From Candidatus Gottesmanbacteria bacterium (GTDB lineage: Bacteria; Patescibacteriota; Microgenomatia; UBA10105; UBA927): 45,476 nucleotides of DNA. Shown piece by piece: positions 1 through 45,476 of this stretch. The position numbers and the translations under genes were made by a program. Positions within the stretch are counted from its first letter, which is position 1. The number at the start of each line of letters is the position of its first letter. The notes under the pieces are model-generated. The model was not told the DNA's origin. It saw only the letters and a list, made by a program, of their open reading frames with translations, and ran no database searches. The stretch spans positions 3,627 through 49,102 of the forward strand of contig JAHFKK010000002.1 in assembly GCA_023245335.1 (NCBI GenBank). Reading direction: 5' to 3'.

Positions 1-201
1 ATTAAAAAACAGGGCATAACCATCGGAAAGCTGTACACACACGACAACGGTACGCTCCAAATGCGCGATGTTGAAGATAACTATACAATCGGCTGGTACT
101 ATCCGAAGATAGACAAGACCTATGGACACGGAAACAAGCCCGTGGGCAGAGGAAACCTGCTGCTTAATCTGTTGAATGAGCGATTACGAAAAGGGGACTA
201 A
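1..201 (+). CDS. C-terminal fragment of a hypothetical protein (truncated by window start)
   Basis: Open frame 1 from the window start to TAA at 199-201: ...IGWYYPKIDKTYGHGNKPVGRGNLLLNLLNERLRKGD*. Confidence 0.55.
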   Translation: MKKQGITIGKLYTHDNGTLQMRDVEDNYTIGWYYPKIDKTYGHGNKPVGRGNLLLNLLNERLRKGD

Positions 202-407
202 AATCTTAGCCTCTATTTCGTAATAACGGCCCGTGGGAACACCGATAGAGCCAGTGCGCGTCAATTCCGGCTCATCTTCCTCACCTGCCTGATATATACC
301 GGCGCTGACATGCCGGACATTGGCCAGATCATATCATTGTCCTTAATGACATTTTCGAGCTTGGCCAAGTGTTTTGCAAAATCAATCTCTACCAGTTGCT
401 TAATCAT
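184..407 (-). pseudogene. Small hypothetical gene that appears frameshifted
   Basis: ATG at 407 after a GGGAGG-type RBS reads MIKQLVEIDFAKHLAKLENVIKDND...; a second frame continues with protein-like sequence DLANVRHVSAGIYQAGEEDEPELTRTGSIGVPTGRYYEIEAKILVPFS* to TAA at 184. The span is 224 nt, not a multiple of 3. Confidence 0.4.
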
Positions 408-530
408 GCCTTAACCTCCCTTTTGCTTTTAATTCTCTGAATTACCATCACTCCAAAAATCTACAGCCTCATCATAATTCCTCCCTGATCTGCGGTCAAG
501 AATAAATGCATATTGCTTTGTATTTTTTTC

Positions 531-560
531 TTGACAAACACATATTGCTTTGTGTATTAT
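531..560 (+). promoter_or_regulatory. Sigma70-type promoter for the 596-874 gene
   Basis: TTGACA (531-536), 18-bp spacer, TATTAT (555-560); flanked by 13-bp direct repeats CATATTGCTTTGT at 509-521 and 541-553. Confidence 0.6.
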
Positions 561-595
561 CCCACTCAACAACGAAAACGAATAAGGAGTCGCCG

Positions 596-874
596 ATGCT
601 TGCTCTGACAATCGAAAATAAACTGACTGGCCCCCTCGCGCACAAAGTCAAGCAGACGCAGCTTGAGGAAATCACAGAAAAGGCAACGTCTCTCGAAGAG
701 GTTGCCGTGGCGGTCCAAAAGATCGGCTTGGGAGCATATCGAGGCGGTCACCATGTCGCTATCCACCCGGTTTACAACGGAAGGTTCGTGGGCGGAAGTG
801 AGCGTATTGCGATCATAACAGACCCATTGATTGACAACGCAGGCACTGCGCCTGTGTCAATGATAGCCCCCTAA
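596..874 (+). CDS. Hypothetical protein
   Basis: ATG at 596 preceded by aataaggagtcgccg RBS; ORF MLALTIENKLTGPLAHKVKQTQ...; promoter upstream. Confidence 0.65.
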   Translation: MLALTIENKLTGPLAHKVKQTQLEEITEKATSLEEVAVAVQKIGLGAYRGGHHVAIHPVYNGRFVGGSERIAIITDPLIDNAGTAPVSMIAP

Positions 875-1111
875 GTAAGTGGGGCTTCCCCCTCCCACCA
901 GGCGCAGCCCCAGGGCCGTGACCGCCGAAGCCGGAGGGAATCTTTGAAAACCCGTTCTCTTGATTGTTCGACAGCCGCTATTAAAAGATGAGTCGAGATC
1001 ACAAGTGATCCACCTTCAATGAAATAGCACATGGCATCGACAAATCGTGAACCGGCTCCCTCGGGAAGGCCCGGCCTCGAACGGTAGAAGCAAAAAGGCT
1101 CTTTTTATTGT

Positions 1112-1186
1112 AGCAGGGTAATTCAGCGGTAGAAGAACGGTCTCATACGCCGATAGTCGCGGGTTCGATTCCCGCCCCTGCAACCA
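1112..1186 (+). tRNA. tRNA-Met (CAT), 3' CCA encoded
   Basis: Cloverleaf by eye: acceptor AGCAGGG/CCCTGCA (first pair A:A mismatched), D arm TTC-AGCGGTA-GAA, anticodon loop CTCATAC, T arm GCGGG-TTCGATT-CCCGC, discriminator A plus CCA. Confidence 0.8.
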
Positions 1187-1430
1187 GAACGTGACGGATA
1201 CCTCATAGGCGCTTCAAGGCGTGGAACGTCCCGGATAGCACAAAAGTCCGGCCTAAGCCCGCGAATCCGTCAAATGCGCAGCGGCCAAAACGTCAACAGG
1301 GCAGTGGTGAGGGACGGTTAAAATCTTTCGTGGATACGCGTGTTCATGAAAGTCCCGCCCAAGCAAGAACACGAATTAGCGGGCGTGCCTGCCGGGAGAG
1401 ACCGGCAACAACAGCGGAAGGAGAATGGAT

Positions 1431-1580
1431 ATGGCCAGAATCAAGCAGTTCGTTGAAAGCGGAAGATTTGAGAGGCAGGCAAATAACTTCTTTGGATGGA
1501 TCGACAGGCCGGTAAAGGCTTTCCTTTGGTTTGCTGCCGGGTACTTCACCTTCGCAGTAGTGCGGATACTTCAGCGATGA
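1431..1580 (+). CDS. Small membrane protein (49 aa)
   Basis: MARIKQFVESGRFERQANNFFGWIDRPVKAFLWFAAGYFTFAVVRILQR*; upstream ggaaggagaa; ATGA overlap with the next ORF; below the ORF-track cutoff. Confidence 0.6.
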   Translation: MARIKQFVESGRFERQANNFFGWIDRPVKAFLWFAAGYFTFAVVRILQR

Positions 1581-1822
1581 GGCGGGCCATCACCGTAGCC
1601 GTAGCCGCACTTTCTTTATTGCTCTTCTGTCCGGGGCAAGTCTCAACGGCCATCATTTGGGAATATGAGGATTGCGGCGGGTTCAAATCGTATGGTGAGC
1701 GGTTGGAGTTCAAGCGGTTGCTGAAGAAACACGGTCTCCATAAACAGGTTTCGATAGTTTATGGCTATCCGGAAAGCCCTTACTACCTGGATTCAAAAGG
1801 AAGGCGGTGCACGTTCAAATGA
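1577..1822 (+). CDS. Small secreted hypothetical protein
   Basis: MRRAITVAVAALSLLLFCPGQVSTA signal peptide; ATGA overlaps on both sides. Confidence 0.6.
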   Translation: MRRAITVAVAALSLLLFCPGQVSTAIIWEYEDCGGFKSYGERLEFKRLLKKHGLHKQVSIVYGYPESPYYLDSKGRRCTFK

Positions 1823-2004
1823 ACCTCAAAACCCCTCATTCATTTGTAACTCTCGGCTCTGGCAGAACCAGACACATATCGAACGGCCCGGAACGCTTTC
1901 GATATGTCCTTTGCCCAAGGACAGGAAAGATGAAGGACGCATCGAAAAAGAAAGGCTCGACCTGCAAGCACTGCCTAAAACAGTACAGGGAGAACGAGGG
2001 ATGA
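1819..2004 (+). CDS. Small hypothetical protein
   Basis: ATG overlapping the previous stop; MNLKTPHSFVTLGSGRTRHIS...CKHCLKQYRENEG; ATGA overlap with the next CDS. Confidence 0.5.
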   Translation: MNLKTPHSFVTLGSGRTRHISNGPERFRYVLCPRTGKMKDASKKKGSTCKHCLKQYRENEG

Positions 2005-2267
2005 CTCAGACGGGCTTTGACTTCACTCCTTACCCTGCGAACCCCTTCAAGAAAGGGTCTCAGAATTACAGGCTGTATGAGCGGCTGAAGCAAGGTCCGG
2101 TAACCAACGTCAAGATCGTAACAGAAATGTGCATTCTCAATAGCACGGGAAGGATTTCGGAAGTCCGTGAATACCTGAAGGATCACAGAATGAACGTAGC
2201 GGCGGCACCACTGGGAGGCGGTTACTGGGAATACCGAATCTCCGGTGGAAATACGATAGCAGCATAA
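2001..2267 (+). CDS. Hypothetical, possible winged-helix protein
   Basis: ATG overlapping the previous stop; MTQTGFDFTPYPANPFKKGSQNYRLYERLKQGPVTNVKIVTEMCILNSTGRISEVREYLK resembles phage HTH proteins. Confidence 0.5.
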   Translation: MTQTGFDFTPYPANPFKKGSQNYRLYERLKQGPVTNVKIVTEMCILNSTGRISEVREYLKDHRMNVAAAPLGGGYWEYRISGGNTIAA

Positions 2268-2307
2268 ACTTATAGGCGCCGTGAACGGCGCGGACTGGAG
2301 GCCAACC

Positions 2308-3351
2308 ATGGCAGAAGAAAAGTCTCTAACAATACCATCGATGTCAACCGACCTCACTGAAGTAAAAAACCTCTTCGATGAGGCAAAAAAGGCTGGCTGG
2401 AATGTACTGATTCCGGAAACGCTTATTGTCGGTCTTGCCGATCAATACGCGCTGGCCATCGCCCAAACCACAATCAGCACCGATTTGACTGACGGGGAAA
2501 TCTATCCCGACGATAACGCTGAGATAAGCGATAAAAAACGGTATCGCCTGCATAAAACGGCGCTTATGCGTATTTCCGGTCCCTATATGGCAGGCTTGAA
2601 GTGGTGGCCGAAAGAATCCGGCATTGAAACCATAACAAGAGACTATATCGCCTTTAAGTCGGTCGGGTCGATACTTTCTCCCGACGGCCAGGAGGTCCCG
2701 TTCGTTGGTCATGACGATCTTGATTTTCTCGTGCTTGAAGAGAAGTACCGGGAGTCATACCTGACCAAGGCAAAGAATTTAAAAAAGGATGGGGACAAAG
2801 GAGCAAAACGACCCGCGACCGACAAGGAAAAGGAAGAATACATCACCTACTGCGTCAAGCGGGATCTGATGCAGAAACGGGAGCACAAGCTCGCCATCGT
2901 GGAGACCGGTGCCATGGAAAGGGTTATCCGTGGTGCCATCGGGCTCAAGAACTCGTACTCCTTGGCACAGTTAAAGAAACCCTTCATCACTGCCAGAGTT
3001 GTCCAGAAACCTGATTTTTCCACCAAGACCTCTAGGGACCAAGCCATTAGCGGCGGGAATCAGGCAGCCAAAAATATCTTTGGCAAGGAACCCATTGATG
3101 TTCCTCCCGCAAGTCAAAATCCTAATAGAGACGAACAAAAACCGAATGAGGTCGAATCACAGGTTGCTGATTTCATGAATTCTACTCATGACGAGCAGGC
3201 AGCTACCCTGGAGAGGATGGCAAAGCAGAAGGGATATTTTCTTGATGACTGGCTGAAAAAGGTCGGGAAACCACTGACAGAGGTTGTGACTACCCGTCGC
3301 ATTGAGCTGCTCAAGCACCTACTGACATTGGAAGACAAGAAAGGGGCATAA
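2308..3351 (+). CDS. Hypothetical protein, possibly a phage single-strand annealing/recombination protein
   Basis: Start MAEEKSLTIPSMSTDL; position just upstream of Mre11/Rad50; function is inferred only from neighbourhood. Confidence 0.5.
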   Translation: MAEEKSLTIPSMSTDLTEVKNLFDEAKKAGWNVLIPETLIVGLADQYALAIAQTTISTDLTDGEIYPDDNAEISDKKRYRLHKTALMRISGPYMAGLKWWPKESGIETITRDYIAFKSVGSILSPDGQEVPFVGHDDLDFLVLEEKYRESYLTKAKNLKKDGDKGAKRPATDKEKEEYITYCVKRDLMQKREHKLAIVETGAMERVIRGAIGLKNSYSLAQLKKPFITARVVQKPDFSTKTSRDQAISGGNQAAKNIFGKEPIDVPPASQNPNRDEQKPNEVESQVADFMNSTHDEQAATLERMAKQKGYFLDDWLKKVGKPLTEVVTTRRIELLKHLLTLEDKKGA

Positions 3352-3395
3352 CCGTGCTGCCACTGATGACATACCGTTCTAAGGAGGTTGATAAC

Positions 3396-3452
3396 ATGCC
3401 GAAAGTAATTGGTTCATGGAAAAAAGCCAAAGAACAGGCAGGTGTATCATGA
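3396..3452 (+). CDS. 18-aa leader-type ORF coupled to sbcD
   Basis: Strong SD (taaggaggt), ATG at 3396, MPKVIGSWKKAKEQAGVS*, TGA overlaps the ATG of the nuclease (ATGA). Confidence 0.45.
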   Translation: MPKVIGSWKKAKEQAGVS

Positions 3453-4744
3453 AATTAATTCATTGCGCAGACCTTCACTTACGCGAGAAGGATATCGAAG
3501 AATGCGGAAACTGCTTGGACTTTTTAGTTGCAACTGCCCGCGAGGAAGCCGTCGAACTAGCGGTGATCGCCGGAGACATCTTCGATTCCCAAGATGTAGA
3601 GATGAAAAGCAAGACAGCGAAGCTGGCGGTCAAGACTATTTCCGAACTGGCCAACATTGCTCCCGTCTGTATCGTCCTCGGAACGTCCTCCCACGATGGG
3701 ACCGCTCCTGAGATCCTCGGGCATGTTCGGGGTAACTTCCCCGTCATCGTTGCTGACAAGCCGATGCAGGTATACCTTTCAAGCTCAGGAGTGTTCACAG
3801 ATGGGCGAGAACATGAGCGCGTAAAGGCGGTTATCACATTGATACCCCAACCAACCAAACAGTATTTCCAAACGGCTGCCGGGATCAAAGAATCTGATCA
3901 AGAGATAGCCCTGGCAATGGCCGATGTCTTTAGGGGATTTGGCGCTCAGGCAGCTCCTTACAAGGAGCTAGGCGTTCCGCACGTCCTTGGCGGTCACTGG
4001 AATGTCTCTGGCTCCAAACTCCCCACCGGTCAAGTCCGAATCGGCATGGATATCGAGATCTCCATAGACCAAATGATGCTTGCCCTTCCTGATTTGGGGC
4101 TCCTCGGTCATATTCATGAACCCCAGCAAATAGGAGACCGGTTCTTTTTCAGTGGCCCCCTTTACTGCTCAAAAATCGATGAGAAGCACCCGGGGTTCTG
4201 GATTCATGAAAAGAACTTATTTACCCATCCCGGAACCATTGATCTGAACGAATGGCCAAAAGAGGAATGGTTACACCGCTTCTTCCCGAGCCCGTGCAAG
4301 AAAACGACCCGTCTCATTGACGACTTCTCCTCTCCCGATAACGATCACCGCGGCGGCCTGACCATCACCGACTGCCTAATCGGCGGGGTGCCTGTTGTTA
4401 TGCCCGAAGTGGCCGGGACCTATGTCCGCCACGAGATCAAGGTCTTCCAGGACGAAGCGGTGCAAATCGACAAGGCCCAGATCGAAAAGTTTTACCTGGA
4501 AGCCGGCGCCCTGGAAGCTGACGTCCGGATCGTCCGAGTTCCCCGGCAAAACGTGAGGAGTGAGTCTGTTCTGAGGGCCGAGAATCTGCGGGACAAGATC
4601 GTTGCCAGCGCCGAACTAAAAGGCGAGCGGGTACCGGAGTCAATCCTCCTGAAGGCCGATCTCCTTAAAAGCCTGACGACCGAGGAACTTTTGAAAATTG
4701 TCACTGGTGAGCGCACCATCAGCGCGGAAAGGAACGCAGCATGA
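3449..4744 (+). CDS. sbcD: Mre11/SbcD-type metallophosphoesterase nuclease subunit
   Basis: MKLIHCADLHLREKD, AGDIFDSQ, SSHDG, GHIHEP motifs; adjacent Rad50. Confidence 0.8.
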   Translation: MKLIHCADLHLREKDIEECGNCLDFLVATAREEAVELAVIAGDIFDSQDVEMKSKTAKLAVKTISELANIAPVCIVLGTSSHDGTAPEILGHVRGNFPVIVADKPMQVYLSSSGVFTDGREHERVKAVITLIPQPTKQYFQTAAGIKESDQEIALAMADVFRGFGAQAAPYKELGVPHVLGGHWNVSGSKLPTGQVRIGMDIEISIDQMMLALPDLGLLGHIHEPQQIGDRFFFSGPLYCSKIDEKHPGFWIHEKNLFTHPGTIDLNEWPKEEWLHRFFPSPCKKTTRLIDDFSSPDNDHRGGLTITDCLIGGVPVVMPEVAGTYVRHEIKVFQDEAVQIDKAQIEKFYLEAGALEADVRIVRVPRQNVRSESVLRAENLRDKIVASAELKGERVPESILLKADLLKSLTTEELLKIVTGERTISAERNAA

Positions 4745-7524
4745 ACAGCGGCATGAGACTCAGGCTGAAAGGGTTTAAGGGCGTGAAGGCTGGTCCGTCC
4801 ATGGATTACACTGGCCTCGATGAAATAGAAATTGATTTCGCGGGCATCCACGGCATCACCACGTTCGATGGAGAATGTGGAATTGGGAAAACGACGGTCA
4901 TGGAAAGCATGTCGCACTTCCCACAACTCATTTCCCGCGGTGGCCCCCTATGGCAACACGTTCTGCTTCGTAACTCCGAAAAGGAGTTCGAGAGTGATTT
5001 TATGGGGAATCACTACCGGAGCGTCATCAAGATGGATGCCCGATCCGAAGAGACCGAAGGTTTCATGTGGGTCAACGGGAAGCCTGTCGTCAACGGGAAG
5101 ATCTCTGCCTACAAGAAATACGTCGAGAGCGTATTCGGGAACCCGTCAACAGTTTTTAGGTCTCAGTTCTGCCCGCAGAAATCGAAGAAGACCAAGGACA
5201 TGCAGATCGAGAACATGACGACCGGGGTGTTCCAGAGCCTGCTGGCGGATTTTCTGTATCTGCAAAAGTATGCCATCTGGGAAGATACGTCGAAGCAGTG
5301 CGCGAATGCAATCATGGCGCAAATGAATCAAATTACAGCGCGGATCGATGCCCTGCAGAAGCAACTTAGCGCCCGCGATGAACTCAATACGGCATATGCT
5401 CAGGAAATGGCCGCCGCCGAGTCGCTGGAGAACCAAAAGAACAGTCTCGTTGGTAATCTCTCGGCTCTCAAGAAAAGGGCGGATGAACTGAGGGAAATCA
5501 TCACCGCAAACACGCTCGCCCAGCAACGCCGGGCTGACATCGTGGCTCAAAAGGGGCGGGGTGAGGCCGACTTGGCCGCAGAAAAGGTGGTCGCTGAAGC
5601 CGAAATTGAAACCCTTAAAGCGAAGTATCGCGAAATTAATGCGGAAGTTGTCAAGGTGGAGGCAATTCTCCGCGAGAAGGACGCCGTACTTAAGGCGTCC
5701 GAGAGAGAAAAAGAACTCCAGGCAGCGATAAGCACAATCCTTCCCGAGATTGATCGGCTGAACGAAGAACTCTCGAAACACCAAGAAAGCGTTCACACCG
5801 TGGATCTGGAAATTCAGAAGATAGAAGCATCTATCCGGGATCTCGACAATGACCAGATTATTCAGACGCTCCAAAAGGAATTAGCGGATCTGGATAGGGA
5901 TATAAAAGATGAAGTTCACGCCCTGGAGCTAGCGGTCAACAAATATGCGGCGGAAAGAAAGGCCCTTGATAGTGATGAGGGGAAAAAGAAAATCGTTGCC
6001 GACATTTCTGACCTGGACAGAACAATAGCTGATCGCCAGCGTGATCTTGTGGATCTGGATAATGACCGGTTGCTGCATAGCCTGGATTCAGAGGTTAAGC
6101 GCCTCGCGGACCGCGTGGCTGAACGAGGCGGTTACGAGTTTCTCCCTGGGCAACCATGCTCAAGCACGACATGCATCTCCGTGATCGCCGCTACGAAGGC
6201 GGCCGAAGAGTTGCCGGCAGCTCGCGAGAAGTTCCGTGTCCGCTTTGATGAAATCGAGAACACGAAAAGCGAAATGCGGAAAGGCATCGATGACCTGACT
6301 ATCCAGAGAGAACAAGCACAGACCCTATTGTCAACTCGGAATACGGAAATAGAAAACGAGAAGGCCCGGCTCGGCAGCGAGATAGAGGCCAAGAGGTCAA
6401 CTTCTCAAGGTGTTACGCGTGGCTTATCCCGCCGATGCGACGTCGTTAAGGCCAACATTGAGGAACGGGGGAAATACATAACCTCAGAAAAGGGACGAAT
6501 CGGGGAAGAAAAATCCGCAAAACAAAAAGCCTTAGCTACCGGAAAGCTCACGGTGACCCAAAAAACCGAGACTCTTTCTACCATCAGGAAAAACGTTGCT
6601 ACCCAAAGACTAGAGATCTCTACCCAGAAGACTTTGGCCGAAAAGGCGAATGACATCCAGATCGCCATTACCAGAAAAGTGGACCTTGACGCGCAACTCG
6701 CTGAAGCAACTACCCAAGGGCTGGCAAAAAGAAACGCCTGGGATGCGCGGGAATCACTTGTGAAAGCCACTATCGCTTCATTTACCGATACCATCAGCGA
6801 AATAGATAAAAGTATCGACCACGAAGCCGGTAGAAAACTGACAGATTACAGTGAAGAGATTGCCGGCATAGAAGCTACTCATCTCCCGAACATTGAAAAG
6901 GAAATATCGCATGCGCGGGAGAAGTTGGCAACCATGCGGGCCGATCTCGCAAAGGCCAACGAGGCCCAGTTGGAACTCACGACCGCGCAGGAAGAAAAGG
7001 CCAACATGATGCGCGAGATTTCCGAGTGGAACTATCTCCGCAACACGTGCGGGAAAGATGGGCTCCAGGCCACAGAGGTCGAAGGTGCGGCACCCCTGAT
7101 CGTTACCGATGCCAATGACCTGCTATCCAGCGCCTACGGTACCTTCTATTCCATCCGGTTACAAACACATGATGAAGCTGGGAAAGAAGATCTGCGGATC
7201 AAAATCATCACCGAAAGCGGCAGAGAAGTTGACCTGGATGATATCTCTGGCGGGCAAAGAGTTTGGAATGTCCAATCCCTATGGCTGGCCATGTCACTCC
7301 TCAGTCAGAAGAAGTCCGGGCGTAAGTTCGATTACTTCTGTGCGGATGAACAGGACGGCGCCCTGGATACCGAAAATGCCCGGCTTTTTGCAGCCCTCTA
7401 TGATCCCTTCATGAAGATTGGCCAATTTCAGGATCTATTCTTCATCACCCATAAGCAGGAATGCAAGGCAATTGCTCAAAACGTGCTCAGGTTTGAACAC
7501 GGTAAAAATCCGGCATGGAGATAA
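4741..7524 (+). CDS. sbcC: Rad50/SbcC-type SMC ATPase
   Basis: Walker A GECGIGKTT, long coiled coil, CSSTTC hook-like motif, SGGQ signature, Walker B DYFCADEQDGALD; ATGA overlap with sbcD. Confidence 0.85.
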   Translation: MNSGMRLRLKGFKGVKAGPSMDYTGLDEIEIDFAGIHGITTFDGECGIGKTTVMESMSHFPQLISRGGPLWQHVLLRNSEKEFESDFMGNHYRSVIKMDARSEETEGFMWVNGKPVVNGKISAYKKYVESVFGNPSTVFRSQFCPQKSKKTKDMQIENMTTGVFQSLLADFLYLQKYAIWEDTSKQCANAIMAQMNQITARIDALQKQLSARDELNTAYAQEMAAAESLENQKNSLVGNLSALKKRADELREIITANTLAQQRRADIVAQKGRGEADLAAEKVVAEAEIETLKAKYREINAEVVKVEAILREKDAVLKASEREKELQAAISTILPEIDRLNEELSKHQESVHTVDLEIQKIEASIRDLDNDQIIQTLQKELADLDRDIKDEVHALELAVNKYAAERKALDSDEGKKKIVADISDLDRTIADRQRDLVDLDNDRLLHSLDSEVKRLADRVAERGGYEFLPGQPCSSTTCISVIAATKAAEELPAAREKFRVRFDEIENTKSEMRKGIDDLTIQREQAQTLLSTRNTEIENEKARLGSEIEAKRSTSQGVTRGLSRRCDVVKANIEERGKYITSEKGRIGEEKSAKQKALATGKLTVTQKTETLSTIRKNVATQRLEISTQKTLAEKANDIQIAITRKVDLDAQLAEATTQGLAKRNAWDARESLVKATIASFTDTISEIDKSIDHEAGRKLTDYSEEIAGIEATHLPNIEKEISHAREKLATMRADLAKANEAQLELTTAQEEKANMMREISEWNYLRNTCGKDGLQATEVEGAAPLIVTDANDLLSSAYGTFYSIRLQTHDEAGKEDLRIKIITESGREVDLDDISGGQRVWNVQSLWLAMSLLSQKKSGRKFDYFCADEQDGALDTENARLFAALYDPFMKIGQFQDLFFITHKQECKAIAQNVLRFEHGKNPAWR

Positions 7525-7533
7525 GGGGGGGAT

Positions 7534-8217
7534 ATGAGCTTTCATGTATTTTTCTCAATGTCCGTCGGGCTTTCCTGCCCCCTCATGGTTCCCAAAGGGA
7601 AACTTGCAGAGATCCTGCGCCATGTCCAATGGGTTGAGGCTGAGCTGGGATATAAAACAGAACAGTATCGGGACAACCCAAAGCACTGGAAGACCACAGC
7701 CCCCAAAGAAGGGGTTTCGGATGAAACCTATTGCGAAACAGCGGAGGCACATAACGACTACGTAAGAAGCCTTTATGATGATTTTGGCAAATGGTCAAAG
7801 GAGCCTTCCGAAGATGGTGAAATAATCACCCCCGACGATGCCAAACAGTTTTGGCATGGGCTCCAGACCATCAACGTTCCCTTAAGCAGATGGACAAAAG
7901 AATATTTCAAGGCCCGCATGGACGCTCTTTACGAAACGATGCGCGGGCGAGACGCAGAAGGGGTTTCATTTGACGCCAAGCCTCTCACCATAGAGCAAGC
8001 GAGTGCAGTAATAACCCTGTTCGATCAGTATCTCGATGACCACGATATTCGCCTCGAAGTCCCCAAAGGGTACGACTCGCTCTATTCCTCAGACGATTAC
8101 GCATGGTGCGACAAGTGCGGGGCCGTCCACTGGGATGATGTCGATTACGAAATCAAACGTTGCCGTAAGAAGGGAGGGTGCTCCCTTCGCAGAGATTATC
8201 CGCCTGAAAAGGATTGA
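7534..8217 (+). CDS. Hypothetical protein with C-terminal Cys motif
   Basis: ORF with ggggggatatg upstream; WCDKCGAVHWDD...RCRKKGGC. Confidence 0.55.
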   Translation: MSFHVFFSMSVGLSCPLMVPKGKLAEILRHVQWVEAELGYKTEQYRDNPKHWKTTAPKEGVSDETYCETAEAHNDYVRSLYDDFGKWSKEPSEDGEIITPDDAKQFWHGLQTINVPLSRWTKEYFKARMDALYETMRGRDAEGVSFDAKPLTIEQASAVITLFDQYLDDHDIRLEVPKGYDSLYSSDDYAWCDKCGAVHWDDVDYEIKRCRKKGGCSLRRDYPPEKD

Positions 8218-8219
8218 TC

Positions 8220-8639
8220 ATGGCCACCCCACTTTTCACTGGAATCATCGATAAGGGCAAGCTGATCTTGGATCAGCCGCAACGCTACCTTGTTCATTTA
8301 GCAAAGCACGAGGGTAAGCGGATTGAGCTTGTGCTTAGAAAGCGGCGATCAAAGAGATCAGATAGCCAGAATCGCTGGTATTGGGGGGTCTGTGTGGAGA
8401 TTTTGGCCAACCATTGTGGGTATGATTCGGATGAAATGCACGAAGCTTTAAAAATTAAATTCCTGAGCAACCATCAGGAAGATGAAAAAGGACTCATGCG
8501 CGTGGGTAGCACGGCTCGCCTGACAACAGATGAATTCATCGCATATACAAACAGGGTTGTCCGTTGGGCAGCAGAATCACTGAGCGTCTACATCCCAGAC
8601 CCAAGCCAGGTTGATTATGACAGGGCGGTGAATGGTTAG
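8220..8639 (+). CDS. NinB-like phage recombination protein
   Basis: RSDSQNRWYWGVCVEILANHCGYDSDEMHEALKIKFL resembles the NinB family; recombination operon context. Confidence 0.65.
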   Translation: MATPLFTGIIDKGKLILDQPQRYLVHLAKHEGKRIELVLRKRRSKRSDSQNRWYWGVCVEILANHCGYDSDEMHEALKIKFLSNHQEDEKGLMRVGSTARLTTDEFIAYTNRVVRWAAESLSVYIPDPSQVDYDRAVNG

Positions 8640-8725
8640 CACGGAAGCAGCTCACGCAAAAGGACGGTGACGATCATCATCAGGATGTGTTTTCCGTGGA
8701 GCGGAAAAAGGAAGAGGGGCCTGAG

Positions 8726-8896
8726 ATGGAGATAACTGCCCCGCGTGATCGGCTCTGCTGGGCCTGTCTACACTATGGATTCAGGGCGGATAACCCAACA
8801 GGTTACAGGTGGGCATGTTGCCTGAAAAAACGGTTTTGGTTCCCGGACTCGGAAGAGAAGCCGGGAGGAAGAATAGGGTGCGAGAGGTGGGAATGA
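8726..8896 (+). CDS. Small Cys-rich protein
   Basis: MEITAPRDRLCWACLHYGFRADNPTGYRWACCLKKRFW...GCERWE; ATGA overlap with the next gene. Confidence 0.5.
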   Translation: MEITAPRDRLCWACLHYGFRADNPTGYRWACCLKKRFWFPDSEEKPGGRIGCERWE

Positions 8897-9723
8897 CAAA
8901 AGACGGCTGGCCGAGAGGGCCTAAAAGTTGGATCGTTGACAGGGTGCTTTATGTATCCATCCCTTTCACCTGGAATCTGCCGCAAGTTTTTAAGCGCCTC
9001 CGCAATGCTGATATAGAGTTTGATTCGGCTGTTGTCGGTGGCCCTGCTGTCGTGCTTATGCCTGATTATTTTAAAGAACTTGCATACGTGAAAACTGGCG
9101 GCGGGTGCATTGGGGCAATGCAGTTGGTAAACAATCGGGCCACCAAAACCACAACGGGCTGTCCAAATAAGTGCGGATTTTGCGCCGTCCCCAAAATAGA
9201 AGGTTACTTTCGGGAGCTAGAAGACTGGCCAGACCGTCCAATTATCTGCGACAACAACCTATTGGCTGCCTCAATTGGGCATTTTGACAAAATTATCGAC
9301 CGACTTAAAAAGCACGACCGGCCTGATTTTAACCAGGGCCTTGATGCAAGACTTTTAAATATCCATCACTCAAAAAGATTGACGGAATTGAAGCGGCCAA
9401 TAATCAGGCTTGCCCTGGATAATATCAAGTGGACTGAGGATTGGCTTAGCGCCTTTGGATTGCTGAGGTGCGCTGGGATAGCGTTACGCTCTATCTGCTC
9501 TTATGCCCTGATCGGTTTTGACAGTGACCCCGGCGAAGCATGGGCGAGGTGCCAATGGATCGAGAGTTACGGCGTTAAAGCCTTTCCGCAGTGGTTTCAT
9601 GAATTAGATGCGATGAAGGCGAACCAGGTGACAGAGAGGCAAAGGCTTCTTGGCTGGAACGACTACGAACGGCGGCGGATTATGCAATGGTATTACCAAC
9701 ACAAGAAAGCGGTGGCCGCATGA
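8893..9723 (+). CDS. Radical SAM protein
   Basis: CX3CX2C motif in TTGCPNKCGFCAVPKIEG; ATGA overlaps on both sides. Confidence 0.75.
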   Translation: MTKDGWPRGPKSWIVDRVLYVSIPFTWNLPQVFKRLRNADIEFDSAVVGGPAVVLMPDYFKELAYVKTGGGCIGAMQLVNNRATKTTTGCPNKCGFCAVPKIEGYFRELEDWPDRPIICDNNLLAASIGHFDKIIDRLKKHDRPDFNQGLDARLLNIHHSKRLTELKRPIIRLALDNIKWTEDWLSAFGLLRCAGIALRSICSYALIGFDSDPGEAWARCQWIESYGVKAFPQWFHELDAMKANQVTERQRLLGWNDYERRRIMQWYYQHKKAVAA

Positions 9724-11381
9724 GCGCCTTACGAAAGCACCAAAAGCACTTCAGCCAGGCCGTCGATGGGATAATATCCGGATCCGGCGTCAACACGATC
9801 TGGTGCCATGTAACCCCTGGTGGAGGGAAATCTTTACTCCCCGTTCTGGCAGGCAGGCTGATCACCGCCAACTTCGCCGACAAACTTATTTGGATAGCCC
9901 CCCGTCTTTCCCTAATCGACCAAGCCGAGCGAGAATTCATCAATCCGCATTTCCGGCAAGCGCTTAACCACCGGCTGCAAATCCGTAGTAGCACGAATGA
10001 GATAAACCCGTGTCGCGGTACCCATGGATGCGCGACCACCTATAACGCAGTCGGGATGGATGACGGCATCCTCTTGGATGAGTTCCGGAGGAGGCGCTAT
10101 ATCCTGATCATGGATGAATTTCACCATGTTGCCAAGGATTCGCTTTGGCATGAAAAGATTCGGCCACTTTGGGATTTGGCGGCTTACCGTGTGCCGATGA
10201 CGGGGACTCTTGAGCGCGGGGCTGGCGACCGTATTGCGTTTTTGCCCTACCGCGATTTATGGACCTCGTGCCGGCCAGAGCTTCCCCGAGACCAGGCCAA
10301 TTTCTCCATTATGTACACAAGGACCGACGCACTACGAGAAAAGGCGATTATACCCCTTAAATTCCACCTGGCTGACGGGCAAGCCTCTTGGGAAACGGAG
10401 GAAGGAAAGACTGTTAACGTAGCAAGCATCGACCGCGTTGATGACGCTAAAGCTTCGCAGGCTGTCTACACGGCGCTACAGACTGGTTTTGCCGACGACC
10501 TTCTGCGCAACGGTTTGAGTCATTGGCAGGGGCACCGGAAGGCTGACCAAGGAGCAAAATGCTTAATCGTTTGTTCGGATATTAAGCAGGCAGAGCGGCA
10601 TACGGAAAGTCTAAAAAAACAGGGAATGACCCGCGTTGATATCGCCACAAGCAACGACTCTACGGAGGCGATGAGGGCAATCAAGGCTATGAAGATGGAC
10701 AAAATAGACGTTCTAGTTACGGTTGCCATGGCCTATGAGGGATTAAGCATCCCCGCCGTATCCCACATCATTTGCCTGACGCGGGTCAGATCTACTCCTT
10801 GGATCGAGCAAATGACGGCCAGGGCAAACCGTATTAATCCCGCGCTCCCCTATGAGACCCAGGTTGGCCACGTTTTCGCGCCGGCCGATCCCCTTTTTAA
10901 GGAGATTGTGGGGAAGATTGAGCAGGAACAGGGGTGCATCGTGGCGGGGCAGAGGGCGCCCATGGAGGGAGGGAGCGATGGAAGCGAGTCCGAGTTGTTT
11001 TCGGGCGATACTTCTCCAGGCGGAATTATCCCCTTATCGTCACATGCAACTGGCAGCCGGGAAATATTCCTGGGAGATAAAAGTGATGGTGTCCCTCTGT
11101 TTTGCGATGAAGCTACGCAATCAGAAATCGAGGCAGACCTCCGCGACAAACTTGAAAGCCATATCAGGGCCTACTCTTTCCAGAACCGCTACAGCCCTAA
11201 AAAGATCAATGCCGAGGTCTATGCCCATGCCGGGAAAAAACGGCGCGAAATGACCATCAGAGAGCTGAACGACTGCCTATCCTTTGTGAAAGGGGCCTAC
11301 CCATTGGCCCATATCAGGGGAACAGGGCGAGACCGCGTTCCGACAAAAGCGACCCGCGTAGCCGTTCAATGGAGGCCATAA
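9720..11381 (+). CDS. SF2 DEAD/DEAH-type helicase
   Basis: TPGGGKSLLP Walker A, IMDEFHHV motif II, PMTGTLERG motif III, motif VI region IEQMTARANRI. Confidence 0.8.
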   Translation: MSALRKHQKHFSQAVDGIISGSGVNTIWCHVTPGGGKSLLPVLAGRLITANFADKLIWIAPRLSLIDQAEREFINPHFRQALNHRLQIRSSTNEINPCRGTHGCATTYNAVGMDDGILLDEFRRRRYILIMDEFHHVAKDSLWHEKIRPLWDLAAYRVPMTGTLERGAGDRIAFLPYRDLWTSCRPELPRDQANFSIMYTRTDALREKAIIPLKFHLADGQASWETEEGKTVNVASIDRVDDAKASQAVYTALQTGFADDLLRNGLSHWQGHRKADQGAKCLIVCSDIKQAERHTESLKKQGMTRVDIATSNDSTEAMRAIKAMKMDKIDVLVTVAMAYEGLSIPAVSHIICLTRVRSTPWIEQMTARANRINPALPYETQVGHVFAPADPLFKEIVGKIEQEQGCIVAGQRAPMEGGSDGSESELFSGDTSPGGIIPLSSHATGSREIFLGDKSDGVPLFCDEATQSEIEADLRDKLESHIRAYSFQNRYSPKKINAEVYAHAGKKRREMTIRELNDCLSFVKGAYPLAHIRGTGRDRVPTKATRVAVQWRP

Positions 11382-12181
11382 TGGAATCAGCGCGAAAAAC
11401 AGGGACCAGAGAGTGGGCTGATGAAACCAGGAATCTCTATATCGGTTGCCATAATGCTTGCCGCTATTGCTTCGCACGCGCAAACGCACTGCGATTCGGA
11501 CAAATCGAGTCAGAGATACAGTGGGCCGGTATGAGGCTTAACAAGGGCACCATGAAGGATCTGGGTAAAGAAAAAACGCGCACTTCCTGCAAGCCGCGCC
11601 GGATCATGTTCCCGTCCACCCATGACCTTTTCCCGGAACACCTGGATGTTATCACGGCCTCTTTGAAGTTATGGCTGGCGCCTGGCAATCAAATATTGAT
11701 CGTGACAAAGCCCCGCCATGAGGTTGTGAAGCATCTCTGCAACGAACTGCGGGGCTACCGCAGGCAAATCATATTCAGATTCACCATCGGCAGTATGAAC
11801 AACGACATACTCAGGTTTTGGGAGCCAGGCGCGCCGTCCTACGATGAACGATACGATTGCCTGTGGACGGCTCACGCAAGCGGCTTTGAAACGTCCGTGT
11901 CTTGCGAGCCGTACCTTGACAATAAGATTTACGATCTGGCCATGGCAGTTTCGTCGCTCGTAACGGGATCGATCTGGATCGGTAAAATGAACCGAATATC
12001 CAGCCGTGTCAACACCGATGGATGGGCAAGCAAGGAGCGATCGTTCCTGCACCGTGTCTTCGATAGCCAAACAAATGAATCCATAAAAGATCTCTACGGT
12101 CGTTTGAAAGATAAGCCGCAGGTCCACTGGAAGGACAGCATTAAAAAGGTTTTGGGGCTTCCTGAAGAGGAAATTGGATAA
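11381..12181 (+). CDS. Radical SAM protein, phage Gp37/Gp68 (DUF5131)-like
   Basis: NLYIGCHNACRYCFARANALRFG (CX3CX2C). Confidence 0.7.
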   Translation: MESARKTGTREWADETRNLYIGCHNACRYCFARANALRFGQIESEIQWAGMRLNKGTMKDLGKEKTRTSCKPRRIMFPSTHDLFPEHLDVITASLKLWLAPGNQILIVTKPRHEVVKHLCNELRGYRRQIIFRFTIGSMNNDILRFWEPGAPSYDERYDCLWTAHASGFETSVSCEPYLDNKIYDLAMAVSSLVTGSIWIGKMNRISSRVNTDGWASKERSFLHRVFDSQTNESIKDLYGRLKDKPQVHWKDSIKKVLGLPEEEIG

Positions 12182-12204
12182 ACCATTTAAAAAAGGAGCA
12201 AGCC

Positions 12205-13272
12205 ATGAGCGGTTTTTTTATCGGTAACATTTCAGGAATTACGCGGCTAAGGATTGACGGCAGGGAATTGATGAGCACCCCGGGTCTCGAATTTTTTGAC
12301 AGTCAGATCAAGGACCGGGCCTTTTGCGATCTGTTTCCCGAGAATGCCGAAAAGAACGCAGGATTTGTATCTATCAATGACTGCCTGGATTCGGATTTCA
12401 TTACCGAAAAGACGCTGCTGGGCGATTACCGAACCTTCTCTTTGAGGATCGACCGCCGTGCGATCCCTGCATCATCGCTGAAAATCAAGGTTCTCGAGGC
12501 AACGAAAAAACGCCTGCAGGAAACCGATAGAAAGCGGCTCTACCGGCATGAACGCGAAGAGCTTCGCGATTCGGTAAAGCTGGCTCTCCTTAAGACCATC
12601 CCGCCCGTAACGGACATATACGATGTGGCAATAAATACAACAACCGGGGCCGTCTATTTCTCATGCGTGTCCAACAAAGCCATTCAGGAGCTACTGGACA
12701 TCTTCAAGGATGCCTTCAAGATCGTTTTACAGCCCTACGATGTTGTGGACGTAGATTATCTAAGGAAAAACGAACTATCCCCCTTGACCATTGGCCGGGA
12801 GTTCATGACCTGGCTATGGTTCAAGAGTGAACAGAAGGACGGTTGGATCTGCATCAATCGTGAAGATTATGCCGTGAATTTCACCCGCCGCATTGCCCTG
12901 GAATCAGGAGAGGGCGACTATACGGAAACGGTAGTTTGCTCAGGCAGAAAATCAGACCTCAATGAGGCAAAAGAAGCGGTTCGGCAGGGAAAGAAAGTCA
13001 AAGAGGCACGGCTGAGAATCGAGAAGGACGGCGCGGCCTGGGAATTCGGATACAAGGGCGACTCCTTTCAATTCCAGTCCGTTAAGCTCCCCATGTCCGC
13101 CGATATCGAGGAGAACGAAACGCCGGAGGGCCGGAACCTGGAACGGCTCTTTATGATGGCCGCCATTACCGAAACGATGGATGAATTATTAAGGATGTTC
13201 GTGACCTTACGGTTATCACCTGAATGGCCGGATGAGTTTTCAGCAATGCTTAGCTGGGCGGCAGAACCCTAA
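12205..13272 (+). CDS. rdgC: RdgC-like recombination-associated protein
   Basis: SLKIKVLEATKKRLQETDRKRLYRHEREELRDSVKLALL...YDVAINTTTGAVYFSCVSNKAIQELLDIFKDAF pattern typical of RdgC; RBS aaggagcaagcc. Confidence 0.7.
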   Translation: MSGFFIGNISGITRLRIDGRELMSTPGLEFFDSQIKDRAFCDLFPENAEKNAGFVSINDCLDSDFITEKTLLGDYRTFSLRIDRRAIPASSLKIKVLEATKKRLQETDRKRLYRHEREELRDSVKLALLKTIPPVTDIYDVAINTTTGAVYFSCVSNKAIQELLDIFKDAFKIVLQPYDVVDVDYLRKNELSPLTIGREFMTWLWFKSEQKDGWICINREDYAVNFTRRIALESGEGDYTETVVCSGRKSDLNEAKEAVRQGKKVKEARLRIEKDGAAWEFGYKGDSFQFQSVKLPMSADIEENETPEGRNLERLFMMAAITETMDELLRMFVTLRLSPEWPDEFSAMLSWAAEP

Positions 13273-13322
13273 GAATATTTTGAGGCATATTTTACCATCT
13301 TTTTGCAGAAAAAGGAGAGATT

Positions 13323-14324
13323 ATGACGACAATTTTAACACCCGATCCATTGCGTAAATCAGTAGAAGCGGCAAGTGAGGGGAAATGCACCGTACTCTAT
13401 ACGAGCAAGGGCTATCCCTCCTACATGACCATCGTTCCGGCCTTCAAATGCGAAGAGCTTGCCGATGATCTCGGCACTGGCCTTCATCCTGCCTTCATCG
13501 TTGGTGGCCGGGAGGTCAGTGAAGTGATGATTGGCACCTACCTTTCTGTTATACGCGGCGGGCAGGCCCTTTCACTTCCCTACCAGAACCCCCACACTTC
13601 AATTAATCATGACGATGCAAAGGAAGCGTGTCTTGCCAGCGGCCCCGGCTTTCACCTTATGACCAACTGGGAATCGGCGGCGCTCGGTCTGTGGTGCATG
13701 AAGCATGGCCTTCCGAGAGGAAATACCAATTACGGCAAGTCCCATTCTCACCCGGAAGAGGAAGGAATGGTTTGTGAGCATGGCAAAACGCTTACCGGAT
13801 CAGGCCCGATAACTTGGCGGCATGATGGGACAATGGGAGGGATAGCTGATCTGGTAGGGAATATTTGGGAACACCAGGACGGCCTGAAACTCGTTGCCGG
13901 AAAGATCATCATGCCCGCTGACAACGATTTCACCCTGCAGTGCGAAGATGAGTGGCCGGATACGGGGGTAAGAATTGACGGCGCGAATGGCAGTATTCAG
14001 ATTTCCGACAAGGTTACGAGCCGTGGCTGGCAATCGGAATCCTTCAGAAATATTACCGTGAAGGAAGGGTACGACATGCCCGTTTCCATCAAACAGGCCC
14101 TTATTGCGCCGTGCTCATTGGCCCTCAATGAGAATAACGAACCGCTGGGCAACGTATGGGCCGATAACACCGCCAAATTCACCAGCGTTCCGGTCCGTTT
14201 TGGGGGCTGGGGCAACGCAGGTGATGCGGGCGTTGCGGCTCTGTACCTCAGCCTTCCGCGCACGGGCGTGATCACGAGCATCGGTTTCCGCCTCGCCTAT
14301 ATCTGTAACGCGAAGTCGGTATGA
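13323..14324 (+). CDS. DGR target protein (C-type lectin / FGE-sulfatase-like fold) with VR1 at the C-terminus
   Basis: FGE/CLec-like sequence (ATNWESAALGLW..., GNIWEHQDG..., SRGW, GFRLAY); C-terminal 115 bp matches the DGR TR with only A-position differences. Confidence 0.88.
   Translation: MTTILTPDPLRKSVEAASEGKCTVLYTSKGYPSYMTIVPAFKCEELADDLGTGLHPAFIVGGREVSEVMIGTYLSVIRGGQALSLPYQNPHTSINHDDAKEACLASGPGFHLMTNWESAALGLWCMKHGLPRGNTNYGKSHSHPEEEGMVCEHGKTLTGSGPITWRHDGTMGGIADLVGNIWEHQDGLKLVAGKIIMPADNDFTLQCEDEWPDTGVRIDGANGSIQISDKVTSRGWQSESFRNITVKEGYDMPVSIKQALIAPCSLALNENNEPLGNVWADNTAKFTSVPVRFGGWGNAGDAGVAALYLSLPRTGVITSIGFRLAYICNAKSV
14183..14297 (+). repeat. DGR variable repeat VR1
   Basis: Hand alignment to the reverse complement of 44774-44888, no indels: 14 mismatches, all at TR adenines; all non-A positions identical. 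Confidence 0.93.
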
Positions 14325-14330
14325 TCTGTC

Positions 14331-14350
14331 GGGCGGGCGATAGCCCGCCC
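14331..14350 (+). promoter_or_regulatory. GC-rich hairpin downstream of VR1 (probable DGR target-site hairpin; may also act as terminator)
   Basis: GGGCGGGC-GATA-GCCCGCCC perfect 8-bp stem, 4-nt loop, followed by ATTTTT. Confidence 0.75.
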
Positions 14351-14371
14351 ATTTTTAAGGAAGGGGTAACG

Positions 14372-14566
14372 ATGAAAAACGAATGGGCGGAAGGATTGAG
14401 GGTGTCAGCGGCAAGAATGCGAGAAACGACCGAAAACCCGAGATACGGAAAGGTAAGCGAAGCCGATTTTGAGAAAAACTTTGTCATCATGGAGCTTGAG
14501 GATGGAGCTTTTTGGAGTGGCACATCCCAGGACTTTGAAAAAAGGTGGGAAGTCGCACCGGTTTAA
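14372..14566 (+). CDS. Hypothetical protein
   Basis: MKNEWAEGLRVSAARMRETTENPRYGKV...; preceded by aaggaaggggtaacg. Confidence 0.55.
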   Translation: MKNEWAEGLRVSAARMRETTENPRYGKVSEADFEKNFVIMELEDGAFWSGTSQDFEKRWEVAPV

Positions 14567-14587
14567 TGAACACACAAGGAGAACATC

Positions 14588-14902
14588 ATGGAAAAGTTTG
14601 AAGAATGGGCAATCATAGACCTTTTCGGGCATCAGAAGATTGCCGGTAGAATCTCGGAACAACAGATAGGCGGATCATCCTTCGTGCGTGTGGACGTTCC
14701 CGCCATAGGGAAGCAAAAACCCTTCACAAAGCTTTTCGGACCCGGGGCGATCTACTCCATCACAATCACCGATGAAGAGACGGCAACTGCGGCGGCTGAT
14801 TACTTCAAGCCGGTCCCTATGGATCCATGGACAGTCAGAGAAATGCTGAACGGGAAATTAGCGCTACCCGATCCGGCCTATGAAAACGAGGATGGGCTTT
14901 AA
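14588..14902 (+). CDS. Hypothetical phage protein
   Basis: MEKFEEWAIIDLFGHQKIAGRISEQQIGGSSFVRVDVP...; RBS aaggagaacatc. Confidence 0.6.
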   Translation: MEKFEEWAIIDLFGHQKIAGRISEQQIGGSSFVRVDVPAIGKQKPFTKLFGPGAIYSITITDEETATAAADYFKPVPMDPWTVREMLNGKLALPDPAYENEDGL

Positions 14903-14903
14903 A

Positions 14904-15080
14904 ATGCTTTATTACGTCGATCCCTCGGAAAGAACGTTGCCCCGTGGGAGGCATAAGGATTGCCGGAAGCCTTATGTCAAGGAAGAGAAGATCAAGGAGC
15001 ACTTTTACTGTGAAATATGCAACTGCACTTCCCCAAAAAGCAAAAAGTGCGGGATCTGCGGGAAAGAAAAGGGGGAATGA
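14904..15080 (+). CDS. Small zinc-ribbon-like protein
   Basis: MLYYVDPSERTLPRGRHKDCRKPYVKEEKIKEHFYCEICNCTSPKSKKCGICGKEKGE; paired Cys motifs. Confidence 0.5.
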   Translation: MLYYVDPSERTLPRGRHKDCRKPYVKEEKIKEHFYCEICNCTSPKSKKCGICGKEKGE

Positions 15081-15319
15081 TGGTGGCTCAAGCGGCAATA
15101 GTGTTCTTTTCCGGCCTTTCGATATGGGCTTTTTCCGGCAAGCGCTACCGCCTGGGCTTTCTGTCCGGTCTCTGTGGTCAGCCATTTTGGTTCTTTACCT
15201 CTTTTCATGATGGGCAATGGGGAGTCTTTCTTGTCAGTATATGGTTTACGCTTAATCATGCCCGGGGGTTGTGGGCTCATAGGCATAGCGAGGGGAGCTT
15301 TTGGAGGAAAATAGCATGA
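15077..15319 (+). CDS. Small membrane protein
   Basis: MMVAQAAIVFFSGLSIWAFSGKRYRLGFLSGLCGQPFWFFTSF...; ATGA overlap. Confidence 0.5.
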   Translation: MMVAQAAIVFFSGLSIWAFSGKRYRLGFLSGLCGQPFWFFTSFHDGQWGVFLVSIWFTLNHARGLWAHRHSEGSFWRKIA

Positions 15320-15687
15320 AAGCAATTTCAATCAGGCAGCCCTGGGCGATCACAATCTTTCGGGGAAAGGACGTGGAGAATAGAACGAAACCATCAAAGT
15401 ACCGGGGGCCACTTCTTATCCATGCGTCGCTGAGGTCGGACAAAGAAGCCTCTGCATTCATCAAAAAGAACTTCCCGGGCGTGCTTCGTGAAGTCGATTT
15501 CTACAATCTCGGTTGCGTTATCGGGCAGGTGGACATGGTTGATTGCGTGACGGACCACTCTTCGCGTTGGTTCTTTGGACCCTACGGGTATGTTTTCGCG
15601 AATCCCGTTCTTTTCAGGAATCCGGTTCCTTACAAAGGCATGTTGGGCCTTTATAATGTGCCGGATGTTCTTATAGTGGAGGCTTGA
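15316..15687 (+). CDS. ASCH-domain protein
   Basis: MKAISIRQPWAITIFRGKDVENRTKPSKYRGPLLIHAS is the characteristic ASCH N-terminus; ttggaggaaaatagc RBS. Confidence 0.8.
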   Translation: MKAISIRQPWAITIFRGKDVENRTKPSKYRGPLLIHASLRSDKEASAFIKKNFPGVLREVDFYNLGCVIGQVDMVDCVTDHSSRWFFGPYGYVFANPVLFRNPVPYKGMLGLYNVPDVLIVEA

Positions 15688-16379
15688 TCGTGGGAAAAGA
15701 AGAGCTTCTTGCTGAAAAGGTTGTCGCCTACCTTCAAGATCTCCACTGGGAAGTTTACCAGGAAGTGAAGCCGAAAGGCTTTGGAGAGGTTGCCGACATT
15801 GTAGCGGTGCAATCAAATCGCGTCTGGATTGTCGAAGTAAAGATGTCATTCTCGCTTGCGGTCATTGCCCAGGCGTACAACTGGCGAAATTTCGCTCACT
15901 GGGTATCTATCGCAGTGCCGTCGCCAAAACGATACAAGAGAGATTTCGGCTATGAAGTCCTCAAACATTACGGAATTGGCCTGATTCGGGTCTCTGATTA
16001 CACGGGCAGCCTTGCGGAAGACATTATAAAGCCAAGGCTTTTACGAAAGGCTTTGTCTAAGAAAATCACTGGATCTCTGTGTGAAGAACAGAAAACATAC
16101 GCGAAGGCCGGGAATAATAGGAGCGAATTCTATAGTCCCTTCAAGCGTACCTGTAATGAAGTGGCCAGGGCCGTTCACGCAAATCCGGGAATCAATATGA
16201 AATCGTTAATAGAAAAGATCGATCATCACTATGCCTCCGTTTCCTCAGCCAAAACCTCCTTAAGGTATTGGACGGACGCGGGAAAGATACAAGGAGTCAG
16301 GACAGAAAGGGACGGGAGGATTATCAAGTTTTATCCCGATAATAAACCATCAAACCTTAGCGAAAGGGGACTTACGTGA
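15684..16379 (+). CDS. PD-(D/E)XK nuclease-like protein with C-terminal HTH-like region
   Basis: GFGEVADIVAVQSNRVWIVEVKMS (D...EVK core); TTG 15684 or GTG 15690 start. Confidence 0.6.
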   Translation: MIVGKEELLAEKVVAYLQDLHWEVYQEVKPKGFGEVADIVAVQSNRVWIVEVKMSFSLAVIAQAYNWRNFAHWVSIAVPSPKRYKRDFGYEVLKHYGIGLIRVSDYTGSLAEDIIKPRLLRKALSKKITGSLCEEQKTYAKAGNNRSEFYSPFKRTCNEVARAVHANPGINMKSLIEKIDHHYASVSSAKTSLRYWTDAGKIQGVRTERDGRIIKFYPDNKPSNLSERGLT

Positions 16380-18412
16380 TTCAGGAAATACGCCATTTTC
16401 ATTTATTCTGTGGGCTGGGTGGAGGCGCGAAGGGATTTAACCAGGGAGAGGCCCGGGTCGGCAATATGGTTGCAAAGTTCAGGTGCATCGGCGGTATTGA
16501 TGTCGATGCCGCCGCGATCCGCGATTTCGGGAAGCTGGCCGGCGTGCCCGGCACCCTCCTTGATCTGTTCGACCGTGAACAGTACCGGGATTTTCATGGA
16601 GTGGAGCCACCGGAGACCTGGCGTGAAGCGACCACGGTGGACATTCAGCGGGCCGCTGGCAATGAGCGCCCTCACATCGTCTTTCTATCCGCACCGTGCA
16701 AGGGATTCAGCGGCCTCCTTTCGGATGTTCGGAGCAAGACAGATAAATATCAGGCGTTAAACCGGCTTACGCTGCGCGGCGTGTGGTTGATGTTGGAAGC
16801 CTTTGCCGATGATCCACCTGAATTAATCGTTTTCGAGAACGTGCCTCGCATAGCGTCACGAGGCCGCGCCTTGCTTGATCGGATCAATACGCTACTTCGC
16901 CATTATGGATACGCGGTAGCAGAGACAACACATGATTGCGGTGAGATCGGCGGACTGGGGCAGAGTCGCAAGCGCTTTCTTATGGTTGCACGTCATACCG
17001 AAAAGGTCCCTCCCTTCCTCTACGAGCCGGAAAAGCGCCCCTTGCGTTCCGTTGGCGATGTCATTGGCCGCTTTCCTCTTCCCGGCGCCGGACTTGCCGG
17101 ACCTATGCACCGGGTCCCGTCTCTTCAATGGAAAACATGGGTCAGGCTGGCATTTGTTCAGGCCGGTTCTGATTGGAGGTCGCTTAATCGCCTGAATATC
17201 CAAGACGGATACTTGCGCGACTATTTGATTGTCCCGGAAATGTATAATTGTGCTTTTGGAGTTACCCCCTGGGAATCTCCGACAGGGGTTGTTACCGGGA
17301 ACGCACGTCCGGCAACGGGAGGTTTTTCTGTAGCCGACCCTCGTTGCGATGATCAGAGGGGGCACTATCTCGGCCTCTGCAAGTGGGATAATCCATCGGG
17401 AGCGGTATCAGGGCGCGGCTGCCCGACATGCGGGAAATTCGCGGTCTCTGATCCGCGATATTCCGGACGTGAGTATTCTCAATATGGTGTCCGACCATGG
17501 AGCGAGCCTTCCGGGGCAGTAAGCGGTCAATCTGCGCCTGGAGGGGGAATGTATTCTGTCGCGGACCCACGTATGCCGGAAAGCCGATTGCGGCAAAACG
17601 GTATTTACCGTGTTGTAAAATATGATGAAAAGTCAGGCGCGATCACAGGCGCTGCGCACCCGGGCGGCGCGGCAATGTCCGTTGCAGATCCGAGAGGCAA
17701 TGGATTTATGGGAAAATACCGAGTTACAGGATACGATAATTCAACGGGCACGGTTATCTCTGGAAGCACCACAGGAATGGGGGCTTTTGCTGTGGCAGAC
17801 CCGCGTACCAAAATGGACAAAAAGCCGGGGGATGACTGGGCGGATGGCGGCTCGTTGGGTATAGTGCCGTTTGATGCCCCGTGCGGAGCTGTCAAAGGTA
17901 CTGCATGTCACGACAACGGGCGGTGGTCAGTGGCCGATCCGCGTTCTGGACTCAAGCGTGAGCGGGGTGATGATTTTGTCGGGGGAGGCCATTATGGTGT
18001 TATTCCTTGGGATTCTCATAGCGGGGCCATTACCGCTGCTGCCCACTCGTGGGATCACGGCAGGCATTCAATCGCCGATCCGCGCCTTGAAATTTTACCG
18101 ACACCCGACACCCGGCTAATCGCCCGAATCATCTCGGAGGATAATACATGGCATCGACCATTTACCACCCTCGAACTGGCCGCCTTACAGGGCCTTGTCG
18201 AACCCGAAGAACAACTTGCGCTTGACGGTCTATCGGATAGCGCTTGGAGGGAGCGTATCGGAAACGCCGTGCCCCCTCCGGCAGCGAGGGCCATCGCCGG
18301 CGTGATGGGACAAGTTCTTCTTCTCGCTTGGTCCGGAGAAACGTTTGCGTTGGGATCCACTCCAATATGGGTGCGACCCGTAGCAGTCGCTTTGTCCGTC
18401 GCGCAATCATAA
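16376..18412 (+). CDS. C5 cytosine DNA methyltransferase with tandem-repeat insert
   Basis: HLFCGLGGGAKGF, SAPCKGFSG, VFENVP, QSRKRFLMVA, C-terminal RIGNAVPP; seven internal ...SVADPR repeats. Confidence 0.85.
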   Translation: MIQEIRHFHLFCGLGGGAKGFNQGEARVGNMVAKFRCIGGIDVDAAAIRDFGKLAGVPGTLLDLFDREQYRDFHGVEPPETWREATTVDIQRAAGNERPHIVFLSAPCKGFSGLLSDVRSKTDKYQALNRLTLRGVWLMLEAFADDPPELIVFENVPRIASRGRALLDRINTLLRHYGYAVAETTHDCGEIGGLGQSRKRFLMVARHTEKVPPFLYEPEKRPLRSVGDVIGRFPLPGAGLAGPMHRVPSLQWKTWVRLAFVQAGSDWRSLNRLNIQDGYLRDYLIVPEMYNCAFGVTPWESPTGVVTGNARPATGGFSVADPRCDDQRGHYLGLCKWDNPSGAVSGRGCPTCGKFAVSDPRYSGREYSQYGVRPWSEPSGAVSGQSAPGGGMYSVADPRMPESRLRQNGIYRVVKYDEKSGAITGAAHPGGAAMSVADPRGNGFMGKYRVTGYDNSTGTVISGSTTGMGAFAVADPRTKMDKKPGDDWADGGSLGIVPFDAPCGAVKGTACHDNGRWSVADPRSGLKRERGDDFVGGGHYGVIPWDSHSGAITAAAHSWDHGRHSIADPRLEILPTPDTRLIARIISEDNTWHRPFTTLELAALQGLVEPEEQLALDGLSDSAWRERIGNAVPPPAARAIAGVMGQVLLLAWSGETFALGSTPIWVRPVAVALSVAQS

Positions 18413-18436
18413 CTTAGCTGAAAGGAAAAAAATATC

Positions 18437-19321
18437 ATGCCATGGCAATCAACCGACCTCGCCGCCTCTATGGGCGGCATAGCATCTAAAGCTAATGACG
18501 CCATCTCACAAGTGCAGGGAGGGCTAAACAAGCTCAATAACCAAGTAAGTCAGATGAAAGATAACGTTAGCAGCGCCGTCAGCGCCGTTTCGTCAAGCAA
18601 GGGGGCGCTGGACAAGCTTACTGCCTCCGGTTTCTATATGGTAACTCTTTCTCCGATGAAGGGTTCGTGGTCTTCCCGCCTGTCATCAGCAGCGAACGCG
18701 CCGCCAAATCTTGGCTTTTGCTGTGGAACGGCGGTTATCACCATGGCGCCGGATATTTCTACCGTTGTTAATGCTTATCAGGGGATCTTGGACGCAGTAA
18801 AAAAGCCCATGGCAGATGCTTCCAACATTGTGGATCAGTTCGACTTTAGCGATTTTATCCCAGACGAAGAACCGGAAGACCTCTTTGAGTTGGATGAAAG
18901 TGAAATGGCGGCCAAGGACTGGGGGGACATCTTCACCACGGACGAATGGAGTGCAACGACCCTAAAAGATGTGTTTGGCGGGTACGCAGAAGGACTGGCT
19001 TTGGCCACCAATAAATTAAGCAAGGCGACGAAGTCCGCCCTGGCCAGCGTGAATCAAACCGGGAGGGCGGCCTCAGCAATAACGAAGGGGCTAAATGCCA
19101 CCAAAGCATTAATGTCGCGGATGCAGGATACAGGCGTGTATCGGATTGCGCTATTGCCGGGACCGGGGAATTATCTCCAGCGGTTGCGTAATGAGCCGGG
19201 CGCGCCATCATCATCGCCGCAGTTCTATACGTCCGGGTTTGTCTGTGTCACTGTCGCGGAAGCCATGGGCGCCCTGACGTCAAAATATGAAACCCTTTCA
19301 AGCATCGTTTCGGGGGGATAA
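18437..19321 (+). CDS. Hypothetical phage protein with internal duplication
   Basis: RBS-preceded ORF MPWQSTDLAASMGGIASKANDAISQVQGGL...; two similar about 65-aa segments. Confidence 0.6.
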   Translation: MPWQSTDLAASMGGIASKANDAISQVQGGLNKLNNQVSQMKDNVSSAVSAVSSSKGALDKLTASGFYMVTLSPMKGSWSSRLSSAANAPPNLGFCCGTAVITMAPDISTVVNAYQGILDAVKKPMADASNIVDQFDFSDFIPDEEPEDLFELDESEMAAKDWGDIFTTDEWSATTLKDVFGGYAEGLALATNKLSKATKSALASVNQTGRAASAITKGLNATKALMSRMQDTGVYRIALLPGPGNYLQRLRNEPGAPSSSPQFYTSGFVCVTVAEAMGALTSKYETLSSIVSGG

Positions 19322-19329
19322 AGAGCATA

Positions 19330-19587
19330 ATGCAAGTAGCAAGATCCGACATAGAAGCCCTCGCTTCAATGATTGCCAGGGAAGTTGGGGCAAGCATCAT
19401 GGAAAAATCTACCCCTGGTCGATGGCTGACCATTGAGGAGGCCATGAAATACGCCAAGGTTAAATCGCGGAACACAATAAGAAAATGGATCAATAATGGG
19501 TACATTTATGCCCATAAGCGGTCAGGGGAGTGGATAGTAGACCGGGAATCGATTGATGACTGGTTCCTATCCGATAAGGTGTGTTGA
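19330..19587 (+). CDS. Excisionase / MerR-type HTH DNA-binding protein
   Basis: GRWLTIEEAMKYAKVKSRNTIRKWINNGYIYAHKRSGEWIVDRESIDDWF. Confidence 0.75.
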   Translation: MQVARSDIEALASMIAREVGASIMEKSTPGRWLTIEEAMKYAKVKSRNTIRKWINNGYIYAHKRSGEWIVDRESIDDWFLSDKVC

Positions 19588-19619
19588 CAATGATGCCTCT
19601 TCTTTCGTATAAACAACGC

Positions 19620-20648
19620 ATGGCAACCCTATGGAAAAGACCGAACGGTGTTTATTACGTGTCCTGGGAAGAGAGCGGGAAGACCCGCCGTAAATCTCTT
19701 TCAACGGCTGACAAGCGCATAGCAGCTACCAAATTTAACCACTTCCAGCGCCAGCTTATCGCCGGTAAGGTCAAGCCGATTTCTGATGGCATAGCCGAAT
19801 CTTTCTTTGATTTCTGCGATGAATTTCTTGAGCACGTTGAGGCTTCCACCAGCGGGGCAACTTATGTCCAGTATTCCGGCGCGCTGAAGAAGGCGAGGTC
19901 TTCATGGGGGAATGTTCCCCTGACGCATATCACCGCCCGCCATATTGACACCCTAATAACTGACCTGTCGCGGGAGAAGTTAAAGCCCCCGACGATCAAC
20001 AAGATCATCCGGCACGTCAAGGCAGCACTATCCAAGGCTTACAAGTGGGAATATATCAAGCATCCTGTCGCGTTCCCAAAGAAGATAAAAGAGGAAACGG
20101 CGCTGCGCTTCCTAAGCATCGACCAGCTCCGAGCCTTGATAGGCAAGATTGATGACCAGGAGTTTGCTGATTATTGTCTTTTCTCTGCCTACACTGGCAT
20201 GAGGTCGGGCGAGATAGCGCGCCTTAAATGGTCTGACGTTGATAACCCAGAAGGTTTTTTGAGAATATCACCGAAGCAGAAGAACAAACATGAATCACGG
20301 ATACCGATTAACAGTCACGCAAGATCGATCCTTGAGCGGCGTAAAACAGAGACGGCGGCCGGAAAGATATTTCGGTTCTCCTGTTTAACATGGATATCCC
20401 AGAAGTTCAAAATAGCGACGGTTAAGGCCGGGATGCCTACAGCCCGCTTCCACGACTTGCGACATACTTTCGGCTCTCATTTGGCAATGGCTGGCCAAAA
20501 CCTTAAAGCGATTCAAGATCTCATGCGGCATGAGTCAATTTCATCGACAATGGTTTACGCGAAGGTGTCACCGGAGTACTTAAAGGAGGCTTCCGAGAAG
20601 TTGAATTACGGGCCTATGCCGATGGTGGGGAGAAAGGGGGATAAATGA
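19620..20648 (+). CDS. int: Tyrosine-family site-specific integrase
   Basis: YTGMRSGEIARLKWSD, HDLRHTFGSHLAMAG, LMRHESISSTMVYAKVS (R...HxxR...H...Y). Confidence 0.9.
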   Translation: MATLWKRPNGVYYVSWEESGKTRRKSLSTADKRIAATKFNHFQRQLIAGKVKPISDGIAESFFDFCDEFLEHVEASTSGATYVQYSGALKKARSSWGNVPLTHITARHIDTLITDLSREKLKPPTINKIIRHVKAALSKAYKWEYIKHPVAFPKKIKEETALRFLSIDQLRALIGKIDDQEFADYCLFSAYTGMRSGEIARLKWSDVDNPEGFLRISPKQKNKHESRIPINSHARSILERRKTETAAGKIFRFSCLTWISQKFKIATVKAGMPTARFHDLRHTFGSHLAMAGQNLKAIQDLMRHESISSTMVYAKVSPEYLKEASEKLNYGPMPMVGRKGDK

Positions 20649-21046
20649 GAGGAATTATATTCAGGGCGTGGGATGCTGAGGAGGCATGCTGGGTGCAACC
20701 TGGATTAGTATCAATAGCAGGCGATGGTGGTTTGTACTCCTATGATACCAACGCTGATTGCTTGGTTTCCGAGATATTGCCACTAAAGATTTCCCCGTTC
20801 ACTGGCCTCCACGACAAAAACGGCAAGGAGATTTATGAGGGGGATATTCTTGACCGCGAAGGTATCGGGAAATTCCCGGTTACTATTAATGAAACACATG
20901 GATACCGATTCATGATAGGCTTAGACCAGATTTGCAAAGCTGACGCTATTTATGGAACCGTTATAGGCAATATCTATGAAAACCCGGAGATGATGGCTTC
21001 CGCCGCACAAAAACCGGACAAATCCCGATCAGCAGCAGGTAAGTAG
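20645..21046 (+). CDS. YopX-family protein
   Basis: MRGIIFRAWDAEEACWV...PFTGLHDKNGKEIYEGDIL. Confidence 0.8.
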   Translation: MRGIIFRAWDAEEACWVQPGLVSIAGDGGLYSYDTNADCLVSEILPLKISPFTGLHDKNGKEIYEGDILDREGIGKFPVTINETHGYRFMIGLDQICKADAIYGTVIGNIYENPEMMASAAQKPDKSRSAAGK

Positions 21047-21072
21047 TTGATTTATTAAGGCGCGTAAAAGTA

Positions 21073-21111
21073 TTTTAAGTCCCTTGCGTCTACCAATTCC
21101 GCCACCCAGGC
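21073..21111 (-). other. attP: tRNA-Leu(UAA) 5'-half; probable phage attachment site core
   Basis: Reverse complement GCCTGGGTGGCGGAATTGGTAGACGCAAGGGACTTAAAA matches tRNA-Leu from its 5' end through the anticodon loop, then homology stops; next to the integrase module. Confidence 0.7.
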
Positions 21112-21198
21112 AACGCTTGAAAATGCTTGTATTTTGATGGTTTTTGACTGTTTTCTCTATTTTCTGAAACTGTCATATTCCGTCACAAACCGTCAAAT

Positions 21199-21247
21199 TG
21201 TACGGTTTTTCCCGTACACAAACCGTACAGATGTCTACTCTGTACGG
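21199..21247. repeat. Cluster of TGTACGG/CCGTACA 7-mers (candidate integrase/Xis arm sites or terminator hairpins)
   Basis: TGTACGG at 21199-21205 and 21241-21247; CCGTACA at 21212-21218 and 21223-21229; 21223-21247 forms a perfect 8-bp stem. Confidence 0.55.
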
Positions 21248-21330
21248 GACCGATCATTTACCTTAATTCGTTGATACTTGCAAGGCTGAATTGCTTGGGG
21301 TAGGATGAGGCGTAGGCCAGGCGGACTTAC

Positions 21331-21993
21331 TTAAAAGAACGGTTGATATTTCTGCATTCTCACCTTCAGAACGTTCCTGACATATCCCCTGTTGACCTCA
21401 AAAAATGATTGACCGTACCCCCGGGCCTTCGTTTTCGACTTGAAGGAATAGATCTCGACATTCCCGAACCATTTATTGGGGGCCGCCCCTTTGCTGAGCG
21501 CGAGCCTCCTATCCTGCATGACGCCACCGAGCCCGCCGTTATAGGCAGAGAACATGAAGGCCATGCGTTCATAGTCGGCAGCAAAGGACAGCTTCATGAA
21601 GGCCACCCGGTTCATGAGCACCAAGGCCCGCAACTGCCGCGCCGGATCGTAGCGCTCTTCCCATTGCCAGGACTTCAGCTTTACGTCAAGCTTCTTCGCC
21701 TCCTCGAAATTGTTGAACCGGGACGTGACCGTGATTTGCCCGAGCCCGAAGCCATATTCACGATCTGTTTTCAGCTCCGTACGGGGGTTCCAGCACTTCT
21801 TATGCGTCAAGGATGGGCATGTTTCCTGTTCGACTTGCCCGGCAAGGGATGCCGGGAGAGGAACGGACGGCCATACTTGGGATATCTGGTTTTTGAGGGT
21901 GGGGATGTGAAGAGACGCCCTTTCCGGGACCGTTGTGGCCATGGACGGCATGACCGTGGCCAAAAGAAGGAGGGTGGAGAAAAGGCGTCTCAT
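21331..21993 (-). CDS. Phage lytic transglycosylase-like endolysin
   Basis: N-terminal signal; VEQETCPS catalytic Glu, YGFGLGQITV, FSAYNGGLGG motifs. Confidence 0.75.
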   Translation of the reverse strand: MRRLFSTLLLLATVMPSMATTVPERASLHIPTLKNQISQVWPSVPLPASLAGQVEQETCPSLTHKKCWNPRTELKTDREYGFGLGQITVTSRFNNFEEAKKLDVKLKSWQWEERYDPARQLRALVLMNRVAFMKLSFAADYERMAFMFSAYNGGLGGVMQDRRLALSKGAAPNKWFGNVEIYSFKSKTKARGYGQSFFEVNRGYVRNVLKVRMQKYQPFF

Positions 21994-22286
21994 TTTAGGA
22001 GCGTGACAATTCCGTTCAGCACGATGCCCATAAGAACAACCATTGATGCCACCACAATGGCGGCCGCGACGTTGTTTTCCGTGCCGATCTCCCTGATCAA
22101 TATCTCCAGGTTCAGATAAGGGAAAAGCAGTTTGCGTGATAGGTGCGACAAGATTACAGCCACAGCCACAATGCCGACAGCGTAACCGACAACCGATAGC
22201 GCACCGGGATCCGGTGCCAACATGAGGCCGGCCAAAAGCAGAAACGGCCAGGCTCGTTTAAGCTCTTTCAGGAATATATTTTTCAT
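21990..22286 (-). CDS. Holin-like small membrane protein
   Basis: Two or more hydrophobic segments; ATGA overlap with the lysozyme gene. Confidence 0.5.
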   Translation of the reverse strand: MKNIFLKELKRAWPFLLLAGLMLAPDPGALSVVGYAVGIVAVAVILSHLSRKLLFPYLNLEILIREIGTENNVAAAIVVASMVVLMGIVLNGIVTLLK

Positions 22287-22423
22287 AGGGACTCTCCTTT
22301 TCGCAATCTTTTTCTTCTATAACATAGGGGCAAGGCGCGCTCAGATCCTGTGGGCATTCCTTCCGCGTGCCCGTTTTGCATTCATTGCCGGCAGCCTCGC
22401 AGAACGGAAAGACGTAGATGACC

Positions 22424-22843
22424 CTAAAGGAGCACGCCAATGATGATCCCGATCCCGGCCCCGCCGATTATTTTTATCAGGCCGTCAAAAAAAGATGGGC
22501 TGCCGTTCTTTACCTTCTCCTCGCACGCCTGCGCCTGGTACTCCATGAGCTTTTTTTGTTGCTCAATCATCTCTTCATTCTTCTTGATCTGCTCATCTTT
22601 GAGTTTTGCTACTTCCTTTATGAGCAAGATCTGCTTTTCCATCTCCTGATTGTAAGCCTTCAGGGTGATAACCTGCTCCTCGTTGACCTTTCCCTTTTCC
22701 AGATCAACGACAATCCGCTTTGCCGATTCTTCAGAGACACACACGTCCTCAGCGTAAAGCAGTGACGGAACAACGATACAAAGCAGTATCCCGATGATTG
22801 CAAAAAGGATTTTGATTGTGCCCCTATCGTACCTCATAGCCAA
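22424..22843 (-). CDS. Membrane coiled-coil protein of the lysis cluster
   Basis: N-terminal TM/signal, Glu/Lys coiled coil, C-terminal Gly-rich TM (GGAGIGIIIGVLL). Confidence 0.5.
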   Translation of the reverse strand: MAMRYDRGTIKILFAIIGILLCIVVPSLLYAEDVCVSEESAKRIVVDLEKGKVNEEQVITLKAYNQEMEKQILLIKEVAKLKDEQIKKNEEMIEQQKKLMEYQAQACEEKVKNGSPSFFDGLIKIIGGAGIGIIIGVLL

Positions 22844-23165
22844 GCTCCCTCCATCGCCGCTTTGCCTCTGCTATTGTTTCCGGCTTCAAAATCAAGCGTA
22901 ACTTTGCCTCTGCAACAAATAGCTTTTCTCGATAATTCTCCGCCTTTTTTTCTGATTGCCGGAATTCCGCTTGCGTTGCCGCTATCTTCCCCTTCAAGTC
23001 AGCAATATCATTCTGATACCTGCCCTCAATCCGGGCTTTTTCTTGCGCGATGATCGCGGCAGCCGCCTCATCCTTGTAGGCACCGAACTTGGTAAAGGCC
23101 AGGATCAGCGCAAGAGCGGAGCACGCTAAAAGCATCATTTTTATCCGTGTCGTCATTTTTTCCAC
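22824..23165 (-). CDS. Rz-like (i-spanin-like) protein
   Basis: N-terminal TM followed by a charged coiled coil; lysis cluster position. Confidence 0.45.
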   Translation of the reverse strand: MEKMTTRIKMMLLACSALALILAFTKFGAYKDEAAAAIIAQEKARIEGRYQNDIADLKGKIAATQAEFRQSEKKAENYREKLFVAEAKLRLILKPETIAEAKRRWRELGYEVR

Positions 23166-23290
23166 CCCAAGTCTTCAATTGAAATCCATTCCTCGCGACA
23201 ATCGCAGCAATGGTACGTCACCCATTGGCCGCCTATCCAGTGGCCGACTTTTTTACTATGGCAGAATGGGCATTCCATCACTTCACCCAT
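23153..23290 (-). CDS. Small zinc-ribbon protein (45 aa), not in the ORF track
   Basis: MGEVMECPFCHSKKVGHWIGGQWVTYHCCDCREEWISIEDLGWKK* read from the reverse complement; CPFC/CCDC pairs. Confidence 0.6.
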   Translation of the reverse strand: MGEVMECPFCHSKKVGHWIGGQWVTYHCCDCREEWISIEDLGWKK

Positions 23291-23654
23291 GACACTCTGC
23301 GCGTGCCCGTTCTGCGCACTTTGCCGCCTGCACCGCTATCGCTATTTCATTTTTGGCCGTCCGCCCGTTGGCCTCGCGTACCTGATCGGTCAACTGATCG
23401 ATACTATGGATCATTATTTGAGCGGTTTCCTTTGTATTCAAGGAAAGCTGTTTGGCCGTCTCCTTGACCTCTTCACGGTTCTTTTCAGTGACTGCCGCAA
23501 TTTCCTTGCTGTGCTGTGCGGTAATCACGGACAGCGCGGAGGCCGTTGCCTTTACTGTTGACTCGGTTTCCGTCATCCATTTTTTGATAAAGTAGGCGAC
23601 TATACCGATCATTCCCGCATTTACCGCGATGTTTCCCCAATCAAAAGTTATCAT
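23283..23654 (-). CDS. Membrane-anchored coiled-coil protein
   Basis: N-terminal TM, heptad-like region; overlaps the next gene start. Confidence 0.5.
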   Translation of the reverse strand: MITFDWGNIAVNAGMIGIVAYFIKKWMTETESTVKATASALSVITAQHSKEIAAVTEKNREEVKETAKQLSLNTKETAQIMIHSIDQLTDQVREANGRTAKNEIAIAVQAAKCAERARAECHG

Positions 23655-23684
23655 TCCCCGCTCTCCTTCGTGTCTTTTTCGGAA

Positions 23685-24125
23685 CTATTCGAGTAATTTA
23701 AGAGCCTCTTCTTTCGAGATATTCAAGCCATAATCTTCAGAGATGAATTTTGCATAGAGGGCAGAGTAATAATCCCTATTGGTCGTTGCCGGTGAGTATT
23801 GAAGCTGAGTTCTGTATGCGGCGGCCTCTTCCCGTTGCCGGAATCGCGGAATCAGGTAGAGAAGAGGATAAACGAAGAGGGAAAGAGACAAGGCGGCCCA
23901 CGCCCATGGCAGGGGAAAGAAAAACGGCAACGGCGCCATGTTGATCAAAGACAGAAAGGTAATTGCAAACCATCTGCGAACATGGCAAAGCTCATGCTGA
24001 TGGATACCTTCATCGGTATCACGGTACTTTGCCCTGATCATTATGAAAAATGCTATGGTTAGCCCACCTGTGCCCTTGGACAGTCTATCCGTGTAGAAAA
24101 TGATAGCCGGGAAGCGTAATTTCAT
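23685..24125 (-). CDS. Integral membrane HExxH metalloprotease-like protein
   Basis: GIHQHELCHVRRW (HExxH) followed by TM helices; ATGA overlap. Confidence 0.5.
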   Translation of the reverse strand: MKLRFPAIIFYTDRLSKGTGGLTIAFFIMIRAKYRDTDEGIHQHELCHVRRWFAITFLSLINMAPLPFFFPLPWAWAALSLSLFVYPLLYLIPRFRQREEAAAYRTQLQYSPATTNRDYYSALYAKFISEDYGLNISKEEALKLLE

Positions 24126-25165
24126 GATCGTCCTCCTGCCTTGAAAGTAGGAGCATCGCTTGCGAAATCATACCCCGCACTGGCCTTTCCGTATTCGTCG
24201 GCATCGGCGGGGCGATACTGCGGTAGCAAGCGCGGCCCGTCCTTTTTCTCCTGGCCAGGCAATGGTAAGGTTCCCAAGTCCACGCGGGATGCGGACTCAA
24301 AGAAACCAAGGATCTCGTTGAAATCCGCCTCACCAGCCATACTCAACATAGCGCCAACAACCTTTTCTGGAACAACAACAATAGATTTTCCGGCGCACTC
24401 CAGAATGATCTTTTTGCGGTTTTCTTTCGCGCTGGCTTCATCAGCGAGCGCCTTTTTCATTGTCTGGACCTCGGCGCTTTTCCCTTCAAGCTCTTCCCGA
24501 ATGGCATCCTCGTAAATAGCGGCCTGTTCGAGCTGCTCCTCAAGGTCCATGGCGCGCAACTGTGCGGATGCTACCCACGAATTCAGGTATCGCTCGGCAG
24601 CTTTATCCTCAACTCCTGTCTTACAGATGCTTTCGAGGATCATATCCCTGGTTTGGCCGTCCGCGTTTTCTAAGATGTACCCACGATTCGTGGCGAAACC
24701 AGGATTCATAACGTAATCGAACCCGTGAAAATTCGTGATGCGCGTGGCGCCAGCAGCGCCACCGTCTACGCCTCCACAAGCCCAGGAAAACCCACCCACC
24801 TTTGAAGCATTTAGCCCAGCCACAACTTTCCCCGGTGCCGTCTCAAGGATCTCCTGGTGGTGCTCAACGTTTCCCTCCCCGTTCACTTCAAAGAAGGTCG
24901 TGATATTGGAGGGAACGTTTTCAACGATAATGGTCGATCCATCGGGCAGTCTGACTGGCTCCACCTCGCTCAGCTGGAGCTTGCGGGCGATCTCGCGCCT
25001 GCCATGCCCCAGGTATCCGAGCTTTTCCCGCAGTCGAATCCCTTCCCTCGTTTCCGGCGCATAACAAACCTTCACAGCGCTTTCCAGTATGTAATTACGG
25101 TGATGACCGGTATATTTTCGCCCCTCATTGAACAAGTTAAAGTTACACTTTATGATTTCGCCCAT
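24122..25165 (-). CDS. Putative head maturation protease/scaffold
   Basis: Next to portal; protease-like N-terminus (GHGRREIARKLQL...GDSTIIVENVPSNITTFF-type), C-terminal Glu/Lys scaffold-like helix. Confidence 0.5.
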   Translation of the reverse strand: MGEIIKCNFNLFNEGRKYTGHHRNYILESAVKVCYAPETREGIRLREKLGYLGHGRREIARKLQLSEVEPVRLPDGSTIIVENVPSNITTFFEVNGEGNVEHHQEILETAPGKVVAGLNASKVGGFSWACGGVDGGAAGATRITNFHGFDYVMNPGFATNRGYILENADGQTRDMILESICKTGVEDKAAERYLNSWVASAQLRAMDLEEQLEQAAIYEDAIREELEGKSAEVQTMKKALADEASAKENRKKIILECAGKSIVVVPEKVVGAMLSMAGEADFNEILGFFESASRVDLGTLPLPGQEKKDGPRLLPQYRPADADEYGKASAGYDFASDAPTFKAGGRS

Positions 25166-25177
25166 AATAAACCTCCG

Positions 25178-26848
25178 TCACTTTCCGGCGTAAAGCCCTT
25201 CAATATAGTTATCGACAACGCTTTTCATGCGCCTCCCGACTGCTGATTCTGTCAGCACCCCTTCCCCAGCAGAGACCGGCTGTCCATCGGGGCCTATAGC
25301 CTCCCCCCCTATCGAGCCAGTGATCTTTTTCGGGAACATCTTCCGGAACTTTTCTTCATCGATCTTCATGATATCGGTAAACATGTAATTGGCCAGAGCA
25401 TTCCGATCAACCGACGAAAATTCGGCATCAATTAGCCCGATAAGCTGCCCCATCATCGTCGCGAATGTAACCCGGCCCTCCATATTTTCGCGTTCTTCCC
25501 GTTCAAGGGCGGAAGACACAGAATTGAAGACAACCCGGTAAGGCTTTTCACCCGGCACAAAAACCTTACCGTATTTGTAAGCGATATGAACATCGAAGAG
25601 GCTTTCCAGGCCAGATAAAACGGCCCGCCTGAGCATATTCGCTTTGATTGCAGCAAGAACAGAGATCCGGAAGAATCCTCCATCTCCAAGGCCCCCTGAC
25701 AGCATTTCCCCGAAACCCAACAGCGCGGGGTCTACCCCCAGCGCCGATCCGAGGCGCTTCACGTGGAAATCAATGTCTGCCAGCCCGTCAAGGTTTGGGT
25801 TTCCTTCCACCGTCGAAATGTCCAACTGCCCCTTGCCATCGCCAAAAATAGGGATGAGATGGTTGATAACGGTCTGCACATATCCACGCCTTAATGATTG
25901 CTTTGCGTTGGCTTGATTCACTTTGTGAATTTGGCCTGTAACGGTGTTCAGGTATTGAGAGGCCCGCTGGGGAGAGAGCTTGCCGGTATGGACGCCGATC
26001 ACTCGTTCAAGGCGCGCCGCGTTTTTTCGGGACATATTTAGCGATAGAATGGCCTCTTGCAGATCCATCCAAGGCGCAAAGGCCGTCTCTATCAGCGATG
26101 TCCCATAGTTTTGGCTCTCAATAACGCTCTCGGACCTGTAATCGTCGTTCGAAATATCGAAGATAGACCCGTCAAGGCGCGGGGGTTCAAATTCGCTTTC
26201 GGCTTTCCATATGGGAATGCGAAAGGCGACAAATTTCCACGGCTCCATCAGCGCGATGTATCCGGCGTTTTGGCTCGGGTTTTGATGCGCCGCCGTGTAA
26301 CCGGCTATCTGCCCAGCCTGTTCGTAAGATCTGATAAATTGCGGATGCGAGTAATAATCAGATCTTACCAGCTCCACGCCTTTACGGTGCTGGCCATAGA
26401 TGCGCGCAAACCACACTCCGTTCAACGCCGCGTTGTAAGCCCAAAATTGAACGTTACGGTTGACCGTTTCCTTGAAGGTGTTGCGAAGATCGATAGTGAT
26501 GGGATCGTCTTTGTCGGACGTTGATTCTATAGAGATAATCTCCCCCGTATCGGACCTTGCGGAAAGAGCATGAGAAATGTGCATTTTTAGGGCTGAATCA
26601 ATGGTGGGGTCATCGGCCATGACCCTGAATATCTTGTATTTCAGTAATCGGTTATTGGGAAGATCGGTAAGCTGATACGAATCCTCGCCGCCTGCCTCTC
26701 CGACAGGCGCTCCCGACAGAAGGGCATCGGCGATAAAGTCCTCGTAGTTGGCGACTGGCGGGATGGAAACGTTGGCATTCGCACCCCGATCTTTCCCCAA
26801 AAAGCCGGGAAACAGCCTTTGCCAAAATGCTGGTTTTTTATCTTCCAT
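25178..26848 (-). CDS. Portal protein
   Basis: FRVMADDPTIDSALKMHISHAL..., MEPWKFVAFRIPIWK, NLDGLADIDFHVKRLGSALGVDPALLGFGE portal-like pattern. Confidence 0.75.
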   Translation of the reverse strand: MEDKKPAFWQRLFPGFLGKDRGANANVSIPPVANYEDFIADALLSGAPVGEAGGEDSYQLTDLPNNRLLKYKIFRVMADDPTIDSALKMHISHALSARSDTGEIISIESTSDKDDPITIDLRNTFKETVNRNVQFWAYNAALNGVWFARIYGQHRKGVELVRSDYYSHPQFIRSYEQAGQIAGYTAAHQNPSQNAGYIALMEPWKFVAFRIPIWKAESEFEPPRLDGSIFDISNDDYRSESVIESQNYGTSLIETAFAPWMDLQEAILSLNMSRKNAARLERVIGVHTGKLSPQRASQYLNTVTGQIHKVNQANAKQSLRRGYVQTVINHLIPIFGDGKGQLDISTVEGNPNLDGLADIDFHVKRLGSALGVDPALLGFGEMLSGGLGDGGFFRISVLAAIKANMLRRAVLSGLESLFDVHIAYKYGKVFVPGEKPYRVVFNSVSSALEREERENMEGRVTFATMMGQLIGLIDAEFSSVDRNALANYMFTDIMKIDEEKFRKMFPKKITGSIGGEAIGPDGQPVSAGEGVLTESAVGRRMKSVVDNYIEGLYAGK

Positions 26849-26938
26849 GGATATGATTAGAAATGATAGCCATGGAAAAGTAAATGATGGAAAAACGAAC
26901 GTTTATGATATAAAAACGAATGTTTGTGAGGAGTGAAA

Positions 26939-26957
26939 AGGGCCGGATGCACGGCCC
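26939..26957 (-). terminator. Hairpin downstream of 26987-27400 gene
   Basis: On - strand GGGCCG-TGCATC-CGGCCC followed by TTTTCAC. Confidence 0.5.
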
Positions 26958-26986
26958 CACACAATAGGCAGAAAACAGGCGGTTGC

Positions 26987-27400
26987 CTACAACAGAACTG
27001 CCATCATTTCCATATCGGGATCGTTGGAGGCAAACTCGATAGTGTCGCCGCCGTCTATTGTCTCCATGGCATGGAACGGGTCATCAAGGAAGTTTTTTGT
27101 CAGCCTCAGCTCTTCATGAACGAAAGCAGCCAGCATATTGAACTCTGGCTTTCCATAATCCAGATCCAATAGCCATGCTTGGTCAATGAAATCGCCGAAG
27201 ATGAGGTCGCCCCGGTCAATAAAGAGCTTCTTTAGGGGCCACCAATAGGGGCCATAGACCCGATAGCGGAGAGGGCTTTCCAGGAGGATTGTCCTCAGAT
27301 TTGCCAAAAACTTCTCCATCCATTGGTCAACCGGCTGATTAGCGGTTGCCTGATCCAAAAGAGGCTGTAAATCTTGCGTCGACGGCTTGTAGATAGTCAT
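26987..27400 (-). CDS. Hypothetical virion-region protein
   Basis: Long ORF collinear with structural genes, RBS AAAGGGAG upstream. Confidence 0.6.
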   Translation of the reverse strand: MTIYKPSTQDLQPLLDQATANQPVDQWMEKFLANLRTILLESPLRYRVYGPYWWPLKKLFIDRGDLIFGDFIDQAWLLDLDYGKPEFNMLAAFVHEELRLTKNFLDDPFHAMETIDGGDTIEFASNDPDMEMMAVLL

Positions 27401-27438
27401 AAAATCTCCCTTTGCGGTAAAATCGCTTTCACCTTTAA

Positions 27439-27467
27439 GAAAGGGCCGCCATCACGGCGGCCCTTTC
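27439..27467. terminator. Strong hairpin terminator after 27485-28285 gene
   Basis: GAAAGGGCCGCC-ATCAC-GGCGGCCCTTTC 12-bp perfect stem. Confidence 0.7.
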
Positions 27468-27484
27468 GTTTTCCTGACAATCGC

Positions 27485-28285
27485 TTAGGCTGCTGCGACA
27501 AGCCCATGCCCTTCGAGTCTTGCAATAACTGCGTTCGCCGCATCCTTAACCCCGTTGACGCCGCTTATGAAATTGTTCATTTCTTCCGCAGACACGAACC
27601 CGTAACCTCCGTTCGTGGCCGTTCCAGAGACCGCCGCACCATCAGCAACATGTGCGCTTGGAGTTGCCACCGCAAGATTTCCTGTCTCATCAAACGTTGC
27701 GATCTTGCCCGTAGGAACCGGATCGACCGGGACCTTCGTCGCAAGGCTGGCCAAGCTCTGGTTGTCAGAACCTGGAGCGTGGGAGTTGGTAACGGCTCCT
27801 TTTACTGCCGCCACAGTTACAGCGTTCGGCCCGCCCGTGTCAAGCCCTTGGTCGGTGCCTTGAGTATGCACCTCGTTTATTTCAAGAGAGGTATTGAGCC
27901 ACACTGCCGCGCCTTCCGTTGCGTCAACACAGCGGTAAACCTCGTGAGGTGATGCCGTCGTGTTTATCCATACGGACCCGACAGAGTACCCCTCCGCCGC
28001 GTCGTTGTCCGCATCCGGTGCAGCCGCGCCCGCATAATTATCCTTCTGAAATGGCATGTATTCAGGAATTACGCCATCCTCGAAGGTCTCGACCGACGTG
28101 ATCTCCATAGCGGGGCGCTTCGCTTGCACCGCCGCCGTAATCGCTACGGCCTGGTCAGCACCGACATCAACCAAAACACCTGCATCACCGACCGCATACC
28201 CTGGCACTTTAAAATCAGCGCCGCGCCCGATGTAGTGCAGGCCCGATGATCCGTGATTTTCAAACTTCAACCTTGTTTTTAACAT
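27485..28285 (-). CDS. Putative virion/decoration protein
   Basis: Ala/Gly/Thr-rich beta-type sequence between terminator and the giant gene; aggaggacaaaa RBS. Confidence 0.5.
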   Translation of the reverse strand: MLKTRLKFENHGSSGLHYIGRGADFKVPGYAVGDAGVLVDVGADQAVAITAAVQAKRPAMEITSVETFEDGVIPEYMPFQKDNYAGAAAPDADNDAAEGYSVGSVWINTTASPHEVYRCVDATEGAAVWLNTSLEINEVHTQGTDQGLDTGGPNAVTVAAVKGAVTNSHAPGSDNQSLASLATKVPVDPVPTGKIATFDETGNLAVATPSAHVADGAAVSGTATNGGYGFVSAEEMNNFISGVNGVKDAANAVIARLEGHGLVAAA

Positions 28286-28299
28286 TCTTTTTGTCCTCC

Positions 28300-31200
28300 T
28301 TACGCTATTAATTCATAGATTGCCTTCAGGTCTGTCGATGAAGGAACATGCCACCACGCCCCTTCAAATGCGTCCCCCGCATCCGAAAAGAACTGAGCCC
28401 CATAACGCGCTTTCAGGATATCTTTCGTCCTGTAAAGCGCCCCGCTTTTCCCATTCCTGTCTTGAAAAAACCACTTTGCAAAGGGTTCTAAAACGGCCCC
28501 CCGCCGCCCCTTGAACCCCGGTAAAGCCATGCCGGTCAGATTTGTTTTGACCGTAATGCCTATCTTTGCAAATGATTCTGCTATATCCTGCGGAATCTCT
28601 TTAAACCTCGGATCGTTTTTCAAGGATTCCTGCGCCGCCTTATCTTGCTCCGATTTCTTGACAGCAACCTCCCTCTCCAGGCTGACCTGTAGATCAATAA
28701 GGTACTGATGCACAATGCCATCTATCTCATCGGTGTTATCGCCAAGCGGGTCCGCTTGTGTGGACGCAAGGCCGGAAACCTCCCTAATAATATCGCCAAG
28801 GCGGGCCTTCCCGTCTACCAGGTCGGAAACAAGCTCATCAACGCTTGAATATCCATACCCGCTTTTTGGGTCTTTTGAATAAGCAGCCCATACCTTTGCG
28901 CACGCCTCGAGTACTTCCGCGTTCGTGGCATTCCTTCCATAGCCGCGAGCGACCTCTTCATATCCATTGCCAAAGAGAGCCTTCATGATACCGCGCATAC
29001 TGTACGTGTCGCCATCGTGCCTTGCTGCGAGGTAGGATTCGCAGATTCCCTTTTTGAAATCTTCGTTTCCGGCCTCCGGATAAATGATAGTTGCGGCTCC
29101 CCCCTCGGTCGATTTGAACGTTGATCCATCAACGATTTGAATTTTCCCATCCTGGCCCCTGACCACATAGGGACTATAGGCGTTCCAGTTGATTTCCTGC
29201 CGATGGTCAAGAAAGGTGTCCTTGTCAATCTTCCCGTCAATGAGAGAGCTATAGTCATGCTGTTCTGACAATGCCCTTTTGAGGTTCAGCTCTTTCTCGG
29301 AATAGGAGACCTTTTTCAGCCCCTTGCTTTCCAGTTTTGCCATACCGCTGGCTAAAAACCAGTTCCAGTCATCGGGTACGCGGTCCAGGTCGCTTGATCT
29401 AATCCGCCCGATAATATCTTCATACTGGAAGGCTCGCCGTACCGCGTCCACGGCAGTAACTCTAATGATTCCGAGCGGTGCATATTCATCCTTATATTCG
29501 TAGCAGTCACCAACAGCGACAACCTTACCGCTCAGGGTCACGCAGGCGTTTTCCGGCTTCTCAATCAGGGCTTCATCAAATGGAAGCTGCCCCTTTTTAG
29601 CCTTTTGTTTCAATAAGCCGGATGTCTGTTTCACCACGGAGGTCAGCTTGACCCTCTTGTCTTCAAAGGTCTGATCCAACATCCCCAGCTTTGTAGTGGA
29701 GTTTTTCAGGGTTTGTTGCTTGTCAATAATCTGACTGCCCAAACGTGCCCGCTCATCGCCTTCGGTAGTCAATCCGCGTTCCTGCAGGCGCTTGATTTCG
29801 GCTTCCAACTCAGGGATTCTTTTTGACAGGCGTTCGCGTTCGGCCTCTTTTACCCCATCAAGCCCGGCAAGGTCAGCGGTCGCCTGCGCAAGCATCTGCA
29901 ATTGGTTTGCAAGGCGTCTGCGTTCTTTTTCCGTCTCTTCCGCCTGCTTTGCAGACAGTCTTTCCAGCCGGCGCTTCTTTGCCGCTTCGGGATCGGCATC
30001 AAGCATGTCCATCATATCGTCTTGGCTCAGAGCATTCGCGTTTTCAGCCGTCGTTTCCGTTCCATTAAAGAGATCCTTCATCCAGTTTGATTTTGCCTTC
30101 AGGATCTCAAGGCGATAGGCATCAAAGGACCCTTTCCCACAGTAATAGTAGATGTGGATCATGGAGGCTTCGTTACCTTGCCTTACTCCACGTCCATTCC
30201 TTTGCTGGATACTCGCAGGCGTCCACGGTAAGGTTAAGTGGTGAATGGCCGTCGTCCCCTTTTGGAGATTTACGCCAACTTCGGCCTTTTTGTTGCAGAT
30301 CACGAACTTGAGCCCCCCGGAATTATAGGCATCGGAAATCTTCTGTAGGGCCGGTCCGTCCGCTTCCTCGGCATTGATAATACCTATCAATTTGGCAATG
30401 GTGGGAATATGATGCACAACGAGGCGCAATATTTTCTGATGCTGCGACTTCTCTTCCGTGAAGATAAGTTGCTTACCATTCGCCTCGAGATCCGTTCTTA
30501 GATTTTCAATCAGCCGTGCATATTTGGGCATGAGCGGGTGCGATACGCTCTCCGACGCGATCCCGTTATCCGGGATGCGATCAACGACAAAGTTTTCATA
30601 TTCTTTCGGAAACACGACAACATAGCTGCCGCCTTCCATTCGCGCCGTTGTTTCGAGCTTTACGGTGATTTCCTGAGCCCGGCCCTTATTTGCCTCGGGA
30701 TCAATGCCCAGGGAATCCATTTCCTCATCATCAAGGACGCGCTTGACCTTGATGGACTCAGGAAGGCTCTTAATCAGGTTATCCACCCTGTCTTTATCTG
30801 GGCCGCCGAAAACGAAGGTCATTGTCTTGTTGTACAGGTCCATGTCGGTAGTAACCCTGTCCATATCCCGGATCACCGAGAACATGCTTTCTTTTTTCTG
30901 GCCCTTTTGCGGCGGCTTTGCTGCCTCCTTCGCCCGCTCACGCAGGTCGGCATAAATCCTTTGCTGTTCTTCGGTCAGCTCGATATCAAGATTAACCTCT
31001 TCATGGGGCGGCATCTTGATTTGATCCGGGAAATCATCGGCGCTTTTCATATTGACATATTTATGGAACATGGTACGCAAGCCATCCAACTGCTTGAATC
31101 CGGTCAGACCGTCCTTGGATTTGATACCTCCGTCAACCATCATCTTATCCACATTCGTTATGTTTCCGAACGTCCTTATGAAGTCGTCAGGCGTGTAAAT

Positions 31201-34200
31201 CCCGTATCTCTCGAACTCTTCCAGCGGACAGACATAGGAAAGCATATTGAATATTTCAAAGGGGCTGTTTGTGACCGGCGTTGCCGACAGCATATAGGCC
31301 CCGCGGCCATTGTTAGAGTCGCGCATGTAGGCCATTTTCATGGTCATATCAAGAGCACGCTTTGCAGGCGGAGCCGTGGGCAGATATGCCACGTCCTGAT
31401 AATGCTCGCCACCCAGCATGTTGTTCTTGAATTCATGGCATTCATCAATGATTACATCGGTGAATCCCATGTCTTCAAAGTAGGGAAGCTCTCCCTTCTT
31501 TGACGTTCCTTCATCGGAAAATTGTTGTTCAAGCCTGGTCTTTGCAACGTCTTCATCATAGGAGATCTTCCGGTCCGCTCCTTTTCCGTCAGCGGGTGGC
31601 GGCATACTTTCGGCAATGACCGCCGCGTGCATCTTTTCGCTTATCAGGGACCGCTGAACCATCTTGTCGGCATAGGCTTTCTTGCTGTTCGGCTTCATGG
31701 GGATCATGCCGAACTTTTCTTTTGTCATAACCACAAGAGAAAAGTTCGCTTGCGGGATCTTCCACATGGCCGCCCAAACGTCTTCCTTGCTGTTTCGCTC
31801 CACAAGAACGTCCTGATATTCGAGCTGCCCCGTAAGGTTGTTTACTTTGGGTTCCCCCTTTTCATCCTTGACCGCTTCCTGTTCGATCTGGCCATCCTTG
31901 CCGACCTTGGGCTCAAAGCCGACAAAGAGCACATCGTTATGATTTCCCAGGAACTTCTTTGATTCGTGATACCAGTTGCCGAGCACTGCTTTCGGAACCG
32001 CAATACAGTTTTTCTTTGATCTGCCGAGCTTCTTATTGTAGGCATAGAGGGCAAGGCCAGAATAGGTTTTTCCGAGCCCCACGTTATGAGCAAGAATGCC
32101 GCGCCCCTCTTCTGATAACCGCCTGACAGCCGCGTTTTGATAGCCATGCAGTTTCACCTGGGGCGAAACATCCGTCATGCCTAAATCAGCATCCTCATAA
32201 TCAAAGGGCGTGAACCCATTGAATCGCCTATTGTATTGCTCAGTTATTTCATTGATTTCGGTATGCTGCTGCATCCACACATTGAACTGTTCTTCAAGTA
32301 CCCGGCACCGATCCTTGTACTCCTTGATTCGATCCTGAGCATCCTCCCCGGATGACGTGACATTATCGCCATTCAGATACTTGAGGAACTGTTTGGGGAA
32401 TCCGCCTTTGCTATCGTCAATGCCATAGAACCGCGCAAAGGGATTATCGTAATCCTCCTTGAGCTGGTATGATTTGACTATCTTCCCGCTATAGGGATCT
32501 TCCCTTTCAACCTCTTCCAGCTTTCCGTATGACAGGTGCGGATAGCCATTTTCCTTGAGAAAATCGACAACATATTTCTTGCTGAACCACTTTTGCCGCA
32601 TATCGAAAGAGATATCTTCCGGGTTTGTTGTCTTTCGCCGGCGCATGATCTCATCGATCTGCTTAGCGTACTTTTCCTTGATCCGATCATCGGTCTCCCC
32701 GGCCAGGGCGCCACTCATTGCCTGAATTTTGGGGTAAATATCGCCTACAGTATAGCGCCCCATCGGGACAATGAAGCCATCCGGAGTAATCGCAAGCGCG
32801 TCATCGTCGGCAAGATCGGCAAGGGATTTGATTTCACGTTTCCCGGTATAGAGCTTTTGGATATCTTCAAGCTCTATTTGCTGAATGCCTTCCCGGACAA
32901 AGAGATGTTCAACCAAAGCCTGAAGGTTCGTAGAATCAAACTCCAAGGTCCGGCCCGATCCGTCCATATTCCCGGCAAGGAGGTCGGAAAAGTGGCCCTT
33001 CTCATCGACTGCGTTCTTGAAAAGGCCAAACATCTTTGACGTTTCGCCGGTTATCAGCAATCCCTTGTTGTTTTTGGGGTGCCCGTAAGTGTCTATTTCC
33101 TTGGAAACAAGCTCTTGCAGCTCAATGCGGTCCGCGTCTTCGGCTGTGCCATCGTTGACGGAATTCTGATAGCGGGCGATCATACCGCCAATGATAGAGC
33201 CACGGAATATTTGTTCCTGATATTCCTCTTTTGGCTGACTCATGGCAAACTCAATGGAGGCTTTCTGCAGGGGCGTCAAGAATTCGGGAAACGCCTTGAA
33301 GACGGAAAAGAGTTGCTTTGCAGACAGCACCAACGCACCCTTTGGCGACGATAGAACCGCCTTCAATTCGTCCAGAGATCCCGCGCCATATTTCTCCTTG
33401 TCGATACTCATCGACGTATCGTTGATCTTGATCACCCGGGACCACGCGCCGTCTTTCAATTCATGTTCAGTCCCGTTGATGATCTTTCTATCTCCCTCCG
33501 CGTAGTTTCTGACGATGGGATCCGCAGCGTCAAGAAGCCCCCAGTTGATACGCGAATCGAACCGCTGAGCAAGGCGGGCCTTCAAGGTGGCGCTGTCAAT
33601 GTCGCCATCAACAATCTCCCGGCTCCATCGGTCCCCTTCTACTTTCGGGACCCACTTGCCCATGATAAAGGGCCGCCCCTCGCCAAGCCAGTATTGACCG
33701 CTTACGAATTCATCCCACACGACATTTGCGGCCTTCATGGTGTCAAAAGGAATGGTGTCGATCTTTTCCAGGAAATCTTTCGGATGCTTCCTAAAAACGA
33801 CGATATCCACAACGGTATCAGTGCCCTGAGCGCCAAACGTTTTGGAGGGCAGTTTATGGGCTCCCAGGAATTCAGCCTTTTTACTGACTGCGATTCTGAA
33901 TTTCTCCCATGGTCCACCCTTAGCACCTACGATATTGATAGGAACAACGAGGCAGCAAAGGCCGCCCGGCTTTGTTTTGTCCAGGGCTCTCAGGATAAAA
34001 TAACGCTCTATCCTCTTTTCATCCTTGTAATCCGGGTCATCGTGAGCGCTTGCGCCACGTGCGTTCCCGAAAGGAACATTGCCGACAACGGCGTCAAAGG
34101 TTTCGTCAGGCGTCTCCATAACCGTCTTTTCAAAGGACTGATTCTTGATCAGATCGCCCGGGTTGAGAAGTTGTGCGACCCTTGAACCGACCGGATCAAG

Positions 34201-34674
34201 TTCGGCGCCGGTGATGATTGCCCCTTTCGGTTTCGTTGCCGAAAAGACGCCCGCACCTGTGCATGGGTCCAAGACGTTCCCATTCTGGAATCCGTTGGCC
34301 GTCATGCCGTCCCACAGACCTTCGGCAACATAAGTTGGCGTGTAGTATTCAAACTGAGAGTTTTCAGTAAGACCGCCCCTGCCGGAATACTGTTTGAGGG
34401 TCTCCCTGTCCTTGTCTGTCAGGTTTCCTGGGTCCTTCACGCGATCTATGATTTCGCGAGCTTGCTCGTTTAACCGCTCACGCGCCTTGATCCCTTTGAC
34501 TTTCAGGCCGTAGTCAGATCCCTCGTCCTTATAATCATTCGGATCTTTCGGCGGTTCCTGTCCAGGGACATTATCCAGATCAAAAAGCGTCTTGATAATC
34601 GCCGCGATATCGAAGAAGTTGCTTGCCGCTTGAATTTTAGATTTCCAATCCGGGACGGCTCTTTCAAAAATCAT
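28300..34674 (-). CDS. P1 DarB-like giant N6-adenine methyltransferase plus SNF2-type helicase (antirestriction-like)
   Basis: MTase motif DAVVGNVPFGNARG; helicase HNVGLGKTYSGLAL, VIIDECHEFKN, MLSATPVTNSP, QQRNGRGVRQG. Confidence 0.8.
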   Translation of the reverse strand: MIFERAVPDWKSKIQAASNFFDIAAIIKTLFDLDNVPGQEPPKDPNDYKDEGSDYGLKVKGIKARERLNEQAREIIDRVKDPGNLTDKDRETLKQYSGRGGLTENSQFEYYTPTYVAEGLWDGMTANGFQNGNVLDPCTGAGVFSATKPKGAIITGAELDPVGSRVAQLLNPGDLIKNQSFEKTVMETPDETFDAVVGNVPFGNARGASAHDDPDYKDEKRIERYFILRALDKTKPGGLCCLVVPINIVGAKGGPWEKFRIAVSKKAEFLGAHKLPSKTFGAQGTDTVVDIVVFRKHPKDFLEKIDTIPFDTMKAANVVWDEFVSGQYWLGEGRPFIMGKWVPKVEGDRWSREIVDGDIDSATLKARLAQRFDSRINWGLLDAADPIVRNYAEGDRKIINGTEHELKDGAWSRVIKINDTSMSIDKEKYGAGSLDELKAVLSSPKGALVLSAKQLFSVFKAFPEFLTPLQKASIEFAMSQPKEEYQEQIFRGSIIGGMIARYQNSVNDGTAEDADRIELQELVSKEIDTYGHPKNNKGLLITGETSKMFGLFKNAVDEKGHFSDLLAGNMDGSGRTLEFDSTNLQALVEHLFVREGIQQIELEDIQKLYTGKREIKSLADLADDDALAITPDGFIVPMGRYTVGDIYPKIQAMSGALAGETDDRIKEKYAKQIDEIMRRRKTTNPEDISFDMRQKWFSKKYVVDFLKENGYPHLSYGKLEEVEREDPYSGKIVKSYQLKEDYDNPFARFYGIDDSKGGFPKQFLKYLNGDNVTSSGEDAQDRIKEYKDRCRVLEEQFNVWMQQHTEINEITEQYNRRFNGFTPFDYEDADLGMTDVSPQVKLHGYQNAAVRRLSEEGRGILAHNVGLGKTYSGLALYAYNKKLGRSKKNCIAVPKAVLGNWYHESKKFLGNHNDVLFVGFEPKVGKDGQIEQEAVKDEKGEPKVNNLTGQLEYQDVLVERNSKEDVWAAMWKIPQANFSLVVMTKEKFGMIPMKPNSKKAYADKMVQRSLISEKMHAAVIAESMPPPADGKGADRKISYDEDVAKTRLEQQFSDEGTSKKGELPYFEDMGFTDVIIDECHEFKNNMLGGEHYQDVAYLPTAPPAKRALDMTMKMAYMRDSNNGRGAYMLSATPVTNSPFEIFNMLSYVCPLEEFERYGIYTPDDFIRTFGNITNVDKMMVDGGIKSKDGLTGFKQLDGLRTMFHKYVNMKSADDFPDQIKMPPHEEVNLDIELTEEQQRIYADLRERAKEAAKPPQKGQKKESMFSVIRDMDRVTTDMDLYNKTMTFVFGGPDKDRVDNLIKSLPESIKVKRVLDDEEMDSLGIDPEANKGRAQEITVKLETTARMEGGSYVVVFPKEYENFVVDRIPDNGIASESVSHPLMPKYARLIENLRTDLEANGKQLIFTEEKSQHQKILRLVVHHIPTIAKLIGIINAEEADGPALQKISDAYNSGGLKFVICNKKAEVGVNLQKGTTAIHHLTLPWTPASIQQRNGRGVRQGNEASMIHIYYYCGKGSFDAYRLEILKAKSNWMKDLFNGTETTAENANALSQDDMMDMLDADPEAAKKRRLERLSAKQAEETEKERRRLANQLQMLAQATADLAGLDGVKEAERERLSKRIPELEAEIKRLQERGLTTEGDERARLGSQIIDKQQTLKNSTTKLGMLDQTFEDKRVKLTSVVKQTSGLLKQKAKKGQLPFDEALIEKPENACVTLSGKVVAVGDCYEYKDEYAPLGIIRVTAVDAVRRAFQYEDIIGRIRSSDLDRVPDDWNWFLASGMAKLESKGLKKVSYSEKELNLKRALSEQHDYSSLIDGKIDKDTFLDHRQEINWNAYSPYVVRGQDGKIQIVDGSTFKSTEGGAATIIYPEAGNEDFKKGICESYLAARHDGDTYSMRGIMKALFGNGYEEVARGYGRNATNAEVLEACAKVWAAYSKDPKSGYGYSSVDELVSDLVDGKARLGDIIREVSGLASTQADPLGDNTDEIDGIVHQYLIDLQVSLEREVAVKKSEQDKAAQESLKNDPRFKEIPQDIAESFAKIGITVKTNLTGMALPGFKGRRGAVLEPFAKWFFQDRNGKSGALYRTKDILKARYGAQFFSDAGDAFEGAWWHVPSSTDLKAIYELIA

Positions 34675-37600
34675 TTAGAATCTCCTTTATAACTGTTTGT
34701 CAATATTACCTCATCTAATCCCAGCGTGAAGGCCACCTTCACGCTTTGCGGAAACTCAACCGACAACCCTCTCAATAATCGCTCGGTGACATCTATTTCG
34801 GCAAAAGTTCCGAGCCGTTCATCTATTGATTTTCTTATGTTGTTTCCGGTTCTGCCAATCGTATATGCGCCATCTGGAAGACGCAAAATCATCTCATTCA
34901 GCAAGTATTCTCTGTCATTTCTGCTAACCGACAAGTATAATTTATCTTTCTTGGCTGGCGCTGCCTTGAGTATCCGAGACAACATCTTCGAAACGGTTGT
35001 TTCGCCGTCATCAGTTTCGATGGCGGCTTTGCCGTAACGGTCGCCGTAAGCGTGGCGAGATCTGGGCGGCGTTTGATCTTGGTCATCTTTTAATTTTTGA
35101 ATAATTTCGGGATAGTCATTCAGGACATCGGCGGGAACGAACTTTCCCGCTTTTATCGCGTCATAGACGTCCGTAAAGTGCATGGCGTAGGCTTGCGGTT
35201 CCGAGAGAATATCGGGATTGCGCGCCCAAAATTCAGCTATAGTCAACTCCCACGGCTCCTTCGTCATTTTTTTTATAGTCGCCGGGAATACCCTTTCAAA
35301 TACAGAGAAGATTTCATCAAACGATACCGCACCGTTAATGGCCATTCTCCAATCATAATTACTGGCATCCTCAAAGAGGTTCCTGCCGCCCTCCCGCGTG
35401 GCTCTTTCTTTCTCGATAGCCAAGGCTATAATCTGTGAGGGGGTACGCGATGCCTCCCCCACGTCCATCAGCCTAGGCTCCTTTTCGTCTATCAAGATAT
35501 GTCTCAGTAAGCGTGCCGATTCTTTTAGTACGGCACCCATGCGTTTGGCACTGCGGATGTTCTGAGCGATAAACAGGGCTATTTCCCTCGTATCTTCGGG
35601 AATTTCCTCGAACAGGTTTCCTTGCGCAAGTGACTCTTCAATGGTCATGTGGTCTTCCCTCGCCTTTTTGATCAGCTTTGCCGCCTCGATAACGTGGCGT
35701 GGGATGTCGATTCCCATGAACCCGGCATCTATGGCCTTCGCCTTGGAGAATTCGCCGGCTGCAATGGTCATTGCGTTCAGAATGTTCTTTATTTTAGGGT
35801 CTGCCTCTTCCGCCATGAGCGCCACCAGAGCGTCGTCCTGGTATGCTTTTTGAAATATGGCCGCCTGCACTCGGTCTACAAGCTGCTTGGTGTACCCGCC
35901 ATCTTTCGTCATGTACCCAGTTGCCGCATTGGCCCCCAACCTCTCGAAAAATCTGGTAATAAAGGCTCGATTTCCGGGGGCCGCTATGCCACCGTCCTCA
36001 GAGGGCTGGAAAAGAGCTATATCGTCCTCGGTAAGCTTTGCAGCGTCGGCCCTGGCCAGCTCAGCGGGGGCCATTTGTGCAATTTCATCTTCGTTGGCCT
36101 TCCGCGCAAATTCAGAGCGATCGATTTCGGTAAGACGAATTCGCACCAGCACCGGTCTATCCATGCTCTCGATTGATTTTGCGGAGATCCCGAACTGCCC
36201 GGCGCTGGAAATAAGCCATTGCTTATATTCCTGCCCCTTATCGCCCATCGCATACGCTTTTCGTATGGCAATCGTTCTGCCGTTTCCTGATTCTACGGTG
36301 AGATCCTGGCCAATGATCGGTGCCCCAGTTGTAACGCTCGTAGATTCCCCCAAGCGTTCCGGGTTCAGCTTTCCGGCCATTTGCTCTACCTGGAGTTTCA
36401 TGCCAGACCGCGAACGGTCGCGAGGTTGAAGATCCTGAGAAAAATCCTTATTGAGAGACATTTCGTCGCTATGAGATGTAACAAGGCGGCCCACCTCGAT
36501 CACCGCATATTGCATTTCGATAGGCGAGTTGTCGTTGAGATAAGCAGTTGTTTTTTCTCCCTTGACAGTTCCGGCTCCGTCCTGATCAGGTTCCACCTGC
36601 GCGAGCTTTTCGCGCATGGCCTTGATCTTGTTTTCCAGCTCCGATATTTCCCCAAATATAAATTTCTTGACCACGATGGGGCCGAACATGTCGGCAAAGA
36701 CCGTCTCGATATCGTCAAAGGAAATGGCCACCTGGACAGCATCCCGGAAATTTGCCCCTTCGCCGCGCTCCATGATTGCGCTTTCGCGGGCCTTTTCGAG
36801 AATGACGCCCGTGTTCGCGATAACCTTCGCAGCCCGGTCATCATAGAGCATGGTCATGTTGTGATCCTTGGCATTGGTTACTTCAAGCCCGCCCAGGCCG
36901 TGCTCTTCAAGCCACAACTCCACGGGTTTTATTTTTTCGGGATCGGAGGCCCGGGCGGTAAATATCTTAACTGCCCGGCCTTCCTCTATGAGATGCTTTA
37001 CGAAAGCCATCATAAGGGGAACGGGCTCGCCAATATGATTATCGTCCTTCCATCCATCGTAACGAGCAAGCGTGCCGTCAAGGTCAATGCCGACCCATGT
37101 GGGATCTTGGCGATATGAGCCGACCGCGCCGCGTTCAACCGCTATTGTCGTGTCGCCTTTTTCCAGCCAGTCCTTGAATTCATCCATGAATAGGGTGCAG
37201 ATACTTCCAATGCCCTGCCAGCCATCTGCATAATTCGATAGGTAGGCATCACGCGCCTCTTGCTTAGAAGCAAAACCGAGCATGATCTTGTGTTCATCAA
37301 AGACCGTGGACTCCGGGTTGATCTGATTTACGATAAAAACCTTCTCCGCGTTCTCCGGATCGGGACCGAGAAAGACGTCAAGATGATCCTTGTCGCGTCC
37401 CTTCGTGCCCTTGATATAGCCGTAGTGGTGATGCAGTTTTAATGTCCAGCTATTACCGTCCCGGTCGACGCCCGATCTCTCGGACCCTGCCGGGTTCTCA
37501 ACCGCTATTTCCAGCCCCTGGATTGTGATATGGGCCTTCTTGTAGTTTCCGGCCTCTTTCTGTGCAGGCGTGGGCTCGGAAAGATCATTATGCGGCGAAG

Positions 37601-38006
37601 TAGCCGCGTCCTGATGAATAGCATCATCAAGGGCCGCTTCGAGAACCGCCTCATCCTCTTCAGCCGGGTCGCTATTGTCGGGATGGATCTCGACCGGAAG
37701 TTCATCAGGAACATACCCAATAATTTGGGATGCCCGGATAAGCGGATCCTGGTAGCAAGTTTGATTGGCTGTCAGGTTCGCGTGGATGTCCATCGGAGAG
37801 CAGAATTCCAACCGCTCAATGGGGTATCCCCACATTCCCAGCGGGTATTGGTCGAAGTGACTCCGCAATTCCCCTATGGCCACTTCATGGCCGGATAGCT
37901 TTGCGTCCGCAGGGATATGCCACTCCGTAGGCACAAACTCCAGGGCGCAACTTCCTGATCGCGTACCAATGTAGATCGTATAGGGGCTTTCTGGGAAAAC
38001 GTTCAT
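34671..38006 (-). CDS. Polyvalent protein (pyrophosphatase-like, HAD-like and DdrB/ParB-like segments)
   Basis: KGRDKDHLDVFLGPDPE; WVGIDLDGTLARYDG...KIFTAR; RSRSGMKLQVEQMAGKLNPERLGESTSVTTGAPIIGQDLTVESGNGRTIAI. Confidence 0.65.
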   Translation of the reverse strand: MNVFPESPYTIYIGTRSGSCALEFVPTEWHIPADAKLSGHEVAIGELRSHFDQYPLGMWGYPIERLEFCSPMDIHANLTANQTCYQDPLIRASQIIGYVPDELPVEIHPDNSDPAEEDEAVLEAALDDAIHQDAATSPHNDLSEPTPAQKEAGNYKKAHITIQGLEIAVENPAGSERSGVDRDGNSWTLKLHHHYGYIKGTKGRDKDHLDVFLGPDPENAEKVFIVNQINPESTVFDEHKIMLGFASKQEARDAYLSNYADGWQGIGSICTLFMDEFKDWLEKGDTTIAVERGAVGSYRQDPTWVGIDLDGTLARYDGWKDDNHIGEPVPLMMAFVKHLIEEGRAVKIFTARASDPEKIKPVELWLEEHGLGGLEVTNAKDHNMTMLYDDRAAKVIANTGVILEKARESAIMERGEGANFRDAVQVAISFDDIETVFADMFGPIVVKKFIFGEISELENKIKAMREKLAQVEPDQDGAGTVKGEKTTAYLNDNSPIEMQYAVIEVGRLVTSHSDEMSLNKDFSQDLQPRDRSRSGMKLQVEQMAGKLNPERLGESTSVTTGAPIIGQDLTVESGNGRTIAIRKAYAMGDKGQEYKQWLISSAGQFGISAKSIESMDRPVLVRIRLTEIDRSEFARKANEDEIAQMAPAELARADAAKLTEDDIALFQPSEDGGIAAPGNRAFITRFFERLGANAATGYMTKDGGYTKQLVDRVQAAIFQKAYQDDALVALMAEEADPKIKNILNAMTIAAGEFSKAKAIDAGFMGIDIPRHVIEAAKLIKKAREDHMTIEESLAQGNLFEEIPEDTREIALFIAQNIRSAKRMGAVLKESARLLRHILIDEKEPRLMDVGEASRTPSQIIALAIEKERATREGGRNLFEDASNYDWRMAINGAVSFDEIFSVFERVFPATIKKMTKEPWELTIAEFWARNPDILSEPQAYAMHFTDVYDAIKAGKFVPADVLNDYPEIIQKLKDDQDQTPPRSRHAYGDRYGKAAIETDDGETTVSKMLSRILKAAPAKKDKLYLSVSRNDREYLLNEMILRLPDGAYTIGRTGNNIRKSIDERLGTFAEIDVTERLLRGLSVEFPQSVKVAFTLGLDEVILTNSYKGDSK

Positions 38007-38015
38007 CTTATTTCC

Positions 38016-39905
38016 TTAATTCGGCAATTCAGGAATTATTGAATTTATTAATTCCTTTGGTAAGGCCGATTTCTCATAGGTAAAGATATTGGTCAGCGAA
38101 TTCATAGAAAAGGGTCCCGATGGCTGCTTGCCATTTGAAATCCATAGATAAAGCGCCCTCTTCATGGATTTCTCAGACTTAAAATATCCGATACTTGAAG
38201 AAAACCCTTGGCTTGTCGGATGGGAATCAAACCTTATCGTGTAGGATGAAGGCTTCTTGCGGCCGTATCTGGTATAGGGCTCTATCGCATCAACGTGCGA
38301 TTTCCAGAAGTCGCCGGCCTTCGCAATTTTCTTGTCGATTTCCCTGTAAAAGTCATCCGTCTTTTGGATGATCGCTTTCTTTTCCCGGACCTCACCCTGC
38401 AGAAGTTGTTTTCGGTTCTCATCGATATAAGGCTTTGCAAGGCACACCCCCAACATCAAGGAGAGATGCTCTGGGTCCTTCCCTTGGATATCTGCCAACG
38501 CCTCGGGTGAGGAAAGCATCGAAATCCCCATAGAAAAAACCTCAGTGGTATTGGGGTAAGTTTTACCAACGTAAGGATCAATCCATTTATCCTTATAGGC
38601 CCTTTCGTCACCGCGATAGCCCCTGTTCCCAGTAAGCGAACTCAATGAATATGTTTCGGCAGATTCACGCCGTTTTGCCAGGAATTCGAAAGCGCAGCTT
38701 AGGATTTTGGGGTCTCCCTCGAGCAGGTGCGCCAGCTCGTGAAAAAATGTCTTCTTCCCGAAATTTGACCCCACGTAAAGGTTCCCTGCCATAGGAGAGG
38801 CCATTGAGCGTGCATTTCTGGTCGTTGTATATGATAGCCTCGGAATTCTGCCGCCAGTAATCCGATAAAATTCCACCAGGTCTTTCGTGACATCGCCTGG
38901 ATCGTATCCGGCATTTTTTGCTTTGGCGATTGCCCTCTTGTCCATTATGGCATTCTGGTTGATCCATTCCATGGCCTGGGGCTCCGTAACCGGGGACTGG
39001 TCAAGAAGGAAGGCAATAAGTTTCCCGTGCACGGCCTCAGCAATGGCTTTTTGCTCCTTTCTTAAAGAGGTTGGGTCCCCTATCTCTGCAAATGCCGACA
39101 TCTTCTTGTCGTATTCATCATCTGCAAGCGGAGTCATATATGTATTATGGGCCGCTGTACATTCATCGCAAAGCTTGCGGTGTTCATCGGCAAACGCTGC
39201 CTCAAATTTATCGAGCTCATCTTGCCACTTTTGGTACTCCTCCATCTCTGCCGACGACAAATAGAGTACGGCGCCCCTTTGGGGTATCGTTGAACTTGCG
39301 GGCCGGCGCGATAGAATCTCTCGCCTTTTCTCATCGAAGACCTTCCGGCCTCGCTCCATATTTTCAATAAGAGGGCTGACATATTTATCGTAAGCCTCCT
39401 TCCGTCTCGGTTCAATTTCGGCCTCAATCAGGGACATGCTTTCTGTTTGTCGCGCCTCGATATTTTTTATTTCTTCCCCGAGCTTCGCATGTTCGGCAAA
39501 GGCGCTCTGTATCCCTGATGAAGCTATCGCGTTTGCCCCCTTGGAGACATAATGGCCGAAAAGCTCTTTCCCCTTCTCAGAAAACGCGTCTTTATGCTTG
39601 GCAGCAATTGACCGTTGCTCATCATCGCTCATATCGCTATTCATCAGTAGGCTTTGTACCTGAGAAAGAGAAAAATACCTCGCCTCCGGATCGACGTCGC
39701 TTAATTCCAGCATCGCAACGGCCTCGCGCACTTTCTTCGTATTCGCCCGCGTCGCGAGATACCGGTCAAATCCCCATTTGCCGCCAAATAGACTGCCAAA
39801 CACATTTAAAATATCATCGAACGCCCTGGCATCCTGAACGGCAAGGCGCCAGTCGATAGGGGAGGATTCCGCTTTCCAATTATAGGGAACAGTTGTCGCC
39901 ATCAT
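38016..39905 (-). CDS. Zincin-type metallopeptidase-domain phage protein
   Basis: GKKTFFHELAHLLEGD (HExxH) with downstream TTEVFSMG. Confidence 0.65.
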   Translation of the reverse strand: MMATTVPYNWKAESSPIDWRLAVQDARAFDDILNVFGSLFGGKWGFDRYLATRANTKKVREAVAMLELSDVDPEARYFSLSQVQSLLMNSDMSDDEQRSIAAKHKDAFSEKGKELFGHYVSKGANAIASSGIQSAFAEHAKLGEEIKNIEARQTESMSLIEAEIEPRRKEAYDKYVSPLIENMERGRKVFDEKRREILSRRPASSTIPQRGAVLYLSSAEMEEYQKWQDELDKFEAAFADEHRKLCDECTAAHNTYMTPLADDEYDKKMSAFAEIGDPTSLRKEQKAIAEAVHGKLIAFLLDQSPVTEPQAMEWINQNAIMDKRAIAKAKNAGYDPGDVTKDLVEFYRITGGRIPRLSYTTTRNARSMASPMAGNLYVGSNFGKKTFFHELAHLLEGDPKILSCAFEFLAKRRESAETYSLSSLTGNRGYRGDERAYKDKWIDPYVGKTYPNTTEVFSMGISMLSSPEALADIQGKDPEHLSLMLGVCLAKPYIDENRKQLLQGEVREKKAIIQKTDDFYREIDKKIAKAGDFWKSHVDAIEPYTRYGRKKPSSYTIRFDSHPTSQGFSSSIGYFKSEKSMKRALYLWISNGKQPSGPFSMNSLTNIFTYEKSALPKELINSIIPELPN

Positions 39906-39922
39906 CGCTCATCCCGCCTATC

Positions 39923-40309
39923 TCACCAAGTGTCCCACAGCTTTCCGAATACCTTTACAAGGGCGCTTTCCATGAGCGAATCTACCTTCTCCCGATTCAC
40001 CTCGATGTAATTGATCGTGGGCGCCTTTACCGGCTCAATGTCGTTTATTTCTTCAATAATATCTTTAAGCACCTTCAAGAACCCCTCCGGGGGGTCGCTG
40101 TTGTACTTGCCCGCTATCAGATCGGCAAGCTTCTGGTTCTGAACATCCGGCGCCAGATCCACCGTTTCCTTGAGCTTGATAAAGGCGTCCTGGATTTCTT
40201 TCTGGAACCGCCTTTTCTCCTGAAAAGACAGGGTGCCTGCTTGGAGGCTGGCAAGGTTCGTCGCAATAACCTTTTGCAGGGATCGTTTTTCGGAGAATGA
40301 GAGTGCCAT
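39923..40309 (-). CDS. Hypothetical helical protein
   Basis: ORF collinear with neighbours, abutting the upstream gene stop. Confidence 0.55.
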   Translation of the reverse strand: MALSFSEKRSLQKVIATNLASLQAGTLSFQEKRRFQKEIQDAFIKLKETVDLAPDVQNQKLADLIAGKYNSDPPEGFLKVLKDIIEEINDIEPVKAPTINYIEVNREKVDSLMESALVKVFGKLWDTW

Positions 40310-42991
40310 TTATGCTGCCTCCTTTTTCAGAACTTCCGTGAGATGGTCGGCGGCCTGATTAAGAAGGGCATCATATTCAGCCGCCTTCCCGTTCGCTTCG
40401 AGGTCGGAAGCCGCATAATCCAAGACCTCTCCCAGCTTTGTTGAATCGTTGTCATAGTTACCGGCCAGGATGTCATTGAGCATGCCCACGGAGGCGGGAT
40501 CTCCTTCATCTGGGGTCGCTGGTTCCTGCTGATCATCGGGCGCATTGCTCTTTGCAGTAAACAGTAGAAACTCAGTATTCTGAAGAGACTTTTTGTAGTC
40601 CGGATCCTGCGCCTCGTAGTCTGGGCTCTGCATATAGGCTTGAACCTCATCATGTTTCTGTGTTAATTCTTCACGGCTCAAAGACGAAAGTTCCGCAAGG
40701 ATACGCCTTTCGTCTTCGGGAGGCATAGTTGGCCCAATGAGCACCTGGGGACCGACTTTTTCTTGTGCTGGGGCGGCTTGATTTGCCGTCTTGATGATCA
40801 CGGCAAGTTCCTTTATTGCCGCTCCCTGGGTCTCGCCATCGGCGGTTGCATAGTAATAATCGCCCCGGTACCTCTCGCCATTCAAAAGAAAAACAGACTT
40901 TCCGTCTGGGCTGATCTGCGCTCCGCCTACCTGATTTCCTCCCGGTACCGTGAACGTACCAACCGCGATAGGCATCCCGTCATCATCGCCTTCCGTCCAT
41001 TTGGCTTCCAGTCCTTCGCTTTTGACAGCGGCGTCGATATTCAAGACGCTTCCCTTGGGGCTGTACCCTTCGTTGTGGCCCTCATCCTGTTTTGCGACGA
41101 ATTCAGCGAAACCGGCCGTCGCATTCAATGAAGAGAGGGCCGTATCACTATTTTCTTTTGCCGCCTTGATGATTTGCGCTAATTCTCTTATTGCGGAAGC
41201 TTGCTCTTCGCCCCCCGTAACGTTATTGCGGAAGAAAGTATCTATCTTGAATTTATTTTCAGCCGGTGCCTCTTGTCTGATGATCGCCGAGGGACCTCTG
41301 ACGTTGGCTGTCCCTACTTCGCTGCTGCCAGAAGCCCTCAGCGTACCAATGACCTCGCCCGTTAGGGCAGTCCACTGGGCGCTTAGCCCCTCCTCCTTGG
41401 CAACGGCGTCTATGTTCAACACAGTTTCCCTTGTCGGGCGCGCAGGATCATTTTCGTCCTGCTTCGTGACAAACTCAGCAAAACCCGGTGTCGCGTCCAG
41501 TGAAGAAAGTGCCTGGTCAGCTGTCCCCGCCTGATCTCCCCAAGGCTTTATTGCGCCGCTGGCTAAATATTTAGTTATTTCCTCGTAGTCAAAGTCAACT
41601 ACCGTATGATCGCCGATAGCGAACGCCACGCCGGGGAGGAAGCTGCCGGCAACGCCGTCTGCGAGGCGGGTCACGACTGCCGGTTCGAGATATGCCCCTT
41701 CGTCGGGCTTCTCCGCGTTCTTTGCCACCGCCCACTGTCCACCAACCTCAAATTTAGCTGCTACGCCTCCATATTGCGCCGACCAGTCCGCTACAGTCCT
41801 TACCTTGGATTTCTCATCAGCAAGCACCTTGAGGGCTTTTTTAAACGCTCCTGCAGTGTTCTTTTGAAGTGCGGAAAATTGTTGCTTTGCGGCGTTGACC
41901 GTGATTTTCCCTTCCGCCACAAAGTAATTGGTATCAATGGAGGTCCTCATCGGCTTACCATTTCTGATTTTTGTGTCGATGACATCAAGTCTAAACGAAC
42001 CCTCTTCACGCTGCGAAAACCCCATGGCCATGAGCTCTGCTGCGAACTGCTCTTTCGCACCATCGAAAGCAGCTACATCCTGCTCGGCTTTCATGGCCGC
42101 TTCATCTTTTGGCGTATCGCCGCCAGCCGCTTTCCCGTCGTTTCCTGCCTGCTTCGCCTTAAGGGAATCGATTTTACCTTGCAGCTCATCATTGAAAGCC
42201 TTTTGCTTGTCTATCCGGTCCTTCAAGTTGGCGATCTTTGCATCCGCCGCTTCCGAGGCATTCTGTCCGTCCTTCAGCTTACCCATGAGGTCATCGTGCT
42301 GCTTCACCGCCGCCTCGGTCTGGGCCTTTAGTTCTTCAAGCTTCTTTTTCTGTTCGATCAGGTCTTTCTGCATTACCTGAAAGCGGGCGCTGTTCTTTTC
42401 GACAAGCTGGGCCGTCCTTTTACCGATCTCCTGTAGACTGACTTCAGCATCGCTTTCGGGAGAGACAACGTGGGTAATGTCACGCTTATTCAGGAGCCAG
42501 CGGAAAGCGATAATTTCATCTTCCGCCGTGATCTTCATTTTGTTGTTGTCTGGACTGTGGAATATGATGCTTACCACCTGGCCGTCGCTAAAAGGGATCT
42601 GCACGGTTACGGTTGCAAAAAGACCGGCCTTTTTGGGCGTGCCGATACTGGGTGCCTGAGCTTCAATGCCCTTATCCTTCAGGAAGCCGTTGAAGACGCG
42701 CACCAGCGCCGCCATCTTGGGTTCCGTGCGGGCAAAATGCTGTATCCGGATGGCTTCCAATACCATTTCCTCGGTGGTCATCATGCGGTCGTTCTCATCG
42801 CCTCCGCAGGCGTCGCCGGGGTTGTAGGCATCGTCCATCTGGTCAAGCGAAGCCGTCTCAAAAAGCAAGCGCGCTTGCTCTTTGTCGGCACTCAGCCTGT
42901 AATATGCTTCGGATAACTGGGGGCTAGTGAAGCCTTTGGCGAAATAGTCATACCCCAGCGTTACTCTCTTCCCTTCTGTCAGGGGATTCAT
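40310..42991 (-). CDS. Large phage protein with coiled coil and duplicated C-terminal domain
   Basis: Long ORF; ALSSLDATPGFAEFVTKQDE... repeated as ALSSLNATAGFAEFVAKQDE... Confidence 0.65.
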   Translation of the reverse strand: MNPLTEGKRVTLGYDYFAKGFTSPQLSEAYYRLSADKEQARLLFETASLDQMDDAYNPGDACGGDENDRMMTTEEMVLEAIRIQHFARTEPKMAALVRVFNGFLKDKGIEAQAPSIGTPKKAGLFATVTVQIPFSDGQVVSIIFHSPDNNKMKITAEDEIIAFRWLLNKRDITHVVSPESDAEVSLQEIGKRTAQLVEKNSARFQVMQKDLIEQKKKLEELKAQTEAAVKQHDDLMGKLKDGQNASEAADAKIANLKDRIDKQKAFNDELQGKIDSLKAKQAGNDGKAAGGDTPKDEAAMKAEQDVAAFDGAKEQFAAELMAMGFSQREEGSFRLDVIDTKIRNGKPMRTSIDTNYFVAEGKITVNAAKQQFSALQKNTAGAFKKALKVLADEKSKVRTVADWSAQYGGVAAKFEVGGQWAVAKNAEKPDEGAYLEPAVVTRLADGVAGSFLPGVAFAIGDHTVVDFDYEEITKYLASGAIKPWGDQAGTADQALSSLDATPGFAEFVTKQDENDPARPTRETVLNIDAVAKEEGLSAQWTALTGEVIGTLRASGSSEVGTANVRGPSAIIRQEAPAENKFKIDTFFRNNVTGGEEQASAIRELAQIIKAAKENSDTALSSLNATAGFAEFVAKQDEGHNEGYSPKGSVLNIDAAVKSEGLEAKWTEGDDDGMPIAVGTFTVPGGNQVGGAQISPDGKSVFLLNGERYRGDYYYATADGETQGAAIKELAVIIKTANQAAPAQEKVGPQVLIGPTMPPEDERRILAELSSLSREELTQKHDEVQAYMQSPDYEAQDPDYKKSLQNTEFLLFTAKSNAPDDQQEPATPDEGDPASVGMLNDILAGNYDNDSTKLGEVLDYAASDLEANGKAAEYDALLNQAADHLTEVLKKEAA

Positions 42992-43581
42992 GGTGCCACC
43001 TCCTTCAATTGATCGTATTCACTTTGCAACGCGTCGCCTTCCGCGACCAAACCGTTCAGTTCGTTTTCAAGGGCAGCCTCCATATTACTCTTTTCGGCAT
43101 TGGCGTTTTCAGCATCCATCGCCTGAGCGTTCAACTCTTCATCAGCGGCTTTCGTTTCATCAAGGGTCGTCTGGAACTGCGCAATCTGCTCGGCAGTCGA
43201 TGCATTGGCGGGTTTGATCTTCGGGACAACCACTTTTTGACGGGCCAACTGTTTGTCCCTTTGTTTCTGATAATTTTTCTCATTCTCTTTGACGTAATCC
43301 ACTACCTCAAGGATCGCCTTGTCGAGGTCGTCAACATGCTTAATGGCTAAGGCCTTGTTATTCAGCTTAACCTGAAAAATTGAACCGCCCGCCTTTGCTT
43401 TCAGGAGAAGCTTTTGCCCGCTCTCGAAGTTGATGATCGCCGTTTTTACCTGGAACCCAGACTCCCGCTTTGCCTTGTTGTCGGCCTCCACATCGGCCAC
43501 CGGCAGGCTCGCCTTATCGAATTTTTCCAGAATCGGCTTCAGTCCTACCTTGTTGAATTTTTCAAAATCGATATGAACCAT
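42988..43581 (-). CDS. Hypothetical protein
   Basis: ORF with gaaggaggtttacc RBS; ATGA-type overlap with the next gene. Confidence 0.6.
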   Translation of the reverse strand: MVHIDFEKFNKVGLKPILEKFDKASLPVADVEADNKAKRESGFQVKTAIINFESGQKLLLKAKAGGSIFQVKLNNKALAIKHVDDLDKAILEVVDYVKENEKNYQKQRDKQLARQKVVVPKIKPANASTAEQIAQFQTTLDETKAADEELNAQAMDAENANAEKSNMEAALENELNGLVAEGDALQSEYDQLKEVAP

Positions 43582-43596
43582 GGTAAACCTCCTTCA

Positions 43597-44622
43597 TTAT
43601 CCTTTCGTGAAAACCGCGCCGGCCAAGATATTCTGCACAAGCGCCCCGGCATCTGCGTGACAGCAATGCCCCAACCATGAGCGCACACGATGGGATATTT
43701 TCCATATTGACGCCGTTCCCTTTCGATACATGGCCTGCATTACTTTCAACCTCTTTTTCATTCTTTTAATACTCGCTTTCTTGATTCTTACCCGGTCAGC
43801 ATAAACCCGGTACCCAACAAAATCGATTCCATCCCCGGTCCTTCCGATCATGGTTCCCTTCGGATTCAACTCCAGCCGCAGCTGGTTTTTAAGGAGGCCA
43901 CGGATCTCTTCTTTAACCTGCTGCAAATGCTTCTTGTCGTGATGAACCACTATGAAATTATCCATATAACGCAAATAGTAGGGCTCACGGAGATCATGCT
44001 TGATGAATTGATCCATGACGTCCATGTAAACGTTGGCTGAAAGCTGGCTGAACAAACTGCCGATGGGCAGTCCTGGACTATCGGTACTACTATCAATAAT
44101 GGAGCGGATGAGCCAAAGCGTCTCTTTGCATTTGATTTTCCTGGCCATCAACCCGTAAAGAATATCGTGGTCAATATGCGGGAAATACTTACGAATATCG
44201 CAGTGGAGATAATAGATGTCGCCACCCCACTTCTGCCGTGCCGCATTTAAAAAATATTGCAGGCGCTTCATAGCGCGGTGCGTGCCTTTGCCCTTGCGGC
44301 AGGCAAAACTATCATCAATAAACCCTTTATCGAATATCGGTTCAACGGCCTGGTGCAGGGATTGCTGTGCAACGCGATCCCGTAACGGCAAATATTGGAT
44401 GAGGCGTTCTTTTGGGTCCTTGATGATAAATTCACGATACTGCCCTACCTGGTACTTTTTCCAGGTCAGCTCGTTGTGCAGGCGGATAAGGCTCCCCAAC
44501 GTGTTGTATCCAAAAAGCAGAACTTCTTTGTCGTATCGCTTCCCGAGACGGACATATTTCCAGGCCGCTTCGAGGTTGTCCATGCTGCAAATTTTCGAGT
44601 ATAAATTATTGTGTCGTTTCAT
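43597..44622 (-). CDS. DGR reverse transcriptase
   Basis: RT domain with DIRKYFPHIDH, DGR-type GLPIGSLFSQ motif, active site LRYMDNFIVVHHD; next to TR and Avd. Confidence 0.93.
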   Translation of the reverse strand: MKRHNNLYSKICSMDNLEAAWKYVRLGKRYDKEVLLFGYNTLGSLIRLHNELTWKKYQVGQYREFIIKDPKERLIQYLPLRDRVAQQSLHQAVEPIFDKGFIDDSFACRKGKGTHRAMKRLQYFLNAARQKWGGDIYYLHCDIRKYFPHIDHDILYGLMARKIKCKETLWLIRSIIDSSTDSPGLPIGSLFSQLSANVYMDVMDQFIKHDLREPYYLRYMDNFIVVHHDKKHLQQVKEEIRGLLKNQLRLELNPKGTMIGRTGDGIDFVGYRVYADRVRIKKASIKRMKKRLKVMQAMYRKGTASIWKISHRVRSWLGHCCHADAGALVQNILAGAVFTKG

Positions 44623-44773
44623 CTTTTCCTTAAAAGTGCCTTCATGATCTTTCGCTATCTGCTACTCAAACATGAAGGCTTTGGGCTATTCGCCCTTTCG
44701 GGCGGGACACAGCCTCCCTATGAAATGCAACTGGGCCGCTCCCCTTGAGGAGCTGCCTTCTGGCTGATTCAAA

Positions 44774-44888
44774 GTCGAGGCGGAAACCGATGTTCGTGTT
44801 CACGTTCGTGCGCGGATTGTTGAGGTTCAGAGCCGCAACGCCCGCATCACCTGCGTTGTTCCAGTTCCCAAAACGGATCGGAACGCTG
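44774..44888 (-). repeat. DGR template repeat (TR)
   Basis: Same strand as and upstream of RT; AAC-rich; near-identical to VR1 and VR2 except at its A positions. Confidence 0.93.
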
Positions 44889-44899
44889 ACATATTGTCA

Positions 44900-45265
44900 T
44901 TATTCATTTTTTGCAGGCTGTGCCCCTTCGCGCTGGGATCTAATCCAACCGCCCAGCAACTTACCAACTTCATTTATGCGCTCCATCCACAGGGTGTATT
45001 TTTTGTGATCGATGTACTCGAGTCGGCGATAGGCCAGATCCACAAGATGCCGTAGCGTCTCATGGGCAATATCCAGCTCGGTCATTGCCGTTTTCCTGTA
45101 GGTCCGTTTGTTTGTCTCCACAATCAACTTCAGGACGTCGTACATCTGCTGTCGGATCATAGCCGCCAGCACAAATTTTTCGTATTTCGGGAATTGACGG
45201 ATTGCTACCGTTCCATATTCAATCATTTCCAGTGTCTTTTCGTAGATTATCAGATTTTTCGTCAT
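44900..45265 (-). CDS. avd: Avd-like DGR accessory protein (four-helix bundle)
   Basis: MTKNLIIYEKTLEMIEYGTVAIRQFPKYEKFVLAAMIRQQMYDVLKLIVETNKRTYRKTAMTELDIAHETLRHLVDLAYRRLEYID; located between VR2 and TR. Confidence 0.88.
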   Translation of the reverse strand: MTKNLIIYEKTLEMIEYGTVAIRQFPKYEKFVLAAMIRQQMYDVLKLIVETNKRTYRKTAMTELDIAHETLRHLVDLAYRRLEYIDHKKYTLWMERINEVGKLLGGWIRSQREGAQPAKNE

Positions 45266-45289
45266 TAAATTCCCTATGGACAGGTTAAG

Positions 45290-45311
45290 GGGGCGGACTG
45301 TCGTCCGCCCC
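45290..45311 (-). promoter_or_regulatory. GC-rich hairpin downstream of VR2 (probable DGR target-site hairpin)
   Basis: On - strand GGGGCGGAC-GACA-GTCCGCCCC, 9-bp perfect stem, 4-nt loop. Confidence 0.8.
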
Positions 45312-45330
45312 ACAGATTAACAGACACCAC

Positions 45331-45476
45331 TCAACCGATATAGGCGAGGCGGAAACCGATGTCCGTGTTCACGTTCGTGCGCGGATTGTTGAGGTTCAGA
45401 GCCGCAACGCCCGCAGCACCTGCGTCGTTCCAGGCCCCAAAACGGAGCGGAACGCGCTCGGTCGTGGTGTCGAACC
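45331..45476 (-). CDS. C-terminus of second DGR target protein (truncated by window end)
   Basis: ...FDTTTERVPLRFGAWNDAGAAGVAALNLNNPRTNVNTDIGFRLAYIG*. Confidence 0.88.
   Translation of the reverse strand, partial: FDTTTERVPLRFGAWNDAGAAGVAALNLNNPRTNVNTDIGFRLAYIG
45343..45455 (-). repeat. DGR variable repeat VR2
   Basis: 113-bp ungapped alignment to TR 44774-44886: 7 mismatches, all at TR adenines. Confidence 0.92.

Follow-up and report, generated by a model that had tools for sequence, protein, structure and literature searches.

The window analyzed here, a stretch of 45,476 nucleotides corresponding to bases 3627-49102 of the 49,102-bp contig G000:C19, very probably carries a complete diversity-generating retroelement (DGR), composed of Avd, template repeat (TR) and reverse transcriptase (RT), in a fragment of a temperate P1-like phage, together with one target gene in cis (TP2) and a second one in trans (TP1), the latter on the opposite strand at a distance of about 30 kb. 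According to the mechanism that we favor, the RT would copy the TR transcript, making mistakes at its adenines, and the mutagenized cDNA would replace the 3' end of any gene provided with a matching variable repeat (VR), an IMH and a hairpin with a GRNA loop; the ends replaced in this way would be those of the adjacent TP2 (VR2) and, in trans, of TP1 (VR1). TP1 represents another clade of the phrog_2889 family; it would have had its own landing pad on arrival, and its VR would then have been rewritten by the resident TR.

The DGR cassette and its phage

The cassette lies on the minus strand, where the 3' end of TP2, Avd, TR and RT follow one another in the same order found in BPP-1. The RT (43597-44622, minus strand, 341 aa) matches PF00078 (E 2.8e-20) and phrog_1423 (E 6e-122); in alignment it displays 34% identity with Brt of BPP-1 and 74-79% with the RTs of three related loci, L006, L007 and L018, which are the closest relatives retrieved, no near-identical sister phage of the window being found in the RT scans. 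Avd (44900-45313, minus strand) was identified by its matches to PF22296 (bAvd, E 2.8e-25) and to phrog_3206 ("Avd protein of DGR", E 5e-38); the start of the related proteins, MTKNLIIYEK, suggests that the true initiation site is at about 45265. The TR occupies positions 44774-44888 (minus strand). TP2 (45331-45476, minus strand) is cut by the contig end and is seen only as its last 47 codons, in the frame FDTTTERVPLRFG...RLAYIG*, with 66% identity to the terminal part of the L006 cis target. Its repeat, VR2 (45343-45455, minus strand), differs from the TR by seven substitutions at adenines and by none at other bases. The contig breaks off at 45476, right at the VR2 5' end, which would be expected if the reads vary there or if TR/VR repeats mislead the assembler.

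The RT has the motif YMDN (residues 219-222) in place of YMDD, which is present in the aligned RTs of BPP-1 and BalMu-1. YMDN is also found in L006, L007 and L018, whose VRs are A-substituted too, and the DGR RTs of this clade, although apparently active, lack the second catalytic Asp; no description of a DGR RT with YMDN was found in the literature. Among the fetched loci the RT motif is mainly RYMDD or RYADD, RYMDN being confined to the close clade of the window RT, and a single RFMDN is present in L016. With the caveat of this motif, the locus combines a DGR-type RT, an Avd protein and TR/VR pairs with A-only differences located at ORF 3' ends; an IMH and a GC-rich GRNA hairpin follow both VRs and TP1 has a C-type-lectin scaffold.

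The window is most of a fragment of a temperate P1-like tailed phage. A tyrosine integrase (19581-20648, plus strand; PF00589, E 2.7e-24) marks it as temperate, and profile matches identify in the part of the genome examined a P1-like virion arm (25178-43581, minus strand, opposite to TP1), with a portal and Ulx, DarB-like, DarA and Hdf homologs. TP1 is located in what would be, from gene content, the early or replication arm, between an RdgC-like gene directly upstream (12205-13272, plus strand; PF04381, E 2.8e-6; phrog_724) and a DNA methyltransferase gene 2 kb downstream (16376-18412, plus strand; phrog_116/32684); the plus strand of the contig also carries SbcC-like and helicase genes. No promoter-like site was found ahead of TP1. 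The contig is incomplete and the distance between TR and VR1 in the complete genome may differ from about 30 kb. The literature search gave no report of a DGR in a P1-like phage.

The main contig of the bin has a size of 1.2 Mb and a GC content of 0.50-0.51, versus 0.51 for the phage, and the bin, examined through stretches of its sequence, probably corresponds to a small-genome bacterium. Its 16S rRNA gene (L163, G000:C12:1037236-1039054) spans 1819 bases and thus contains an insert; 16S inserts are frequent among small-genome candidate-phyla bacteria. The phage contig may be misbinned and foreign to the bin, since its close relatives include a contig assigned to a Deltaproteobacteria MAG (L018). 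Another genome of the same class, G028, of about 1.1 Mb, contains six DGR-type RTs (loci L010 and L013-L017), with A-biased TR/VR pairs adjacent to them.

Adenine-confined differences and the origin of VR1

TP1 (13323-14324, plus strand) ends with VR1 (14183-14297, plus strand). Pairwise alignment of VR1 with the reverse complement of 44774-44888 extends over 115 positions without gaps; the 14 mismatches all fall on TR adenines, which are 26 in number (nine A>G, three A>T and two A>C), and the remaining 89 bases are identical. If 14 mismatches were randomly placed, the probability of finding all of them on TR adenines would be 2.7e-11 (about 3e-11), which rules out a chance similarity. Every substitution affects codon position 1 or 2, with the changes ATC>GTC, AAC>GGC, TAC, AGC or ATC, AAT>CTT and GAC>GCC; the VR1 codons correspond to residues 288-325 of TP1, and 17 residues, from S288 to A325, are encoded by codons with TR adenines. 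A search of the entire assembly with the TR as query revealed three TR-like copies, namely TR, VR1 and VR2. The preliminary description had reported the same gapless alignment and counts, the codon changes and the peptides encoded by TR and VR1, as well as the position of VR1 about 30 kb from the TR on the opposite strand, and both realignment and recalculation agree with it. Its proposal that one TR serves at least two targets in trans also holds, on the basis of the A-only pattern, of the intact pads on both targets, of the correspondence of VR1 with its own TR and not with those of the relatives, and of two phages having the same layout.

The relatives of TP1 were found by alignment-based scans, while single-sequence search gave none; the nearest ones are L023 (76% identity at the aminoacid level) and L007 (74%), which is a cis target in its own phage. 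Comparison of the TP1 body with L023 gave dS 1.19, dN 0.134 and 57% identity at third positions; the dN/dS ratio is about 0.11, indicating that the gene is under purifying selection. In the common core, VR1 has no non-A differences out of 87 positions with respect to the resident TR, as expected for a remote (trans) target lying outside the cassette, versus 14, 19 and 17 with respect to the TRs of L006, L007 and L018. Thus, the correspondence at 87 of 87 non-A bases, despite a dS of about 1.2 in the gene body, indicates that the resident TR has rewritten VR1; such identity would be explained only by copying from this TR, or by an extremely recent common origin followed by A-only mutation.

A different history would be that of a relic, in which TP1 formerly served as cis target for a different DGR, while its VR is now beyond the rewriting activity of this TR; indeed, L007 is both a close relative of TP1 and a cis target, so that TP1 may stem from such a cassette. 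However, a relic should retain the non-A bases of the TR that formerly served it, and should accumulate non-A changes, whereas VR1 has 0 differences of this type from the resident TR and 19 out of 84 from the L007 TR, with a dS of at least 1.2 in the gene body; moreover, the presumed relic of Treponema denticola SP32 matches a foreign TR (PMC4891356), while VR1 matches its own. This origin is thus very unlikely, and rewriting of VR1 by the resident TR is preferred.

Both VRs are followed by a landing pad. In VR1, this is formed by the IMH-side flank and by the hairpin (14298-14350, plus strand); the hairpin itself, GGGCGGGC-GATA-GCCCGCCC (14331-14350, plus strand), lies 33 nt past VR1, has an 8-bp GC stem and a GRNA tetraloop (folding z-score -2.3), in agreement with the Guo 2011 consensus, and has a T run behind, so that it also resembles an intrinsic terminator. 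The VR2 hairpin, GGGGCGGAC-GACA-GTCCGCCCC (45290-45311, minus strand), has a 9-bp stem and again a GRNA loop (z-score -4.0). Guo 2011 described the hairpins of phage DGRs as GC stems of 7-10 bp capped by a 4-nt GRNA loop, located 4-34 bp past the VR, and reported that the hairpin is required for BPP-1 homing and that IMH and hairpin, when transplanted to a foreign gene, are sufficient to retarget the BPP-1 DGR (PMC3240598). On these grounds, the presence of pads with GRNA hairpins after VR1 and VR2 indicates that both TP1 and TP2 are equipped for homing.

The pads also bear on the proposal that TP1 is a recent duplicate of TP2, complete with VR, IMH and hairpin, which would trace the shared VR to duplication and not to repeated homing. 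TP1 and TP2 do end in the same VR, and in two related phages, G061 and G070, described below, the pads look copied within the genome. However, the pads of VR1 and VR2 are only 70% alike and each is nearer to its own clade, that of VR1 to L023 (82%; 78% with L007) and that of VR2 to L006 (88%), suggesting that TP1 brought a pad of its own lineage and that only the middle was overwritten. Moreover, TP1 is only 48% identical to the cis target of L006, which TP2 resembles, and cis-type proteins are separated from TP1-type ones with 100/99 support. Duplication appears therefore highly improbable, and arrival of TP1 with its own pad accounts better for these data.

An assembly or binning artefact, in which the remote copy results from a chimeric join, could be invoked because the contig ends at VR2, TR/VR repeats being known to break assemblies, and because the phage contig may be foreign to the bin; this reading is hardly credible, since TP1 is one unbroken ORF of 333 codons with its own pad and with end-to-end homology to L023 and L007, the k-mer profile is constant across the window (0.95) and two separately assembled contigs of 80-90 kb share the layout. 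Finally, VR1 and TR encode the same lectin segment, but coding conservation of the C-type-lectin domain would neither fix the non-A third codon positions, which are the same as in the resident TR in 37 of 37 cases, nor confine 14 of 14 changes to adenines, and as a source of the likeness it is practically inconceivable.

The remote target and its counterparts in related phages

TP1 is a variable protein of 333 aa with a C-type-lectin fold, belonging to the phrog_2889 family (E 2e-94). The AlphaFold model, obtained with an alignment of 38 sequences, has a pLDDT of 92.7 and a pTM of 0.93; its best Foldseek match in the PDB is TaqVP (5vf4; TM 0.90, rmsd 2.0, 35% identity), which is also recovered by sequence (E 1.4e-61), while PvdO, TvpA and Mtd follow far behind (TM 0.33 for Mtd). 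TaqVP, from a Thermus aquaticus prophage DGR, shares with TP1 the full-length fold and the C-terminal VR, but is a cis target; its variable residues are exposed in a C-terminal lectin site (PMC6328139). By homology with this site, to which residues 288-325 of TP1 correspond, the variable residues of TP1 are expected to form one solvent-exposed binding site. Most likely, TP1 displays a variable C-type-lectin face for the binding of a ligand, which may be a receptor, with a putative role in the virion.

The same two-target layout is present in two other phages. In G061 (IMGVR_UViG_3300025030_000067, 90.5 kb) the RT is found at 6510-7532, the TR at 7712-7822 and the cis VR at 8255-8365, with seven A differences from the TR and no others; its remote target (59094-60059), about 50 kb off, differs from the TR at 11 adenines and at one non-A position at the edge, and lies between portal and terminase genes. 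A transposase gene and a ParB/DNA methyltransferase gene are located about 4 and 5.5 kb, respectively, from this target (L045:4395-5399 and 15628-17034), possibly as agents of target relocation or as mere neighbors. In G070 (IMGVR_UViG_3300025030_001282, 79.9 kb) the RT is at 71443-72465, the cis target at 69668-70726 and the remote one at 6746-7684; the cis VR has eight A and no non-A differences from the TR, the remote VR ten A and three non-A. The remote targets of G061 and G070 belong to the clade of TP1 and are 50-63 kb from the cassette; the two phages come from one metagenome and have a nearly identical cis target, thus they are not fully independent cases. At the three non-A sites of G070, TR and cis VR both have now GGC/GCG, hence adenines have apparently been lost from the TR at these sites; a VR seems to have overwritten the TR, the remote VR retaining a pattern derived from the older TR. 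The G070 TR (L079, from base 5151) reads GTGGGCGCGAGC where that of G061 has GTGAACAGCAAC, and the G070 cis VR shares this reading. Some other related phages (L053/L090, L056/L097 and L093) have tandem targets beside the cassette, with both VRs matching one TR.

Variation within a population can be followed among relatives of the G061 remote target. L026 and L027 show no differences over 870 positions of the gene body, yet they differ at 18 of 21 readable TR-A sites and at one non-A site; L024, L026 and L027 are short contigs without RT, linked by homology to G061, the only one in this family long enough to include the RT. This related phage family gives population support to an ongoing diversification, which would extend to VR1. 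The preliminary description had set its interpretation against non-A substitutions and against lack of A-confined variation in related genomes; in these relatives variation is confined to adenines but for one site, and the interpretation stands. Conversely, its statement that the remote VR is the more diversified could not be sustained, as it relies on a single snapshot with 14 of 25 substituted adenines in VR1 versus 7 of 25 in VR2 (Fisher p = 0.085); pooling of the three phages gave p = 0.04, hence the greater substitution in remote VRs than in cis ones is suggestive only.

In a phylogenetic tree from which the VR part was excluded, the split with 100/99 support has on one side the cis partners (L006 type and those of G061 and G070) and on the other the remote targets (TP1 and those of G061 and G070); TP1 does not cluster with the cis target clade, where L006 stands in for TP2, whose clade is judged from a short stretch. 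A wider tree revealed a TP1 clade of eight rows (99/96); one of them is a cis target, and the other seven, four of them near-copies, are not directly followed by Avd and RT. On short contigs, "distal" means that the cassette is absent from that piece. Although the cis targets of G061 and G070 are almost identical, their remote targets come from different subclades, hence the remote position was occupied on more than one occasion. In L023, a Mu-like fragment, the TP1-type gene follows a transposase-Gam region, and in L095 it follows a gene that we take, by analogy with phage Mu, to be GemA-like. The genes that precede TP1 and the L023 target showed no homology to each other. Within a genome, the identity of cis and remote pads is 93% in G061 and 100% in G070 (60-75 nt compared), versus 83-88% between the two phages, which suggests that pads may be copied among the targets of one genome.

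Relation to known systems and biological significance

The case described here is a well-supported instance of an already known phenomenon, since distal second VRs have been reported in Treponema, in cyanobacteria and, since 2025, in gut prophages. Multiple VRs are common, occurring in 28.6% of DGRs (PMC6642488), and a large metagenomic survey that looked beside the RT states that remote targets are missed (PMC8144416). The BPP-1 DGR of a Bordetella phage (Mtd, Avd, TR, Brt) has in common with the window the target-avd-TR-RT order on one strand, A-mutagenesis, the IMH and the GRNA hairpin; however, it has a single cis target and a YMDD motif in Brt, whereas the window has a second, remote target and YMDN, and the match between TP1 and Mtd is weak. 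In cyanobacteria (PMC7517822) and T. denticola (PMC4891356) the targets are also far from the core, with TR/VR homology at the 3' ends of lectin-fold genes, but they are located on bacterial chromosomes and not on a phage; SP32 differs further in the TR that it matches.

Among phages, the Faecalibacterium prophages Lagaffe_CP, CP11 and Lelie have, like the window, one DGR with two VRs in one phage; in Lagaffe the two targets are homologous Mtd-like proteins (PMC11792537). In the two-target phages nd4 and nd12 both targets are in one cassette, unlike the remote TP1 (PMC10743442). Population variation at both VRs is described for these phages; neither of the two papers gives an account of the phylogenetic relation between cis and remote targets. 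A close parallel is provided by a 2025 Nature study of temperate phages of the human gut, which describes four prophage species whose second VR belongs to a gene situated away from the RT cassette, near counter-defense genes such as a DNA methyltransferase (PMC12629997). The window phage differs in being P1-like, in coming from an environmental small-genome bin and in having targets from two clades, and the present analysis also covers landing pads and relatives. The combination of one clade in cis and another at a remote site across several phages, with evidence of adoption and of pad copying, was not found described in the literature.

These features lead us to put forward, only tentatively and as a possibility that we consider doubtful, that environmental temperate phages may follow a recurrent two-target plan. 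One TR would feed a cis target of a first clade and a distal target of a second clade, the latter being maintained away from the tail region, frequently within the early or middle arm; a portable pad of VR, IMH and hairpin would let the DGR adopt foreign targets. If this is true, TP1-type proteins would be expressed at another time than the tail genes, and the binding protein diversified by the DGR might be one outside the tail or one acting on the host. In any case, the placement of TP1-type genes away from tail genes raises the question of their ligand and of the timing of their production, and the conserved pair of pads is a natural system at hand for testing which features a DGR requires in order to adopt a new gene. 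Thus, the sequence evidence from these genomes indicates that one of the targets served by a phage DGR belongs to a different clade and lies tens of kilobases from the cassette, and that targets of this kind are recurrent.
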